NCBI GenBank assembly: GCA_030065125.1
Contig: JASJDM010000033.1
Location: 1-64,000 of the forward strand
Length of the DNA: 64,000 nucleotides
Source: Lysobacterales bacterium
Lineage (GTDB): Bacteria; Pseudomonadota; Gammaproteobacteria; Xanthomonadales; SZUA-38
Direction: 5' to 3'
Shown one piece after another: positions 1-64,000 of this stretch. The stretch's first letter is position 1, and each line of letters opens with the position of its first letter. The position numbers were made by a program, and so were the translations under genes. Under the pieces are notes generated by a model, which did no database searches, was not told the DNA's origin, and was given only the letters and a program-made list of their open reading frames with translations.

Positions 1-287
1 ATGACTGCCGACCCAAGATCCGTCAGCGCAGTAACCCTGCCCTGGGCATCCACCGATACCGCTGAAGGATCACTGCTGACCCACGACACCGCAGTTCCGA
101 CGGGCAAGCCGTCCGTGTCCACCACCTCGGCGGTCAACTGATATGAGTCGCCGGCCTGGGTCAGCAACACGCTCTCCGACTGGGCAACCACCCGGTTGAC
201 CGGCGTTTCGAAAGACCCGGAAAACATGTAATCCGGCTGTTGACCACTGAGCGACACCGCTACCAGCACCAGAGGAATGATATTCAT
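1..287 (-). CDS. Exported Ig-like (Big_2-type) protein, partial, C-terminus beyond left edge
   Basis: Reading leftwards from the ATG at 285-287, the frame stays open to the window edge, so only about 95 N-terminal residues are present. Residues 1-17 (MNIIPLVLVAVSLSGQQ) look like a short signal peptide. Residues 19-26 read YMFSGSFE, a motif shared with nine other exported proteins in this window. From about residue 36 the sequence (LTQAGDSYQLTAEVVD, then VSWVSSDPSAVSVDAQGRV) fits the bacterial Ig-like Big_2 pattern of surface proteins. An in-frame ATG at 312-314 would add nine residues; neither start has a strong ribosome site. The role is inferred only as a cell-surface or secreted protein. 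Confidence 0.7.
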   Translation of the reverse strand, partial: MNIIPLVLVAVSLSGQQPDYMFSGSFETPVNRVVAQSESVLLTQAGDSYQLTAEVVDTDGLPVGTAVSWVSSDPSAVSVDAQGRVTALTDLGSAV

Positions 288-742
288 GTTCAGTCTCAAG
301 CATTGACGATGCATGAAACTTAGCCACCGGAAAGAAAAGAGTCAGGACGAAACTCGGAAGATTCCCGGATGATCCAACAACGGATAGTGTAACTTGTTGA
401 ATTGAATGCTTTTCAGCGACGCTGGACACAGCCCTGGCACGCTTCGGTCACCAAATTACTGACCACTTCCGCGACCGCGGAAACTCGACCCATGAATGTC
501 ACCAAACCTCTGACCATGCTGCCTCTGCGACATCAACCTGAAGCCATGTTTGGCGGGTGGCTGACGTTGGGTCAGAGTCCAAATGATGCCTGTCCAGATT
601 TAGCCAGTTTTAGCCTCAGATCTGGCCCTGGAGTCCTAAGGGGCTTGGTATACCCTGATACAAAACAGGTCAGCGGATTCCGATTGGGGTCATGGCCCGT
701 TTGCTGCCTGCTTTGCGTACTACGGTTTGAAAAACCCATGGG
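288..742. other. Intergenic region, 455 nt, with one dispersed repeat copy
   Basis: No convincing gene. A 120-codon frame across 402-767 on the plus strand has no recognisable domain, no ribosome site and overlaps the start of the Sel1 gene. The stretch holds one copy of the ATGCCTGTCCAGATTT repeat at 571-602, and presumably the divergent promoters of the two flanking genes, which I could not place. Confidence 0.6.
571..602 (+). repeat. Dispersed ~30-bp repeat, copy 1 (ATGCCTGTCCAGATTT family)
   Basis: The sequence contains GAGTCCAAATGATGCC followed by TGTCCAGATTTAG. Almost the same 29 bases occur at 46431-46459, and shorter matches at 55866-55887 and 62493-62515. The left end also matches the first bases (GGGTCAGAGT) of the REP element that flanks the transposase, suggesting a related family. 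Confidence 0.75.
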
Positions 743-1972
743 ATGGCGATGGACGGAAAACCAGTGAGAACCAGAGCCCTATGTGGTGTTCTGTTGGCGG
801 CGCTCTGCGGCCTGTTGGGCTGTGCGGAAACCCAGTCCGCGGAAATCGATGCAGATCGCTGGGAGGTTCAAGCCCAGGCCGGTGACGCGCAGGCTCAGTA
901 CCGGCTGGCCATCCACCTGATTGAAACCCAGGAAAATGCGGACGACCCACGTCGAGCCTTTGAATGGCTTCGCAAGGCGGCTGACCAGGGCCACCCGCAG
1001 GCCCAGACTCAGTTGGCCTTCTGCTATCTCAAAGGTATTGGTGTTGGGGCTGACGACGAGGCAGCGCTTCGCTGGTATAGCGTGGCCGCCAGCAACGGGG
1101 ACCCCAGGGCACAGTTCAACCTCGGCGTGTTGTATCGCGACGGACAAATTGTGCCCCAGGACTACGCCATGGCCATGCGCTGGTTCCTGCAGGCAAGCGA
1201 GGCCGGCGATGGTCTCGCGGCGGTCAACCTAGGCGCACTGCATCGAAGGGGCCATGGCGTGCCAGTGGACTATGAGAAAGCCTACGAGTGGTTCAAGCTT
1301 GCCGCGGACCGGGATGAGCCGCTGGGTCAGCTGAATATTGGGAATCTATACATGAACGGCCAGGGAGTTGCCCAAAATGACCAACAGGCGGCGCAGTGGA
1401 TTCGGAAGGCGGCAGAGCAGGGCCTGGCGGAAGCCCAAAGCTGGCTGGCTGTTTTCTATGACCACGGGCGCGGCGTGGAGGAGGACCAGACCAAGGCTGC
1501 TTATTGGGCAAAAGCTGCAGCCGAACAGGGTCATGTCGTCTCCCAGAAAAATCTGGCGAAGCTGTATATTCGGGGCGAAGGCGTTGAAAAAAACAACGTT
1601 GAAGCCATGAAGTGGTACAGGCTGGCTGGGCTGGCCGGCGATGCCGAGGCCCAGCTTCTCATGGGCCTTGCCTACCAGGAGGGCTCCGGCGTGCAGAAGG
1701 ACGCACTGGCGGCCGCCAACTGGTTTTTCGAGGCGGCAAAACAGGGCCTGGCCGAGGCGCAATACCAGGTCGGTCTCGCCTACGCGAGGGGCGTGGGTGG
1801 ACACCTGGACTTGGTTGAGGCGTACAAATGGACCCACCTGGCGGCTAATGGCGGTTTCCCCGATGCGCGGGACCTGCGGAGGCAACTCACTGAAGAGATG
1901 ACCCCCGAGGCCATGCGGGAAGCACGTCGGCGAGCGCGGGAATGGCATGAGGCAGCCGAAACGGCGCAATAA
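743..1972 (+). CDS. Sel1-repeat (SLR) lipoprotein
   Basis: The product has 409 residues. A basic N-terminus is followed by a hydrophobic stretch ending in a lipobox (GLLGC, Cys27), so it is probably lipid-anchored in the envelope. Residues about 40-390 are some nine Sel1-type TPR-like repeats of ~36 residues with the usual pattern (A-x-x-x-Y-x-x-G-x-G-V-x-x-D, then A-x-x-W-x-x-x-A-A-x-x-G). Sel1 proteins are protein-interaction scaffolds in envelope stress or secretion systems; the partner here cannot be deduced. The ATG at 743 is chosen; an in-frame ATG at 749 would work equally well. It ends just before the REP/RAYT unit and has no operon partner. Confidence 0.9.
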   Translation: MAMDGKPVRTRALCGVLLAALCGLLGCAETQSAEIDADRWEVQAQAGDAQAQYRLAIHLIETQENADDPRRAFEWLRKAADQGHPQAQTQLAFCYLKGIGVGADDEAALRWYSVAASNGDPRAQFNLGVLYRDGQIVPQDYAMAMRWFLQASEAGDGLAAVNLGALHRRGHGVPVDYEKAYEWFKLAADRDEPLGQLNIGNLYMNGQGVAQNDQQAAQWIRKAAEQGLAEAQSWLAVFYDHGRGVEEDQTKAAYWAKAAAEQGHVVSQKNLAKLYIRGEGVEKNNVEAMKWYRLAGLAGDAEAQLLMGLAYQEGSGVQKDALAAANWFFEAAKQGLAEAQYQVGLAYARGVGGHLDLVEAYKWTHLAANGGFPDARDLRRQLTEEMTPEAMREARRRAREWHEAAETAQ

Positions 1973-1987
1973 CGGGCCTCAAATTCT

Positions 1988-2013
1988 GGGGTCAGAGTAA
2001 AGGGACAGAGTAA
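1988..2013 (+). repeat. REP-like element, left copy flanking the RAYT gene
   Basis: A 26-base sequence beginning GGGGTCAGAGTAAAGGG and ending ACAGAGTAA. The identical 26 bases occur inverted at 2787-2812, direct at 9373-9398, and as two arms of a palindrome at 45188-45248. It lies 18 bp beyond the stop codon of the transposase gene, which fits the REP/RAYT arrangement. Confidence 0.9.
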
Positions 2014-2030
2014 GTAAAGTCTTCACCGGA

Positions 2031-2675
2031 CTAGTTCCGTAGCCTTTGAACCTTCTCCCTGAAGGACTCTGTTCCAAGCACCACTCCGGTGTTCACGCAG
2101 TGCCTAATCGTGGCGAGTACCTCGACGTCCAGGGTCTGGCTAACCAGGTCCCGCCATGCTTGTTGGCGCTGCCATTCGTTTTTTCCCAGAGTTTTGTAGA
2201 GGCCATGAGGTGCCCATAGCCGAGGGCACACTCCGAATGCGTGTGCCCGAAAGCTCGACCATACATAGTCGCCGGGGTCTTTGACCATGCCCGCCCTAAG
2301 TGGATTCAGCTCGATGTATCGAAGGCAGGTCAACAGGTATCGATCGTCCTGTACGATACAGGTCTTAAAGCGCCCCTCAAACAGAGTCCCGGTGCGCTTG
2401 TACATGTAGTTGAAACGGCGGACATAGAGACGACCGAGGAACTGCATCAGTCGCGAGAGGCTATTGTCATGGGCAGGCGTGGCCAGCAGGTGCACATGAT
2501 TGGTCATAAATACCCACCCATGAACCGACACGCCAAATCGCTCAGCGCCCTCCGCCAGCCAGTTAGCGTATGCGGCTAGATCAGCGTCACAATTGAATAT
2601 GGGTTGCCGGTTGTTGCCCCGCTGGATCAAATGGACCGGTAAACCCGCCGGACAGAATCGCGCTCGTCTTGACAT
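2031..2675 (-). CDS. REP-associated tyrosine transposase (RAYT), Y1/IS200-like
   Basis: The product has 214 residues. It carries the N-terminal LIQRGNNRQPIF signature, the metal-binding HUH pair H60-V-H62 in MTNHVHLLATP, and the catalytic tyrosine Y120 in LRYIELNPLRAGM. All key residues are present and the length is normal, so the gene looks intact. RAYTs are single-copy domesticated relatives of IS200/IS605 transposases that nick and mobilise short REP palindromes. Inverted 26-bp REP copies at 1988-2013 and 2787-2812 frame the gene. I infer that it maintains or dispersed the REP elements seen elsewhere in the window. Confidence 0.93.
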   Translation of the reverse strand: MSRRARFCPAGLPVHLIQRGNNRQPIFNCDADLAAYANWLAEGAERFGVSVHGWVFMTNHVHLLATPAHDNSLSRLMQFLGRLYVRRFNYMYKRTGTLFEGRFKTCIVQDDRYLLTCLRYIELNPLRAGMVKDPGDYVWSSFRAHAFGVCPRLWAPHGLYKTLGKNEWQRQQAWRDLVSQTLDVEVLATIRHCVNTGVVLGTESFREKVQRLRN

Positions 2676-2786
2676 CGGCGTTTTCCGAACTTGCGTGGAT
2701 TGACTTCATTCTGAATCACTCCTCATCACGCACATACCGCATCTCCCTCCCCCACCAGTGAGAAATCGCCGCGAATTGCTGTCCTT

Positions 2787-2812
2787 TTACTCTGTCCCTT
2801 TACTCTGACCCC
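2787..2812 (-). repeat. REP-like element, right copy flanking the RAYT gene
   Basis: This is an exact reverse complement of the 26 bases at 1988-2013. With that copy it bounds an 825-bp unit containing only the RAYT gene. It sits 112 bp upstream of the transposase start and 78 bp upstream of the large surface-protein gene on the other strand. Confidence 0.9.
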
Positions 2813-2890
2813 AGAGATCTAGATTTCCAATTAGACGAATCCCATGACTTGACCTAGTCTGATACGAGTGGAATCACTCGGGGGCGAGGC

Positions 2891-5800
2891 ATGAGAGGGG
2901 TTGTTCAAGCTGTATTGCTGCTGGTCATCTGGTGCTCGGCGCTGGCTGACGAGGTGACCGTCCGGGCCGCCGGCAAGGGCAGCTCCCTCACCTTCGATTC
3001 CGCTGCCATCGCGCAAAAGGGCACCAACCAGGACAATCTGGAATGCTTCACACCCATTGGAATCAGTTTTTTTACCAACTGGTCGTCAGCATTCGTCATT
3101 CCGCCACCGTTTGATTTTGGTCCCAGTGTGGCGGCCTACGGTCTCAACCTGCTTCTCAAGTATTGCGGTGCCGAGATCAGTGTGCCACCGGCAAGATCCA
3201 TTGATCCCGAGGGCGCCTGCTTCGTGGACCAGCGGGTCGGATCGCGCACCCCCCAGCGGATGAACCATATCTTCTGGGTCCCCACCACCGGGGCCACACG
3301 GTGGGGAGAGCTGGGTTCGGTTCGACCCAATCACATGAACAGCGAAGTAGAGATCGAACTGATCACTCATACGGGACAGGACTCCGGGGAGTCCGTCCGC
3401 TTTCCGGTTGGCCGCCACGAAATCACCTGGCGTGGACACACGCTCATATCCATCATCGACTACATCTTTGTCTATGTGCCCGGCGTCCCGGCCGGAACCC
3501 GCTGGGAAAAGGCCATTGAGGTCATCATCGACGTAGGGATCGAGGCCGGGCTCATCGCGGCGGACCAGGTGGTTGACGGGCGGCGGCATGGCGTGTTTCA
3601 CGACGAGAAGCAGCTTCTGAACGTCCTGGACCTGGTGCCTCCGGTGGTGACCCTGAACCAGCCGGAAATCACCCTGGAGGCCAACGCCTTCGGGGGCGCC
3701 ACCCGCTTTTTCTACCAGGACCGCATTGACAGCGAATACGAGGCCACCGATGCCTGCGACAATCCGCTGGAAATTTCTTTTGACAGAAAGTTTTTTCCGG
3801 TGGGCCAGCAGACGCCGCTGACTATCACCGCCGAAGACCCGGGACCCAACGCTGCCGGCGATTCCAACACAGGGTCTGCTGTGTTGCTGATAAACGTGGT
3901 GGACACGGTGCCTCCGGTGCTGCGGATTCCCGACAATGAGGTGGTGGAGTCTCCGGGGCCCGCGCCGGTGGTGCTGGGTCAGGCGGACGTGTTCGATTTC
4001 GTCGATGACGCGCCGGCGGTGAGTCACGATGCCCTTGAACAGCCCGGCGTCAGTGATCTGGGCGGCGGCCAGCTGCAGTTTCCGGTCGGACTGACCCGTA
4101 TCTCCTGGACCGCCACCGATGCCTCGGGCAACACCACCACGGAAGTCCAGACCGTCCAGGTCAAGACTCCCGGCAGCAACCGCACGCCCATAGCCCTCAG
4201 CCGGAACCTGGACGCCCTGACCGAGGACATCACGGAAATCATCCTGGAAGCCTCAGACCTGGACGGTGACCCGCTCAACTTCCGCGTCACCCGGGATCCG
4301 GATCACGGCAGCCTGATTTCACCGCTGCTGCCCTTTTTCGTCGAGGACTACCGCCAGCCGGTGGGCTCAGCACCCCCGGGCGAACTGTACCGCTGTCAGC
4401 CGAACCGGCCCTCCAACAGGCTGGCCTGGCCCCACGCCATTGCCACCACCGGGGAAGGCTTCATGTATGTGCTGGATGTGGCCTCTGAGCTGCCTCAGCC
4501 CAACATGCAGTTTCCGGACTGCGAAAGCACGCTGTTCAACCGCTGGCCGGCATACCGGATTCACAAACTGGCCCCGGACGGCAGCCACGTCGACAGCATC
4601 GACCTGCCGCCGCTGGGGGGACATTACTTTGGCGGCACCCTCTCCATCGACGAACTGGCCGGAACGCTGCTGTATGCCACCGACGAGTTTCCCAATCACA
4701 ACTTCCTGCTCATCGACCTGAACCAGCTGTCAATCCTGGAGCAGATTCCCATACAGTTCGGCTATAACGAATCGTGGAAAGGAATTCTCACCAGCGACGG
4801 CATCCTGTTTCATATCGGCGGCCGGGATGAGATCCGGGTCCACGACCTGCGCGAAACACGGGCAGTGACCCGGGACAATGAAATCGCGCAGCTGGTCCCG
4901 CTGCCCGGCGCCGACTTCCACACCGACATTGCCATGGACTCCGGCAACTTTTTGTACCTGAACGCCTATGGCCGGGCGGGCCCCATCTACAAATTCGAGC
5001 CCTACACCATCGACGAGGACGGCAACATCACTCTCGGCGAAGAGATCGGGTGGATGGGCGCCTGCAACGCAGGCCCGGGCTGCGACGTGGCCAACGGCCG
5101 GTCCCGCGGCTTCAGCTGCACCAACGCCACCTGTGATTTCGAGTTGCCGCCGTTTGGTGACAACACGCCGGGCCGCGACCTGGGTGTCGCCCTGGCGATA
5201 GACCCATTGGACAATCTCTACGTGGGCGGCAGCAACGTTCAGCGATTCACCGACGCCGGAATTTTTGCCGGAATCGCCTATCCCGACTGCCCGACCGAGG
5301 AGCGCTGCTTCGTGCTGGGAGACTTCGGCGGCGCGTTTTCCCTGTTCGTCAATGAACATCGGCTTTACACCGTTGATCCGGATTTTGACCTGGTACACGT
5401 GTTCCAGACCTCCGTCATTTCGCCCCTGGACGCCAATCGGGCCAGCATCAAGTACCTGTCCCGATGGGGCTACCAGGGTACAGACACCATCGAGTTCACC
5501 GCTGATGATGGCCTGGCCGAGAGTACGCCGGGGCTGATTCAGATCGACGTCAGCCGGCAATTCCGCCGCCCGGTCGCCTACCGGGACCGCCGCCAGTCGG
5601 TAACCGAAGATACCCCCACCGCATTGGCCCTGGACGGCTACGACCCGGACGGACCCATCGACACCCTGAGCTTCGAAGTGCTGGGACAACCCCTGTTTGG
5701 GTCCGTGGCCATGCAGGGCAACACCTGGGTGTACACACCGGATGCGGATTACAGCGGATCGGACCAGGTCCTGTTTCGCGTCTACGACGGCCGGGAGTAC

Positions 5801-7660
5801 TCTGAACCCGAGCTGTTCGCCATCGACGTGCAGCCCGTCAACGATGCCCCGGAGATCGTGCTGAACCCGCTGCCGAATCTGGCCCGCGGCTACCAGGCCC
5901 AGATTGACGCCGAATTCACCGACGCCGATCCGGTGGACCGGCATCTGGTCACCGTGGACTGGGGTGATGGGACCGTGGAGTCCGAGGGTGAGGTACTGCC
6001 CGACGGGTCATTGAGCGGCCCCCTGCTGTCCGAGGGAGATGGCCAGTCCGGCCAGGTGGTGCTGGCCCACGTTTACGACAACGTCGGCACCTACGAGTTG
6101 ACCGTGTGCATCACCGACAACGTGATCGAATCCGGCGGCAACAAGGCCCCCACGGCCACATCCCTGGAAACCTGTCTGAGCCGCGACGTGGACGTGGTCC
6201 CCATGGTGGACGCCATGGCCACCACGGATATCGCAGATCCCATGGTGTTGCCGACCACGTTCACTTACCGCATCGAGGCAAAGAATGTGGCGCCGGAAAG
6301 CGGACCGGGATTGACCGCCACCAACGTGGATCTGGAGCACGATCTCAACGGGGCCAGGGTGCTCTCGGTGACGCCGGACTTCCCTGGCGGACAGGGCTCC
6401 TGCAGTTTCACCGACCAGACCGTCAGCTGCACGCGGTCGTCCCTGGGTCCCGACCAGAGCTACAGCGCCCAGGTCATGGTCCAGACCGATCCAGGCATTG
6501 GAGAAGGCAACCAGATGCAGTTCAACCTTGAGATTTCAGCGACCGAGCCCGATGCCAATCCGGAAAACACGCTGAACAAAACCGTCACCATCGTTCCACC
6601 GGCGGACTTCCTGATCACAGAACCCCGGGATCTGCCCGATGCCGCCATCGACGGCGTATGCGCAACCGCCGAAACCGGTGCCTGCAGCCTCCGGGCAGCG
6701 ATGGAGGAAATCAATCAGTTCTATAACGACGATCCCAATCCCAAAACGGTCCAGCTCAGCGACGGTAACTACGTTCTGACCTACGAGGATACCCAGCAGA
6801 AGCGCGGACTGGGCGTGACCGACAAAGTGGTCATTCGCGGCGTGTCCCCTGCCCGCACCAGTCTTTACGGCGGCGGCGGTGACTTCATGCTGAACGCCAG
6901 CGGCACAATGGAGGTTCGAGACATTACCCTGGAAGGCAGCGAAGACTTCGGCGTGCTGTTGGCGGACTTTGCGTCGGTAGTGATGGACAATGTAATCATT
7001 CGGGAAAACATCGGCCTGTTCGGGGTCGCCAGCCTGCTTCTGTCCGACATGGAAATCCGCAACAGCGCCATCGTCAACAACATCACCACCAGCGGCGGCC
7101 ACCTGATCGTCAACGACAGTTCCTCAGTCACCCTGGAAAACGTGAGCATTGTGGACAACAACAGCGCGGGGGCAATTCTGGTCCAGACCACTTCCGACTT
7201 TGAACCCGCGGATACCCGCCTGACCCACGTCACCCTGGCTGGCAACACGATCCAGGGGGCCGCTGCCGTTGTGGTGGAAACAGACGTGCTTGAACTGGCC
7301 AACACCGTGTTGAGCGGCAACGGCAGCAGTTCTCAGATCAGCTGCGCCGGTGGAACAGCGGTCAGTCTGGGTGGATCCGTACTGGGAACCGACACCGACT
7401 GCCTGTCGGCCCTTGCGTCGGACGCCGTCACCGACGATCCGCGACTGGCCCCACTCACGTCGCTGGGGCGTGGCCAGGTCGGGCGGTCGCCCCTGGCCGA
7501 CTCGCCGGCACTGGAGCTCGCACTGTCCGCCAACTGCAGTTCCACCGACGCGAGAGGCCGCGCGCGTCCCTTTGACGGCGACGGCGACGGCACCGCGGTC
7601 TGTGATGCCGGCGCCATCGAATACCTGCCCGATGCGGTATTTGCCAGCGGTTTCGAATAG
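2891..7660 (+). CDS. Giant multidomain surface protein: HYR, cadherin-like, propeller, PKD, DUF11, CSLREA, beta-helix
   Basis: The product has 1589 residues with a signal peptide (MRGVVQAVLLLVIWCSALA). Residues ~250-425 hold two HYR/Ig-like domains (VVTLNQPEITLEA, DTVPPVLRIPDNEVVESPG). A cadherin-like strand set with DLDGD starts at ~430 and its expected end (GYQGTDTIEFTADDG) appears only at ~865, with an NHL-like propeller of ~340 residues between them. A second cadherin-like domain (~890-1000), a PKD domain (VDWGDGT ... VYDNVGTYELTV, ~1005-1085), a DUF11-like domain (~1100-1233), a CSLREA motif (CSLRAAMEEIN, ~1260) and a right-handed beta-helix (~1280-1540) follow. The last residues are VFASGFE. 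The likely role is adhesion or glycan/protein binding outside the cell; the binding partner is unknown. It is a single transcription unit. Confidence 0.88.
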   Translation: MRGVVQAVLLLVIWCSALADEVTVRAAGKGSSLTFDSAAIAQKGTNQDNLECFTPIGISFFTNWSSAFVIPPPFDFGPSVAAYGLNLLLKYCGAEISVPPARSIDPEGACFVDQRVGSRTPQRMNHIFWVPTTGATRWGELGSVRPNHMNSEVEIELITHTGQDSGESVRFPVGRHEITWRGHTLISIIDYIFVYVPGVPAGTRWEKAIEVIIDVGIEAGLIAADQVVDGRRHGVFHDEKQLLNVLDLVPPVVTLNQPEITLEANAFGGATRFFYQDRIDSEYEATDACDNPLEISFDRKFFPVGQQTPLTITAEDPGPNAAGDSNTGSAVLLINVVDTVPPVLRIPDNEVVESPGPAPVVLGQADVFDFVDDAPAVSHDALEQPGVSDLGGGQLQFPVGLTRISWTATDASGNTTTEVQTVQVKTPGSNRTPIALSRNLDALTEDITEIILEASDLDGDPLNFRVTRDPDHGSLISPLLPFFVEDYRQPVGSAPPGELYRCQPNRPSNRLAWPHAIATTGEGFMYVLDVASELPQPNMQFPDCESTLFNRWPAYRIHKLAPDGSHVDSIDLPPLGGHYFGGTLSIDELAGTLLYATDEFPNHNFLLIDLNQLSILEQIPIQFGYNESWKGILTSDGILFHIGGRDEIRVHDLRETRAVTRDNEIAQLVPLPGADFHTDIAMDSGNFLYLNAYGRAGPIYKFEPYTIDEDGNITLGEEIGWMGACNAGPGCDVANGRSRGFSCTNATCDFELPPFGDNTPGRDLGVALAIDPLDNLYVGGSNVQRFTDAGIFAGIAYPDCPTEERCFVLGDFGGAFSLFVNEHRLYTVDPDFDLVHVFQTSVISPLDANRASIKYLSRWGYQGTDTIEFTADDGLAESTPGLIQIDVSRQFRRPVAYRDRRQSVTEDTPTALALDGYDPDGPIDTLSFEVLGQPLFGSVAMQGNTWVYTPDADYSGSDQVLFRVYDGREYSEPELFAIDVQPVNDAPEIVLNPLPNLARGYQAQIDAEFTDADPVDRHLVTVDWGDGTVESEGEVLPDGSLSGPLLSEGDGQSGQVVLAHVYDNVGTYELTVCITDNVIESGGNKAPTATSLETCLSRDVDVVPMVDAMATTDIADPMVLPTTFTYRIEAKNVAPESGPGLTATNVDLEHDLNGARVLSVTPDFPGGQGSCSFTDQTVSCTRSSLGPDQSYSAQVMVQTDPGIGEGNQMQFNLEISATEPDANPENTLNKTVTIVPPADFLITEPRDLPDAAIDGVCATAETGACSLRAAMEEINQFYNDDPNPKTVQLSDGNYVLTYEDTQQKRGLGVTDKVVIRGVSPARTSLYGGGGDFMLNASGTMEVRDITLEGSEDFGVLLADFASVVMDNVIIRENIGLFGVASLLLSDMEIRNSAIVNNITTSGGHLIVNDSSSVTLENVSIVDNNSAGAILVQTTSDFEPADTRLTHVTLAGNTIQGAAAVVVETDVLELANTVLSGNGSSSQISCAGGTAVSLGGSVLGTDTDCLSALASDAVTDDPRLAPLTSLGRGQVGRSPLADSPALELALSANCSSTDARGRARPFDGDGDGTAVCDAGAIEYLPDAVFASGFE

Positions 7661-7732
7661 GGCCTGCTCCGGCGTTGGCTCGTCCAGATGGCAACCTCGT
7701 GTGGAGGGCCAGTGCAGGCCCCGTTTGCACGT

Positions 7733-9340
7733 TCAGCCAAAAAACTCATAGAAGTCTTCGATCAGGACCTTGGCAAGATCGGCTGGCAAATAGAACACTT
7801 CCAGCATCTCGCCGTTCTGGCGACAGACAAAACGCTGGCGGCTGCCCTGGTTACAGAGTGCCAGGAAGCCATGCAGAAACTCGTTGCTGATGGCGTCAGA
7901 ATCCCGCATCCCTGTCAATTCGACCGCGGTGCCGTCGAGCACAAATCGCACGGTTTCGCGCCCCTTGTCCTGATCCAGTTCAAACCGCAGCGACGATATG
8001 TCCAGCTCACCGCCGGTGATTTCCGCCATCATTTCCACAAACCCTGCGTAACTGTCCGCAGGATCCTCGTCTACGAACCAGTCTTCGCAGGGAACCGTCA
8101 GCGTGTTGGCGTCGGTGGTCACCAGGGGAATGAGACGGTCGCCAATCCTGTTGCATTGGGTTTCGTCTTCGGGGCGGATTTTTTCCAGTAGCTCCACGGC
8201 GGACTGGAACCCAGCCCGGACACAGGCACTGGACAGATTATTGATGACACGTTTGCGCTTGGCAATAGCTTCCTCCCGCTGCTGCTTCAAAACGTCGACA
8301 GCCTCGTCATCCAGGCTGACCTGGGCCAGCGGCCGCCCGGACGCGGCGGCCTCCCGGGCCTCACCGGCGGGCTCCTGGCTGGAATGGGGGTCGAGGAGAT
8401 ACAGGCTGCGGGTCAGTTCAACAGCCCCGTCTTCGACCGGGTCCTGGGCCATCAGGTCGATAGCCAGGCCCAGTTCGTCCGTGAATGCCCCGCCTCTGCA
8501 GTAGCGATAATTCCCGTAGTCCTGCCACTGAGAAAAACGCAGTGCATCAGGCTCACAGGGCAATTCCGACAGCCAGTCTTCCAAGTGTCGCGGTAGATCG
8601 TTCAGGCTCTCGAGGGGCTGTCGAACACAGAGGGCGTCGATTTTAGTCCCGTCGTGGCCCACAAACCCCAGGTCTTTTTTTTGCCGGTCCGCGATGCCCC
8701 AGGCGCCGGAATACGGCATGCCCTTGAACTCATCGTGCTGACGTATCACGCTGGCCGTGGCCTGACCCAGATCGCGGGGTCCGCCGAGGGGTACACCCCA
8801 AAGGCAGCACTGACCAAACTCCAGTCCCGGATGCATCACCCGCTGCACCAGTTTGGGGAGCTGGCGAACAGGCCAGGCCAGGGTGTTGATCAATGACAGG
8901 CAGGCCACGGCAAAGTGGGGCAACCGTTGACCAAGGCGATCCGTTGTGGCGATCCACTGATCCACGTCGCGCCCGGCATGGACGCTAAGTGTCGGCCTCG
9001 CAGACGCGATGACATCAAAAGCATTGCTGACGTCGCCCTCATCGGTTTGACCCAGCCGCTGCAAACCTCCGGCGACATCCGTTTCGCCGTGAAGCCCGTA
9101 CAGTTCATAGAGGCTCAGCACCACCTGGGACTCCGCCTCATCCAGGTCGGCGGCATGCTGGTAGGCCCGCAAAAAAGTCTCTGGATCCGCCCCGGTCTTG
9201 AGCAGCGCCCGGGCGTACACTGCCGCGGCAGCCGGTTCACTCAACATCGGCAGCAGTATGTCTTCGACACCCTCCCGGTCACGCTGATCCGCCCGCTCTT
9301 CGGCCGTTTTCAGTGCCTGGGCCAGCTTTTTGTTTTCCAT
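7733..9340 (-). CDS. Hypothetical cytosolic protein, unrecognised
   Basis: The product has 535 residues if it starts at the ATG at 9338-9340 (MENKKLAQALKTAEERADQ); a start at 9367 would add nine residues that run into a REP element. There is no signal peptide or membrane segment. The first ~120 residues are helical and acidic and resemble TPR-like repeats (VYARALLKTGADPETFLRAY). The middle contains clustered Cys and Trp (FGQCCLWGVPLGG), and the end is acidic with several Cys (CNQGSRQRFVCR). I cannot assign a family. Codon use looks native. It is convergent with the surface-protein gene on its left and downstream of the acyltransferase-like gene, with a REP copy between them. Confidence 0.7.
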   Translation of the reverse strand: MENKKLAQALKTAEERADQRDREGVEDILLPMLSEPAAAAVYARALLKTGADPETFLRAYQHAADLDEAESQVVLSLYELYGLHGETDVAGGLQRLGQTDEGDVSNAFDVIASARPTLSVHAGRDVDQWIATTDRLGQRLPHFAVACLSLINTLAWPVRQLPKLVQRVMHPGLEFGQCCLWGVPLGGPRDLGQATASVIRQHDEFKGMPYSGAWGIADRQKKDLGFVGHDGTKIDALCVRQPLESLNDLPRHLEDWLSELPCEPDALRFSQWQDYGNYRYCRGGAFTDELGLAIDLMAQDPVEDGAVELTRSLYLLDPHSSQEPAGEAREAAASGRPLAQVSLDDEAVDVLKQQREEAIAKRKRVINNLSSACVRAGFQSAVELLEKIRPEDETQCNRIGDRLIPLVTTDANTLTVPCEDWFVDEDPADSYAGFVEMMAEITGGELDISSLRFELDQDKGRETVRFVLDGTAVELTGMRDSDAISNEFLHGFLALCNQGSRQRFVCRQNGEMLEVFYLPADLAKVLIEDFYEFFG

Positions 9341-9372
9341 GCTTGAGCGTCCAATGTTTCCGGTCAATCTTT

Positions 9373-9398
9373 GGGGTCAGAGTAAAGGGACAGAGTAA
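9373..9398 (+). repeat. REP-like element, solo copy
   Basis: The 26 bases are identical to the left RAYT-flanking copy at 1988-2013. They lie immediately upstream of the hypothetical gene read leftwards from 9340. A decayed relative follows at about 9461-9485 (CCCTTCACTGTGACCTC) and another at 12251-12275. Confidence 0.85.
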
Positions 9399-9452
9399 GG
9401 AAAGCGACACGCGGATCAATTGCGAATCCTGTGTACCTGCTTCCTGAAGCGC

Positions 9453-10031
9453 TCAGTCCCGCTGTGTCCCTTCACTGTGACCTCTGCAGATTCTGTCCCT
9501 GGACTTGATCGCAGCGATGCGCGCGCGGTTGTAGCGCTGGAGCACAATCGGGTAGCCATTCATCAAGAAGTTGAACACCGTCAGCCAGACAACCAGATCC
9601 CACCAACCCATGACCGCGGCACCCAAAGTGATGCCAATCATGACAGCGAGTATCAGCAGGTGGCTGGACTCCGAGTCGCGCATCTTTTGCTCCAGGGAAT
9701 TGAGAGACGACCGCGCACCTGAGTACCGAACGGTGGCATTTAACGACGAGAGAGGACTGCGGACAAGCAGCCATCTGAAGCTGCGGACGCCGAGGCGCCT
9801 GTAGAAGCGGCCGCTCGCCTCAAACGGTCTGATGCGGAAGTAGCCTGGGGGCAACGGCAATCGATATCCCACAGTGCCAGCGACCAGCGCGCCCCAGGTC
9901 ATCACCGTCCAATTGGCAAGAAAGGCAAAGGCCAGATTGCGGTGCCCAAGGAAAAACCCGACCAATACAATCAAACATGCCGCTGCCAAAGTGATCAGGC
10001 AGAGAAAAATCAGATCCGAAATTTTTCGCAT
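9453..10031 (-). CDS. CrtO-like (glycosyl-diaponeurosporenoate acyltransferase family) membrane protein
   Basis: The product has 192 residues from the ATG at 10029-10031 (MRKISDLIFLCLITLAAA). A longer frame from 10205 would run through a palindromic repeat and the 323-bp dispersed repeat, so I reject it. Two N-terminal membrane helices are followed by YFRIRPFEASGRFYRRLGV, then two more helices and NGYPIVLQRYNRARI. This pattern (Y-F-R-x-R ... Y-x-x-L-G-V ... N-x-P-x-x-x-Q-R-Y-N-R) is that of the CrtO/glycosyl-4,4'-diaponeurosporenoate acyltransferase family, small membrane enzymes best known from staphyloxanthin synthesis. There are no carotenoid genes nearby, so the substrate is unknown. Confidence 0.7.
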   Translation of the reverse strand: MRKISDLIFLCLITLAAACLIVLVGFFLGHRNLAFAFLANWTVMTWGALVAGTVGYRLPLPPGYFRIRPFEASGRFYRRLGVRSFRWLLVRSPLSSLNATVRYSGARSSLNSLEQKMRDSESSHLLILAVMIGITLGAAVMGWWDLVVWLTVFNFLMNGYPIVLQRYNRARIAAIKSRDRICRGHSEGTQRD

Positions 10032-10059
10032 ATTGCCGGGCTCAGAAAACAGGGTTGCT

Positions 10060-10107
10060 GGACAGGCATGAATTGGGGTCAATTCCGGACACGATTCATG
10101 CCTGTCC
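10060..10107. repeat. Inverted repeat, GGACAGGCATGAAT arms, 20-nt loop
   Basis: Perfect 14-bp arms GGACAGGCATGAAT (10060-10073) and ATTCATGCCTGTCC (10094-10107). The arm ATGCCTGTCC is the core of the dispersed repeat at 571, 46431, 55866 and 62493, so this looks like a palindromic (BIME-like) form of that family. It lies just upstream of the acyltransferase-like gene. Confidence 0.85.
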
Positions 10108-10115
10108 CATTTTGG

Positions 10116-10438
10116 TTCCATTCTGCGAGGTCGGACAGCGCTGATGACGGCAGGGGCCTTTTGTCCGCTGCCGGACCCCATCTCCAGTCTGCCAATCAGC
10201 GTCAATGCGGGAAATTCCCAATTTGAATCTTACGGTTCCGACCGCATGCCCGTAAACGGGTCCATTTGTGAAAGGACACCGGATTTGGTCAGGAATCCGT
10301 TGACCAGATTTCCGACTCAGGAATCGACCCCGCGCTGGATAGGCAGTAGCTGGCTACGGACAACTCCGCGGCGTTTGTGGTGACTCCTCCGTTAACGTAC
10401 ATGGAGTACGAACTGCTTCCTTTGACCGCAGAAGACCG
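10116..10438 (+). repeat. 323-bp dispersed repeat, copy A
   Basis: It aligns base for base with 24106-24428 with no insertion or deletion. By hand I count about 46 mismatches in 323 positions (about 86% identity), and the mismatches show no three-base periodicity (13, 15 and 18 in the three phases). A GGCAGGGGCC/GGACCGCTGCC-type hairpin near 10149-10172 is kept in both copies in shorter form. It ends 75 bp upstream of the following start codon. Confidence 0.85.
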
Positions 10439-10496
10439 GACGAATTTTCTACAAGCACATCCACTTGGTCCGCAGAGCGAGGGGAAGAGCAACTGA
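10401..10496 (+). CDS. Possible 31-residue upstream ORF
   Basis: ATG at 10401, stop at 10494-10496, 16 bases before the start of the propeller gene. The first part (PLTAEDRTNF) lies in the 323-bp repeat and matches PLTAEERENF in the same frame of copy B (24394 onward). There it opens into a longer frame without a domain. It could be a leader peptide or the remnant of a decayed gene. Mismatch phase in the whole repeat does not support coding, so confidence is low. Confidence 0.2.
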   Translation: MEYELLPLTAEDRTNFLQAHPLGPQSEGKSN

Positions 10497-10512
10497 TACT
10501 TGGAGGTGCATC

Positions 10513-12162
10513 ATGAACTGCCCACGGGATTTTTCTCCGATTCAGATCAACCTTCTGACCCGCAGGGTTTTGCTGGCATTCTTGGTGCTCTTGAGCCCGG
10601 TAATGACCGCCGAAGGCCAGGTCTTTGTCAACCGCAAGATCAGCGGGGTGACGCCGGCGTTTGGAGATATCGGTCGTCCCGAGTCATTCAACTTTAGCCG
10701 TGTTCACTTCTCCCCCGATAGCCATTATGTCGTGTTTATGGGAGATCGAGAGACCGACGAACAGATCGAATTGTATAGCGCCAGACTCAGCGGTGGTGAT
10801 CCCATCAAACTCAATGCCGCGCTGGTTAACGGAGGCAACGTTGAATCCTTTAAGATCTCTGACGACAGCCAGTATGTCGTTTATCGAGCTGATCAGAACC
10901 AGGACGAAGTTTTTGAGTTATTCAGTGTGCCGATCCAGGGTGGCACACAAGTTCGTCTGAATGATGATCTGGTGCCAGGAGGCAATGTGGCTAATTACGA
11001 AGTCACACCGAATGGCCTGGGGGTCGTATACCGGGCTGATCAGAGTCAAGATGAAGTCTGGGAGCTTTTCAGCAACTGGATCACTGGCGGGAACCCTGTA
11101 CAACTCAACCCTGCACTGGATATCGATAGAGATGTTGAATATTTCACCATTACGCCCAACTCCCTTGGCGTCGTCTATAGAGTCGGTGCGGATAGTTCAG
11201 ACGGTGATCTCTACAGCGTTTTGATCACTGGCGTCGGGGGACCTATCCAGTTGAGCCCCACGCGCACTTCTGATTGGCAATCCGTAAGTAGTTATAAGAT
11301 CAGTTCAGACAGCCAGACGGTCGTTTTTGTCGGTGAATTTGAGAATGAAAACGACCTGGAACTCTACAGAGTTCCCGTGATCGGAGGCACCTCTACGAAA
11401 ATCGATGGGACCTCGGTAGAGGACACAAACTATTACACTATTGTTGGCATATCTGCTGACGGCACTCGAGTCGTGTACAGGGCAGAACAGGACTTTGCTG
11501 GAAGACGCGAATTTTACAGTGTCCCCATGGCAGGCGGTACAGTCATCAAACTCAATGCACCACTGGTACCTGGCCGCTGGCTTTGCTGTTGGTCATTCAG
11601 AGGGGGGAGTGTCCTATTGTACAGTGGCGATCAAGACTTCGAAGAAGTCGACGAGCTATTTGCTGCATCGATTTACACGGGTTCCCGAGTCAAGCTGAAT
11701 GACCCGCTGGTCAGTGGAGGCAATGTCATTGATTTCGAACTCACCAAAAATGAGCTGGGCGTCGTTTATATCGCCGATCAGGACCAGGATGATGTCATCG
11801 AAATCTACAGTGTCCCCATCACCGGGGGCCCCTCTATAGACCTCAACCCAACTCTGGTGAGCGGAGGCGACGTGGGGGCATTCAGACTCGCTCAAAACAA
11901 CCTCGGAGTCGTCTACCGAGCCGACCAGGATACGGATGAGGTATTTGAGCTCTATCTGGTGAATATCTTTGGCGGACCCAGTCATAAACTCAACGGCACC
12001 CTGACTGCGGGAGGCAATGTCGACAGCTCCGGTATCAAAATCAGTGATGACAATCGTGCAGTGGTATATATCGCCGACCAGGATATCAACGAGAAATTTG
12101 AACTTTATCTGACAACGGAAGAGGAATTAGTCTTTTCTGACGGGTTCGAATCCGGGCTCTGA
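10513..12162 (+). CDS. Secreted TolB/WD40-like beta-propeller protein with FE tail
   Basis: The product has 549 residues. The ATG at 10513 is chosen because GGAGGT sits six bases upstream; a start at 10465 lacks this. A signal peptide (RRVLLAFLVLLSPVMTAEG) is followed by about ten tandem blades of ~48 residues. Each has a D-S-x-x-V-V-Y-x-A-D-x-x-x-D-E-x-x-E-L-F/Y-S-V-P core and then G-G-x-x-x-x-L-N-x-x-L-V-x-G-G-N-V. Such propellers usually bind proteins or glycans outside the cytoplasm. The protein ends LVFSDGFESGL. Base composition looks lower in GC than its neighbours by eye, which may indicate separate acquisition. It is monocistronic. Confidence 0.85.
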   Translation: MNCPRDFSPIQINLLTRRVLLAFLVLLSPVMTAEGQVFVNRKISGVTPAFGDIGRPESFNFSRVHFSPDSHYVVFMGDRETDEQIELYSARLSGGDPIKLNAALVNGGNVESFKISDDSQYVVYRADQNQDEVFELFSVPIQGGTQVRLNDDLVPGGNVANYEVTPNGLGVVYRADQSQDEVWELFSNWITGGNPVQLNPALDIDRDVEYFTITPNSLGVVYRVGADSSDGDLYSVLITGVGGPIQLSPTRTSDWQSVSSYKISSDSQTVVFVGEFENENDLELYRVPVIGGTSTKIDGTSVEDTNYYTIVGISADGTRVVYRAEQDFAGRREFYSVPMAGGTVIKLNAPLVPGRWLCCWSFRGGSVLLYSGDQDFEEVDELFAASIYTGSRVKLNDPLVSGGNVIDFELTKNELGVVYIADQDQDDVIEIYSVPITGGPSIDLNPTLVSGGDVGAFRLAQNNLGVVYRADQDTDEVFELYLVNIFGGPSHKLNGTLTAGGNVDSSGIKISDDNRAVVYIADQDINEKFELYLTTEEELVFSDGFESGL

Positions 12163-12306
12163 CCTCAGAAATTTTTTGCACTGAAGGGCGGAGGCCTTCC
12201 ATGACACAAGTAACGATCAGAACCGGCATCTGACTTCTCGCAATGGTTGCCTGTCCCCTTACTCTGGTCCTCTGGGAACTCAGCCGGATGGAATAGTAGG
12301 CCATGC

Positions 12307-13440
12307 TTAGAACGTGGGCACTGGAATACCGGCCCAGTAGCCTTCTTCGGCCGGGCGGCGCTCGACGATTTCACCCGTTTTGCCGTCGAGCTGGATGAAT
12401 TCGATGGGTCGGATGCCAATCGCCCGCGTGAATCGACGGATGCCCTTCACTTCCGCTCCGGCTACAAAAGCCTCAGCCAGCAGCACGGTGAACCCGGTCT
12501 CGGCGAAGCTGAGCCGATTGCCGTGACTCGTTGGGTGCAGCAGTTCGCTCAGGTGTGCCCTTTCCTCTTTCATAACGGTTCCGGTAAGTCCAAGCTCGGG
12601 AATATCCCAGGATGACGGCGCAACGTAGGCAATGGCACCGGGCAGCTCGTTGCGGTTAACCGCGTTTGACACGACCTGCCGGGTTTGCCGATTGACCGGC
12701 GCGAGGAATACGGTGACGCGCTCAGGTCCATCCGCAATCTGCAGACTGTCGATCACATGGCCCCGCAGCCATAAGGCCGCACCCAGGGTCATTGCCAGCA
12801 CCAGGAAATAGACTGCCAATAGCGACACGCCTTTCAACCAAGGTTTTCGGGGCAAGCGGCGACCCAGCCTGGGCAAGCGGTTCTCCCAGCGGCGCGGCAG
12901 AAACATGCCTGTCCGCTTCATGTACATGCGGTAGGATTCTCCAAACTTTTCCAGGCAGATTCGTTCTTCGACGCGGGCCAGATAGACGTAGATACAAAGC
13001 ATGGTGACAAAGGCGATCACAACGATGAACCGGGACCAGTAAAGCGACGTGCCGAGCCCGATGATGGCAAGGGCAACATACTGCGGGTGCCGGATATGCC
13101 GGTACAGGCCCACCGCTACGGCGCCTTTGCCCGTGAATTTGGCCCAATAAATCTGGGCAAAGCCGACCAGGAATACGGCAATGCCGACCAGAATCAGGGG
13201 CCAGCTGACGAGAATTAAGGTGTTGGCGAGCCAGCTGCTGCTGTAGGTGAAATGCGGCAGCAGATACATCGTCAGCCAGGCGGTGGCCGGAGAGTCCTGC
13301 AGGAGGTTGAGCGGCGTCGCGTAGATGGAGTAGTAGTACGCGGCAAACGGCGACACCATGAACAGGATTTCGAGAACAATCAGCGTGTAAAGCATCCAGG
13401 CTGATGTCTTTACCGCTCGTTGGCCAGATACGCCGGTCAT
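12307..13440 (-). CDS. Isoprenylcysteine/phospholipid methyltransferase-family membrane protein
   Basis: The product has 377 residues, and AGGAGG lies seven bases upstream of the ATG at 13438-13440. Residues 15-190 contain about five membrane helices and the ICMT/PEMT-type SAM-binding signature: HIRHPQY near residue 118, then EERICLEKFGESYRMYMKR. A sixth helix near residue 205 leads into a ~150-residue C-terminal part of unknown fold, facing the periplasm by inference (NRNELPGAIAYVAPSS, EVKGIRRFTRAIGIRP). Members methylate prenylcysteine, phospholipid or small isoprenoid acceptors; the acceptor here is unknown. It is divergent from a LytTR regulator across a 112-bp gap, which suggests that the regulator controls it. 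Confidence 0.82.
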   Translation of the reverse strand: MTGVSGQRAVKTSAWMLYTLIVLEILFMVSPFAAYYYSIYATPLNLLQDSPATAWLTMYLLPHFTYSSSWLANTLILVSWPLILVGIAVFLVGFAQIYWAKFTGKGAVAVGLYRHIRHPQYVALAIIGLGTSLYWSRFIVVIAFVTMLCIYVYLARVEERICLEKFGESYRMYMKRTGMFLPRRWENRLPRLGRRLPRKPWLKGVSLLAVYFLVLAMTLGAALWLRGHVIDSLQIADGPERVTVFLAPVNRQTRQVVSNAVNRNELPGAIAYVAPSSWDIPELGLTGTVMKEERAHLSELLHPTSHGNRLSFAETGFTVLLAEAFVAGAEVKGIRRFTRAIGIRPIEFIQLDGKTGEIVERRPAEEGYWAGIPVPTF

Positions 13441-13503
13441 GGGCTATCCTCCTGTTTCCACCTCCATCAAACGCCCCAACGATCTGTTTCACAAGAAGAA
13501 AAT

Positions 13504-13532
13504 CGTGAATGGTTCATTTAATTCGCGAATGG
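13504..13532 (+). promoter_or_regulatory. Candidate LytTR operator: direct repeat CGTGAATGG / CGCGAATGG
   Basis: CGTGAATGG at 13504-13512 and CGCGAATGG at 13524-13532, start to start 20 bp (about two helical turns), lie in the divergent gap between the methyltransferase and the LytTR gene. LytTR proteins bind pairs of ~9-bp direct repeats with 20-22 bp periodicity, so autoregulation and control of the divergent gene are plausible. This is inference from spacing alone. Confidence 0.4.
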
Positions 13533-13552
13533 GCAGGTATGATTGAATCCCG

Positions 13553-14425
13553 ATGATGGAGAGCCTGCGCAACTATCTGGATTCCACGCTGCCGTGGGTA
13601 GTGGGCGCGCCGCAGTACCTGCGTTTGTTCGGCACGGTGTTTCTTCTTGTCTCCGCCGGCTCTGCGCTGGTTCATCTTGTTCTCCCCGGCTCCGCTACCG
13701 CGCTGCAGGTACTGTCCCACGGCCTGTCGATCGGCGGGGCTTACACGGTGGTCGTCGCCCTTGCCTGTGCCGCGCTGTATGCGGTCCGCCGGGCATTCGA
13801 CCGACTTCTGGTCTGGCACGTCTGGCTGGCGTCCCTGGCCGCCTTCCTCACGGGATACTTTTTTCTGCCGCTTGATAACGTGGTCTTCTGGATGACGGAC
13901 AACGCGGCCAGCGTCCATGCTGAGCCCATCAGCTTTTTGCAGTTGCTCCCGATTTGGGGGCTGGTGACCTATTTCTTCGTGCAGCCATTTCTGTCGGAGT
14001 CTCTACGATCAGAGCTGGTCAAGGTGCGTCAATTGAATGCCTTGCTGGAGGCGGGCAGTCCGATAACCGACGGCGCGGTTGAGCCCATTCGCTTTCGGTC
14101 GGGAAAGCTGGACTTTGTCCTCGAGGCCCGCTGCATTCGAAACGTCACCGTAGACGATCACTACTGCTATGTTCATTACCGGCACGGCGAGGAATACAAA
14201 AAACGAGATCTGGCGATGCCCTTGCGCGACGTACTGACGCTGCTGCCGTCCAGCTTCGCGCAGGTGCACCGTTCACACGTAGTCAATTTGACCCACGTCC
14301 AATCCATCAGGCGACACCAGCGCAACGTTCGACTGGTCCTTGGCGGCGGACTGGAGGTGCCAGTCAGCCGGCATCGGCTTAACGACCTGTTGCCCCTGCT
14401 GCGCCGGCAGCTTCGGTTGGGTTGA
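13553..14425 (+). CDS. Membrane-anchored LytTR transcriptional regulator (copy 1)
   Basis: The product has 290 residues. Residues 1-160 contain four membrane helices without a recognisable sensor domain. Residues ~185-288 are a LytTR DNA-binding domain: the core VDDHYCYVHY, the MPLRDVLTLLP segment, FAQVHRSHVVNLTHV and the closing basic stretch LEVPVSRHRLNDLLPLL. There is no receiver domain, so this is a one-component membrane regulator rather than a two-component response regulator. Two further LytTR genes of the same layout lie at 33253 and 52307. The most likely target is the divergent methyltransferase gene, through the direct repeat at 13504-13532. Confidence 0.9.
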   Translation: MMESLRNYLDSTLPWVVGAPQYLRLFGTVFLLVSAGSALVHLVLPGSATALQVLSHGLSIGGAYTVVVALACAALYAVRRAFDRLLVWHVWLASLAAFLTGYFFLPLDNVVFWMTDNAASVHAEPISFLQLLPIWGLVTYFFVQPFLSESLRSELVKVRQLNALLEAGSPITDGAVEPIRFRSGKLDFVLEARCIRNVTVDDHYCYVHYRHGEEYKKRDLAMPLRDVLTLLPSSFAQVHRSHVVNLTHVQSIRRHQRNVRLVLGGGLEVPVSRHRLNDLLPLLRRQLRLG

Positions 14426-14447
14426 GGTCTGCTTTCAGATCTGGCCC

Positions 14448-17400
14448 TTACTGGTTGGCTTCTCCCGGTGTCGGGACGGTCACGAAAAACCAATCATCGT
14501 TTGCGTTGTCCGAATCTGCCCCGTCGGGGAGCCGCGACATTGAGCCCACCTCGCTGTTGCTATCCTGGGCGGAAGCAGCAGTGCCTTCAACCAGGTTGAC
14601 TGAGCCCAAACCTGGGATGTCGGCGAAAAACTCACCTTCATAGGACAGCCGGTCCAGGATGTCACTGCCCTGGATCAGCGCAATGCCGTCCGGCGAGCCG
14701 TTTTGAATAGAGCTGTCGTACTGCAGGGTCAATGCGGTGCCGGGTACCGAGGCCAGCACCTGGGCGGATCCCACCACCAGGAACTGTCCGGGTGCCAGCG
14801 AGCCGAGTGACGACAGATCGATGTCCTGATAGGTCAGCCCCGAGGAGCCGTTGGCCAGGATCAGGCGGACACCGGCCAGGTCGTAGGCGCTCCCGCCGGG
14901 GTTGTAGATTTCCACGAACTCCATGGTGTCAGGTCCCGGCTGGTCGTAGTCCACCTCATTGATGACCAGCACGGGTGGTGCGGTGACCGTAACGTTGGCG
15001 CTGACCTCACTGGCGTTGACTCCAGCGGTGACCTGCTCGATGCCTGGGATTGCGGTCGCGCTGAAGTCAAAGGTCGTGCTGAGCTGGTCCGCCTGGACGG
15101 TCACCGACGCTGGGACCGAGCCGGCCACGCCGGGGCTGGTGGACAGGCTGACCACGGATCCTCCCGCAGGCGCTGGAATGTTCAGGCTTACGGTCATAGT
15201 CAGCGTCTGGGCGGTGGAGATTTCGGCCGTTGCCGGGTCCAGGGTCGTCAGCTGGGGTTGCTCGCCGGCGCCCAGCACGCGCACGTTGGCCTGGGCCTGG
15301 GTACCCGCCAGACTGGCGGTCAGCGTTACGGACGGATCCTGGGTCAATCCGTCCACCAATACCAGGGCGGAGTCGCTGCCGGCTGGCACCGTGACACCGC
15401 CGCCCACCACCGCCAGGCTGGATTCGTCGGACGACGTGATCGGCACAAAGGTGTTCTCGCTCGGTGTGAACTGCAGCGTCAGGGTCGCCGGGGTCGGAAT
15501 CGTGACCACGCCGCTCTGGCCAACCCGGACAAATCCGTCGGGGCCCAGGGACGCCACGCCCAGGGCGGCCTCAAAGTCCGCGGGCCCCCGGGGCAACAGT
15601 CTCTGTTCGCCAGATCGCAACACCAGCAAGCCTGAAATGGACGCGTATTGCGTGCCATTGGCAGGAAATGGCGAGACCTGGTAAATCCGATCTTCGATGG
15701 TGAGCACATTGTCGACAACAAAATCCCCGGCTCCCGGTGGACTGTCGTTGGTCACCCCTACATCTTCTACCCGCGCCAGGATGGCTTCATATTCATTGGG
15801 CGCCTGGCTGGTGGCCTGGGATACGGTCAGCACTGCCGGTATCGGCAGCGGGTTGCCCTGGGAACGAATGACGACGTTGGGCGCCTGCAGCTGGGTTTGA
15901 CCCATGAACTCGCCGACGGTGGCCGGCAGGAAATCGACCCGATCGCCGGGGGTGACAGAGACGCCGCAGCTGGTGCCGGCGTCAAACACGAATACACCCG
16001 AGTTCTCCAGGCCCAGGTAGTCAGCATCCCCGGAAACCGTCTGCACGGTATAGCCGAGCCCGTCGATGCAGGCGGCCACCAGCACGTTCTGCAGCGTGAC
16101 TTCGCCCTCCACCTGGCGGAGTTTGACCTGGTAGACCGTGGAAAACTCCGGGACGCAGCTGACGCTGACGTCGCTGACGTTGGTGCCGGCCACAACCCCA
16201 ACGGTATTGGCGAGCGAGCAGTCAAAACCACCCGGCGCGTCCACCAGCGTTATCTGGTAATCCGACCCGTTTTCCAGCAGGCGGTCAAAAACAAACCCGC
16301 CGTCGGCGTTCAGGTTGAGCGGTACGGCGCCGTTCAGTTCCAGCGTGATCCCCGTGGGTGGAACCCCGGAAGCCGTGCCGCCCACACTGAATGCATCCTC
16401 AAAGCTGTTGGTGAAGATCTCAAACACGCCGGTGGGGATCGGTGTCGGGTCGCAGGCATCACCCAGGCCATCCTGATCCTCATCATCCTGGGTGCCGTCG
16501 CCACGCGGCAGAGCGGGATTGAACACATCCGGGCAGTTGTCGTCACCGTTGGTGATACCGTCGCCGTCATTGTCGTCCGGGCTGCTGATGCCGGTAAACA
16601 GGGGTGGCGTACTTGACCGCGACGGCATGCAGCTGCGGGCACTGATGCCACAGTAGGCCAGTGGCGTCAGGTCCTGGGCCGGCAAGGGGCTTCCCGTCTC
16701 CCGGACCGCGCAGATCCGGCGGTTCTGCAGGCACACCACGGTGTCCTCGCAGTCCGGTGCTTCGGCGCCCAGAGCCTGCATCAGTTCGACTTCACCCACC
16801 AGCGGCATGCCGCCCCTGAGCACCAGCACAACATCCGCCTCGGTCGCTTCCAGTACCGCCCGGTATCCGGTAGCGACACTGGAATCAAACAGCGCCAGGT
16901 CGGCCAGTGCCCCGGCCTCCAGCGAGCCCAGCATGCCCGAGCGACCGATGGCCGCTGCGGCATTGGCGGTCACCATGTTGAACAACGTTCGATCGGTGAG
17001 GGCGCCATCGAGATAGCCGGCGTTGTACTCTGCCGCGCAGCGCAGTTCTTCCAGCACGTTGCTCGAACCCGTGGGATTCCAGTTGGAGCTGAGAACCACG
17101 TTGGCGCCTGCGGCGGTCAGTGCCGTCACTGGTGCTGTGACGCCATACAGGCTGAGGTCGCTGCGCGGGCTCCAGGCCAGGCTGGCGCCGCCCACCAGCA
17201 TTTCCCCGACACCCTGGCCGTCCAGGGCAATGCCCATACGCACCAGTGCGCCCGGAATGACGTCGACGCCACCGGCAGAGCCGTCGACATCGGAAAGGCA
17301 GGTGAATTCATTGAATGCGCGGTCGTCGATACCCTCGGCGATCAACGGGTGGTAAATCTCCCCTGCTGCCGGCGTAGGAAGACCCGCGTACCCATTACAG

Positions 17401-18062
17401 CCTGATGTCTGACTGCTGCCATCGGCATCGCCCAGCGGGAAGGTGTCGCGATCCACATCCGGGGTTCCCAGACCATCCGGACTCGTGCCCTGGTTGCGAG
17501 CCAATCCCGGAACACTGTCTTCGCTGATCAGGGTCGTTACGCCAGCCACCACAGACCGAAATTCACCCCAGTCGACGTCACTCGGGTCCGGCTGGGTGTT
17601 AATCGCGGTGCCGCCACTTGCGCCGGTTCGCCAATCGTGGCGGTGCTGGTAGCGTTCGCTGCCATGATCTGCCGGGGGATTGTCCGAAAAACGCAGGGCG
17701 ATGCCGGAGTCGACCAGTCCCGGGGAAACCGTCGTGTTCGGACAGGTCAACCGGGTGGCTTGTGCATATCCGGTGGACGTCGAGCAGTCGCATGTGGCAC
17801 AGGCGATGGTGCCGGTGTCGTCGATCAGCACTTCCGCGTTGACCAGGGGACCCTCGGACGCCAGCACGTCGGCCTGGATCAAAACGAAGGCACTGCCTGA
17901 CTGGATCTCACAGCGTCCGGTCGCTGGTGCAGGAAAATCGGCCCGGCATTGCACCGGCGAATTGCCCGCCGGCTCTTGCCCACCCCCCGATTCGGCGGCG
18001 GTTGCAGGCAGTGAAACAGTCCAGATCAGGAACGCGCAGGCGAACAGGGAATTGCGTGTCAT
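14448..18062 (-). CDS. Secreted amidohydrolase-like protein (metal ligands lost) fused to lamin-tail domain
   Basis: The product has 1204 residues with signal peptide MTRNSLFACAFLIWTVSLPATA. Residues ~60-460 follow an amidohydrolase family closely (ADHGSERYQHRHDWRTG, AEGIDDRAFNEF, LAWSPRSDLSLYG, ADLALF). However, the metal-binding HxH after PGLVD is replaced by SGI (about residue 115), the usual VxxHG reads VDVIPG, and the usual D-W-[ST]-P-[ST]-G reads NWNPTG. It therefore looks catalytically dead. Calcium-binding type-3-like repeats (DDNDGDGITNGDDNCPD, ~495-540) are followed by FEIFTNSFED (~547), several Ig-like parts, and a C-terminal lamin-tail domain (VLVINEVDYDQPGPDTMEF, ~1032-1204). I infer a surface binding protein built on an old enzyme. 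It is monocistronic. Confidence 0.85.
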   Translation of the reverse strand: MTRNSLFACAFLIWTVSLPATAAESGGGQEPAGNSPVQCRADFPAPATGRCEIQSGSAFVLIQADVLASEGPLVNAEVLIDDTGTIACATCDCSTSTGYAQATRLTCPNTTVSPGLVDSGIALRFSDNPPADHGSERYQHRHDWRTGASGGTAINTQPDPSDVDWGEFRSVVAGVTTLISEDSVPGLARNQGTSPDGLGTPDVDRDTFPLGDADGSSQTSGCNGYAGLPTPAAGEIYHPLIAEGIDDRAFNEFTCLSDVDGSAGGVDVIPGALVRMGIALDGQGVGEMLVGGASLAWSPRSDLSLYGVTAPVTALTAAGANVVLSSNWNPTGSSNVLEELRCAAEYNAGYLDGALTDRTLFNMVTANAAAAIGRSGMLGSLEAGALADLALFDSSVATGYRAVLEATEADVVLVLRGGMPLVGEVELMQALGAEAPDCEDTVVCLQNRRICAVRETGSPLPAQDLTPLAYCGISARSCMPSRSSTPPLFTGISSPDDNDGDGITNGDDNCPDVFNPALPRGDGTQDDEDQDGLGDACDPTPIPTGVFEIFTNSFEDAFSVGGTASGVPPTGITLELNGAVPLNLNADGGFVFDRLLENGSDYQITLVDAPGGFDCSLANTVGVVAGTNVSDVSVSCVPEFSTVYQVKLRQVEGEVTLQNVLVAACIDGLGYTVQTVSGDADYLGLENSGVFVFDAGTSCGVSVTPGDRVDFLPATVGEFMGQTQLQAPNVVIRSQGNPLPIPAVLTVSQATSQAPNEYEAILARVEDVGVTNDSPPGAGDFVVDNVLTIEDRIYQVSPFPANGTQYASISGLLVLRSGEQRLLPRGPADFEAALGVASLGPDGFVRVGQSGVVTIPTPATLTLQFTPSENTFVPITSSDESSLAVVGGGVTVPAGSDSALVLVDGLTQDPSVTLTASLAGTQAQANVRVLGAGEQPQLTTLDPATAEISTAQTLTMTVSLNIPAPAGGSVVSLSTSPGVAGSVPASVTVQADQLSTTFDFSATAIPGIEQVTAGVNASEVSANVTVTAPPVLVINEVDYDQPGPDTMEFVEIYNPGGSAYDLAGVRLILANGSSGLTYQDIDLSSLGSLAPGQFLVVGSAQVLASVPGTALTLQYDSSIQNGSPDGIALIQGSDILDRLSYEGEFFADIPGLGSVNLVEGTAASAQDSNSEVGSMSRLPDGADSDNANDDWFFVTVPTPGEANQ

Positions 18063-18345
18063 GTCGATTGTGTCTCGTACCGGTGTCGTCCAACAGTGTA
18101 GTGCATTCCAGCCGGATCGCGGCCGGGCGCAGTCGCAATGGCGGCTGTGCCGTGGTGACCAGACGCGCAGTGGCTGAATTAAACTGATCAGGTGGCTGAG
18201 TTCTCAGAGGTCAGGACTTGAAATGACACATGGAAATACAGTTCCGTGAAATGTGGCAATGCAATAGCCGGCCCGGGATCCGGGTAGAGATTGTTGCGCC
18301 GAGCGGCATCAGGCGTCCCCAGGGGGCACCCCGGGGCGGGCCGCT
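18063..18345. other. Intergenic region, 283 nt
   Basis: No gene is seen. It lies between the 3' end of the cupin gene and the 5' end of the amidohydrolase-like gene, both read leftwards. It contains a GAGTTCTCAGAGGTCAGG stretch, similar to TGACCTCAGA stretches at 12165, 52200 and 54346, and a fragment AATGTGGCAATGCA also present near 55363. Confidence 0.5.
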
Positions 18346-18927
18346 TTAGCCAGGCAACCAGTCGTAGCCGCCGTGGATCACGTTCAGCACCAGCGCCGGC
18401 ACCGAGCCGGGATTCCACACGCGGTGGACCATTTCGGGAGTTCGATAGACCAGGTCTCCCGGTCCTTTGTCGTCCTCAAGATTATCCGCCAGGGCGCCCG
18501 ACAGGATCAGGCCCCATTCGTCTCCGCGGTGGGCGTGCTCGGGGATTCTGGCGCCGGGCGCCAGGTGCAGCACCATCCCGCGCGCCGACTCATGTCGGGG
18601 ACCCAGCTCCAGCGGTATCAGGGCCAGTCCGTCGACCGGGTGCTGTGGCCAGTCGGTGGGGTCCTGGCGGCATCGCGCCAGAATGTCCCGGGCGTGGTCT
18701 TCCGTCACATCCAGGAAATGCGCCGCCCTCGAGGTGTAAGCCGTCAGGTCACCGGTTTGGCAGCTTGCCAGCAACCGGTCACGCAGCGCGGAGGATCCCG
18801 GTTCGGCCAGGCCGGCATCCAGTTGCCGGACGGCGTCGCGCAGCCGCGGGTCGGCGTCGCCCTGGGATGTACCCTGCAGCAGGGCCTCAATCTGCTCGGC
18901 CGAATGCTTGTTCCGGCGATCAGTCAT
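18346..18927 (-). CDS. ChrR-like cupin anti-sigma factor
   Basis: The product has 193 residues. The N-terminal half is helical; the C-terminal half is a ChrR-type cupin with a complete metal site: H131 and H133 (PEHAHRGDEWG), E137 and H168 (PEMVHRVW). In the Rhodobacter RpoE-ChrR pair, a cupin protein of this kind holds its ECF sigma factor inactive until singlet oxygen or related stress. Here the start overlaps the sigma-factor stop by eight bases, so the two are co-translated. I cannot see the classic zinc-binding HxxxCxxC anti-sigma N-terminus. Release of sigma may work differently, or the protein may be a downstream cupin regulator. Confidence 0.82.
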   Translation of the reverse strand: MTDRRNKHSAEQIEALLQGTSQGDADPRLRDAVRQLDAGLAEPGSSALRDRLLASCQTGDLTAYTSRAAHFLDVTEDHARDILARCRQDPTDWPQHPVDGLALIPLELGPRHESARGMVLHLAPGARIPEHAHRGDEWGLILSGALADNLEDDKGPGDLVYRTPEMVHRVWNPGSVPALVLNVIHGGYDWLPG

Positions 18928-19537
18928 CGGGGCGTTCCATCCGCTGCCGCAGGGCCGACAGGCCGGCCGCCAGCCGGGATTTTACGGTCCCCAGCGGCAG
19001 GTCGCAGAAGCGGGCGATCTCGGAACAGGTCATGCCCCGATAGTAGCAGAGCTCCAGGACCGTGCGCTGGACTTCGCTCAGCCCGGCCAGAGCCTGGCGA
19101 AAGGGGGAGGCGCCGGCAGCGGGCGCTGCCGCGGGAGACGGGTGGCCGATCGGTGGCGGTGCGGCCAGCGCGTGTTTCCGGGCCACCTGCAGCGAGCGCA
19201 GTCGGTCGATGCCGCGCGAGTGCAGTCGCGTGAGCATCCAGGTCACAACGCTGCCACGGCCTTCATCAAACTGGTCCGCCCGCTGCCAGCATTCCAGGAA
19301 CACGTCGTGCACCAGGTCCTCGGCGTCCCGACGGTTGCCCAGCAGACGTACGGCAGCGGCCAGCATGCGGCCGCTGTGGCGGTCGTACAGCAGCTCCAGC
19401 GCCTGGCTCGAGCGTCGGACAAGGCCCTGAACCAGCACGGCGTCGGTGGCGTCGTTGCCGTAATCGAACTCTTCCACGGTCTTCGACCAGCCCGCCTTTT
19501 CAGTGGCGTCAACATAGCACAGAGGCAGCGCGCTCAC
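18920..19537 (-). CDS. ECF-type sigma-70 family RNA polymerase sigma factor
   Basis: The product has 205 residues. Region 2 is clear (LLYDRHSGRMLAAAVRLLG, then AEDLVHDVFLECWQ), as is region 4 with its helix-turn-helix (YYRGMTCSEIARFCDLPLG, TVKSRLAAGLSALRQRM). The frame opens with a GTG at 19535-19537 that overlaps the TGA of the upstream gene. A later GTG before EEFDYGND, about residue 21, is also possible. It is followed by, and overlaps, the ChrR-like cupin gene. Translational coupling behind a 1451-residue exported protein is unusual and suggests that the sigma factor controls this operon or that the large protein takes part in the signal. Confidence 0.92.
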   Translation of the reverse strand: MSALPLCYVDATEKAGWSKTVEEFDYGNDATDAVLVQGLVRRSSQALELLYDRHSGRMLAAAVRLLGNRRDAEDLVHDVFLECWQRADQFDEGRGSVVTWMLTRLHSRGIDRLRSLQVARKHALAAPPPIGHPSPAAAPAAGASPFRQALAGLSEVQRTVLELCYYRGMTCSEIARFCDLPLGTVKSRLAAGLSALRQRMERPDD

Positions 19538-22500
19538 GGCATGCAGGCGGTGCCGAACTTGGCAAAGGTACTGCCCGTGGACTGCACCTGCACGCCGCCG
19601 CCGGCCAGGCCGAAGGGATCGAACACCGAGACCCCGCCGCCGTTATTGGCTGAGATGAGAAAGGCGCCGTTGTTCAGCGGCCACACGCCGCGTGGCAGGT
19701 AAGGGTCGCCTGACGGGTTGTTGCCGATGACCAGGTTGTCAATCAGGTTGAAGCCCTCCTGGAATATGCGAATGGCATTCCCGCCAAAGTTGGCCAGCCC
19801 CAGGGTGCCGTCCTGCAGACGGGAAATCTGGTAGGGCGTGCCCAGCCCGATGAGGTCCAACATGCCGTCGATGACCAGTTCCCGGGCCGATCCATCGGCC
19901 GGGTAACGGTACACCTGATCCTGGGTGCCCGTGGGGCCCTGCTCGGTGACCAGCAGGTCGCCGTCCACGTCTACGTAGACGGCGTCGGGCCGGATCAGAT
20001 CGCTGGCGATAGTGCCCAACAGGCTGCCGTTGTCGGGGTCGTACCGACGGATCTCTCCCAGACCGCTGACCACCACCAGCACCTCGCCATCACGTTGGCC
20101 GATGCCGACCACCTGGGAAACCGGCTGGGTGCCGGCGCCGTTGGGGCGAGGAATGCTGATAAAGCGTCCGTCCAGCAGGGAGCCGTCGGTGTCGTAGCGG
20201 TGCACAAATCCGGACTCGATGTTGCCGGTGTCGATCATCAGCAGGCAATTGTTGCGATCCTGGATGGTGCGGTTGGCGCTGCCTTCCACGGCGAAGTTTG
20301 GCGCGTTCTCGCCCACCAGTCGTCCGAGGAAGTTGCCGTTCTCCGGATCGAACATCTCCAGGTTGCCGTTGCGGTTGGTGGCCAGGATGCGCAGCTTGGG
20401 CCCTCCCTGGCAGAGGGTATTGCGGCGGAATTTGGCGCACTGGTCGGGCCGCGCATTGAGCTGGTCGGGTGGCACGGAGTAGCCACGCCCCGCGGCCAGC
20501 GGCACCGTACGGGCGCCCGGAAAGGTGAAAAACTCGCTGGAGTCCGACTGATTGTAAAGGATGACCAGCACCTGGCCGGTGGCCTTGAAGCTCAGCGCGG
20601 CCAGGGTGGCCCGGGCGGTTGCGTCCAGCATCGGACGCTCGTGGTGGCCGTCGCCGTTCAGCGGAATCCCGCTCAGCGGTATGCGAGCCACCACGCCGAC
20701 CACACCCGGAATCGAAGTCCGGCCGACGATCCGCACCAGCAGGTGGGTGGCGCCTGAACTGGTGGGAATGATCACCGGCGTGGCCAGACCGTTGAATTCG
20801 CCAAATCGGTTGATGACCTGGCCACCGGCATCGCGCAGTGGCTCAGGAACCGCTATGGTGCGCGAGCCCAGATTCATCCCGCTGACCTCCAACACGCTGC
20901 CGCTCACATCGTCGAAGGTGGGCCCGGGTTGCAGGTTGTCGAAAAAGTAGCGGGCGAAATCCGGATTGCTGTCGTCATAGGTCGCCGAAAAGCTCTGCTG
21001 GTCGGTGAAGAAATCGAAAGTGGTGTCCACGCCGGGATCTGAATTGACGATTTTGAACAGGTGGGTGTAGTCGGCGATGGGCACCAGGTTGTCGGGAAGG
21101 CCGGAGTTATGGGACACGCCTGCCGCGGAACCGTCACCCAGGTCGCGGACGCCATTGCCGAAAAAGCTGATAAAGGTGACCTGGGCTGCGGACACGTTGT
21201 CGGTGGGGTCCAGGTCGGCGCCCAGGAACTGACGGACCTCCAGGGTGACGGTGGCTGCATTGGATTCCGCCCCCAGCTCGTCCCTGATGGTGTAATCGAA
21301 GTCGAAGCTGCCGGCAAAGCCAGGGTCGAGCTGCACGCTGATGCTGCCGTCGACGTTGGCGATAGCCGTGCCGCCGGAGGCCGGCGGGCGCACCACGGCA
21401 ACGCTGGCCGGATCCAGATTGCTGTCCGGGTCGCTGTCATTGTCGATGACGTTGAAGGAAATGGCTTCACTGTCGATTGCCAGGGTGAAGCCGTCGTCCT
21501 GGGCGGTCGGTGGCAGGTTCTGCGGCGGCGCCACTGCAATCGATACCGTGGCGACGTTGGAGCGGGCGCCGAAGGCATCTGCTACGTCGTATGTGAACGT
21601 GTCGATCCCGACGAAACCGGGGCCGGGCAGGTATTGGAACGCACCGGCGCCGGCCGGAAACACACTGCCGTTGGCCGGCGCGTCCAGCACCTGGATGCTA
21701 TTCACGTCCAGCAGACTGTCCGGGTCAAAGTCGTTGGCAGTTACAAAAACCGTCACCGGCTGATTGGGCAAGGTGCTGGCCGCATCGTCGCTGGCCACCG
21801 GCGGCTGGTTGTTGGCCGGCGCGATGGAAAGCGACACGTTGGCCTGGCTGAGCTGGTTGCCGTCGGGGTCGGTGATGGAATACACAAAAAAATCGTTGCC
21901 CAGGTAACCGGCGTTCGGCGTATAGCGCACAAACGCGTCAATGCTGCCCGGGGCTGAGGCTGATCCCTTCTGGGTGGTGCCGGTCTGGGTCAGGCGGATC
22001 TCCGCCGTGCCAAAGTTGGGCGGCTGCACGATGGCCAGCGACGCCACGCTGAAGTCGCCGCTGTCGTTGGCCAGCACAGACAGGTCTTCCGGGGTGTCGG
22101 CCAACAGGTTGAACTGATCGGCTGTCGCCCGGGGCGGCAGGCCCTCGGGGTTGACGGATACTGTGACGGGGACCGAGTTTGAGGTGGCGCCGTCGTCGTC
22201 GTCCACCCGGTACTGAAAGCCGTCGGTGCCGGTGAACAGGGGGGGCGGCGTGTAGGTGACACTGCCGTCCGGGTTCAAGACCACCTGGCCCAGGGTGCCG
22301 GCCAGGTTCAGGGCCACGCTGGCGGGATCCAGGGTGCCGTCGCTGTCGCTGTCGTTTGCCAGGATCGATAGGGTCACGGGCTGATCGGTCACCGTATCGG
22401 CTTGGTCCGGCGTGGCCTGTGGCGGATTGTTGGGGGTGGCCGAGGCGCTCAGGAAGACCGTGGCGGTATTGGACCGGATCCCGCCAGTGGTGCGGAAGGA

Positions 22501-23889
22501 ATAATCGAAGCGATCGAAAAACACCGGGCGGGACGGCGTGTAGGTGATCGTGCCGTCGGGATTGACCTGGGTGCTGCCGCTGAGCGGCGCGCGTTCCACC
22601 CGCAGCGTGGCCAGGTCGATGCCGGTGGTGGTGTCGTTGGCCAGCACAGCCACCATTCGCGCGGCGGGGAACGCCGGTGGCTGAACGGCGTCGTCCCGCG
22701 CCACCGGCAATGCCAGTACCAGCGGCGCAAAACAGCGCACGGGGATGCCGACGGTGACCGGCGTTGGGCCCAGGTTCAGGAGGCCCGGCAGGGACACCAG
22801 CAGTGCGCCGCTCACCGTCAGCGACACGCGGACCTCACCCACGCCGGCACGCCGGCACTGGGCGGAGAATTCGCCAACGGCATGGTTCTGGGTGGGGAAT
22901 TTCAGGTCGATCGGAGTGCTGTGAGCCAGGTTGTCGAGCAGCGGATCCAGTGACGATGCAGGAAGCAGCAGAGGCGGTTGCGCGGTCTGGGTGCTGACTG
23001 AAATCGGTGACAGCTCAGTGCTCTGAATGCTCACGCGGTAGCGGCCGGTGACCGGCCCTCCCACCAGCCCGAACAGCCGCTGGTCGGGTGTGATCACCAC
23101 CCGGCTGAAGGGCAGCAGCGCAAAGCGGGAAAAATGCGTCAGCTCGCCGCTGATGGTCATCCGACCAGAGCCCATCTGGTTGGCCACGTTGTTCAGCACT
23201 TCCGCCGGGCCCTCAGCCTGGGTGACGAGGGTCGCCGGCGTCATGGTCGCAGGCGGTGCGCCAGGGATCTGGGAATCGATCTCCGCGGTAAAGCCAACCG
23301 GCTGGGAAAACTGCAATCCATCGGGGCCGAATTCATAGCTGGCCAGCGGCCCGGCGGCGGCCAGGTCGGCATCCAGGTCCTGCGGCATCAGCTTGCGGAT
23401 GGTGATGCGCGTGGTCTGGCTGAGCGCGCCGGGCGGAATATCCAGGGTGACCAGACCGTCGGGACTGATCACCACGCCGCCGCCGGCGCCCACGTCCTGG
23501 CCGATACGGCTGGAGCTGATCAGCACCTCGTCGGACGCGCTGATTGCAGCAGAGTCTGTCACCTGCAGGGAAACCCGGTAGTCGCCGGCCAGGTCGGTGA
23601 GCAGGGTGGGCGTTGCCGACCGGGCATCGGTCAGCTCCGCGCTGCTGCCTGCGGGTCGGGCGATCAGGGCCCAGCAGAAGTTGCCGTCGGAACTGGCGCT
23701 GCCGTCCAGCGCCGCCGCCGCGCCGGGTGTGATGGTCTGATCCGGGCCGGCGTCGGCAACCAGCCCGGTGGGCGCCGGAGCGTCTTCAAAGCCGCCGGCA
23801 AAAATACGCTCACACGGCGGCGCCCCTGCCTGCGCTGCGTGTGACCCCATCAGGAACAGCAAAATCGAAACCCTTCGAACCCCGGCCAT
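19534..23889 (-). CDS. Giant exported protein: ZU5-like, six Ig/cadherin-like repeats, C-terminal propeller
   Basis: The product has 1451 residues. The signal peptide is followed by CERIFAGGFED at about residues 26-36. A PKD/Ig-like domain (VADAGPDQTITPGAAAALDG) comes next, then a ZU5-like domain (VTLDIPPGALSQTTRITI, ~155-250). From ~385 to ~900 there are about six cadherin-like repeats of the kind NNPPQATPDQADT ... VTYTPPPLFTGTDGFQYRV, with many SDSDG turns that could bind calcium. Residues ~1130-1451 form a propeller (NLEMFDPENGNFLGRLVGE, RYDPDNGSLLGTIA). It is the first gene of a leftward operon with the sigma factor and cupin. The likely role is as a large adhesin-like surface protein; no enzymatic motif is seen. 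Confidence 0.85.
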   Translation of the reverse strand: MAGVRRVSILLFLMGSHAAQAGAPPCERIFAGGFEDAPAPTGLVADAGPDQTITPGAAAALDGSASSDGNFCWALIARPAGSSAELTDARSATPTLLTDLAGDYRVSLQVTDSAAISASDEVLISSSRIGQDVGAGGGVVISPDGLVTLDIPPGALSQTTRITIRKLMPQDLDADLAAAGPLASYEFGPDGLQFSQPVGFTAEIDSQIPGAPPATMTPATLVTQAEGPAEVLNNVANQMGSGRMTISGELTHFSRFALLPFSRVVITPDQRLFGLVGGPVTGRYRVSIQSTELSPISVSTQTAQPPLLLPASSLDPLLDNLAHSTPIDLKFPTQNHAVGEFSAQCRRAGVGEVRVSLTVSGALLVSLPGLLNLGPTPVTVGIPVRCFAPLVLALPVARDDAVQPPAFPAARMVAVLANDTTTGIDLATLRVERAPLSGSTQVNPDGTITYTPSRPVFFDRFDYSFRTTGGIRSNTATVFLSASATPNNPPQATPDQADTVTDQPVTLSILANDSDSDGTLDPASVALNLAGTLGQVVLNPDGSVTYTPPPLFTGTDGFQYRVDDDDGATSNSVPVTVSVNPEGLPPRATADQFNLLADTPEDLSVLANDSGDFSVASLAIVQPPNFGTAEIRLTQTGTTQKGSASAPGSIDAFVRYTPNAGYLGNDFFVYSITDPDGNQLSQANVSLSIAPANNQPPVASDDAASTLPNQPVTVFVTANDFDPDSLLDVNSIQVLDAPANGSVFPAGAGAFQYLPGPGFVGIDTFTYDVADAFGARSNVATVSIAVAPPQNLPPTAQDDGFTLAIDSEAISFNVIDNDSDPDSNLDPASVAVVRPPASGGTAIANVDGSISVQLDPGFAGSFDFDYTIRDELGAESNAATVTLEVRQFLGADLDPTDNVSAAQVTFISFFGNGVRDLGDGSAAGVSHNSGLPDNLVPIADYTHLFKIVNSDPGVDTTFDFFTDQQSFSATYDDSNPDFARYFFDNLQPGPTFDDVSGSVLEVSGMNLGSRTIAVPEPLRDAGGQVINRFGEFNGLATPVIIPTSSGATHLLVRIVGRTSIPGVVGVVARIPLSGIPLNGDGHHERPMLDATARATLAALSFKATGQVLVILYNQSDSSEFFTFPGARTVPLAAGRGYSVPPDQLNARPDQCAKFRRNTLCQGGPKLRILATNRNGNLEMFDPENGNFLGRLVGENAPNFAVEGSANRTIQDRNNCLLMIDTGNIESGFVHRYDTDGSLLDGRFISIPRPNGAGTQPVSQVVGIGQRDGEVLVVVSGLGEIRRYDPDNGSLLGTIASDLIRPDAVYVDVDGDLLVTEQGPTGTQDQVYRYPADGSARELVIDGMLDLIGLGTPYQISRLQDGTLGLANFGGNAIRIFQEGFNLIDNLVIGNNPSGDPYLPRGVWPLNNGAFLISANNGGGVSVFDPFGLAGGGVQVQSTGSTFAKFGTACMP

Positions 23890-24716
23890 GGGTGTCCCTC
23901 CAATGACTGCTTATCGGGGGGTATACGGGTAAGCCGGCAAAAGGGTTCGGTCTGATTCCGACGAGGCGGTTTGCCCGTATAGGTGGCGAGCGTCGAATCT
24001 CATCATGGCGCGGGGCCAAACATCGCCCCGACTCAGAAGCCGAATAGATTTCCGATGACCTCTCTCCATCGAACCGCAGGCCTTGACCTGGAGGCGTCCA
24101 TATATTTCCGTTCCGCGAGATCGGCCAGCGCTGATGACGGCAAGGGCCTTTTGCCCGCTGCCAGACCCTGCATCCAGTCTGCCAACCAGCGTCAGTTCGG
24201 AAATCTCCGAATATGAATCTTGCGGTTCCGACCGCATGCGCATAAATGGGTCCATCTGCGGAAGGACACCGCATTTGGCCAGGAATCCGTCGACGAGACT
24301 TCTGACCCAGGAATCGACTCCGCGCAGGATAGGCAGTCGCTGGCTACGGACAACTCCGCGGCGTTAGTGGTGACTGCTCAGTTCACTTGCATGGAGTGCG
24401 AACCGCTTCCTTTGACCGCAGAAGAAAGGGAAAATTTTTTCAGCGCCCGGGCTTCGTGGTGGCGTTCGGTATCCGGATTCAGGACTCAGGTGGATCCTGA
24501 GCGACGCCTTCGTTTTCGTCATTCAGGGTTTCTGCGGGAGAAGTGAGCTTTGATCCGGGTCTCGGATTGGGTCACGGACGGCGTCGAACAACGGCACCGT
24601 GCAGCCCCCGCGGCCCTGGATCGTTCGAGGCCGCGGCTCCGAATTCCAGTCTGAGCAGGAATCGTATCCCGCCGCTGAACTACAATCAGGGGACCATCAC
24701 CGGTTGGAGAGACGCC
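23890..24716. other. Intergenic region, 827 nt, containing 323-bp repeat copy B
   Basis: A long divergent gap between the giant-protein operon (leftwards) and the winged-helix regulator (rightwards). It contains repeat copy B (24106-24428) and an open frame (24220-24546) that begins in the repeat and has no recognisable domain. A TACAAT hexamer at 24681-24686 could be a -10 element for the regulator, but no good -35 is seen. Confidence 0.6.
24106..24428 (+). repeat. 323-bp dispersed repeat, copy B
   Basis: Gap-free partner of 10116-10438 at a constant offset of 13990 bases. The blocks AACTCCGCGGCGTT and CTTCCTTTGACCGCAGAAGA are unchanged. The hairpin region GGCAAGGGCC ... GCCCGCTGCC is kept. 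Both copies lie on the same strand, in the upstream region of a propeller-domain gene. Confidence 0.85.
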
Positions 24717-26876
24717 TTGAGATCCGTTAGCGGACCCCGTTATCGCCTGGGCAAGTTCATAGTCCTGCCCCGCACCAACGAGCTGCGACACAATGGTCAC
24801 GCCGAGCGTGTGTCGCCGCGCGCCATGCAGGTGCTGGGCCTGCTGATGGAAGCCGGAACGGACTGCGTCAGCCGCAACAGCATCATCGAGCGCGTGTGGG
24901 ACGATAACTTTGCGGTGGGTGACCACGGCCTGCGGGGCGCGATCTGGGAGCTGCGAAAGGCGCTGGGAGACAACCCCAAGCGGCCGGAGTATATCCAGAC
25001 CGTGCCGCGACGGGGTTATCGCCTGGTTCAGACCGCCCAGGGCGCCGGGGTTTACGCCCGTTTCCGCAGGCCGGCCCTGGCTGCCGCTGCCGGCGCGGCC
25101 GCGGTCCTGATGCTGTGGTTGGGGACCTTGCCCCTGCTGCCGCAACAATCCGGGGATTGGCGCGGACCGGCGCCGGTTGTGTCCGGGGATCGCCAGCGGG
25201 TCGCCGCCGTATACGAAGACCGAAACCAGGTGGATCTGTACATCTGGCCGGGACCGTTCGAGGACTTTGCCAACGCCCTGGCCCATGGCCCCGGCCAACC
25301 ACCGGACCAGGCGCGCCAGATCACCAACTCGGTTGCCCTGGAAACCAGCCCGGTCTGGTCGCCCGACAATCAAAGCCTGGCGTTCCTGGAACACCCCAAT
25401 GGGGGAAGCCAATGCCGTGTTCGCATCTACGACGTGGACCAGGCCCGGCTCAGGACTCTGGCCGAAGACTGTTTTGTAGTGAGCTCGCCGGTGACCATCG
25501 TCCCCAGCCAGCTGGCCTGGAGCCCCGACGGGCGGTTTTTGACCTACCAGGCGCGGACTGCCGGCGATGGCGACAGTGCCGTGCTGGCGCGGGTGGAAGT
25601 CGATCAACCCGTGAACAACCGCGCCATTACCGAGCGCCGGCCGGGAATTGATGCGTTTCCGCGGTATTCCTCTGACGGCCGCCTGGCCTTTCTCAGGTTG
25701 CAGGACTCCATGATGGCCGCTGCCCAACTCCACGTACTGGACGCAGCGGCTCGGCCGGTTCTGGTCTGTCCCACCACCCAGATCTGGGGATTGGCGTGGG
25801 TGGGCCAGGATTACCTGGTCTCGGCGGCAGCCCAGAACAACCCCTTCAGCCTCTGGCTGCTGGATACCAGCACCGGCCTGACCCTGCGGGCAGGAAGCCG
25901 GGCGCGCCACATCCAGTCCAGCACCGTTGCCGATACGCTGCTGGTGGATCACTACCGCGCCGAGCCCCTGCTGCAGTTGAGTTCGCTCACCCATGAGCGC
26001 CCGCCGGAAAACCTGGAGGTACCGGGAATACCCATCGCAGTGGCCGCCCAGGGTGACCAGCTGGCGGTGGTGACGGCCAGCTCAGGGGGCGCTCACCTGT
26101 TCGTGCTGGAACCCTCTGGGTCCTTCCGCCCTGTTTTCACCGCCCGGGAAATCTATCGACCGGCGATTTCACCTGATGGCCGCAGGATTGTGCTGTCCAC
26201 CCGGAATTCGCTGAATGAAAATACCCGCCCGGTCGTCATCGACCTGGTAACCCAGGCGACGTCCGAGTTGGCCGTCGGTGACGGCGCCGTCTTCTTTGGG
26301 GCCTGGATGCCTGAGGGTCAGGGATTTTATGCTCTGCACGGCGTGCCCTCGCCCCTGGGGCGACGGGCAGTGCTCAAGGCCCACTGGATGGATGGCAGGG
26401 CGCCGGAGACCCTTGCGGCCGACACGGGAATCACCATTGCTGCCCCGGCCGACGGCAGTCTCTGGTGGGCCGACGATCGTGGTGACATCTGGCGAAAGGC
26501 CAAGCCTGATGTGGATGCACCTGTTGAACCCGTCCTGCGCCTGTCTTCGCTGTACGATAGTTGGACAGTGGATGTCGAGGGCCAGCGGCTACTGTTCACC
26601 GAAAGGAATGGCCCGGGGGTCAGCCTGATGGAGCTCGATCGGGTGACGGGCCAGCTCCAGGAACGGCTCACGCTCGCCTCGGGCCTGGACCCCATCCTTG
26701 GTGTGGCCCTGGGCCAGGACGATACGCTGATCTACCGGCGTACGTCCCCGGTATGGAACGGCCGGAGCACGGTTCCAGCCGAAGCGTTCGTGGGTCTGGC
26801 CCAAAACAGCGACTACCGGTGGCAGCAGTGCTTCCATCCGGAACACCCGACCGGGCAGAAAATCGCCGGCCATTAA
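24717..26876 (+). CDS. CadC/ToxR-like membrane regulator: winged helix, TM helix, TolB-like propeller (copy 1)
   Basis: The product has 719 residues from the TTG at 24717, which has GGAGAG eight bases upstream; a frame opening at 24543 would add 58 low-complexity residues. Residues ~5-105 are an OmpR/PhoB-type winged helix (YRLGKFIVLPRTNELRHNG, AIWELRKALGDN, YIQTVPRRGYRLV). A single membrane helix (ALAAAAGAAAVLMLWLGTL) lies near residue 125. The remaining ~570 residues are a TolB/WD40-like propeller in the periplasm (SPVWSPDNQSLAFLEH, AWSPDGRFLTYQ). This is the layout of CadC-type one-component regulators with a propeller as sensor. It lies 101 bp upstream of the first AWF-module operon, its probable target. 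A paralogue is at 34292. Confidence 0.88.
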   Translation: MRSVSGPRYRLGKFIVLPRTNELRHNGHAERVSPRAMQVLGLLMEAGTDCVSRNSIIERVWDDNFAVGDHGLRGAIWELRKALGDNPKRPEYIQTVPRRGYRLVQTAQGAGVYARFRRPALAAAAGAAAVLMLWLGTLPLLPQQSGDWRGPAPVVSGDRQRVAAVYEDRNQVDLYIWPGPFEDFANALAHGPGQPPDQARQITNSVALETSPVWSPDNQSLAFLEHPNGGSQCRVRIYDVDQARLRTLAEDCFVVSSPVTIVPSQLAWSPDGRFLTYQARTAGDGDSAVLARVEVDQPVNNRAITERRPGIDAFPRYSSDGRLAFLRLQDSMMAAAQLHVLDAAARPVLVCPTTQIWGLAWVGQDYLVSAAAQNNPFSLWLLDTSTGLTLRAGSRARHIQSSTVADTLLVDHYRAEPLLQLSSLTHERPPENLEVPGIPIAVAAQGDQLAVVTASSGGAHLFVLEPSGSFRPVFTAREIYRPAISPDGRRIVLSTRNSLNENTRPVVIDLVTQATSELAVGDGAVFFGAWMPEGQGFYALHGVPSPLGRRAVLKAHWMDGRAPETLAADTGITIAAPADGSLWWADDRGDIWRKAKPDVDAPVEPVLRLSSLYDSWTVDVEGQRLLFTERNGPGVSLMELDRVTGQLQERLTLASGLDPILGVALGQDDTLIYRRTSPVWNGRSTVPAEAFVGLAQNSDYRWQQCFHPEHPTGQKIAGH

Positions 26877-26977
26877 GGCTTTTGGCGGCACCCTGACGAA
26901 AATCGACAACATTTTTCACCCCAATCTACCGGACATTTCGTAGAGTCTGGAGACTTTCGCCCAGGCAGGAGTCCCTC

Positions 26978-28327
26978 GTGTCCAGATTGTTGTTCTTGTT
27001 CGGCCCCGCCGTTCTGGCCGCCCTTCTCAACGGTGCAGCCGGGGCCCAAACGGTAACCACCCTGGTCAATTCCCTGAACGGCAGTGGCGACCTCAGCGTC
27101 GGGCCCGACGGCAATATCTACGTAGCCGACTTCGGTCAGTTCCTCAACAGCGCCAACGGCACCACGGTTTCCCGGGTGACCCCGGATGGGCAGGTCAGCG
27201 TGTTTGCCACCGGCCTGAGCGGGGCATCCGGTAACGAGTTTGATGCCCAGGGCAACCTGATTCAGGCCAATATCGCCGCCAACCGCGTGGACCGCATTGC
27301 ACCGGACGGCACCGTGACCACCATCGCGCAGACCGGCTTTACCAGTCCCGTGGGCATCGCCATCGCCGCCGACGGGACTGTTTATGTTGCCAACTGCGGC
27401 GGCAACTCCATCTCGCGAATCGATAACGGCGCAGGCGTGGTGTTTGCCTCCGGGGGAGCACTGAGCTGTCCCAACGGACTGACCATGGACCCCGAAGGCA
27501 ACCTGTACGCGGCCAACTTCAACAACGGCAACGTCATCAGGATCACGCCCGACGGCAGCCAGAGCGTGCTGGCTACCACTCCGAACAGCTCCTTCCGGCC
27601 CAGCGGTGGCAACGGACATATCACTTTCGGCAACGGCCGCCTGTACCTGGTCAGCAACGCCAGCGCCCAGGTGTTTGAGCTGACCCTGGATGGCGTTCTC
27701 ACCGTGGTGGCCGGAGACGGCAGCCGCGGCCACAACGACGGACCCGGCGACCAGGCCAGCTTTTCCTCCCCCAACGGCATTTCCCTCAGTGCCGACGGCC
27801 GGTTTCTGTATGTCAATGAAGCCTCGTCCACCGCCGGAACCACATTGAATTTCGCCACCTTTCCGCTCAACCCGAGCCTGGTACGCGTGGTCGATCTTGG
27901 CCCGCAATCCCAACCGGTCCAGATCAACAACGGCATGACCGGGGCCTGGTTCAACCCGGCAACGCCGGGCCAGGGCATGTACCTTGACGTCAGCAAGGAG
28001 GCCAACCTGCTGTTCGGGGCCTGGTTCACCTACGAAACCAATCTTGGTTTTTCACTGCCGCCGGGCGCAAATGAACACCGCTGGCTGACGTTCCAGGGCC
28101 CATTCTCCGGCGAGGCCGCCACGGTGGAAGTGTTTCTTACCGAGGGCGGGATATTTGACGACGCCGCGCTGACCACCACCACGGCCGTGGGGCAGGTCAC
28201 CATCAGCTTCAGTACCTGCACCGATGCCAGCTTCGCCTATGCCCTGGATGCGGGTCCCAGCGGCAGCATGGAGCTGATTCGGCTGACGCCGGACCTGTTC
28301 TGCGGCGCCACGGGAGAAAAGCGATGA
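26978..28327 (+). CDS. Secreted NHL-propeller protein with C-terminal AWF module
   Basis: The product has 449 residues and starts with GTG at 26978, CAGGAG seven bases upstream. The signal peptide ends near NGAAGAQ. Residues ~25-310 are a six-bladed NHL/SMP30-like propeller (LSVGPDGNIYVADFG, NGLTMDPEGNLYAANF, PNGISLSADGRFLYVNE). Residues ~315-443 are the AWF module: GAWFNPATPGQG, FGAWFTY, HRWLTFQG, TEGGIFDD, ISFSTCTD and a final Cys at ~443. It is closely similar to the protein at 39994. The stop overlaps the next start as ATGA, so it is co-translated with the M28 peptidase gene. The role is probably binding or lactone hydrolysis outside the cytoplasm; no catalytic residues are certain. Confidence 0.85.
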   Translation: MSRLLFLFGPAVLAALLNGAAGAQTVTTLVNSLNGSGDLSVGPDGNIYVADFGQFLNSANGTTVSRVTPDGQVSVFATGLSGASGNEFDAQGNLIQANIAANRVDRIAPDGTVTTIAQTGFTSPVGIAIAADGTVYVANCGGNSISRIDNGAGVVFASGGALSCPNGLTMDPEGNLYAANFNNGNVIRITPDGSQSVLATTPNSSFRPSGGNGHITFGNGRLYLVSNASAQVFELTLDGVLTVVAGDGSRGHNDGPGDQASFSSPNGISLSADGRFLYVNEASSTAGTTLNFATFPLNPSLVRVVDLGPQSQPVQINNGMTGAWFNPATPGQGMYLDVSKEANLLFGAWFTYETNLGFSLPPGANEHRWLTFQGPFSGEAATVEVFLTEGGIFDDAALTTTTAVGQVTISFSTCTDASFAYALDAGPSGSMELIRLTPDLFCGATGEKR

Positions 28328-30807
28328 CTGGCTTACGCCTGATTCAGGCACTCGGTCTGATCGCTGTGACGCTGTTGCCGGCTGCCTGGGCCGAGGTCAC
28401 CACCGTCGCCCAGGTGCGGGCCAGCGGGGATATCGCCGTCGCCGCCAACGGCACCATCTACCTGAGCGATTTTGGTCCACCCAACCAGGCCAACGGCAAC
28501 TCCATCGACCGCATCAGTCCCGACGGCAGCGTGGTCACCTTCGTCACCGGTCTGGGTCGGGCCCTGGAAGGCAATGCCGTGGATTCCCAGGGCAACCTGA
28601 TCCAGGTCGGCTTCAATTCCAATGCCGTGTACCGCATCGACCCTGCCGGCAACGTCACCACCATCGCATCCCTGGCGGCACCGGTGGGTGTGGCGGTGGA
28701 TGCAGCCGACACCATTTACCTGACCCAGTGCCGCGCCGATGCGGTGCTGCGCCTGGAAGCGGACGGTTCACTGACCACCCTCGCCGCCGGCAACGGCCTC
28801 AGATGCCCCAACGGGCTGGACGTGGGTCATGACGGCGCTCTTTACGTGGTGAACAACGTCAATGGCGGCATGCTGCGGGTGGGTCTGGATGGCCAGGTCA
28901 CATCCTTTGCCACCATCCCCGGGGGCGGCAACGGGCACGTGGTGTTCGTCGACGGCTTTTATTATGTCGCGGGTCGCCTGGCGCACCGGATTTATCAGGT
29001 GGACACCAGCGGCAACGTGACCCCCTATGCCGGGACCGGCGTCGATGGCGAATCCGATGGTCCCAATCTGCAGGCCACCATTTCCCGACCCAATGGCATT
29101 GGGCATTCGCCGGACGGTCGGTTCCTATACGTCATCGGCAGTTCTGATTTTTCGGCCGCCACCCTGCCGGTTCGCCGCATCGACCTGCCCGCAGCCGAAG
29201 AATTCCCCATTAACGGGGGTCTGAGCGGCGCCTGGTTTGACCCCGACACGGCCGGCCAGGGGTTCATGTTTGACGTGATCATGGATTCCAGCCAGATCGC
29301 ATTGGCCTGGTTCACCTTCGGAACCCAGCCCGCCTCCGGTAATGCGCTGGTCGGGTCCGACGGCCACGAATGGCTGACGGCCCAGGGCAGCTACGCCGGC
29401 GGCACGGCCCAGATGGACATCACGCTGACCACCGGCGGCGTATTTGACGACCCCCAGGCGGTGACCAATACCCCCGACGGCACCCTCACCCTGACTTTCC
29501 ACAGCTGTACCGAGGCCACGCTGGATTACACCCTCAACGATGGCAGGAGCGGTCGCAACGAGCTGATTCGTGCCACCCCGCCGACCCTGTGTGAGACATT
29601 GGCACCGCCGTCGGCCAAGGCGTTCAACCTGCCGCCCCGCCTGTCCGTTCTGTCCACCATCGCCGGTGACGACACCGTGCGCGTGCAATTCACCGCGGAA
29701 GACCCGGAGAATGACGTGCTGGAAATCCGGGTTAACGCGGTTAGCGAATCCGGCGCCTCCCACCAGGTGCCCCCGGACTATCTGGACGGCGACGCCGGCT
29801 ACCCGGTACGGCCCGGGACCGCGCGGGATCTGGCCTGGCGGTATCGTCAGGACCCGGGGTTCGCTGATCTGGGGGGCGAGCGTTTCCGCCTGGAGCTGAC
29901 CGCGGACGACCGCTACGTGGCCGGCATCGGCGACATCGTCAACCTGGTAGACGAAACCCGCCTGGTGGAAGACGTGGCGTTCATGCAACAGGACCGTCGC
30001 CACTTCAGCGCCGGCCCAGGCCACCTGCAGTCCACCCGCAACCACCTGCGGCAGCAGATGGTCGAGCGGGGACTGGCGGTGACCCAGCAGTCGTTCAACT
30101 GGCAGGGCGATACCGGCATCAACGTGATCGGGATCCTGCCTGGCCGCAACGGCAGCCAGGCCTACTACATTTTGGACGGCCATTACGACACCGTGAGCAC
30201 CACCCGGGGCGCCGACGATAACGCCTCAGGCACAGCCGGCATGCTGGAGGCGATGCGCGTGCTGTCTCAATTCAATGCCCGGGATTCCATTCGCTTCATC
30301 GGTTTCGACAAGGAGGAGTTGGGCCTGCGAGGCAGCCGTCACTATGCGTCAAGCCTGCCACCCGGGGAGTCGGTGCTGGGCATGCTCAATTTTGAAATGA
30401 TTGGCTACACCTGCCGGGGCCAGCCGGAGTGTGCCGGCCTGAGCCTTGCAGACACGGCCATCTACAACGTCTACCCCAGGTTCAACAACACCCTGGCCGG
30501 CCTGTTCGCCGAAGTGGGTCGCGCTCACGTGCCGGGACTGAAAATTGTCACCGTTGAAGACGACGGTGATTCCAACCTGCGTCGCAGCGATCATGCGCCG
30601 TTCTGGGATATCGGCGTCGACGCCCTGTTCCTGACCGACGGCGCCAACTTCCGGACACCCCACTACCACCGACCCACGGACCTGCTGGACGTGATGGACA
30701 CCCAGTTCATGACCCAGGTGGTGAAGGTGGCGGTGGGGACCCTGGCCCGGGCAGCCGGCGTCACCCATACCGACACTGTGGCGACGGACCTGGTCAGCGT
30801 TCCATAA
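28324..30807 (+). CDS. Secreted NHL propeller - AWF module - M28 zinc peptidase
   Basis: The product has 827 residues with signal peptide MTGLRLIQALGLIAVTLLPAAWA. Residues ~25-290 are an NHL propeller, ~294-420 the AWF module (GAWFDPDTAGQGFMFDVI, LAWFTFG, HEWLTAQGSY, LTFHSCTE), ~430-530 an Ig-like linker, and ~540-820 an M28-family peptidase. The zinc site looks complete: H in LDGHYDTV (~620), D in GADDNASG (~632), E-E in DKEELGL (~664), the acidic residue in NFEMIGY, and H in PHYHRPTD (~783). M28 enzymes are aminopeptidases or carboxypeptidases. The AWF module sits between two domains here, which shows that it is a movable unit. The gene is co-translated with the upstream NHL gene. Confidence 0.9.
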   Translation: MTGLRLIQALGLIAVTLLPAAWAEVTTVAQVRASGDIAVAANGTIYLSDFGPPNQANGNSIDRISPDGSVVTFVTGLGRALEGNAVDSQGNLIQVGFNSNAVYRIDPAGNVTTIASLAAPVGVAVDAADTIYLTQCRADAVLRLEADGSLTTLAAGNGLRCPNGLDVGHDGALYVVNNVNGGMLRVGLDGQVTSFATIPGGGNGHVVFVDGFYYVAGRLAHRIYQVDTSGNVTPYAGTGVDGESDGPNLQATISRPNGIGHSPDGRFLYVIGSSDFSAATLPVRRIDLPAAEEFPINGGLSGAWFDPDTAGQGFMFDVIMDSSQIALAWFTFGTQPASGNALVGSDGHEWLTAQGSYAGGTAQMDITLTTGGVFDDPQAVTNTPDGTLTLTFHSCTEATLDYTLNDGRSGRNELIRATPPTLCETLAPPSAKAFNLPPRLSVLSTIAGDDTVRVQFTAEDPENDVLEIRVNAVSESGASHQVPPDYLDGDAGYPVRPGTARDLAWRYRQDPGFADLGGERFRLELTADDRYVAGIGDIVNLVDETRLVEDVAFMQQDRRHFSAGPGHLQSTRNHLRQQMVERGLAVTQQSFNWQGDTGINVIGILPGRNGSQAYYILDGHYDTVSTTRGADDNASGTAGMLEAMRVLSQFNARDSIRFIGFDKEELGLRGSRHYASSLPPGESVLGMLNFEMIGYTCRGQPECAGLSLADTAIYNVYPRFNNTLAGLFAEVGRAHVPGLKIVTVEDDGDSNLRRSDHAPFWDIGVDALFLTDGANFRTPHYHRPTDLLDVMDTQFMTQVVKVAVGTLARAAGVTHTDTVATDLVSVP

Positions 30808-30879
30808 GGAAGAGCCGCCGCAGCCCGGCATGAAGAAACCTATCCAAGAAAATTTCGAGGACAGTGCCAGGGAGGCGCA

Positions 30880-31599
30880 TCAAAAACGAGTCTCCACCTG
30901 AATCAAGATCTCATCATCGGCCAGTTCACCGAACAGGGCTTCGGCGTCATTTTCAGTATCGTGGTACAAAATGCTGAAATCGATGTTTTTCCAGGATTTT
31001 CCTAAGCCGATGGCACCGTATCGGTAGCTTGTCTGGTATAGATCTCCGAGATCAACGTAACCAATGGTGCTCAGAATCGAAAATCCTCGTGGCAGGGGAT
31101 AATCCGCGCCCAGTTCGTAGCTGATACCGACCTCGTCGGAGTCCAGTACGTCATGGGAGTACGCCACGGTGCCGGTCAGCCAGTCGCGATATGCCCCAGA
31201 CAGCTGCAGTTCCGGATAGTCGGCCCCAGATGCCCCGGCGGGATAGTCGTAATACACCACGCTGGCAGACCATGACCAGTCGGCATGCCATCTGTTGCGG
31301 TAGCCAATGGTGTACTGTAACTCCAGTTCGCCATTGTCCACGACGCCGGGCACGACGCTGTCGATGCTGCTGCCCTGCAAGCCGCCATACAAGCCGTTGC
31401 CGAACAGGTAGCTGATGCCGCCGCTCATGGCGGTGTCGCCTCCGGTGCGGGACACGCCCCTGAACAGGTAGTCACTGGAAAATGACAGATTGCCCTCGAT
31501 GGCATCGGTCTGCGATATCGCATCGGTTTGCGAAAGGACGGATCCGGTCCAACCGGCACCGCAAAGAATGAGGAGAGAAAACGCCGGGAAATCGTTCAT
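30880..31599 (-). CDS. TorF-family putative porin
   Basis: The product has 239 residues. After a signal peptide (FPAFSLLILCGAGWTGSVLSQ) the sequence SFSSDYLFRGVSRTGGDTA is the signature of the TorF (Gcw_chp) outer-membrane family. Alternating short beta-strands follow (YTIGYRNRWHADWSWSAS, AYSHDVLDSDEVGISYELG) up to a C-terminal ILIQVETRF, with the terminal Phe typical of outer-membrane barrels. TorF proteins are proposed channels of unknown substrate. A tandem SQTDAI duplication lies just after the signal peptide. The gene is convergent with the M28 gene and transcribed alone. Confidence 0.88.
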   Translation of the reverse strand: MNDFPAFSLLILCGAGWTGSVLSQTDAISQTDAIEGNLSFSSDYLFRGVSRTGGDTAMSGGISYLFGNGLYGGLQGSSIDSVVPGVVDNGELELQYTIGYRNRWHADWSWSASVVYYDYPAGASGADYPELQLSGAYRDWLTGTVAYSHDVLDSDEVGISYELGADYPLPRGFSILSTIGYVDLGDLYQTSYRYGAIGLGKSWKNIDFSILYHDTENDAEALFGELADDEILIQVETRF

Positions 31600-31896
31600 T
31601 GAGCCTGAACCTCACTGTGTGATGTGAGCGTTCACGATAGTCGGCCACTGTGTAAATTCGGGTCGCCCCAAGGTAGAAAAAGGAATGATCGGGCAAATTT
31701 CTGTAAACGCGGGTTTTGCGGTTGCGCCCCGGGCCGGGGCGGGCTAAATCTACCGCAGAAATGGGCAACCGGGACCGGAGGATTGGGTTTGCCTGGAGAT
31801 TCGGGGTCAAGCCTCAAATTCATGCCCACAGTTCCAATACCCAGTATCAATGCCTGTCCCGTGTTTGCCCGGTGGGTACCACCGACCCATGTGCGG
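31600..31896. other. Intergenic region, 297 nt
   Basis: No gene is seen. It lies between the porin start and the stop of the acyltransferase gene, both read leftwards. It contains ATCAATGCCTGTCCCGTG near 31847, a partial match to the ATGCCTGTCC repeat family. Confidence 0.5.
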
Positions 31897-33135
31897 CTAG
31901 AGCAGGATCTCCAGACCGATCGGAATGACGATGAGGGACGCCGCTCCAATGGTGGCATACCTCAGCATTGGCGACTTTGAAGCGCTCGCTTCATCCGGCC
32001 ATAGCTTGAGTCCGAACAGCGGTCGCAGTGGCATCACCCGTCGTGCAAGCTCGTAAGTCAGCGCACAGCCGGCGAAGGTCCCGGCGGCCACCAGTAGCGG
32101 CTCCAGCACAGGACCCAGCGTCAATCCGGAGAGCGCGAATGCCAGCACGATGACGAAGGTCTGGTGGACCAGGTAGAAAGGGTAGACACCAGCAGTCAGG
32201 TAGGGCAGCCACGGGTGCGGCCGATTGAGATAAGTGAACCCATAGCCGAACAGCGCCGCCAGCCAGAGCCATCGATTGCTGTGGGTCAGGATTGTAAGGG
32301 TGATGCCCTGCGCGTCTGACAGGTCACCACCGGAGGGCAGCCAGATCAGGTGATAACCGGCCAGGAAAAGGGTATATGTGACCAGGGCGCCGCCTAAGGC
32401 CCAGCGTCGCCATCGCGCCAGCGCGTCCCATACGCTCTGCTGGAAGGTCATGAGATAACCGATCAGGAAGTAGGCCAGCCCCACGGCTTCCCGGTGTCCG
32501 TCCCCGCCCACACGCGGGAAAAACGCCAGGTCCAGTACAGCCAGGATCAGGGGCAGGCCAAAAAGGACTGAAACAGAACCTGCCGGCATCCACAGCCGCT
32601 TGACCCATCGCTGGTCGCGTATGCGGTTCAGCAGGGGCATGGCCAGCAGCAACAACAGCGTGAAGGTCCAGAGCTCCCGCAGGTACCACAGGTGGTTGAC
32701 GTCGACATGGGGCCAGATACCGGCCGTGTAGCCATCGAAAACCGGGTTGTCCAGATCGAAGAATTGACCATAGAACGTCCCGTAACTGCCGGCAAAATCG
32801 CCGTTCGCGCTCATCTCGACCCAGAGTTGTGGCGGTACAATGACCCAAATGCCAAAAGCCAGGGGCAGCAGCAGGCGCACCGTGCGAGATTTGAGCGTCT
32901 CCAGCCAGCCGCATTTGCCAAAGACATAGGCCGTAGCGATACCGGAGACCATCCACAGCAGAGGCATGCGCCAGGGATTCACCAACAGCATCAGGTTCTG
33001 GAGGAAGGCGCTGGTGTAGGCACTCTTGAAATGAAACCCCCAATCCTCCACGTACAACATGCCGATGTGGTAGAGAATCAGCAGTGCAAAGGCGAAGATC
33101 CTTAGCCAATCGAGGTCGTAGCGTCGTTGGGTCAT
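31897..33135 (-). CDS. Acyltransferase-3 / OpgC-like integral membrane protein
   Basis: The product has 412 residues from the ATG at 33133-33135 (MTQRRYDLDWLRIFAFALLILYHIGML); a frame from 33186 adds 17 unlikely residues. About ten membrane helices are present. The N-terminal R-x-Y-D-L-D-W-L-R and LYHIG with its conserved His are typical of acyltransferase family 3, which transfer acyl or succinyl groups to glycans and lipids in the inner membrane. HLWYLRELWTFTLLLLL fits the second conserved block. It is divergent from a LytTR regulator with a 117-bp gap, the same arrangement as the methyltransferase/LytTR pair at 12307-14425. The acceptor is unknown. Confidence 0.85.
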   Translation of the reverse strand: MTQRRYDLDWLRIFAFALLILYHIGMLYVEDWGFHFKSAYTSAFLQNLMLLVNPWRMPLLWMVSGIATAYVFGKCGWLETLKSRTVRLLLPLAFGIWVIVPPQLWVEMSANGDFAGSYGTFYGQFFDLDNPVFDGYTAGIWPHVDVNHLWYLRELWTFTLLLLLAMPLLNRIRDQRWVKRLWMPAGSVSVLFGLPLILAVLDLAFFPRVGGDGHREAVGLAYFLIGYLMTFQQSVWDALARWRRWALGGALVTYTLFLAGYHLIWLPSGGDLSDAQGITLTILTHSNRWLWLAALFGYGFTYLNRPHPWLPYLTAGVYPFYLVHQTFVIVLAFALSGLTLGPVLEPLLVAAGTFAGCALTYELARRVMPLRPLFGLKLWPDEASASKSPMLRYATIGAASLIVIPIGLEILL

Positions 33136-33252
33136 GGCAGGCCCTGGTCGATTTGAGTGTGCTACCAGTCTCTGCCCTTGAAGCAATCAATTCATCACCC
33201 ATGGGTTGGAGTGCCCACATTCTGTGACAAGCGGTGGGCCCATGAGGACAAA

Positions 33253-34143
33253 ATGAAAGCGCCCAGCGAACAGCCAGCCTGGTTGTCCCGGCTCTCCGAT
33301 GTCTACCGTAGACGCCAGGCCCTGGTGGAATGGGCCTACTGGCCGGTTGTGCAAATCTCTACTGCGCTGCTTGACGCAGACAGCGTGGTCAAGGAGTACG
33401 CGCGCCGTGGCACTCCCATCCCGTCCTGGGAACCCTACTGCTGGGAGCTGAGCAGCGCTGCCTCCATGCTGTTGTGTGTCGGGCTGATCATTCTGTTTAA
33501 CCGGCGTTTTTCACTCGACTCGGTGCGCATCGGTTGGCACCTGCTTGCCCACCTGGGCTTCACGGTCGTCATTTCACTGATCCACGTGGTCGGCATGGTG
33601 CTGCTGCGCGAACTTGTGTACCGCCTGATGGGCGGCAACTACGACTTCGGCGATTGGGGTGGAGAGCTGTGGTACGAATACCGCAAGGATTTCGTCACTT
33701 ATCTGGGCGTGCTCGTGACGATTTACGTTTACCGGGTTGTGGCCAGTCGCCTGATCAGCGAAGCCAGCCCGATCACCGACACGGGTGACGCCGTCGGCGA
33801 TAACGGAACCCGCACCGAACGCTTCCTGGTGCGCAAGCTGGGGAAGGATTTCCTGCTGAGATCCGATCAGATCGAGTGGATCGAGGCTGCGGGCAACTAC
33901 ATGAACCTGCATGCTCGCGGGCGCGTCTTTCCAATTCGTGAAACCATGGCGGCACTGGAGCAGAACCTCAATCCTCAGAACTTTGCGCGGGTCCACCGCT
34001 CCTATATCGTCAATCTGGACCACGTCGTATCAATGCGGCCCGAGGACAGTGGCGATGGCGTGATCCAGCTCGCGGACGGATCGGAGGTCAAGCTGTCGCG
34101 GCGTTACCGCGAAAACTTTTTGTCGCGGGCACAACGGCGATAA
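33253..34143 (+). CDS. Membrane-anchored LytTR transcriptional regulator (copy 2)
   Basis: The product has 296 residues; the ATG at 33253 is preceded by GAGGA at a good distance, so a frame from 33157 is rejected. Residues ~50-175 contain about four membrane helices. Residues ~195-295 are a LytTR domain (IEWIEAAGNYMNLHARGRV, FPIRETMAALEQNL, FARVHRSYIVNLDHVVSM, VKLSRRYRENFL). There is no receiver domain. It is divergent from the acyltransferase-3 gene, its most likely target. It is followed by a hairpin (34168-34200) and then the second CadC-like regulator. Confidence 0.92.
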   Translation: MKAPSEQPAWLSRLSDVYRRRQALVEWAYWPVVQISTALLDADSVVKEYARRGTPIPSWEPYCWELSSAASMLLCVGLIILFNRRFSLDSVRIGWHLLAHLGFTVVISLIHVVGMVLLRELVYRLMGGNYDFGDWGGELWYEYRKDFVTYLGVLVTIYVYRVVASRLISEASPITDTGDAVGDNGTRTERFLVRKLGKDFLLRSDQIEWIEAAGNYMNLHARGRVFPIRETMAALEQNLNPQNFARVHRSYIVNLDHVVSMRPEDSGDGVIQLADGSEVKLSRRYRENFLSRAQRR

Positions 34144-34167
34144 CCGGGCCCTCGCCGGCCGCCATGG

Positions 34168-34200
34168 GACTGAACCACGGGCGCAAGCTCGGGTTCAGTC
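34168..34200 (+). terminator. Hairpin after the LytTR gene, possible terminator or operator
   Basis: Inverted repeat GACTGAACC (34168-34176) and GGTTCAGTC (34192-34200) with a 15-nt loop, 25 bp after the LytTR stop. There is no T-run, so intrinsic termination is doubtful. It could equally be a binding site upstream of the next gene. Confidence 0.35.
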
Positions 34201-34243
34201 ATCCCGTACCGCCGCCTCCGGTGTCCTATTGCCGCGCATTCGC

Positions 34244-34279
34244 TATAATCGCAACACTTCCACGACAAGTATCGTACTT
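34244..34279 (+). promoter_or_regulatory. Perfect -10 hexamer and short palindrome before the second CadC-like gene
   Basis: TATAAT at 34244-34249 is followed by the inverted repeat AAGTA-TCG-TACTT at 34267-34279, 13 bp before the start codon at 34292. No good -35 is visible, so an activator may be needed. A short operator between -10 and start would fit autoregulation. Confidence 0.35.
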
Positions 34280-34291
34280 CTGGGGGTTTCC

Positions 34292-36370
34292 ATGGTGTTT
34301 CAACCCTCTCAGAATGCGCTGGGTCACAAGGCATTCCAAATTGGCCACACCAGTGTATGGCTGGACCGCCGGTTGATCCGGCGCGATGGCAAAGATCACA
34401 GCCTGCAGCCCAAGGCAATCGAAGTTCTAGAGCTGCTGGCTTCCCGGGCAGGGGAAGCCGTATCGCGCGAGGAGCTGTTGAGTGGGGTGTGGGGACCGGA
34501 CGGTTCCGACGATCTTTTGAGCAACGCGGTGTGGAAACTGCGCAAGGCCCTGGGTGATTGCGGTTCGGAGCCGCCGGGCATCATTGAGACCATTCCCAAG
34601 TTCGGCTATCGCCTGACCCGGATACCCCAACCCATGTCCCGGCCGGCGACCCGGGTGAGCCGGAGGCTCTGGATACCCGCGGCGCTTTTTTCCTGTGCGG
34701 CGGTGGCCGGCATTTTCGGTTGGCCAGGGGTAGAGCAATCCCGGCCGTTGGTGGAACAATCCGTCCACGTGCTGCCGCTGGTTCGCATAGCCGGGGTGAA
34801 GTCTGGCCCCAGCTATTCGCCCGATGGCCAGTCCGTGGCTTATGTCGCCCCGGACAACAGCTACCACACCGATTTGTTCATTTACGACCGCGGCACGGGT
34901 GAATCCCGGCGGATCAGCAGCGACTCGGGTTGGAATTTCCATCCTGCGTTCAACCGGCTTGGACAGGTGGCGGTTTTCAGGCACCTGGACGGCGGCTGTG
35001 CCATTGACGTATTCGACAGCCGGTCTGGAGACCGCCTGTCAAGCTTTGACTGTGACGGCATCAACGGTCGCTCACTGAACTGGTCCAGAGACGCGCAGTA
35101 CCTCCTGGTTGCCAGCCACCACCACGGCCGCTCGACTCCCGTTGCTATCGACACCCGCACGGGCAAACGCGTCGCGCTCGCCGACGGCGGCGACCACCAA
35201 CGCAGCCTGTCGGCCCCAGCCGAATCCCCCGACGGAATCCGGATCGCTGCCATCGAATCCCTGCACGAAGGCGGTGAGCGTGTGTTTATCGACGAATCCC
35301 GGACCAGCCCGGTGTATTCCCGCATCGGCGCGATGGCCTGGCTTGGCAACGATATGATTGTATTTTCGGTGGATGGCGGAGACGGCACCTACCATCTTCT
35401 GCGCTGGCCCGCCGACGCATCCGCAGATCCCGCATTGCTGGCCAGGATTCCGGGTACCAACACCCAGATCAGTGTTGACGCCGTCTCCAATGACCTGGCA
35501 TTCGACGCGACCCGGTCCGTTTCTGATCTTTGGATGATCGATGAGCCTGCATCGGGTGGCGCCATGCGAATCGCCAGTACCGCCATGGATGAATACCATC
35601 CCGTCATTCGCCCCGACGGCCAGCGTATCGCCTGGCTGGCCGACCAGCCCCGGCCGGGATCGGTGTGGGTCCGGGATCTGCCCACGGGTCCCGGCAGGCA
35701 TTTGGATTTTGTCGGCCTGACCGTGCACAGCGCTACCTGGATCGGGCAGGAGCAACTGGTGGTCGCCGCCCTGCGAGAAGGCAACCATGACCTGTACCGG
35801 ATCGACCTTGGGGCCCGGTCCTTTGAACCGCTGGTGGCCACGGACGCCCATGAGATGGCCCCCAGCGCCGCCGGCCGGTGGGTGTTCTATTCCTCGCGCA
35901 GCGGCACCCAATGGACGCCCTATCGGCTGGACCTGGACACCAATGAAATCACCACCCTTTCTGCCCCGGGCCTGCGGATCATGCGGCCGGCACCGGATGG
36001 ATCCCGCATCTACTACACCCGAAACGACGCCGACGGATTGTGGACTTATGACCTGGAAACCGGCCTGGATTCACTCGTCACCGACGAACTGGGCGGCGGC
36101 GACTGGGGCAACTGGGCCGCGGACAGCAAGGGCGTTGTGTTTATCAGCCGGTTTCGCGGAGGAAATCGCCTGGTGCGGATCAATCACGGGGACCTTGAGC
36201 TCGACCGCGGCGCGCCATACACGGGGTATTTCCTTCCGGGTGCCAACCTTTCCATGAGTCACCAGCACCAGGTGGCCGTGACCATTCGCAACAATTTTGA
36301 AGGCGACATTCTGATGCTGCAGTCTCCTCGGCCGCAGTTCTCCAGTGTCCTGAAGATCGCCTCTAACTGA
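34292..36370 (+). CDS. CadC/ToxR-like membrane regulator: winged helix, TM helix, TolB-like propeller (copy 2)
   Basis: The product has 692 residues from the ATG at 34292 (GGGGG about five bases upstream); a frame from 34229 runs across the -10 region. Residues ~5-105 are a winged helix (LIRRDGKDHSLQPKAIEVL, SREELLSGVWG, NAVWKLRKALGDCG, IETIPKFGYRL). One membrane helix (LWIPAALFSCAAVAGIFGW) lies near 135. The rest is a TolB/WD40-like propeller (SGPSYSPDGQSVAYVAPD, HPVIRPDGQRIAWLADQ). The protein matches the one at 24717 in domain order and length. It lies 112 bp upstream of the second AWF-module gene set, and I infer that it regulates that set. Confidence 0.9.
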   Translation: MVFQPSQNALGHKAFQIGHTSVWLDRRLIRRDGKDHSLQPKAIEVLELLASRAGEAVSREELLSGVWGPDGSDDLLSNAVWKLRKALGDCGSEPPGIIETIPKFGYRLTRIPQPMSRPATRVSRRLWIPAALFSCAAVAGIFGWPGVEQSRPLVEQSVHVLPLVRIAGVKSGPSYSPDGQSVAYVAPDNSYHTDLFIYDRGTGESRRISSDSGWNFHPAFNRLGQVAVFRHLDGGCAIDVFDSRSGDRLSSFDCDGINGRSLNWSRDAQYLLVASHHHGRSTPVAIDTRTGKRVALADGGDHQRSLSAPAESPDGIRIAAIESLHEGGERVFIDESRTSPVYSRIGAMAWLGNDMIVFSVDGGDGTYHLLRWPADASADPALLARIPGTNTQISVDAVSNDLAFDATRSVSDLWMIDEPASGGAMRIASTAMDEYHPVIRPDGQRIAWLADQPRPGSVWVRDLPTGPGRHLDFVGLTVHSATWIGQEQLVVAALREGNHDLYRIDLGARSFEPLVATDAHEMAPSAAGRWVFYSSRSGTQWTPYRLDLDTNEITTLSAPGLRIMRPAPDGSRIYYTRNDADGLWTYDLETGLDSLVTDELGGGDWGNWAADSKGVVFISRFRGGNRLVRINHGDLELDRGAPYTGYFLPGANLSMSHQHQVAVTIRNNFEGDILMLQSPRPQFSSVLKIASN

Positions 36371-36482
36371 TTGAAGTAAAAAAAGAAGAGAAAAAATAGA
36401 GAAATCGGTGATGGGGTGTCCATTGTTCGCCCCCGATCCGGCGGGCACTGTTTCCGACGTCTCTGGCTGACTCTGGAACACC

Positions 36483-38771
36483 ATGTCCCTTACTCGCTTG
36501 TGCCTGACCCTGGCGCTGCTGGCTGTCCTCTTCCCCCAGGCAGCAGGCGCCCACCTCAGCGCGCAACACGATCGCTCGATTCAACCTGGCCTTTACTACG
36601 ACCCGGAGCACGACGGCCACGGCTTCGATCTACAACCCGTGGGTCTGAGCTGGGTGATGGTCTTTTACTCCTACGACTCAGACGGCAATCCCGAATGGCT
36701 GCTGGGTGTACTGGATGAAAACGAGCCTGGAATCCTGAGCGGGTCCCTGGATGTCTTTTCCTACCAGGCCGACCGACTTCCACCCCAGCAATCCGTTCGG
36801 ACTGCTGGATCGGTCAGCCTGGATTTTGCCGGCGCCTGCCCCACGTCCCGTTCCAAGGGCGAACCCATCGGCGCCCGTTTCAACTGGTCTCTGGACGGAG
36901 CAAGTGGCCAGTGGTGCGTCCAGCCTCTGCTGAATCAGTCGGACCTGGACAGGGACTTCACCGGCCTGTGGTACGGCGGCGAGGCCGACGCCGGCTGGGG
37001 CATCAGCCTGGACTTTGCCGGCCCAACCACCGACCCAGACACCGACCCGGACGCCGACCGCGTGGAGGTCCAGGTCCTGTTCTACTACGACGAGGCCGGC
37101 ACCGCGCGCTGGGCCCTGGGAAGTGGCACCGGCGGCGCGACGGCGGACCTCGCCGTGCATAACTATCGGGGCTATTGCCGGAGCTGCGAACCCAGACCCC
37201 TGGAACCGTTTCCGGCGGGGTCCATCAGTCATCACCTCGAGGTGGTTGATGGATTGCCCGGCGGCCAGATCACTATTGACGTGATCTACGCCCCGAGTGC
37301 CGGGAGCTGGCGCCGGCAGGACACCTCACTGTCATTGCTGTCAGAGCCGGCGCCCGGCTTGATTCCCATGCCGGACCAGGTTGAGCCGGATCGAATCATC
37401 GCCATTCTCAACACCAGCGTGGTGCCGATGACCGGACCGGATGAGGTCATACCTCATCAGATGCTGCTGATCAGCGACGGCCGAATCGTTGAGGTCGGCA
37501 ACTACGGGGCCATAGCGGTGCCCGAGGGGGCCGTGCGAATCGACGGCAGGGATCTTTATGTAGGTCCTGGTCTCCACGACATGCACACCCACTTCAGCTT
37601 CGGCGGCATCACCCCTATGCGGGAAGCCGGCACCCTGTTCATCGCCAATGGTGTGACCACAGTTCTGAACATGGGCGACGGAGGCACTCAGAACCTGCCA
37701 GGGACCGATTCGCTGTTCAGCGCCGGCACCTTCATCGGTCCGGCGGTTTACGCGGGTGCCGCCGCCTACGGACCCGGCGACGGTCGGGCGGCCAGCGCAA
37801 CGGTTTCCTCGCCGGCAGAGGCCACCCGATATGCCGAGAACGCCCAGCGCGCGGGTTACCAGTTCATCAAACTGTACAACTCCCTGAGTCCGGCCGTGGT
37901 GCAGCGCTTTATCGCGGAAGGCCGGCGGCTGGGCATGCCCGTCAATGGCCACTTGCCGAAAACCATGACCATGAGAACGGCATTGGAGTCCGGCCAGGGA
38001 ATGGTCGCCCACGTGGCGGAGGTCTATTTCACCCTGTTTTCCAATAGTCCCAACGACGATCTGCTGCCCCAGGCCGCGGCCCTGATGCTGGAAAACGGGA
38101 CCTACCTGACCGACACCCTCACGGCGTCTGAGTCCTTCGCCGCAAACTACGGGGGAAACGAAGAGGCCTTCATGGCGTTTTCCCGCCGCGAGGGCATCCT
38201 CTATCAGCCCACCAGCTTTGCCGAAAACGGCTGGCGGAATTTCTTCGAAAGCAGTGTGCTGCAGCCGGCGGGTTCCCAACCCGGGCAACTCGACGGCCGG
38301 CTTGCCTATTTCAAGAAGATGGTGCGCTACTTCAGCGACGCCGGCGTACCGCTGATTCTGGGCACTGACTCGCCGGGCCACATCGGCGTGATCTCCGGTT
38401 TCAGCGTGCATGAAAACCTGCGGCTTTACGACGAAATCGGATTGTCTGCGTTTGACGCTTACGCGGCAGCCTCCCGGAACCCCGGGGCCTATCTCTCCCA
38501 GTCCCTGGAGGTAGATACCGGTTGGGGAACGGTTGAAGTGAACAAGCGTGCAGACCTGCTGCTGTTGGAAGCCAACCCTCTGGAATCCGTGCAGCACCTC
38601 AAGCGCCCCCTGGGTGTTATGACCCGGGGGCGCTTCTATTCAAGGAGTCGATTGCAGCAGGCCTTGGGAGCGCTGGACGCCAAGTACCGGGACCCGTTTA
38701 CCCTCGGAAAGTCTCTGGATCCGCAGTCTGTTCCGGCCCACCCGTGGCCCTGGTGCCGGCATGAACATTAG
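36483..38771 (+). CDS. Secreted amidohydrolase with two N-terminal AWF-like modules
   Basis: The product has 762 residues; signal peptide MSLTRLCLTLALLAVLFPQAAGA. Residues ~30-280 are two diverged modules related to the AWF module (GLYYDPEHDGHGFDL with NPEWLLG; GLWYGGEADAGWGISLDF with ARWALG), each with late Cys. Residues ~300-740 are an amidohydrolase of the metal-dependent type: PGLHDMHTHF (HxH, ~367-369), FIKLYNS (Lys that is usually carbamylated), VNGHLPK, VAHVAEV and LGTDSPGH (Asp, ~627). All ligands are present, unlike the family member at 14448. The reaction is probably hydrolysis of a cyclic amide or dipeptide-like substrate in the periplasm. It is first in a tightly spaced rightward set of five genes. 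Confidence 0.88.
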   Translation: MSLTRLCLTLALLAVLFPQAAGAHLSAQHDRSIQPGLYYDPEHDGHGFDLQPVGLSWVMVFYSYDSDGNPEWLLGVLDENEPGILSGSLDVFSYQADRLPPQQSVRTAGSVSLDFAGACPTSRSKGEPIGARFNWSLDGASGQWCVQPLLNQSDLDRDFTGLWYGGEADAGWGISLDFAGPTTDPDTDPDADRVEVQVLFYYDEAGTARWALGSGTGGATADLAVHNYRGYCRSCEPRPLEPFPAGSISHHLEVVDGLPGGQITIDVIYAPSAGSWRRQDTSLSLLSEPAPGLIPMPDQVEPDRIIAILNTSVVPMTGPDEVIPHQMLLISDGRIVEVGNYGAIAVPEGAVRIDGRDLYVGPGLHDMHTHFSFGGITPMREAGTLFIANGVTTVLNMGDGGTQNLPGTDSLFSAGTFIGPAVYAGAAAYGPGDGRAASATVSSPAEATRYAENAQRAGYQFIKLYNSLSPAVVQRFIAEGRRLGMPVNGHLPKTMTMRTALESGQGMVAHVAEVYFTLFSNSPNDDLLPQAAALMLENGTYLTDTLTASESFAANYGGNEEAFMAFSRREGILYQPTSFAENGWRNFFESSVLQPAGSQPGQLDGRLAYFKKMVRYFSDAGVPLILGTDSPGHIGVISGFSVHENLRLYDEIGLSAFDAYAAASRNPGAYLSQSLEVDTGWGTVEVNKRADLLLLEANPLESVQHLKRPLGVMTRGRFYSRSRLQQALGALDAKYRDPFTLGKSLDPQSVPAHPWPWCRHEH

Positions 38772-38786
38772 GGGAGTGACGACGCC

Positions 38787-39992
38787 ATGACAAAACTCAC
38801 AGCCACCCTGGGCGGCGGCCTGATGTGGATCGCCACCCTCGCGTCCGCACAGCAGGTGATCAATGAGGGAATGGACGGTGCGTGGTTCAACCCCGCCACG
38901 CCGGGCCAGGGCATACTGGTGGATGTGGACGAGGATTTTTTCTTCCTGGCCTGGTTTACCTACGATCCCATGGCCGTGGCCACCGACGGCGAAGATGCCC
39001 ATCGCTGGTACACCGCCCAAGGCAGAATCGACCGCAGTATCGACGACAGCGGTGCTGAGCTTGCGCTGTTCGAGACCCGTGGCGGTTTTTTCAATGCGGC
39101 CTCGGAGACCGTCACCGAAGAAACCGGCACCGCCAGTATCAGCTTCTCCACCTGTACCAACGCCGATTTCAGCTACGCGTTCAGCGGCGGCCGTTCCGGG
39201 TCTTTCGCGCTGGAGCGCCTGGCCCCGGACGTGCTGTGCGAACCACTTTCACCGCCCGACAAAACCGTCACCGTCACCTACCTGGGCAATGCAGGGGTCT
39301 TCATTGACGACGGCGATGAAGGAATCCTCATCGATGCCTTCGCCAACTTCAGCGGCTGGATCGATTCCCCCGCCAGTCTGAAAACCGCCCTGCGCAATGC
39401 CGATCCTCCCTATGATCGCGCCCTGGTCATGGCCGCAACCCACAATCATGGCGACCACCTGGTCTCCAGTCAGGCCAATGGGTTTCTGGGCAACCAGCCC
39501 GAGGCCCTGGCCCTGGTCCCCAACTCGGCGCGAGGGAGCTTTGCCGCGGCCCGGCGCGTCGAGCTCTCACCCGCCCGGTTCGACGCCGTCAGCGTTCCGG
39601 CTGGCGAGTTCATGCTGACCGTGATCAACACCCGCCACTTCAACCAGTTCGGCAACGATTTTTCCGACCTCGAAAATTACGCCTACCTGGTGGAGATCAG
39701 CGGCCAGCGGATTCTCCACACTGGAGACATCGACTACGCCTCGGACAATTTCCAGGCCATCATAGATGCCATCGGCGCGCCGCCGGACGCCCTCATCCTG
39801 CCCACTTTCAACACCCTGATCAGCGCCCGGAACCGGGACCTGGTCACCCAGTTCTTTCCCGGGTCCCAGGTCGTCGCTACCCATTTCCGCTCCGGCTCCC
39901 TGGCCGCTGAGCGCAACCAGTTGCTGGCCCAGTTTCCCGACGCGGTGGTGTTTGACCAGGCCCAGAAAACCTTCACGCTGCCGGAGAACTGA
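38787..39992 (+). CDS. Secreted AWF module fused to metallo-beta-lactamase-fold hydrolase
   Basis: The product has 401 residues; signal peptide MTKLTATLGGGLMWIATLASA. The AWF module here is N-terminal, residues ~21-152 (GAWFNPATPGQGILVDV, LAWFTYD, HRWYTAQG, ISFSTCTN, final Cys ~151). Residues ~158-400 are an UlaG-like MBL fold: TYLGNAGVFIDDG, the zinc motif THNHGDH (~217-222), NTRHFNQFG, HTGDIDYA and ATHFRSG. The zinc site looks complete. It begins 15 bp after the amidohydrolase stop and ends one base before the next start, so an operon is likely. The substrate is unknown; related folds hydrolyse lactones, phosphoesters or amides. Confidence 0.88.
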   Translation: MTKLTATLGGGLMWIATLASAQQVINEGMDGAWFNPATPGQGILVDVDEDFFFLAWFTYDPMAVATDGEDAHRWYTAQGRIDRSIDDSGAELALFETRGGFFNAASETVTEETGTASISFSTCTNADFSYAFSGGRSGSFALERLAPDVLCEPLSPPDKTVTVTYLGNAGVFIDDGDEGILIDAFANFSGWIDSPASLKTALRNADPPYDRALVMAATHNHGDHLVSSQANGFLGNQPEALALVPNSARGSFAAARRVELSPARFDAVSVPAGEFMLTVINTRHFNQFGNDFSDLENYAYLVEISGQRILHTGDIDYASDNFQAIIDAIGAPPDALILPTFNTLISARNRDLVTQFFPGSQVVATHFRSGSLAAERNQLLAQFPDAVVFDQAQKTFTLPEN

Positions 39993-39993
39993 G

Positions 39994-41352
39994 ATGCGAC
40001 AGATCCTTCGGACCACAGCGCTCCTGCTGGCGGCCACCGCTGCTTTTTCCGGCGGCGCGCAGGTTCGCGTGGAAACCCTGGCCACCGGCTTTGATGCCAG
40101 CGGCGACGTGTCGGTGGGCCCCCAGGGCAACATCTACGTGGGCAACTACGGCTCCACACTCAACGACTCCACCGGCTCGACCGTGACCCGCATCACCCTG
40201 GACGGCCAGATCAGCATATTCGCCACCGGATTCAGCGGCGCGTCGGGCAACGTGTTTGACGCCCAGGGCAACCTGTACCAGTCCAGCATCCGCACCGCCC
40301 AGGTGATCCGCGTTGCGCCGGATGGCGGTACAGAGGTCTATGCCTCCGGCATTTCCGGCGGCGTGATCGGGCTGGCCTTTGACTCCCAGGGCAATCTGTA
40401 TGCCAACTCCTGCGGGGAAAACCGGATTTACCGCATAACGCCGGACCGCCAGGTGTCAGTGTTTGCATCGGGACCGCCGCTGTCCTGCCCCAACGGCCTG
40501 ACCTCGGACCCGGACGACAACCTGTATGCCGTCAACTTCGACAACGGCGTCATTTCCAGGATCGACACCCAGGGCAACGTGTCCCTGCTGGCCCGAACCC
40601 CGGGAGGCAGCTTCCGCAGTGGCGGCGGGCACGGGCATGTGACCTTCGGCAACGGGGTGATCTATACCGTCTCCAACGCGTCGGGGCAGGTCTACGAGGT
40701 TAGCCTCGACGGCACCACCCGGCTCCTCGCCGGATCCGGAGCCCGGGGCCACGCTGATGGAGACCCGGCCACGGCCAGTTTCCAGATGCCCAACGGCATC
40801 GACCTCAGCGCCGACGGCCGGCGGCTGTACATCAACGAGTCCGAATCCCTTTCGGGCACCGGGCTCACCGGCACCTACCCCCTGACCCCTAACCGCTTGC
40901 GCGTCGTCGTGTTGTCCGAAGGACAGGCCATCAACCCGGGAATGAGCGGCGGCTGGTTCGATAGTGACAATCCGGGCCAGGGCTTCCTGTTCGACGTGGT
41001 ACCGTCCACCCAGACGTTTTTCGCCGCCTGGTTTACCTTCCGCGGTGACCCTCCAGGAAAGGACATGGGAAAGGGCATGGGCAACGATCACCGCTGGTAC
41101 ACGCTGCAGGGAAGTTACGCGGAATCCGCGGCTGACCTGCAAATATTCTCCACTACCGGCGGGTTGTTTGACGAGGCTTCCGAGACAGCCACCGTAACCG
41201 TGGGATCGGCCACCCTCACCTTCGATTCCTGCGAACAGGCCCGATTGAGCTACCAGCTGGATTCACCGGCTCGCAGCGGCACCATAGCGCTGTCGCCCCT
41301 GGTGTCGCCCACGCTTTGCCTGGATCAGGCGGGCATCCCGGTCAGCCGGTAA
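39994..41352 (+). CDS. Secreted NHL-propeller protein with C-terminal AWF module (paralogue of 26978)
   Basis: The product has 452 residues from the ATG at 39994, one base after the preceding stop; a frame opening at 39952 inside the upstream gene is rejected. The signal peptide ends near SGGAQ. The NHL propeller (residues ~22-305) matches that at 26978 blade by blade (VSVGPQGNIYVGNYG, ISIFATGFSGASGN, SCPNGLTSDPDDNLYAVNF, GHGHVTFGNGVIYTVSNAS). The AWF module is at ~312-445 (GGWFDSDNPGQGFLFDVV, AAWFTF, HRWYTLQGSY, LTFDSCEQ). A short Met/Lys/Gly insertion (GKDMGKGMGN) lies before the HRW strand. The two genes appear to be products of an operon-scale duplication. Confidence 0.87.
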   Translation: MRQILRTTALLLAATAAFSGGAQVRVETLATGFDASGDVSVGPQGNIYVGNYGSTLNDSTGSTVTRITLDGQISIFATGFSGASGNVFDAQGNLYQSSIRTAQVIRVAPDGGTEVYASGISGGVIGLAFDSQGNLYANSCGENRIYRITPDRQVSVFASGPPLSCPNGLTSDPDDNLYAVNFDNGVISRIDTQGNVSLLARTPGGSFRSGGGHGHVTFGNGVIYTVSNASGQVYEVSLDGTTRLLAGSGARGHADGDPATASFQMPNGIDLSADGRRLYINESESLSGTGLTGTYPLTPNRLRVVVLSEGQAINPGMSGGWFDSDNPGQGFLFDVVPSTQTFFAAWFTFRGDPPGKDMGKGMGNDHRWYTLQGSYAESAADLQIFSTTGGLFDEASETATVTVGSATLTFDSCEQARLSYQLDSPARSGTIALSPLVSPTLCLDQAGIPVSR

Positions 41353-41378
41353 TCACAATGGATACGAGGTTCATTTCA

Positions 41379-42680
41379 ATGATTGGATTCCCTTCCACCG
41401 GCAAGGCCGGCGTCGTGGCCACTGGGGTATTTGCCCTCATTCTGTGGTTCATGGCCTTCCACGCCGCGGCCCAGGATTTTGAGCTGTATGTCGTTGACGT
41501 CGGGCCGGACCGGGGACCACCCTGGCAGGTCCTCAAGTACGACATGAACGGGAATAACCCCGAGGTGTTCGTGGGCTCCGGGTTGAATCGGCCTCAGGAC
41601 ATCCTGTTCCTGGAAGACCAGGGCGTGGCGCTGGTTTCCAGCCTGGGCAGTAATCGGATTACCCGGCATGATGCGTCCACGGGTGCGTTCATCGATAACT
41701 TCGCCACCGGAATCGGTCAGCCCACCCGGATCAAGATCGGCGCCGACAAACTGCTGTATGTGCTCCAGTGGGCCGGCAACGGGCGCGTCTGGCGTTATGA
41801 CCTGGACGGGAATTTCGTCGACGAGTTCACCACAGTCGGTGTCAGCAACAGCATTGGCATGGACTGGGATAGCGAGGGCAACCTCTACGTGGCTTCGTTC
41901 GACGCCCGGCACGTGCGCAAATTCGATACCAATGGCGTCAATCAGGGCCTGTTTGTGACTACCAACCTGGTGGGCCCCACCAACATCTGGTTCGAAGACT
42001 CCGGTGACCTGCTGGTCATGGACTGGAGCGGCCGTGCCATCAAGCGGTACAACGCCAATGGTGTGTTCCTGTCCACCTTTGTGACGGGGTTGAGCGAACC
42101 CGAGGGCATCGAGTTCCTGGATAACGGCAATTTCCTGATCGGCAACGGCGGCACGTCGTCGGTTCGGGAATACGACGCCAGCGGCCGGTTTGTGCAGGAT
42201 CGGGTTGCCGTCGGTGCGGGTGGCCTGGCCAAACCCAACGCCGTACGCATCCGCCCCCTGGGCGTTCCCTTTGCCATCAACGCCGGCCTGACCGGGGCCT
42301 GGTTCAATCCTGCCACCGCCGGCCAGGGCCTGCTGGTGGAAGTGATTCCCTCCCGCCAGGAAGTTTTCCTGGCCTGGTTTACCTACGCGGAACCTGACGC
42401 CGGTGGCAAAGTAGGGGTTCCTGAACACCGGTGGCTCACCGCCCAGGGCAGCTACGCCGACGCAACAGCCGAACTGACCCTGTCTTCCACCCGTGACGGC
42501 GTGTTTGACCGGGGCGACGCCGTCAGCACCGTGCCGGTGGGATCGGCGACGCTGTCGTTCAGCGACTGCGAGGCCGCCCGTTTCAATTACGCGTTGGACG
42601 ACGGCCCAAGTGGCGGCTTCGACTTGAGCCGTATTGCGCCGGACGTTTTGTGCAGCTCACTGACGGAGGCCATCCGATGA
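41379..42680 (+). CDS. Secreted NHL/SMP30-like propeller protein with C-terminal AWF module
   Basis: The product has 433 residues from the ATG at 41379, chosen for the GAGG nine bases upstream; an in-frame ATG at 41358 is the alternative. A signal peptide or signal anchor (GVVATGVFALILWFMAFHAAA) precedes a propeller of blades such as NRPQDILFLEDQGVALVSS and SNSIGMDWDSEGNLYVASF (~35-310). The AWF module is at ~313-430 (GAWFNPATAGQGLLVEVI, LAWFTYA, HRWLTAQGSYADATAEL, LSFSDCEA, final Cys). The stop overlaps the next start as ATGA. This propeller is only distantly related to the two other NHL proteins. The ligand is unknown. Confidence 0.86.
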   Translation: MIGFPSTGKAGVVATGVFALILWFMAFHAAAQDFELYVVDVGPDRGPPWQVLKYDMNGNNPEVFVGSGLNRPQDILFLEDQGVALVSSLGSNRITRHDASTGAFIDNFATGIGQPTRIKIGADKLLYVLQWAGNGRVWRYDLDGNFVDEFTTVGVSNSIGMDWDSEGNLYVASFDARHVRKFDTNGVNQGLFVTTNLVGPTNIWFEDSGDLLVMDWSGRAIKRYNANGVFLSTFVTGLSEPEGIEFLDNGNFLIGNGGTSSVREYDASGRFVQDRVAVGAGGLAKPNAVRIRPLGVPFAINAGLTGAWFNPATAGQGLLVEVIPSRQEVFLAWFTYAEPDAGGKVGVPEHRWLTAQGSYADATAELTLSSTRDGVFDRGDAVSTVPVGSATLSFSDCEAARFNYALDDGPSGGFDLSRIAPDVLCSSLTEAIR

Positions 42681-44056
42681 TCCGATGTGTTCTGGCGGTT
42701 TGCCTGCTGACCTCCTCACTGGCGACACCGGTGTGGAGTGACGATGATTGGACCACGTCTTCCGCTGCCATGCCCACGGCCCGCAAAGAGATCAACAACG
42801 CCACCGTGGCTATGGGCGATGACATCTACGTGGTGGGCGGCATCGCCTCCAACGGCCAGATTACCGGCGCGCTGGAAATCTACGACACGGCGACGGACTC
42901 CTGGCGGGCCGCCGCCGATCTTCCCGCGCCGGTGTGGCGATCCAGCGCAACCGCCATTGACGGTCTGCTTTACGTGTTCGGAGGTTACCGCGGCACGGCC
43001 GGCTTTCCGTTCAGCCCGACCGCGGCAAGCTGGCGATACGATCCGTCCAGCGACCAGTGGACGGCCATCGCGGATATGCCCGTCGCCCGAGGATCCCTGG
43101 TAGCCCTGGCCCTGAACGGACGGGCCCACGTGCTGGGCGGCGCCACCGACACAGCCCAGGCCCTGCACCAGGTCTACGATCCTGCAACCGATACCTGGAC
43201 CGAGGCGACACCGATGCCGGCCCCGCGATCCGGGCTGACCGGCAGCGTCATCAATGGCGAGATCCATCTGACTGGGGGCTATATCCTCAACAACGGCGTG
43301 ATTCCCCAGACCGATCTGTTCATATACTCCAGCGCCAGCGACCAGTGGCGAACCGCGGCGCCCCTGCCCACCGGACGCGTCGGCATCGATGCGGTGACCT
43401 TCCGCGCCACCCTGCTGGTATTCGGCGGCGCGGCCACCGCAGCGGTTCCCTCCCGAACGCTGCAATACGATCCCGCCCTGGACACCTGGACCGAGCGCGC
43501 CGACATGCCCCAGCCCGTTTCGTTCATGGGCGCGGCCCGGGTCGGCAACCGGGTTCACGTGGTGGGCGGTGGCGCCACCAATCTGGACCGCTTCGACGGG
43601 CTGGCACTCAATCGGCAGTACACCCCCAAGGGCGGCGATTTTGTCATCAACGGCGGCCACGGCGGCGCCTGGTTCAACCCGGCCACATCAGGACAGGGCA
43701 TCGTCCTCGAAGTGCTGCCGGCCCTCAACCAGTTGTTCGCCGCCTGGTTCACCTTTGATGCAGCCGATGATGCAGACGACGGGGGGAAAGTGGGCGCCAA
43801 TGGCCAGCGATGGCTGACCGCCCAGGGAGGGATTAACGGTAACCGGGCCCAACTGGTGCTGTCTGAAACATCCGGCGGCGCCTTCGACAACGCCCAGGCA
43901 ACGTCCACCCAATCCGTCGGCACCCTGACCATCGAATTCTTCGACTGCGCCTCCGGCCGGGTGGACTATTCCCTGGATGACGGCGCCACTATCGGCGGAT
44001 TCGAGATACAGCGGCTCGCCCCAGCCGAGCTGTGCGAGCAGCTATGGGGGCCGTGA
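42677..44056 (+). CDS. Secreted Kelch-propeller protein with C-terminal AWF module
   Basis: The product has 459 residues from the ATG at 42677, which overlaps the upstream stop (ATGA) and has GGAGG nine bases upstream. The signal peptide ends near TPVWS. Residues ~25-315 contain about six Kelch repeats (IYVVGGIASNGQITGALEIY, LYVFGGYRG, HVLGGATDTAQ, HLTGGYI). The AWF module is at ~325-452 (GAWFNPATSGQGIVLEVL, AAWFTFD, QRWLTAQGGINGNRAQL, IEFFDCAS, final Cys in ELCEQ). It is the last gene of the second AWF set. Kelch propellers bind proteins or sugars; the galactose-oxidase active-site residues are not seen, so a binding role is more likely. Confidence 0.87.
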   Translation: MIRCVLAVCLLTSSLATPVWSDDDWTTSSAAMPTARKEINNATVAMGDDIYVVGGIASNGQITGALEIYDTATDSWRAAADLPAPVWRSSATAIDGLLYVFGGYRGTAGFPFSPTAASWRYDPSSDQWTAIADMPVARGSLVALALNGRAHVLGGATDTAQALHQVYDPATDTWTEATPMPAPRSGLTGSVINGEIHLTGGYILNNGVIPQTDLFIYSSASDQWRTAAPLPTGRVGIDAVTFRATLLVFGGAATAAVPSRTLQYDPALDTWTERADMPQPVSFMGAARVGNRVHVVGGGATNLDRFDGLALNRQYTPKGGDFVINGGHGGAWFNPATSGQGIVLEVLPALNQLFAAWFTFDAADDADDGGKVGANGQRWLTAQGGINGNRAQLVLSETSGGAFDNAQATSTQSVGTLTIEFFDCASGRVDYSLDDGATIGGFEIQRLAPAELCEQLWGP

Positions 44057-44306
44057 CCAAGGGCAGGTGAATCGGCCTGATCCCAGGATGGACGTGTCGC
44101 TTTTCCGCGATGGGCATGTTCCGGCCCATTGCATTAAACAGATTCATCATCCCCTGCCCCACCAAAAATCAGGGGGGAGCGATCGGCGCTATCCAGGCTA
44201 GAACAGCAGTCCCTCGGAAATCGCGGATTCTGAAACCTTGCCCCCGCCCGCATATCAGCAACCAGGGATCACGCAGCCGATTCATGGCGACGGCGGGAGA
44301 TGACAA

Positions 44307-45143
44307 ATGGAAACGCAAGCACGTCTGAGCACGGGATTCTTATCGTTCCTCGTGCCGACGCTGGCACTGGTATTTTGTATCGCGGGATATGCCACCGAGC
44401 CAAGCTTTCGCCTGCACCTGAAGCTGGACGACGGCGCGCCGTCGACCGTTGCCAGCGACTCATCGCCCAACGGCCTGGACGGCGTGCTGATGAATATGGA
44501 TGACCTGGCCTGGCAGACCGGAGTTGCCGGCCTGGCGCTGCAATTCGACGGCGTTGACGACTACGTTGAAGTGCCGAATGACGATCTGCTCGATTTCGGG
44601 TGGCGCGAGTTTACCGTGTCCTACTGGTACCTGAAGCAGGTCACCTCCGGCGGCTTTGATAACCTTTACGGCGTCTCGAAATGGAGTACCGGCGCCTCTC
44701 CCGGGAACAACGAGTGGGCGCTCAACATTGGCAGCGGCCGGTCGTCCGACGCGCCGGTTTTCAGACTCGAAGTCGGTACAAGCCTGTACGGACTGGAAAG
44801 CCCGCAGGAGGCCAATCTGCTGGAATGGCATCACCTGGTCGGGGTGCGCCGCAGAGACGCCGTCGCGCTCTACGTCGATGGCGTGCTGGTAGGCGAAGAC
44901 GCCACGATTCCGCCCGACGCGGTGGTCAACAATAATGACAAGACCCTCAGGCTTGCGGTCAACCAGCCCGCTGCTCCCCTGTTTTACTCCCAGGCGCTGC
45001 TGGACGACTTGCAGATCTATGCCTTTGCCGTAGACGACGGCGGCGTGAATGTCGGCGACCCGGCGGGCGGGGGCGTACTGTTCCTGTTCGAGAATCCAGG
45101 TACAGCCCTGGTCATGTTCGAAAACAGCTTCGAAGCCCCGTAA
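44307..45143 (+). CDS. Secreted LamG/concanavalin-like protein with FE tail
   Basis: The product has 278 residues. The signal peptide ends near FCIAGYATE. Residues ~35-250 are a LamG-like jelly roll (LHLKLDDGAPSTVASDSSP, LQFDGVDDYVEVPNDD, EWHHLVGVRRRDAVALYVDG, DDLQIYAFAV), the fold of laminin-G/pentraxin lectins that often bind glycans. The last residues are LVMFENSFEAP, carrying the window-wide motif. It is alone on the plus strand after the AWF set, separated by 250 bp. A 61-nt perfect palindrome follows 44 bp after the stop and probably ends transcription from both sides. Confidence 0.85.
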   Translation: METQARLSTGFLSFLVPTLALVFCIAGYATEPSFRLHLKLDDGAPSTVASDSSPNGLDGVLMNMDDLAWQTGVAGLALQFDGVDDYVEVPNDDLLDFGWREFTVSYWYLKQVTSGGFDNLYGVSKWSTGASPGNNEWALNIGSGRSSDAPVFRLEVGTSLYGLESPQEANLLEWHHLVGVRRRDAVALYVDGVLVGEDATIPPDAVVNNNDKTLRLAVNQPAAPLFYSQALLDDLQIYAFAVDDGGVNVGDPAGGGVLFLFENPGTALVMFENSFEAP

Positions 45144-45187
45144 CCTGTCTGCCGACGAGCCAATTGGGTGGCGTCAGAGAAATGGGT

Positions 45188-45248
45188 GGGGTCAGAGTAA
45201 AGGGACAGAGTAAATCCAGGATTTACTCTGTCCCTTTACTCTGACCCC
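45188..45248. repeat. 61-nt perfect REP palindrome (30-bp arms, 1-nt centre), likely bidirectional terminator
   Basis: Left arm 45188-45217, centre A at 45218, right arm 45219-45248, every base of the arms pairing. Each arm contains the 26-bp REP unit seen beside the transposase. It lies between two convergent genes (stops at 45143 and 45255). It would form a strong RNA hairpin on either strand, which fits both a REP pair and a terminator. Confidence 0.9.
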
Positions 45249-45254
45249 TGAAAT

Positions 45255-45602
45255 TCAACACCCGCCATATTTCTCCAGGAATCGGATCATCAGCATCATG
45301 GCGTTCTTTTTCTCGTTGCCTGCCTGGTTGTCCTGGATGAATTTGATGATGGCCGGCACGTCGAACAGCAGCCTGGTGTCCTTACAATAGATGGGTTTCA
45401 CGTAGTCCGTTTCTTCGTGAAGCATGGCCACCAGGTCCAGCGCGCCACCGATATAGGCCTGCAGTATCGGCACCTCCTCGCATTTGCCGCCGGCCTGGGC
45501 ACAGATCGCCATGAAGTCGCTGACATTTAGCGCCTCGACCCGATCCGTCCATACCAGGACCGCGACCAGAACCAGTGCCGACCATCCCGCTGAAATTCGC
45601 AT
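45255..45602 (-). CDS. Small exported Rap1a/Tai-like protein
   Basis: The product has 115 residues from the ATG at 45600-45602, which has GGAGG five bases upstream; a TTG start at 45614 would destroy this spacing. The signal peptide is ISAGWSALVLVAVLVWTDRVEA. The mature part has four Cys and the pattern YIGGALDLVAML ... CKDTRLLFDVPAIIKFIQD ... AMMLMIRFLEKYGGC. This resembles the Rap1a/Tai family, periplasmic immunity proteins against amidase effectors of type VI secretion. No effector or secretion gene is present here, so it may be an orphan immunity protein or a relative with another role. It is divergent from the DUF2975 gene. Confidence 0.6.
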   Translation of the reverse strand: MRISAGWSALVLVAVLVWTDRVEALNVSDFMAICAQAGGKCEEVPILQAYIGGALDLVAMLHEETDYVKPIYCKDTRLLFDVPAIIKFIQDNQAGNEKKNAMMLMIRFLEKYGGC

Positions 45603-45682
45603 AATTGCCTCCAATCACTACTTTATTAAAATAAAACAATAAACTATTATATTAAAACAGCAAGTAATTTTGGAGTTTGACC
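45603..45682. promoter_or_regulatory. AT-rich divergent promoter region
   Basis: The stretch around 45622-45661 (TTTATTAAAATAAAAC, then AATAAACTATTATATTAAAA) is almost free of G and C, in sharp contrast with the surrounding DNA. It lies between the divergent Rap1a-like and DUF2975 genes. It probably holds both promoters and perhaps sites for the downstream XRE regulator, but no exact boxes can be placed. Confidence 0.5.
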
Positions 45683-46204
45683 ATGACCAAGAAACTGGCC
45701 GCCCTGGTATCGTGGGTATGCACAGCGTGGTTGGTGCTGCTTCCGCTGGGGATGCTGTACCTGCTGATCAACATCAGCACCCTCGCCTCCCTGGCGGCAA
45801 GCAACCTGGCGCTGCCCATCCAGTGGCACACCGTCGACAACGGCCAATGGTACGCCTTGTGGACTATTACCGTGGCATACCTGGGGATCGGCCTGGCTGC
45901 GGTCTGGTACCTGCGAAAGGCATTCAGCAGCTTTGCCCGAGGCAACTGGTTTGATGGCGACAACAGTGTCTGGCTGCGACGTTTCGCGGTGCTGCTGATG
46001 CTGCAGGGTGTCGCCGGTCCAGTGCACCTGGCGCTGTCCAGCCTGATCCTGTCGTTTAATCACCCGCCGGGCGAGCGGACCCTGTCGATAACCGCCGGCA
46101 GCAACGAACTGGGGCTGATCGTCGCCGGGCTCATCATGTGGGTGCTGGCTGATTTGCTGGTCAAAGGTACCCAGGCCGATGCCGAAAACCGGCAGTTCGT
46201 CTGA
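45683..46204 (+). CDS. DUF2975-family membrane protein
   Basis: The product has 173 residues from the ATG at 45683 (GGAG eight bases upstream). Four membrane helices are seen (WVCTAWLVLLPLGMLYLLI, ALWTITVAYLGIGLAAVWYL, FAVLLMLQGVAGPVHLALS, LGLIVAGLIMWVLADLLV), with FSSFARGNWFDGDNSVWLRR between helices 2 and 3. This is the DUF2975 layout, in which F-x-x-G-x-x-F precedes helix 3. Such proteins are nearly always encoded directly before a small XRE regulator, as here (two bases between stop and start). The function of the pair is not established; a membrane-state sensor is a guess. Confidence 0.85.
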   Translation: MTKKLAALVSWVCTAWLVLLPLGMLYLLINISTLASLAASNLALPIQWHTVDNGQWYALWTITVAYLGIGLAAVWYLRKAFSSFARGNWFDGDNSVWLRRFAVLLMLQGVAGPVHLALSSLILSFNHPPGERTLSITAGSNELGLIVAGLIMWVLADLLVKGTQADAENRQFV

Positions 46205-46206
46205 AC

Positions 46207-46425
46207 ATGATCGGCGTCCGTCTCAACGTCATCATGGCTGAACGCAAGGTCACCGGGCGGGAGCTTGCGGCGGCCGTTGGCATCACCGAGCAGAACCTGT
46301 CACTGCTCAGGAATGGCAAGGTGAAGGGGGTACGGTTCTCCACCCTGTCGGCCATTTGCGCGACCCTGCACTGCCAGCCGGGCGACCTGCTGGTCCACGA
46401 ACCGGACTCAGAAGGGTCAGTCTGA
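46207..46425 (+). CDS. Small XRE (Cro/CI) family regulator, YozG-like
   Basis: The product has 72 residues, almost only a helix-turn-helix: RLNVIMAERKVTGRELAAAV, GITEQNLSLLRNGKVKGVRF, STLSAICATLHCQPGDLLVH. It starts two bases after the DUF2975 stop and is surely co-transcribed. It is known to accompany DUF2975 proteins, and probably represses the shared promoter at 45603-45682. Confidence 0.88.
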   Translation: MIGVRLNVIMAERKVTGRELAAAVGITEQNLSLLRNGKVKGVRFSTLSAICATLHCQPGDLLVHEPDSEGSV

Positions 46426-46430
46426 AGAGA

Positions 46431-46459
46431 CAGAGTCCAAATCATGCCTGTCCAGATTT
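46431..46459 (+). repeat. Dispersed ~30-bp repeat, copy 2
   Basis: The sequence CAGAGTCCAAATCATGCC followed by TGTCCAGATTT differs from copy 1 (571-602) by one base over the shared part. It lies between the convergent XRE gene and the M23-like gene. Confidence 0.8.
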
Positions 46460-46495
46460 CGTGAGACTGGGATTAACGCCCAGGGATCCGGAGCT

Positions 46496-47713
46496 TCAGC
46501 GCGTAAAGACTGCCTCGAATGAACCCGGAAACGCCGGCAACTCTGTAGCGCAGCCGGGCACGGCCCGCTCCGTCCGATCCCAGCCCACCTCCAGGGTGTT
46601 GGGATCCGACAGCCTGAGATAAAACAGGTTAAAGAAACCCGCTCCAACAGGAGCGAACATGTCGTAACACACCGTACCCGCAGCGGGTGTGACCAGCGCC
46701 GGATCGGGGTTGACGAGCGTCCCGGGCGACGCGTTGACCACCGCGCCAAACGCAGAGGCCGACGCTGGAAAAAGGCCATTGGGATCCAGCAGCGCCAGCG
46801 GATCATCGCTGCCGAATGCAAGGCGCAGACTTGTCAGCGGCGACTCGTTAAATGGCACCAGCACAAACACGGCGTTTTCCGTATCCGGCGGCGGGGTGGG
46901 CAGGCTGTCCAGGGCCGGGTTAAACCAAACTCCTTGCAGCGCCCCTGCCACATCCTGACCGGGCGAACCGCACCCCTCGGGAATTCGCTGAATCGCACTG
47001 ATCCAGTCCTGACGAATATGATCCGGCAGCAGTTCAGCGAAACAGCCTCCGTTGATGGCCCGATGCCCGTTAAATGGCGGATTGACCGGTGCAGCATTGA
47101 TCAGCCCCAGCACATCCATCACCGAGGGTATTCGACGGGCGCCTCGACCGAGTTGGCCATTGTCGCGCTGAAAATCCACCACGCCCACGTCCAGCGTCCG
47201 TCCGTTGCCCCGAGTCGATCCGACTGTCTCGCCGGATGCAATCAGCAAAGGCGGCGGCGACCCGACTTCGCCCAGCAGAAGCAACCTGGAGTCACCCAGG
47301 TCAATCCAGCCGTCGGGCAGCGTGTTGATGTGGGCATCGATTTTTGCCGACAACGCGCCGAGATGGTCGAACTGTGTCGTCAGCCGGTCGCTGTGTCGAA
47401 GATAGATCTCAAAATCGCCGCCACCCGCACCGGAGTTGTCCAGGACCAGCACCAGTTCCCCCGCGGCCATGGCCTTGACGGAAATCGGCGGGCCGGAAGG
47501 CAGGCGAACGTACAGGTGATCGACGGGTATGACATGGCTGTCACCATCCACGTCGCCCAAGGGCAGAATCTCGCTGACCTCCCGAATGTCGACCGGAGGT
47601 TCCGACAGCAGGCCGCCTTCCATTCCATCTGCCCACAGAATCTCCGCGATTTTTTCCTGTCCAGCAACGCCTGAAGCAACGCTGCACAACAACCAAAGAC
47701 AAAGTCCTCGCAT
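46496..47713 (-). CDS. Exported protein with possible M23-like domain, otherwise unrecognised
   Basis: The product has 405 residues from the ATG at 47711-47713 (AAGGG upstream; 47743 is an alternative). The signal peptide is MRGLCLWLLCSVASGVAG. ILWADGMEGG follows at ~25-34, a variant of the motif shared by other exported proteins. Residues ~45-150 (HVIPVDHLYVRLPSG, ISVKAMAAGELVLVLDN, FEIYLRHSDRLTTQFDHLG) resemble the lysostaphin-type M23 fold (VYAPADGxV ... HL), although a complete zinc site is not certain. Residues ~250-400 (GALQGVWFNPALDSLP, CYDMFAPVGAGFFNLFYLRL) form a second domain whose start recalls the AWF core but which does not follow it further. The substrate is unknown. Confidence 0.65.
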   Translation of the reverse strand: MRGLCLWLLCSVASGVAGQEKIAEILWADGMEGGLLSEPPVDIREVSEILPLGDVDGDSHVIPVDHLYVRLPSGPPISVKAMAAGELVLVLDNSGAGGGDFEIYLRHSDRLTTQFDHLGALSAKIDAHINTLPDGWIDLGDSRLLLLGEVGSPPPLLIASGETVGSTRGNGRTLDVGVVDFQRDNGQLGRGARRIPSVMDVLGLINAAPVNPPFNGHRAINGGCFAELLPDHIRQDWISAIQRIPEGCGSPGQDVAGALQGVWFNPALDSLPTPPPDTENAVFVLVPFNESPLTSLRLAFGSDDPLALLDPNGLFPASASAFGAVVNASPGTLVNPDPALVTPAAGTVCYDMFAPVGAGFFNLFYLRLSDPNTLEVGWDRTERAVPGCATELPAFPGSFEAVFTR

Positions 47714-48185
47714 GGCCCTTCGCTCTACGTCTTTTTTCAGCATAGCCCCTATTTCGAACATGACCCAAAAGAGGTCTGGTCCTGCATTGGCAAACTGAAC
47801 TGGAGATCGGGGTCGTTATCGGGGCCACGTTCTTCATTTGCCTCTCCCTAGCGCATGTCAATCGAAGACTAGAATAAGACCAGGACACAATTCCCCTGCG
47901 GGCGACAACAAAATTTCGCACGACCGTGTCGGAATACATCTGCTGAGGACGTACGAATTCTCGGATTCTGCAGCCCGGAGATCCCGAGAGATCCGAACCG
48001 GGCATCCCTCGACCTCTTCCTTGGCCGCTGCAGCTCGCGCCGTAGCCTGCCCAACGGAGCATCAGGGCGGACCGATCGGCGCTGTAGGGATTTCACGCAA
48101 TCGAGGTGCAAATACCATCAGACGACCCTTTTTTTAGCTGGCTTGCCTGCTAACGTTTAATGACCAATACGGAAATACCTGGGGG
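47714..48185. other. Intergenic region, 472 nt
   Basis: A divergent gap between the M23-like gene and the CSLREA gene. I see no domain-bearing frame, repeat copy or clear promoter. A sequence GACCGATCGGCGCTGTAGGG near 48071 resembles AGCGATCGGCGCTATCCAGG near 44178, a weak shared fragment of unknown meaning. Confidence 0.5.
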
Positions 48186-50330
48186 ATGGAAATGGAATTC
48201 GAAACAGTTGCCCGGAAAGAGTGGCTGGCGAAACAAAAGGCATGCTATCGAAGATGCACTCGGCGTGGCCCGTCTTGCTGGGACTCGGCTGTCGTTGGTC
48301 CGTTTGCAATGAAGTTAATCCCGAAGACGGTCACCGTGAACAGGCTTGATCGCATTCGCGCTTATTCTTGCGCAGTCTCCAGGAAGATGGCTTGCTGCCT
48401 CATACTGCTATTGATCTTGAGCAGCAGCACGACAGCTGCAACGTTCACCGTCGATTCGCTTCTCGACAACAGTGACGATGTTCCCGGCGACGGCCAGTGT
48501 GAGAGCCTGGTCGGATCCCTGGGAGACTTTCAACTGGTCTGCACGCTGCGCGGCGCGATTGAAGAGTCGAATGCGTTGACTGGCGCCGACACCATTGAGT
48601 TTTCGGTTGCCGGTACCTTTCGACCGGTAACACCACTGCCCCCTATTACTGAGAGATTGAGCATAAACGGAGATACCGCGCCCGGCGCGCCTCCGTTCAC
48701 CAGCGCAGAGCCGCAGCCGCCTGTTCTGGTCATCGACGGCAGTTTTTATGCATCTGCCGGGAGGTCGCATGGCCTGGCAATCACGACCCGTGGCTTCCTG
48801 TCCAGCATTACCAACCTGGCGATCGTCAACGTATTCGGTCCGGGCATTCTGATCGAAGGGACCGCCAGTAAGGTTTATGGTTGTTGGTCGGGAGTCCTTC
48901 CTGATGGCACTGTCGCGGGAAATTCAGAAGGGATCCGAGGCAACGCCGATGATCTGGTCATCGGCAACCCCAGCGGCGCCGGCAGTGGCAACGTGTTATC
49001 GGGCAATCTGCAATGGGGCTTTCGCGGAAACACGAGCGGTAGCGTATTTGGTGGCAACCGCATCGGCGTGGATGCGGCTGGCCTGGTCGCTATTCCCAAC
49101 GCGATTGGACCGACAGCTTATGGCGTCGAGATACAAGGCAACGATAACGTGTTTGATGGCCCGCAGAATATTATCGCTGGCAATGCAAGCACAAACCTGT
49201 ACTTTGACGGTGATGACAATCAGATTCGGGGCAGTCTTATCGGTGTGGGCCTTGGTGAGGCGCTGGTAAACGGTGGCGACGGGATTCGAATTGACGGCGA
49301 TCGCAATATCGTGGGCGGAATGGATAGCAGCGCGGGGAACGAAATTGGTGGGAATCGCACTGGCGTTGACGTGCGCAGCATGTCGGCGACGCGACTATCC
49401 GGCAACGTCATCGCGAACAATCAGATCACTGAAAATTCCATGTCAGGAATCGGCATCAACATTGCTGAAGACACACAGATCGACTCGAATTTCATAGTCA
49501 GCAATGACTTCGGGATATTCGGTGTCAACCAAACCGGCACCCAGATCATCAACAACATTGTTTCAAACAACAGTGATGATGGCCTGTACCTGCAGACTCA
49601 GCGCCAAGGCCTGGTTGACAACAACGATATTGGGGGTAACGGCGGCCACGGAATTACCCTGGCCTCGTTCTCGCAGGAAAACCTCCTTAGCAATAACCGT
49701 ATCGGCCAGCCCGTCTACAACGGCGGGGCAGTGGCCGACCCCAACGACGGTGATGGTATCCACATCGAATACGGCGATACCCCCGGTGATGGCAGCAACG
49801 TCATTGAAAAAAATGTTATCGCCAACAACGGGCAGTCAGGCGTATCCGTTATACGAAGCAATGGCAACGAGATCTTCGACAACCAGATGTTCGCCAATCA
49901 GGCACTGGGAATCGATCTCGATGGTGATGGTCGCACTGACAATGATGTCGGTGATGCTGATGAAGGCGGGAACCAGTTACAGAACTACCCCGGGGTCGTC
50001 GCCACGGATTTCACCGGTACGATACTACGGGTACAGGCCAATATGGCGAACAGCCTCACCACATCCAGTGCCTATCCGATTACTGTCCGCTTTTACCTGG
50101 GCGAAAACGCATCGCCGGAACAGGGAAGGCAGCGGGTTGGCCCCGATGTGATCATTTCGGATCCGTCGCTTTCAGAATCAACTGACATCTTGTTTATGGA
50201 TGAAACTCCGGGTGGCTTTCTTGTAGCAACCGCAACTGACGCCGACGGCAATACGTCAGAGTTCTCGCCATCGATCATATTCGGCACACCGCAGCTGCCG
50301 GATGAGTTGTTTGCCAATGGGTTTGAGTAG
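48186..50330 (+). CDS. Secreted CSLREA / right-handed beta-helix protein with FE tail
   Basis: The product has 714 residues from the ATG at 48186. The start is uncertain because the signal peptide (MACCLILLLILSSSTTAA) begins only at residue 67, at an ATG at 48387 with AGGA very close upstream; 48192 and 48309 are further options. After cleavage come ATFTVDSLLDNSDDVPGDG and CTLRGAIEESNALTGADTI, the CSLREA motif. Then ~500 residues of parallel beta-helix rungs rich in N-N-x-I follow (NVIANNQITENSMSGIGI, NNIVSNNSDDGLYL, NVIANNGQSGVSVI). The protein ends PDELFANGFE. Such proteins are surface polysaccharide-binding or polysaccharide-lyase-like; no catalytic residues are identified. Confidence 0.85.
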   Translation: MEMEFETVARKEWLAKQKACYRRCTRRGPSCWDSAVVGPFAMKLIPKTVTVNRLDRIRAYSCAVSRKMACCLILLLILSSSTTAATFTVDSLLDNSDDVPGDGQCESLVGSLGDFQLVCTLRGAIEESNALTGADTIEFSVAGTFRPVTPLPPITERLSINGDTAPGAPPFTSAEPQPPVLVIDGSFYASAGRSHGLAITTRGFLSSITNLAIVNVFGPGILIEGTASKVYGCWSGVLPDGTVAGNSEGIRGNADDLVIGNPSGAGSGNVLSGNLQWGFRGNTSGSVFGGNRIGVDAAGLVAIPNAIGPTAYGVEIQGNDNVFDGPQNIIAGNASTNLYFDGDDNQIRGSLIGVGLGEALVNGGDGIRIDGDRNIVGGMDSSAGNEIGGNRTGVDVRSMSATRLSGNVIANNQITENSMSGIGINIAEDTQIDSNFIVSNDFGIFGVNQTGTQIINNIVSNNSDDGLYLQTQRQGLVDNNDIGGNGGHGITLASFSQENLLSNNRIGQPVYNGGAVADPNDGDGIHIEYGDTPGDGSNVIEKNVIANNGQSGVSVIRSNGNEIFDNQMFANQALGIDLDGDGRTDNDVGDADEGGNQLQNYPGVVATDFTGTILRVQANMANSLTTSSAYPITVRFYLGENASPEQGRQRVGPDVIISDPSLSESTDILFMDETPGGFLVATATDADGNTSEFSPSIIFGTPQLPDELFANGFE

Positions 50331-50754
50331 CATACAGACGTTTCAGTAACCAGGACGCGCACTGGACGGTGGCGGGAATGCCTGGCGAAGACAGGCTCCG
50401 CATTTTTACCGTGGGCTTCTCGCACACGCCTCGAAGCCTCTCGTTGTGGCACGCCGGCGAGCATCCTGTCTTGCCGCTTTTCCGGTTTTGCCAGAAATTC
50501 GGAAAGTAGTCTTCCCGCCCTCGAACCCGACGCAAATGGAGTGCGACCAATTCGTCCGAAGTCCGGGACCTTTTGCTGAACTGAGGCTTGCTTGAGAGGA
50601 AATAGCTGGGCGGTCGAAGGATTTGATCTGGGGTCGGACCGTCCTTAAGCGCTGGGCTCTCTACGTCGATGGCGTGGTCTTTGGCCCCAAAATCTTGTGG
50701 CGTGGTTGACTCCGCTTAATCGCATGTATCGATAACCCACCACAGGAACGGTAG
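50331..50754. other. Intergenic region, 424 nt, with a possible LamG gene remnant
   Basis: No intact gene. At about 50647-50710 one frame reads RWALYVDGVVFGPKILWRG then stop. The DNA CTCTACGTCGATGGCGTG matches 18 bases of the LamG-like gene at 44870-44887. This may be the trace of a decayed LamG domain. The rest shows nothing recognisable. Confidence 0.4.
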
Positions 50755-52068
50755 ATGAAACGTTTAGCTCCGGCCCTAGCGCTTTGGCTTGTCGCGCTGC
50801 CGATGCATGCCCAGGTTCGCCTGACGGGTGACGTCACCTTTGGCGACGACTATGGCGCTGCAGTGGCCATTGACGGCAGCATCGCCGTCGTGGGCGCGCC
50901 GTTGGATGCAACCAACGGTGGCGATGCTGGCGCTGCCTACGTGTATGAGCGCGGACCTGGAGGCTGGACCTTGCTGCAGAAGATCCTGGGGCCACTACCC
51001 ATCTCCAGATTTGGATTCTCGGTCGCGGTGGTGGTTGACGAATCCGGCCTGAACGAAGGGGATTTTATTGCGGTGGGCAGCTTGACGGGCACCGGCGCCA
51101 CGCTGCGCTCGGGTAACGTCCGCATGTATCGCCGGCTGCCGCCCGACACCGAGTTCACGTTCCAGAGCACGCTGGCCGCCGGCGATGGACTGAACGGCGA
51201 TGATTTTGGTTATGCCGTTGCACTGGACCTGTCGGTGCCCAGTGAAACTCTCAGCGGCGACCCGGTGTACACACTGGCCGTGGGCGCTCGGAAGAAGGGC
51301 CTGACAGGCGTCGGCAGCGAAGTGGGCGCCGTGTACGTCTACCAGGCTGCGCCTGACGGCTCGGCCTGGGCCGGAACGGCAAAGCTGGTGCCGGACGATT
51401 TGATGGGCGCCGACCAGTTTGGAACCGCGGTGGACATCAGCGAAGACTTCATCGTGGCCGGCGCACCCCAGGGTACGCACCCGGAAGGTGTGGCGTACCT
51501 GGCCCGGCGGTTTTTCGACACCGGCGCCGGCAACTTCAGCTGGTCGGTCAATCGACGCATCAAGGCCAGCGATGGCGTCACCGGCGACCGCTTCGGTGAG
51601 AGCGTTGCCATCTCCCAGGGCGTAGTTGCCGTCGCAGCCCGGTTTCATGACCTGACCGCCAGCAGTTTTGCCAACGAGGGCGCCGTTTATCTGGTGGATG
51701 GGTCAACCGATATCAATTTTGAAATCAACGAAACCTTTAAACTGCTCTCACCGAATTTCACCGCAGGCACTGCCGACGAATTCGGCAGTCAGGTGGCCGT
51801 GGACAGGCACCTCATGAGCATCACCGAAAAAGTAGACGGCGGCACCAGTCATATCTTCCAGTCCGACGGCCAGGGCGAATGGTCGCGACTGGAGACCTTA
51901 ACCACCAACGATCCGGATGCCACCGACGCCGGCGCCGAATCCAATGCCATGGGGTTCAGCCTCCCTGAGGTCATCGTCGGTGACCGCCGCAACCTCGGTC
52001 CCGGGGGGACGGTTCATATCCTTACCAATCAGCTCGTGTTTTCGGCGAGCTTTGAGGCAACGCAGTAA
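50755..52068 (+). CDS. Secreted FG-GAP (integrin-alpha-like) propeller protein with FE tail
   Basis: The product has 437 residues; signal peptide MKRLAPALALWLVALPMHA. Mature residues contain about seven FG-GAP repeats of the type F-G-x-x-V-A-I ... V-G-A ... G-A-x-Y-V-Y (FGDDYGAAVAIDGSIAVVGA, GADQFGTAVDISEDFIVAGA, GDRFGESVAISQGVVAVAA), the fold of integrin-alpha propellers. The protein ends LVFSASFEATQ. The likely role is extracellular binding. The ATG at 50755 has GGAACGG upstream. It is transcribed alone, 424 bp after the CSLREA gene. Confidence 0.85.
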   Translation: MKRLAPALALWLVALPMHAQVRLTGDVTFGDDYGAAVAIDGSIAVVGAPLDATNGGDAGAAYVYERGPGGWTLLQKILGPLPISRFGFSVAVVVDESGLNEGDFIAVGSLTGTGATLRSGNVRMYRRLPPDTEFTFQSTLAAGDGLNGDDFGYAVALDLSVPSETLSGDPVYTLAVGARKKGLTGVGSEVGAVYVYQAAPDGSAWAGTAKLVPDDLMGADQFGTAVDISEDFIVAGAPQGTHPEGVAYLARRFFDTGAGNFSWSVNRRIKASDGVTGDRFGESVAISQGVVAVAARFHDLTASSFANEGAVYLVDGSTDINFEINETFKLLSPNFTAGTADEFGSQVAVDRHLMSITEKVDGGTSHIFQSDGQGEWSRLETLTTNDPDATDAGAESNAMGFSLPEVIVGDRRNLGPGGTVHILTNQLVFSASFEATQ

Positions 52069-52164
52069 CGCTGCGCCATCTGGAGTCTGATGGACTTCAA
52101 GCCGGGCGGCTGCGCGGACGCGCCCGTCCTGGGCTGGGAGGATTGGGGTGTTGCATCGCCATAT

Positions 52165-52195
52165 TTCGAGTTTCCGCGGTAACTTTGATGTGTCA
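52165..52195 (+). repeat. 31-bp repeat, copy 1 (TTTCCGCGGTAAC)
   Basis: TTCGAGTTTCCGCGGTAAC, then TTTGATGTGTCA. The same sequence with about three changes occurs at 56264-56294 in the same orientation. It lies between the FG-GAP gene and the third LytTR gene. Confidence 0.7.
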
Positions 52196-52306
52196 GCCTG
52201 ACCTCAGAGACTCATGACCCCAGAGATCGATTGCACCTGCTAAACTGAAACCGTCGAAATTCAATACTCACTCCGCTTCTTCCCGCCTGGCTGCTCCTTT
52301 CGGGCG

Positions 52307-53122
52307 ATGAATGATACGACTATGCTGGCTGCTGGAAGACAAATAGCGATCCTTCGCTGGTTTCTTATCTGGACCACGATTGGCTGTTTGTTCTCACTTC
52401 AACTCCGATGGCACTACGACCTTCCCTGGTCCCTGTCCGTGTTCTGGGGCCTGGCTGACTGGTATTTGTGGGGGTTGCTGGCGCTCGCAATATTTGCAGG
52501 GGTGCGAGCCCTGAAGAGACTCGGCTGGGAAAGCCGGTGGAGATTCCTGCTTTACATGGGTTCCGCGCCCGTTGCGGCCGGCATTCACGTCGTGCTGACG
52601 ATGATTGTCGGCGGCAGCAGCGATGCGCTGGCCGACGCCGGGTGGGTTGGCTTTTTTTACGCGCTTTATGCGAAGAAACTGACTCTCAACATACTGACAT
52701 TCGGCGTACTGACTCTTGTGGCGGAACGGTTGTCTGCCCAGCCTCCCGCGCAAGCTTCAGGAGAGACAAAAGCTGAAGCGCTGCCCGCAAGAATTGGCGA
52801 AACGACGCGTTTGATAAACCCCAAGGAGATCTTCTGGGGCGAAGTCTCCGGCAACTATGTCGACCTCCACACCAGAGACGGAGTCTGGCCGGTGAGAATT
52901 ACCCTGACACAACTCCTCCATCGCCTTGTCCAGCACAGGTTTCTCCAGGTGAGTCGTTCCAGGCTGATCAATCTCGACCAGGTACGGGCCATGAAGTCAG
53001 ATTCCGGCACGCTCTCGGTCGTGCTTTCTGACGGATCGGAAATTCAAGTTGCGCGTCGGCACGGCTCCCGGGTTCGAAAAACGCTCCGCGAATTTTGTGG
53101 ATTGGAAGATCCCGGCCGCTAG
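52307..53122 (+). CDS. Membrane-anchored LytTR transcriptional regulator (copy 3)
   Basis: The product has 271 residues. Residues ~15-140 contain four membrane helices (FLIWTTIGCLFSLQLRW, YLWGLLALAIFAGV, FLLYMGSAPVAAGIHVVLTM, LTLNILTFGVLTLVAERL). Residues ~165-265 are a LytTR domain (EIFWGEVSGNYVDLHTRDG, WPVRITLTQLLHRL, FLQVSRSRLINLDQVRAM, IQVARRHGSRVRKTL). There is no receiver domain. Unlike the other two copies it is not divergent from a membrane enzyme; the next gene, a Tat-exported epimerase, starts 95 bp downstream on the same strand. Confidence 0.92.
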   Translation: MNDTTMLAAGRQIAILRWFLIWTTIGCLFSLQLRWHYDLPWSLSVFWGLADWYLWGLLALAIFAGVRALKRLGWESRWRFLLYMGSAPVAAGIHVVLTMIVGGSSDALADAGWVGFFYALYAKKLTLNILTFGVLTLVAERLSAQPPAQASGETKAEALPARIGETTRLINPKEIFWGEVSGNYVDLHTRDGVWPVRITLTQLLHRLVQHRFLQVSRSRLINLDQVRAMKSDSGTLSVVLSDGSEIQVARRHGSRVRKTLREFCGLEDPGR

Positions 53123-53217
53123 CCCCACAATTCACGCCGAACGTCACAGCCATTTGAGCGCGGCTCGGCCTGGTGACATTTTTCGTGACTCGTGTTCCTA
53201 CATGGGTCTTTGTGGCA

Positions 53218-54309
53218 ATGAGACGTCGTACTTTCCTGGCCAGTTCCCTGGCCTCCGCCAGTGCGCTGGCGCTTACACCCGCTTCACGAGCCGTTAGCAG
53301 GGAGGCTCGACCTGAGCCTTTGCGGTTGCTGGTTCTGGGTGGAACTAACTTTGTTGGCCCCGCCATCGTTGACGCAGCGTTGTCCCGGGGCCATCGTGTC
53401 ACGTTATTCAACCGAGGCATTACGCGACCGGAGCTTTTCCCCAACGCTGAAAAACTGCGTGGTCTTCGAGGTACAAAAAGGGAAGACCTGAGCGCCCTCT
53501 CCGGGACGCGACATTGGGATGCCGTTGTCGACGTATGGCCCGAACAATCGGCCCTGGTTGAATCAACCGCAAAATTGCTGGTCGATCGCGTGAGTTTTTA
53601 TTATTTCATCTCGAGCATTGCCGTTTACCGCGACTACAGCCGCCCCGGAGTGAAAGAGACGGCTGAAGTCCGCCGCAACGATCCGGGCTATGGCGGCGAA
53701 AAATCCCGGGCGGAGTCAATCATTGGAAAACTTTACGCCGATCGCTATGGAGTTGCGCGATGTCACTCAATTTTCGGACCGCGCGATCCCGGATCAACCC
53801 TTCACTACTGGCTACGCCGCTTTGCAGCGCACAACCAGGTAGCTGCACCGGGTGATGGCGGTGATCCAATACAGTTCGTTGACGTGCGCGACGTTGCTTT
53901 ATGGGTGGTTCAGTCGATTGAACGCAAGCTGGCCGGCATCTACAACATGGCGTCGGCTCCCATGCCTTTCCGAGAATTCCTCGCCGCCTGCAAATCGGCC
54001 GTCGATTCATCTGCTGCGCTCACCTGGATAGAAAAGGATTTCATCTATCAACAAGGCATACGGGCCTTCAACGAACTGCCGCTGTGGATACCCAAGGAAG
54101 AGGACCCCGGATTCTTTGGGATCAGTTCAGAAAAGGCTCAACAGGCCGGCATGCGTTTTCGACCGCATCAGGAAACCGTCGCAGCCGCGTGGAACTGGTA
54201 CCGGTCGGCGTTCTTCAAAGACACGCAGTTTCCTCACAACGGTTGGGGCATCAGTCGCCAGCGGGAAGAACGATTGCTTCACGCCTGGCAGGATCAGGTC
54301 CTGAAATGA
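53218..54309 (+). CDS. Tat-exported NAD(P)-dependent epimerase/reductase
   Basis: The product has 363 residues from the ATG at 53218, chosen because it opens a Tat signal (MRRRTFLASSLASASALALT); a frame from 53173 would bury it. Residues ~35-60 are a Rossmann dinucleotide site (LLVLGGTNFVGPAIVDAAL, HRVTLFNRG). The SDR-type Y-x-x-x-K appears as YGGEK near residue 162. FYYFISSIAVYRDYSRPG and IFGPRDPGSTLHYW match NAD-dependent epimerase/dehydratases. Export of a folded cofactor-loaded enzyme by Tat is coherent. The substrate is unknown, possibly a sugar nucleotide-like or glycan compound. It follows the third LytTR regulator. Confidence 0.85.
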   Translation: MRRRTFLASSLASASALALTPASRAVSREARPEPLRLLVLGGTNFVGPAIVDAALSRGHRVTLFNRGITRPELFPNAEKLRGLRGTKREDLSALSGTRHWDAVVDVWPEQSALVESTAKLLVDRVSFYYFISSIAVYRDYSRPGVKETAEVRRNDPGYGGEKSRAESIIGKLYADRYGVARCHSIFGPRDPGSTLHYWLRRFAAHNQVAAPGDGGDPIQFVDVRDVALWVVQSIERKLAGIYNMASAPMPFREFLAACKSAVDSSAALTWIEKDFIYQQGIRAFNELPLWIPKEEDPGFFGISSEKAQQAGMRFRPHQETVAAAWNWYRSAFFKDTQFPHNGWGISRQREERLLHAWQDQVLK

Positions 54310-54438
54310 CGCGTTAGAAGAACTTCGGGAACATGGGGTTTACCTCTGACCTCAGAAATCCCTGGACAGAATGCGGAAAAGGCTGTGTGATGGCAGCCGC
54401 ACCTCGCTTGGGGCGACGCCATATGACTGGAGCATCTT

Positions 54439-55266
54439 TTGAGACGTGACTACCTCTGCATGCTTTTGCTATGTGCTTTCTGCTGCGCAATTGCTGACGA
54501 CGAAACATCTGAGGCCCGGTATATAGCCAACATGGGCGTCATGATCGAGCGAGGCAGTACCAAGGTACTCTTCGACCCGCTGTTCAAGACGCACTTCGAT
54601 ATCTACGACCCCGTGCCCACGAACATGGCGGCAGCCCTGATCGCCGGCGCCCAGCCGTGGGACGGAATCGATGCTGTCTTCATCAGCCATTATCACGGCG
54701 ATCATGTCGATCCAGAGATGGTTCTGGCGCTGCTTCGCGCGCAGACGACAATCAGGCTCTTCGCCCCCGAGCAGGCAGCCTCGGCGATTCGCAAGCTGGT
54801 CAGCGATGCCCGGGTCCTCGAACGCGTTCATGGCCTTGTCCTGGCAAACGGCGAAGCGGCCGTCGATATCGAGCTGGATTCGCTCTTGATCGAGGCCACG
54901 CGTGTTCCACACGCGGGCTGGCCGAATCGGCACTCACACGTTGAAAACCTCGTATTCCGCGTCACGCTCGACAGCACAACCACCGTGATGCATCTTGGCG
55001 ACGCGGACACCGGTCATGAGCACTATGACACCGCCTCCGGGTATTGGCAGGAGAGACGCACGCACCTGGCGATGCCACCTTATTGGTTCTTTCTCTCCGA
55101 AGAAGGGCGGGAAGTGCTCAACGGCCGAATTCAACCTGATCACGCCATTGGCATGCACGTCCCGTCCGAGGTGCCCGACCAGGCTGCAGACCGGCCTGAA
55201 GAAATTCGCGAATTCGACCTGTTTACGAAGCCTGGCGAATCGCGGAAGATTCTCGTCAAAGATTAG
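54439..55266 (+). CDS. Exported metallo-beta-lactamase-fold hydrolase
   Basis: The product has 275 residues from a TTG at 54439 (GGAGC seven bases upstream); an ATG at 54460 is the alternative. A short signal peptide (YLCMLLLCAFCCAIA) precedes an UlaG/MBL fold: NMGVMIERGSTKVLFDPLF, the zinc motif ISHYHGDHVD, RVPHAGW, HSHVENLVFRV, LGDADTGHEHY and IGMHVP. All metal ligands are visible. The substrate is unknown. It shares the fold with the protein at 38787 but lacks the AWF module. It begins 129 bp after the epimerase stop, with a TGACCTCAGAAATCC stretch between them. Confidence 0.85.
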   Translation: MRRDYLCMLLLCAFCCAIADDETSEARYIANMGVMIERGSTKVLFDPLFKTHFDIYDPVPTNMAAALIAGAQPWDGIDAVFISHYHGDHVDPEMVLALLRAQTTIRLFAPEQAASAIRKLVSDARVLERVHGLVLANGEAAVDIELDSLLIEATRVPHAGWPNRHSHVENLVFRVTLDSTTTVMHLGDADTGHEHYDTASGYWQERRTHLAMPPYWFFLSEEGREVLNGRIQPDHAIGMHVPSEVPDQAADRPEEIREFDLFTKPGESRKILVKD

Positions 55267-55442
55267 GGCTTTTTAGCCTGACTTTTCCGAGGTCATAGGC
55301 GGACGCCAAACTCGTTGCTGAACATCAAATTGTCCAGCTGTCAGTCGCACCGTTAAGGCGCGAATGTGGCAATGCACGACCTGACCCTCATTTGCTCTTT
55401 GTAGCGACTCTGACCCCAGAAATTAGAAATTTCTGCCCGGAA

Positions 55443-55871
55443 TCACTTTGAAGCCGACTGTTCCAGTTGGTCCAGAATCGGCATCAAGCTCCGGGCTTTG
55501 GATTGGATCCGGTTCAGATCACACAAAGACGTAGTCAAAACATCTCGGCTCTCGCCCCGGTGCGCGAAAACCAGATAGGTCCGCCGCGCGCGGAAGGGGT
55601 ACCCGCAGGCGATTTCTCCGTCATTGGTGTTCACCATCGCTTCGTCTCCGACAGTCCCCTTCCATGTTTCCTTCACGGAAAAACTCACCTGCCGCGTTTT
55701 CACAAACAGGCTGCCTTTGTTTCGGATCGTGGTGACTTCACCGAGAAAAACCACGTGTGCTTGGGAAAACGCCTGGGTGACGGCAATCTCGGGATCGTCC
55801 GAATACGCCATGCAGGTGCACGCCAATGCCCAGCCAGGGCAGAGAAGGCTGAAGAGAATGATGCGAATCAT
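55443..55871 (-). CDS. Small exported TIMP/NTR-like protein
   Basis: The product has 142 residues. A signal peptide (MIRIILFSLLCPGWALA) is followed directly by Cys18-Thr-Cys20, then AFSQAHVVFLGEVTTI, FSVKETWKGTVG, VNTNDGEIACGYPF, YLVFAH and LTTSLCDLNR. This is the NTR/TIMP pattern, where the N-terminal Cys-x-Cys of the mature chain is held by disulfides; in animal TIMPs it binds the zinc of a metalloprotease. The bacterial function is not established. Cys18 could instead be lipidated, although the residue at -3 is Ala rather than Leu. The start codon lies inside a dispersed repeat (55866-55887). Confidence 0.75.
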   Translation of the reverse strand: MIRIILFSLLCPGWALACTCMAYSDDPEIAVTQAFSQAHVVFLGEVTTIRNKGSLFVKTRQVSFSVKETWKGTVGDEAMVNTNDGEIACGYPFRARRTYLVFAHRGESRDVLTTSLCDLNRIQSKARSLMPILDQLEQSASK

Positions 55872-55887
55872 GCCTGTCCAGATTTAG
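55866..55887 (+). repeat. Dispersed ~30-bp repeat, copy 3, overlapping a start codon
   Basis: AATCATGCCTGTCCAGATTT and two more bases. On the minus strand this reads CTGGACAGGC-ATG-ATT, so the repeat supplies the start codon and upstream bases of the TIMP-like gene. Confidence 0.8.
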
Positions 55888-55917
55888 CTACAGATTTGCG
55901 GGAGGTGACGCGGCTGG

Positions 55918-56157
55918 TCAGTGACGGAATCGGGACAGCCAGCCCTGGCGGTTTTCTTCGGCCGGCTGGAAATGCAGCGCAATGGCCGCAACCACTATGG
56001 ACAGGGCGAAGTTGATGCTGATGGCTTTTTCGTACCAGGTGGATTCGTTCCAATGGAGCAGCGAATCGCTCATCCGCGGGTCAGCGATGTTTGCGAACAG
56101 CAGACCAAAAAAGATCACGGACGAGACAGCCACGTAGACAAGGATAGCTTTTTGCAC
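55918..56157 (-). CDS. Small two-helix membrane protein, hypothetical
   Basis: The product has 79 residues from a GTG at 56155-56157. AAAGGAG lies five bases upstream, a near-perfect ribosome site; a frame from 56229 would place this site inside the coding sequence. Two membrane helices are seen (AILVYVAVSSVIFFGLLFA and ISINFALSIVVAAIALHF), separated by a polar loop (DPRMSDSLLHWNESTWYEK), with a basic tail (RQGWLSRFRH). I do not recognise the family. It lies 46 bp upstream of the TIMP-like gene on the same strand and may be co-transcribed with it. Confidence 0.7.
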   Translation of the reverse strand: MQKAILVYVAVSSVIFFGLLFANIADPRMSDSLLHWNESTWYEKAISINFALSIVVAAIALHFQPAEENRQGWLSRFRH

Positions 56158-56263
56158 GGAAACTCCTTTAACCGCTTCATCAAGGGCGGCAATAGACTGC
56201 CAGGAATGTCTCTGTGAATCATACGGCAAAACTCCAGAACTGGTGGATTTGGGTCACGTTGGA

Positions 56264-56294
56264 ATTCGAGTTTCCGCGGTAACGTCGATGTGTC
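56264..56294 (+). repeat. 31-bp repeat, copy 2 (TTTCCGCGGTAAC)
   Basis: TTCGAGTTTCCGCGGTAAC, then GTCGATGTGTCA, nearly identical to 52165-52195. Both copies are intergenic and in the same orientation. Confidence 0.7.
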
Positions 56295-56366
56295 ATCGCA
56301 GGACCTGGCCCCCGATTTTGAATGTCGGCGCATCAGGCGCTGGTGAGAGCTGTCCAGATCTGGCCT

Positions 56367-57524
56367 CTAGCGTTTCTCCAGCGGCAGCGAACGGAACAGG
56401 TCCCAGACTTCCCTGGCGGGCCGAGGCTTGCCGTGACCGTCGACGATGCCAACGTCCCGCCACATTGCGCCCCACTCGGGGAGTTGATCCTTCATGTCGG
56501 CCCATAGCTGATCGTAGTCGCGATAACACCAGACGATGAAAAACTCGTACTGGTCTTCCAGGGCCTGGGATAGCATTGCGTAATACACGTTTTTTTGTAT
56601 TTCAGGTGTCGCGGGCAGTTGTCTCAACGCATCGACGGCAACAGGTTTGCCTGGGTATCCCGATTCTGAAATGGCAATTTTCCTGTCCGTACGTCTTTTC
56701 ACCTCGTCCAGAGCCGCCGTTGCCCTGCTCAGATCCAACGGCCTTTGCAGGAACGGATAAAAACTGATGCCGGCGAGGTCTGAATGACTCCACAGAGCCT
56801 CGATTTTTTTCCAGCGGTGGGCCGGGTCGCCGCGTGCCGGATTGACCAGGTTATGCAACGAGACAGTAAAGAATATCGGCAGGTTCGGATGTTCCCGCTT
56901 CAACTCCTGGTAGGTGCTGCGGTACAACTCCGCAAAGTCATCCCAGACAGCAGGCCGGTTTTCCAGCAATTCGTTGACTTCGACTGCAATGGCGAGGTAG
57001 TCCGGCTCGAAAAACTCCACGGCTTTCCTGGCGTATCGAAAATAGGCCGCTTTCACGTCTGGATGGTTGAATCGCTTGCCTTTGAACGCCGCCGGAATGG
57101 GCATCTGGTATTCGGCACCTCGATAATCGGCCATTCCATCACGCAGTTGATTGATGGGGCTAATGGACAGGAACACCTTGAGCCTGGCACTGGTCGAGCG
57201 CTTGCGGCCTTCCCACGCTGCCATCATTGCAGGGTGAAATGGCCTTTCCTTCAGCGCCTCCGTCCAGGGTACGCCCTCTTCGATATGGTGAGCGATGATG
57301 TCCGCGTTGGCATTGATGAAATCATAGGTTTCCTGCACGGCAGCGGCATCGAGCGCCCATGGCCAGGGAGTAAAACCCATGCTGAAGGTGCGACTATCGG
57401 CAGCCGTCGCCTGTGTGACGATTGCGATCGAGAGCCCGAGCGCCACTAATTGCAGATATACAGTTCGATTTCCGCCGGTTGCGGCAGCGCGTCCAGTGGG
57501 TAACCAGAGCGTCATCCAGATCAA
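56367..57524 (-). CDS. Exported TIM-barrel glycoside-hydrolase-like protein
   Basis: The product has 385 residues. A TTG at 57524 has GAGG four bases upstream; an ATG at 57515 is the alternative. The signal peptide is LVALGLSIAIVTQATAA. The mature protein alternates helices and strands as in an alpha/beta barrel (FSMGFTPWPWALDAAAVQ, YLAIAVEVNELLENRPAVW, LPIFFTVSLHNL, LAGISFYPFLQRPLDL). Two acidic residues fit a clan-A glycosidase: the NE-type acid/base Glu in EVNELL (~180) and a nucleophile Glu in AISESGYPG (~285). FIVWCYRDYDQLWADM is the last strand. The closest relation I can suggest is GH53/GH5-like. The substrate is unknown. Confidence 0.65.
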   Translation of the reverse strand: MIWMTLWLPTGRAAATGGNRTVYLQLVALGLSIAIVTQATAADSRTFSMGFTPWPWALDAAAVQETYDFINANADIIAHHIEEGVPWTEALKERPFHPAMMAAWEGRKRSTSARLKVFLSISPINQLRDGMADYRGAEYQMPIPAAFKGKRFNHPDVKAAYFRYARKAVEFFEPDYLAIAVEVNELLENRPAVWDDFAELYRSTYQELKREHPNLPIFFTVSLHNLVNPARGDPAHRWKKIEALWSHSDLAGISFYPFLQRPLDLSRATAALDEVKRRTDRKIAISESGYPGKPVAVDALRQLPATPEIQKNVYYAMLSQALEDQYEFFIVWCYRDYDQLWADMKDQLPEWGAMWRDVGIVDGHGKPRPAREVWDLFRSLPLEKR

Positions 57525-57682
57525 AATGCCTCAGAGGTATTACGCCTGCAGGAAGTCCGGATTATAGGGAGAATATTCCGCCGGGACCAAGGGCGACATG
57601 CCGCCTGGCCAGAGGCGTGTCAGGGTCAGATACCGCAAGCCCCGGAAATTGCGTTAACACTTACAGCGCGCTGCAAGCACTC

Positions 57683-59044
57683 TCACTGAAGAACCGCCAA
57701 TGCCAGCGGAGTTGCGGCCTGAATGCTCCTGCCTTTTTCGATTCGGAAATTTTGCTGCTGCATGAGCACCACGATTTTTCCCTGGAATCGAGTCACGTGC
57801 GGTTCCCACAGGCCCATGTCGCCGCTGGACAGATAGACTCGCTTGGTCCGCGACAGGGTATCCGGTTCGATCAGGTCGAGATAGGCCCGGTTGCTCGCCA
57901 CCGAGTCTCGTTGAAACACACCCCATTGCCCATTGACTTCCAGCAACGCCGGTCTGGCCAGCGATGCACCATCCGACTCCAGCCCCGTAACCATAGGACG
58001 AGTGTTCAACGGCGTGACAACCCACTGGCGACGATCGGGGGAATTGTGAACCAGATGAATCCGGGGGGTGTTGTCCGTCGCGGTTCGCCAGAAGGTTGCC
58101 GTTACGTTGGCGCCAGCCGCCGTTACAAGGATTGCCGTGTTGTTGGCCAGGGTGCTGTTCGCGGGCACGGCCGCAATCAAGTCACAGTCAGATGCAGATA
58201 CCGGCGGTGCCGCTACATTGTCCGTCGAGTCGAACCACAGGTTTTCCTTGGCTGAATAGCGGGAGAAACACAGATCGCGGTTCGACTCGAACCCCCTGTT
58301 TGACGGCAGTCGTTCTCGCCAGGTCCAGCTGAGGTGTAATTGATCGTTGGGCGCCAGATAGGCTTGCCAATACGGGTTGCGGTCTCCCTCGCCCGCAATG
58401 GCCGGACTGGCCATGTCGGCCCAGGTCCCGGACTCGGTGTCATAGCGCTTCACGATCACGTCGCCGTTGCCGCTGGACCCGGATCGATAGAGCAGCAGCA
58501 GATCGCCGTCGCTCAGTCGAAAGAAGCTGGGGTAGGTGACCGCAGATTCGTTGTTCCCGGTAAGGAAGTCGATGATATGGGTGCCACCCGGGCCAACGGT
58601 CGCGTATCGAAGTGAATTGCTGTGAACATCCCAGATGACGTGGATCAGGCCGTTACCGTCTATCGCGATATTGGGCGTGTTGTGCGGATCTTCGGCATTT
58701 GCCGTCAATCCTGTATCCAGTAGCTCCCACTCGATCGTATCCGAAGAGCGAGCGATGATGAGTTGTTCGTCGCTTCGATAGTATGCGAAATACAACTCAC
58801 CGCCGTACTCTACAAAAACATCGGAGCGATGGCGTGCAGTGTTGGTATGCCATAGTGCATAGGCATCGGAGTCCACGACTGTGTAGCGAACCGATGAAAG
58901 GGCGTCGAAACCGGAACGGAAGATATCGCTGGCTCCGGCGCCGAACAGGGGAACCGGCGCGCAGCAGATCCCAACCAGGAACCATAGCGGCAACCCCAAC
59001 GCTGATGCCTTCCTTGTCTGGTGCCGGGATAGGATCCGATTCAT
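57683..59044 (-). CDS. Secreted BNR-repeat (sialidase-like fold) protein
   Basis: The product has 453 residues. The signal peptide ends near LFGAGA, followed by DIFRSGFDALSS (residues ~40-51), a variant of the motif shared by other exported proteins here. The rest is a BNR-4-like six-bladed propeller (DVFVEYGGELYFAYYRSDEQ, HNTPNIAIDGNGLIHVIWDV, YPSFFRLSDGDLLLLYRSGS, DRNPYWQAYLAPNDQLHLSW, WEPHVTRFQGKIVVLMQQ). BNR-4 proteins are found in polysaccharide-utilising bacteria, often as lyases or binding proteins; no catalytic residues can be named. It is on the same strand as the GH-like gene, 159 bp upstream of it. Confidence 0.8.
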   Translation of the reverse strand: MNRILSRHQTRKASALGLPLWFLVGICCAPVPLFGAGASDIFRSGFDALSSVRYTVVDSDAYALWHTNTARHRSDVFVEYGGELYFAYYRSDEQLIIARSSDTIEWELLDTGLTANAEDPHNTPNIAIDGNGLIHVIWDVHSNSLRYATVGPGGTHIIDFLTGNNESAVTYPSFFRLSDGDLLLLYRSGSSGNGDVIVKRYDTESGTWADMASPAIAGEGDRNPYWQAYLAPNDQLHLSWTWRERLPSNRGFESNRDLCFSRYSAKENLWFDSTDNVAAPPVSASDCDLIAAVPANSTLANNTAILVTAAGANVTATFWRTATDNTPRIHLVHNSPDRRQWVVTPLNTRPMVTGLESDGASLARPALLEVNGQWGVFQRDSVASNRAYLDLIEPDTLSRTKRVYLSSGDMGLWEPHVTRFQGKIVVLMQQQNFRIEKGRSIQAATPLALAVLQ

Positions 59045-59283
59045 GTAGCGAGTCTGAACTTGCGTGGCTGAAAAAGCCAGGTCTTGCCATCCCGCCGATT
59101 CTGTACTGACTCCAGGCCCAACGGTCAGGTTGAAGTGGTCCGGTTCGTGTCATCGGGCCTGCATTCCTCACTACCTTGTAACCATGAAGCAACCTCAGCC
59201 GTTGACATGTAAACAGGGGTCGTGGAGGCTTTGCCTGCGCACACTCCCTGCCGACGCCTGAATCTTCATAAGGACTTGCCCGC

Positions 59284-60984
59284 ATGGATCGAACCTTCAT
59301 TCTCTGTCTTGCGATGCTGTATCCCTTGCCTGGAGCACTGGTCTCAGACAATGAGACTTCCCCGCTCAAACCGCTCACAGACTTAATGGAAGACGCTGAG
59401 ATTCCTGGCCTCTCGGTTGTGCGCATCAATGACGGCGACATCGAATGGAGCTACGCCCTTGGCGTCAAGGAGGTGAACTCTGAAGAGCCGGTGACCGAGT
59501 CCACGGTGTTTGAGGCCGCGTCACTGAGTAAACCGGTCGTTGCCTACCTGACCTTGCGCCTGGCTGCACGCGGCGTGATCGATCTCGATGCGCCGCTCTG
59601 GGATAAGCAGGGCTATGACCGCCTGGCCCATGATCCGCGCGCACGCGACATCACCACACGGATGGTGCTGACCCACACCTCAGGTCTGCCCAACTGGGGC
59701 GGAACGCCATTGAATTTGAACAACGATCCCGGCAGTACCTGGGGATACTCCGGCGAAGGCTTCGTCTATCTCGCCACGATGCTTGAGCGACGCACCGGGA
59801 AACTGCTGAACCAACTGGCCCGCGAAGAGGTGTTCGAACCGTTGGAGATGCCATCGTCGTCGTTCGTCTGGACCGAGGCCTATGAACAGACAGCAGCAAG
59901 CCCGCATGATCTCGGCGGCCAATCGACCGAGAAGGGTCGACCGGAGTCGGCCAATGCGGCAGCCAGCCTGCACACCACCGCAAGGGACTATGGACGGTTC
60001 CTGATCGCGGTGATGAAAGGTGAGGGCCTGCCGGATGACCTGGCCATGGCCATGGTGTCGCAGCAGTCGGACATCGGTGGCTGGGGCGACAAGAGCACCT
60101 GGGAGCACCTGGGCTGGACGCTGGGCTGGGGATATCAGAAAGGCGACGGTGGTGGCGCCATCTGGCACTGGGGCGACAACGGCAACTTTCGCTGCTTCGT
60201 GCTGGCCTATCCCGAGCGGCGCGAAGCGCTGGTCTATTTTTCGAATACAAGCCTGGGTCTCTCCATAGCCGACGACATGCTGGAACTGGCGTTCGATGAC
60301 ACCTTCTGGGCCCTTCGTTACCTGGACTATTATCGATGGGATGCTCCGGGTTATCAGGCGCGGAAGGCGTTGCGCCAGGTAGCGGTCGAGTCCTCGGAGG
60401 ACGAGGCGCTGGAATCCGTCAAAAAGATCCTGGCCGAGCTGCCGGAAGACGTCGCCGGTAACGAAGCCCTGCGCGTGGGATCGTTCCTGGTCGAGCGGGG
60501 CAACCTGGCGCTCGCGGGCAGCGTCGCGGACTGGGGCGTGGAGCGCTTCGGCGGCGTGCAGTGGTTGGAGGGCCGTGCCGAGATTCGTACCCGTACCAAG
60601 GATCATGCCGGCGCCGTAGCCGACTTCGAAGCCGCCCTTGCCCTGGATGGGGAACGCAGCGAAGCCATCGCGCCACGACTGGCCTGGCTGAAGGATGGGC
60701 TGAAGTCAGCCGGGAAGAACTACCAGCTGGCCGCCGACGGTCTCGATGAATACGTGGGCACATTCGGCCCTCGAGTCATCCGCAGAGAAAACCTGCGCTT
60801 GCTCTACCGCCGGGAAGGTGCGTCGTCGGAAAGCCCACTGCTGCCGCTGGATCAGGATGTTTTTGTCATCGAAGGCGTCCACTGGTTTCGGATGCGTTTT
60901 GATCGTGATGAGACCGGTGAGGTGATTGGTATTACTGGTTTGTATTGGGACGGCCGGACTGACGAAACGCTTCGTTCCGAGTGA
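59284..60984 (+). CDS. Exported serine beta-lactamase-family hydrolase with C-terminal extension
   Basis: The product has 566 residues; the N-terminus FILCLAMLYPLPGALV is a signal peptide. Residues ~25-345 are the beta-lactamase/penicillin-binding fold with its three motifs: S-x-x-K as AASLSKPV (~80-83), Y-x-N-like as WGYSGEGFVY (~157), and the K-T-G equivalent as IWHWGDNGN. Helical repeats follow (~360-490, AGAVADFEAALALDGE), and then a beta-rich end (FVIEGVHWFRMRFDRDETG) like that of other class-C-like esterases. Such enzymes are D-aminopeptidases, esterases or peptidoglycan-related hydrolases; the substrate is not predictable. AAGGA lies upstream of the start. Confidence 0.87.
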   Translation: MDRTFILCLAMLYPLPGALVSDNETSPLKPLTDLMEDAEIPGLSVVRINDGDIEWSYALGVKEVNSEEPVTESTVFEAASLSKPVVAYLTLRLAARGVIDLDAPLWDKQGYDRLAHDPRARDITTRMVLTHTSGLPNWGGTPLNLNNDPGSTWGYSGEGFVYLATMLERRTGKLLNQLAREEVFEPLEMPSSSFVWTEAYEQTAASPHDLGGQSTEKGRPESANAAASLHTTARDYGRFLIAVMKGEGLPDDLAMAMVSQQSDIGGWGDKSTWEHLGWTLGWGYQKGDGGGAIWHWGDNGNFRCFVLAYPERREALVYFSNTSLGLSIADDMLELAFDDTFWALRYLDYYRWDAPGYQARKALRQVAVESSEDEALESVKKILAELPEDVAGNEALRVGSFLVERGNLALAGSVADWGVERFGGVQWLEGRAEIRTRTKDHAGAVADFEAALALDGERSEAIAPRLAWLKDGLKSAGKNYQLAADGLDEYVGTFGPRVIRRENLRLLYRREGASSESPLLPLDQDVFVIEGVHWFRMRFDRDETGEVIGITGLYWDGRTDETLRSE

Positions 60985-61021
60985 GTGGCGCCAATTATTC
61001 GGTCAGATGCTTATAAGTCAC

Positions 61022-61795
61022 CTAAGGCCCCGTACTCTCGAAGTACTCAGCAAGATCGCGGGACCGGTCCATGTTTCGCTGCACGATGATCAGCTTGCTA
61101 TCGATATTGCTCATTCGCCGGTTCAGTGTCTCGGTCAAGCCAGGCGCGGCGAGCAAAGATTCAACTGCAGATTTCACAAGCGCATCACCCCATTGAGGTT
61201 CGCATTCCGGCAGGAAAAGGGAGATCTTTCCGTTTGACGCAGTGGAAACAATCTCCTGGCAGTCGGACTCAATGACTCTCTGTGCGCTGACCGGCATGTA
61301 CGAGCGCACAAGATTCCGATACGAAGGGTCATCTTTTATGTTGATAAGAACTGCTTCGAACGTCACGTAGAAGTTTGTCAAACGATTGCGTGCATCGATG
61401 TTCGAAATCTTACTCAACACACCGGCTCTCAATACCTCGTCATAAACTGCGCGATCAATTTGCACCGGCCATCGAAATGTTGCTCTATATGAGTCGATAA
61501 GAAACTTTGCCCCTGGCGTTGCTTGATCTGCCCGTAGCGAATCAAGCGCGGCTTGCCCATGTTCCCTTAACTGCAGGTAGTAGTCTCGACGAGCGCCGAG
61601 GTTTTCTGCATTCCTGCGGAGCTCTTCGACGAGCTGACCGTGGTAGCCAATAGCAGTATTCCGTTCAATTCGAGCCTGATTCCAGTTTTGAGCCTGCAGA
61701 CCCATGAACACGCCAATAATGACGATGAATAACTCAACGCACACGGTGAACCAGTTTTGTTGCCGAATGGCGTCGGCGAGGCGTCGAAGGATCAT
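61022..61795 (-). CDS. Single-pass membrane protein, DUF6090-like
   Basis: The product has 257 residues from the ATG at 61793-61795 (MILRRLADAIRQQNWFTVCV); a frame from 61843 adds 16 residues without a ribosome site. One helix (ELFIVIIGVFMGLQAQNWNQ) ends in the Q-N-W-N signature that, with its location, recalls the DUF6090 family. A ~220-residue helical part follows (HGQLVEELRRNAENLGARRD). GC content looks lower than in neighbouring genes by eye. The function is unknown. It lies downstream of the NTF2-like gene on the same strand with an 82-bp gap. Confidence 0.7.
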   Translation of the reverse strand: MILRRLADAIRQQNWFTVCVELFIVIIGVFMGLQAQNWNQARIERNTAIGYHGQLVEELRRNAENLGARRDYYLQLREHGQAALDSLRADQATPGAKFLIDSYRATFRWPVQIDRAVYDEVLRAGVLSKISNIDARNRLTNFYVTFEAVLINIKDDPSYRNLVRSYMPVSAQRVIESDCQEIVSTASNGKISLFLPECEPQWGDALVKSAVESLLAAPGLTETLNRRMSNIDSKLIIVQRNMDRSRDLAEYFESTGP

Positions 61796-61877
61796 GCTAA
61801 TTCTCAGTTTGTATGGCTCACACGGTACGCACGAACGTCCCATCTCTCAATAAAAGATGGCCACTGGCGGGCGTTTC

Positions 61878-62348
61878 TCAGTCCGCCTCGACGTACTCCT
61901 TGAGCATGACTGATTCCGGCATCTGGCCCTCGGTCAACCTGGTCGAGTGCAGCATGCGGAGTTTCCAGCGACCACCGGTTTGAACCAGCACGGCACTTTC
62001 CAGCCATTCGCGCATGCCCTCACCTTCCTCGGAGTTGAACGTGGCGCGATTCCAGTAGCTGACCCAGGCTGTGTCGCCGCGAATCTCGCTGGTGATGACG
62101 TCGAAGTAGTTGCGGCGGTGCACCCCTGGCGGCAGGGTCGACATCACCTCCAGCGTGATATCCAGGTCCCACAGCTCTCCCACTTCCAGCAGTTCGAAGT
62201 CCGGCGTCACCAGACTGCGCATTCGTTCTGTGTCGCTGTCCGCAAGACAGGCAAACACTTCCTGCACCGTATGGAAAGGTCCGTCCTCGCCATGCACTGG
62301 CACGGCGAAAAATCCGAGCACCAGAACCGTGATCAACCAGCTCCGCAT
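61878..62348 (-). CDS. Exported NTF2-like (SnoaL/DUF4440-type) protein
   Basis: The product has 156 residues; signal peptide MRSWLITVLVLGFFAVPVHG. The mature part follows the small NTF2-like cone fold: a helix with CLADSDTERMRSLVTPDFEL, then strands VITSEIRGDTAWVSYWNRA, ESAVLVQTGGRWKLRMLHS. Members bind small ligands or act as isomerases or hydrolases; many exported ones have unknown roles. It is read leftwards, possibly with the DUF6090-like gene. Confidence 0.8.
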   Translation of the reverse strand: MRSWLITVLVLGFFAVPVHGEDGPFHTVQEVFACLADSDTERMRSLVTPDFELLEVGELWDLDITLEVMSTLPPGVHRRNYFDVITSEIRGDTAWVSYWNRATFNSEEGEGMREWLESAVLVQTGGRWKLRMLHSTRLTEGQMPESVMLKEYVEAD

Positions 62349-62492
62349 GAGTCTGCCCCGTGTGTGTTTCGCCCATGATCCCCGCGAGGTTCGCCCGGCG
62401 TCAAACCGGAGGGCGCAGGTCTCGCTATGAAGCTTTGATTCTCAATAGCGCGAATGTGACGAGGCAAGGCCGATAAGAGCGGTAGAGCGATT

Positions 62493-62515
62493 TCCAAATC
62501 ATGCCTGTCCAGATT
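62493..62515 (+). repeat. Dispersed ~30-bp repeat, copy 4
   Basis: CCAAATCATGCCTGTCCAG and four more bases, identical to the central part of copy 2 (46431-46459). Confidence 0.8.
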
Positions 62516-62553
62516 TGGCTCTTAGATTTGGCCTTGGCTCTCAATCCTGACGA

Positions 62554-62601
62554 TTGTCCAAGTTAATATGCGGACGCGATAATGATATGTTATAACATCT
62601 C
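62554..62601 (+). promoter_or_regulatory. Candidate promoter with overlapping Fur/Zur-like palindrome
   Basis: TTGTCC (62554-62559), 18 bp, then GATAAT (62578-62583) resemble -35 and -10 boxes. Directly after lies GATATGTTATAACATCTC (62584-62601), whose core ATGTTATAACAT (62587-62598) is a perfect palindrome. GATAATGATA also matches half of a Fur box. Fur-family repressors (Fur or Zur) commonly control TonB-dependent receptors in this way, so metal-responsive repression is a reasonable inference. Confidence 0.5.
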
Positions 62602-62704
62602 AATTGGCTCACACTTGGCCACCAGTGGTTGATCTGACACTGTGGTGCAGACCTGCATGGCAGCCAGGCGTCGGTGTTTAAAAACTCAGGTACGAGGAAC
62701 CATC

Positions 62705-64000
62705 ATGACTGTTAATCGAGTGCGCCGCGCCGCCAGGCGCTGGGCTGCTTTGCCCACTCTCACTGTGCTGTTGACTGCGAATGCAATATTGGGCAGCACG
62801 CCAGTGAATGCTCAGACTGAAACCGATGAGACCATTGACGAAATCCTGGTCCTTGGAACACGACAGGCCTACCAGGGAGACTTTGATGCCCTGGAAACAC
62901 CGCAGGCTGAGTTAAGAATTGATGCTGAAACTCTGCAGAACGCGGGTGCCATCGACCTGGTGCAAGCGCTCGATTTATCCGCTTCCGTTGCCAGGCAAAA
63001 CAACTTCGGTGGTCTCTGGAACAGCTTCGCTATTCGCGGTTTTGTGGGTGATGAGAACCTGCCGAGTAACTACCTGGTGAATGGTTTTAATGCGGGCCGC
63101 GGTTTTGGCGGTGCTCGCGATCTTTCCGGCATTGAATCGGTTGAGGTGCTCAAAGGTCCCAGGGCCGCTCTGTTCGGGCGCGGCGAACCCGGCGGCACGG
63201 TCAACCTGGTCACGAAGCGGCCTACTTTTGAGACGGCCGGCGAGATCCTTATTTCAGCAGGGAGCTGGAGTACCAATCGTATTGACTTTGACTACACCAC
63301 GCCCCTGTCTGACAACGTCGCCATACGACTGGTAGGCGCCTATGAAGATGCGGAGAGCTTCAGGGACACGATAGAAACAGACAAGCTGTTGTTCAGCCCT
63401 TCGCTCGCATGGCGTATCGGTGATCGAAGCCAGCTGACCTATGAAATTGAGTACAGCGATCAGGAAACGCCTTTTGATCGTGGCGTGATTGCCATAAATG
63501 ATGAACTTGGCCTCATCCCCGAGGATCGATTCCTGGGCGAACCCAGCTATGGCCCTATCGATACCGACGTGCTCGGCCATCAGTTGGAATTCCGGCATGC
63601 GTTCAATGACGATTGGAGTGCGATGCTTGGATTCAACTACCGCGATACCTCGCTAGACGGGCTGGCGTCCGAAAACGGCTTCGGCGCCCCCGATGCGGAC
63701 GGAAACTTCGGTCGCTTCAGCCGCGATCGTGACTACGATGCTACCTACCAGGTGTTTCGGGCCGAGTTGAGCGGCGCTTTCGAAACCGGCAATCTGACCC
63801 ATCGCGTTATCGTGGGTGTGGATGTTGACGAATTCAAAAATGACCAGGTCGCTTTCCGCGATCGATCAACCGATCAGAGCATCAATATTTTCAACCCGGT
63901 CTATGGCAACTACCCACCAGAAACCCTGGCTCTGGCATCGCAAATCGACAGGGTTGAAACCCAGGAGGCCGTGGGCTTCTACATCCAGGATCAAATCAGC
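62705..64000 (+). CDS. TonB-dependent siderophore-type outer-membrane receptor, partial at right edge
   Basis: 432 codons are open to the window edge. The ATG at 62705 has GAGGA ten bases upstream. The signal peptide ends near STPVNA. A TonB-box-like DEILVLG follows, then the plug domain: LDLSASVARQNNFGGLWNS, FAIRGF, IESVEVLKGPRAALFGRGEP, GGTVNLVTKRP. The barrel begins after this (AGSWSTNRIDFDYTTPLSD, VGFYIQDQIS). PGGTVNLVTKRP is typical of the ferric-siderophore receptors (FhuE/FpvA type). It imports an iron or other metal chelate using TonB energy. The ligand cannot be told. The palindrome in its promoter suggests Fur or Zur control. Confidence 0.92.
   Translation, partial: MTVNRVRRAARRWAALPTLTVLLTANAILGSTPVNAQTETDETIDEILVLGTRQAYQGDFDALETPQAELRIDAETLQNAGAIDLVQALDLSASVARQNNFGGLWNSFAIRGFVGDENLPSNYLVNGFNAGRGFGGARDLSGIESVEVLKGPRAALFGRGEPGGTVNLVTKRPTFETAGEILISAGSWSTNRIDFDYTTPLSDNVAIRLVGAYEDAESFRDTIETDKLLFSPSLAWRIGDRSQLTYEIEYSDQETPFDRGVIAINDELGLIPEDRFLGEPSYGPIDTDVLGHQLEFRHAFNDDWSAMLGFNYRDTSLDGLASENGFGAPDADGNFGRFSRDRDYDATYQVFRAELSGAFETGNLTHRVIVGVDVDEFKNDQVAFRDRSTDQSINIFNPVYGNYPPETLALASQIDRVETQEAVGFYIQDQIS

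Follow-up and report, generated by a model that had tools for sequence, protein, structure and literature searches.

Six genes in the window (the whole 64-kb stretch of DNA that was analyzed) each encode one copy of an AWF module, and a further gene encodes two diverged copies in tandem. See Table 1 for the coordinates of the genes and of each copy. The six AWF copies are ~127–133 codons long, run from an I-N-x-G at the start to a final Cys, and have 46–52% identity to the reference copy; 28 columns are invariant when the six are aligned. Among six-frame ORFs of the window, they were recovered at E values of 1e-43 to 1e-48 by a profile that had included the six copies themselves. Additionally, a single consensus sequence retrieved all six from the whole genome at E values of 1e-39 to 1e-58.

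Table 1. Genes encoding the module and individual module copies, in window positions
Feature	Position	Strand	Support
Secreted NHL/SGL propeller protein, AWF module C-terminal	26978..28327	+	ORF, signal-peptide-like start, NHL/SGL Pfam matches
AWF copy 1, C-terminal	27923..28303	+	
Secreted NHL propeller - AWF module - M28 peptidase	28324..30807	+	
AWF copy 2, internal	29209..29601	+	
Secreted amidohydrolase, two diverged modules N-terminal	36483..38771	+	
Diverged module, GLYYDPEHDGHGF type, first of tandem	36561..36941	+	Profile E 4.8e-9, hhalign 99.7%
Diverged module, GLWYGGEADAGWG type, second of tandem, weakest copy	36948..37250	+	Profile E 0.12; 3e-11 (circular)
Secreted protein: signal peptide, directly AWF module, then metallo-beta-lactamase-fold (MBL) domain	38787..39992	+	Lactamase_B_3; full-length orthologue in G051
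AWF copy 3, N-terminal	38859..39248	+	
Secreted NHL/SGL propeller, AWF module C-terminal	39994..41352	+	
AWF copy 4, C-terminal, without the conserved Arg	40930..41319	+	
Secreted NHL-like propeller, AWF module C-terminal	41379..42680	+	
AWF copy 5, C-terminal; structure predicted from this copy	42276..42659	+	AlphaFold2 pLDDT 91.5
Secreted Kelch propeller, AWF module C-terminal	42677..44056	+	Kelch Pfam matches; full-length homologue in G055
AWF copy 6, C-terminal	43646..44044	+	

The motif shared by the six copies had been read from the DNA in a preliminary description, and it holds with small corrections. Copy 4 (40930) reads GGWFDSDNPGQG, and near its end a Pro replaces the otherwise conserved Arg; the HRW motif is HEW in copy 2 (29209) and QRW in copy 6 (43646). 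The placements given there were also correct, namely C-terminal to NHL propellers (26978, 39994, and 41379) and a Kelch propeller (42677), in the middle of the NHL-M28 protein (28324), and N-terminal to the MBL-fold domain (38787). The two diverged copies it placed before the amidohydrolase proved to be real homologues. A profile that excluded both copies found the amidohydrolase protein among the window ORFs at an E value of 3e-8, and a second profile, likewise lacking the first copy, found that copy genome-wide at 4.8e-9, with a profile-profile comparison (hhalign) at 99.7%. The second copy had a single-domain E value of 0.12 in the first profile; its value of 3e-11 is circular, as the iterated profile had taken that copy in.

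Several other genes lie near the cluster. A secreted Laminin_G_3 (concanavalin-like) protein is encoded immediately downstream of the AWF genes (44307–45143), and a 421-residue secreted protein without a Pfam match lies at 46496–47761 on the minus strand. A short LQGVWFNPALDS stretch of the latter resembles the start of the module (E value 0.78), but the remainder is unlike it, and we excluded this protein from the copy count. By reading of the translations, the AWF genes are flanked by two regulator-like proteins (24543–26876 and 34229–36370), each combining a winged-helix-like N-terminal region with a transmembrane segment and a TolB-like propeller; these are possibly local regulators. Also by reading, a 1,451-residue signal-peptide protein at 19534–23889 on the minus strand contains repeated cadherin-like VLANDSDPDG repeats.

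Copies, partners, and distribution of the module

The preliminary description counted at least six copies. Six AWF copies are indeed present, but as an estimate for the genome this was far too low. The consensus-sequence search located 60 places in the same genome, a broader profile raised this to 76, and iterative scanning of fetched genome regions brought the total to at least 77 copies in 55 ORFs. A signal-peptide-like start, as called by a simple heuristic or by eye, is present in nearly all 55 carriers. The module is C-terminal in 35 of these ORFs, N-terminal (directly after the signal) in 14, and internal in 3, while the last 3 are stand-alone ORFs of a signal plus the module and little else. 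More than one module is present in 22 of the 55. Because N-terminal, internal, and stand-alone copies occur, a strict C-terminal sorting signal was ruled out.

Pfam searches of the carriers identified a wide range of partner domains. The peptidase partners are subtilases (S8), M14, M28, and a trypsin-like domain. Other enzymes are endonuclease I, alpha-amylase, a PHB-type esterase, alpha/beta hydrolases, beta-lactamase-fold enzymes, MBL, amidohydrolase, glucose/sorbosone dehydrogenase (GSDH), and cyclophilin, and the remaining partners are NHL, Kelch, and other propellers, TSP3, Spondin_N, DUF3179, DUF4397, and DUF2807. NHL, cyclophilin, endonuclease I, GDSL lipase, Kelch, and GSDH partners recur in other MAGs, so the expected recurrence beside varied hydrolases was seen in this genome and beyond it. 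Homologues of the Kelch protein and of the MBL protein carry the module in G055 and G051, respectively, and others lack it, with matches limited, for example, to query residues 7–299 or 153–389. Therefore, the module is a removable part of these proteins.

One of the most frequent partners is a secreted cyclophilin (a peptidyl-prolyl isomerase), with nine MAG carriers plus locus L136, in which a single ORF (3439–7374) encodes a cyclophilin, two modules, and a subtilase. An orthologue of the MBL protein in another genome (G002:C19:13679–14496) is divided between two reading frames, either as a broken gene or through a sequencing error.

The family is found across the order and is rare outside it. 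It is present in 48 of 61 relatives of the same order, many with 10–60 copies. Across the class, sampled evenly, 4 of ~364 genomes that do not belong to the order have it. In this class sample, the same six genomes, two of them inside the order, match the profiles of two different subfamilies. A phylum sample added a few weak matches, all in one further family. Most named loci of the close AWF type come from Lysobacterales/Xanthomonadales MAGs and Marinicella, and a Wenzhouxiangellaceae MAG (L102) carries the module as well. No relative of the module was found in the viral contigs searched, and the plasmids searched had no module. Two carriers, L086 and L087 (4854–5813), from MAGs labelled Xanthomonadales and Haliea, have an identical module sequence, which may reflect transfer or mis-binning; locus L091, labelled Chloroflexi, may likewise be mis-binned. 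In a maximum-likelihood tree, the six window copies did not group together, and two of them paired with copies on other contigs (support 97/89 and 86/83). A single clade of the six was not rejected by the AU test (p = 0.13), and these six may have arisen by local tandem duplication or by shuffling between genes.

Family assignment and predicted fold

The preliminary description could name no database family for the module, and our searches led to the same result. No credible match over the curated cut-off was obtained for the module itself from Pfam-A or NCBIfam, with sets of 27 and 13 representative modules searched, and a sequence search of the PDB gave no match that names the module. Matches to MORN RSPH1, a surface protein, and a retinol-binding protein in these searches were at chance level. 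The Pfam avidin family (PF01382) was not matched by any of the 27 members, and an avidin profile found nothing in the genome, a search in which the control was also without a match. Sequence homology to bacterial lipocalins was rejected, with an hhalign probability of ≤1% against a 20-locus bacterial lipocalin set (Lipocalin_2, PF08212). We therefore speak of a calycin-like fold and not of the lipocalin family. The abundant, unnamed family itself is real.

AlphaFold2 modeled copy 5 from a 94-sequence alignment with a pLDDT of 91.5 and a pTM of 0.85. The confident model supports a single compact, mostly beta fold for the AWF type, as had been anticipated. It has a helical turn (residues 7–9), eight strands (11–14, 22–28, 33–41, 55–65, 68–77, 88–99, 104–111, and 116–123, termed A to H), and a C-terminal helix. 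A prediction for the amidohydrolase tandem pair failed (pLDDT 37) because the alignment was too shallow. The best Foldseek matches in the PDB were designed eight-stranded barrels, nitrophorin 4, alpha-1-acid glycoprotein, other lipocalins, avidin, and hoefavidin, and no CBM fold was among the top 50. Scores were modest, with E values from 0.027 to 0.3, probabilities up to 1.00, and TM scores of 0.4–0.65. A fold search of BFVD returned weak barrels only.

Calycins are defined structurally, by a barrel, a 3-10 helix cap, and a latch formed by a first-strand Trp and a last-strand Arg or Lys (PMC2954199). In the model, the helical turn precedes strand A, where calycins have their cap. The Trp of the first strand (W13, in a GxW motif) is present in 94 of 94 aligned copies and in ~91% of 163 wider copies. 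R123 of the last strand is present in 85 of the 94, and an Arg or Lys occurs there in 134 of 159 wider copies (about 85%), with Lys as the substitute in some. The Arg is missing from copy 4 of the window and from most of the diverged GW(x)G-type copies, which retain the Trp; co-occurrence of the two residues across copies was not significant (p = 0.24). Like lipocalins, avidins, and fatty-acid-binding proteins, the module thus has a predicted set of eight strands, a helical turn, a GxW, and a last-strand Arg or Lys, and its predicted C-terminal helix is lipocalin-like. Unlike known calycins, it is ~120 residues long, is shuffled and often in tandem on enzymes and propellers, and has lost the Arg in a diverged subfamily. 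On this model, the fold is likely calycin-like and looks closer to lipocalins and avidins than to a CBM beta-sandwich.

Two further features were mapped onto the model. In 143 of 151 copies, the two Cys are either both there or both missing (Fisher p = 2.6e-15, not corrected for relatedness). Since the two co-occur, the disulfide proposed earlier is plausible, and it would join the F-G hairpin to the C-terminal helix. Strands F to H have one hydrophobic face and one polar, variable face, as in a soluble barrel, and strand E partly follows this pattern. Strands C and D, unlike E to H, are conserved on both faces.

Possible roles of the module

Our leading but tentative interpretation, to which we give a probability of roughly 0.42, is that the module is a disulfide-stabilized, eight-stranded, calycin-like barrel that serves as a generic attachment handle. 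Carriers would cross the inner membrane by means of the signal-like sequence seen at their starts and would probably exit by a type II secretion system, for which the genome has a GspD match over the cut-off. Once outside, the barrel may hold its carrier on a common ligand, either on the cell's own surface or matrix or on the surface of prey or a particle. Contact would most likely be made through the C-D hairpin together with the A-B loop (N-P-x-T-x-G-Q-G); we place the putative surface at C and D because both of their faces are conserved. Domain shuffling would then have supplied functionally unrelated enzymes and propellers with one handle.

The substrates of the partner enzymes are chemically unrelated (protein, DNA, starch, and esters), which makes a substrate-specific CBM less likely than a generic tether. 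The preliminary description had suggested either CBM-like substrate binding or cell attachment; the first is not supported as worded, and the second appears to fit the sequence data better. A CBM-type module for polysaccharide or peptidoglycan is, in our view, quite improbable. It would account for the modular placement beside hydrolases, and all three CBM_56 (PF22184) matches that the genome gives at E values up to 1 fall inside module copies (contigs C29:32734, C32:15210, and C33:44362 of G000; L193–L195). However, these matches are partial and below the curated cut-off (best 18.5 bits versus 27), the Foldseek result speaks against a CBM fold, and most partners are not glycan-active. CBM56 is a beta-sandwich that binds beta-1,3-glucan; its likeness to the module is a weak local similarity at the strand B-C motif and the fact that both are modules on secreted enzymes. 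A cell-wall glycan as the target would merge this explanation with the attachment handle. An accessory for folding, stability, or export, which aids its passenger through the periplasm and type II secretion or protects it outside in the manner of a pro-region or a PPC-type C-terminal domain, agrees with the signal-peptide-like starts, the 35 of 55 C-terminal placements, GspD, and the disulfide-like Cys pair. We hold it to be unlikely, given the N-terminal, internal, and stand-alone copies, the Kelch and MBL homologues that do without the module, and the strong conservation on both C-D faces, which suggests a binding surface.

The barrel could also be a true ligand-binding calycin, with a small molecule (a lipid, haem, pigment, sugar, or peptide end) in its cavity that it senses, hands over, or captures on behalf of the attached domain. 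The predicted fold and signature, the two conserved faces of C and D with the invariant Trp, and the secreted stand-alone copies are consistent with this, but the partners have no common substrate or cofactor, the core is rich in aromatic residues, and tandem duplication with free N- or C-terminal placement is more typical of tethers. We regard this role as doubtful; if correct, it would be a rare example of such a barrel spread through domain shuffling. It is similarly unlikely that the fold is another small beta-barrel or roll that resembles a calycin in Foldseek, with the GxW and Arg positions coincidental. The Foldseek E values are not significant, TM scores are 0.4–0.65, and the Lipocalin_2 profile-profile comparison was negative, yet the top high-probability matches are mostly eight-stranded barrels, and the helical turn, first-strand Trp, and last-strand Arg are all at calycin positions in the model.

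Two published systems bear on the attachment handle. Tp0751 of Treponema pallidum is a non-canonical lipocalin barrel that acts as an adhesin (PMC5040251). The two are likened by fold features, not sequence: Tp0751 is, as is predicted for the module, a bacterial barrel with a GxW and a last-strand Arg, and it is used for attachment outside the cell (PMC5040251), but it has no enzyme fusion, whereas the module is fused. The related Wenzhouxiangella AB-CW3 expresses peptidases with signal peptides yet excretes no proteolytic activity, and the assumption made in that study is that the peptidases are anchored in the outer membrane (PMC7691419). By analogy, such anchoring would agree with a tether.

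A bolder proposal, unlikely as it stands, is an order-wide surface-retention system in which one calycin-like barrel docks dozens of secreted enzymes and propellers to the outer surface or matrix of the producer through a single cognate partner, as a counterpart of type IX CTD sorting or sortase anchoring. Type IX secretion CTDs, PEP-CTERM, and GlyGly-CTERM are each a single C-terminal tag common to secreted proteins with varied N-terminal domains, and the module is also common to many varied secreted proteins. It differs in being N-terminal, internal, tandem, or stand-alone as well, and in being, by prediction, a folded barrel and not a short tripartite tag; none of the NCBIfam models of these tags matched it. 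Both the fold type and the idea of an attachment module are already known, and their combination and the scale are new to us.

At 77 copies, the module ranks among the extracellular domains that recur most often in this genome, and a named profile would annotate many stretches now called "hypothetical." Should it prove to be a tether, a single binding experiment would show where the group's degradative enzymes work and account for a proteolytic relative whose activity stays cell-bound.
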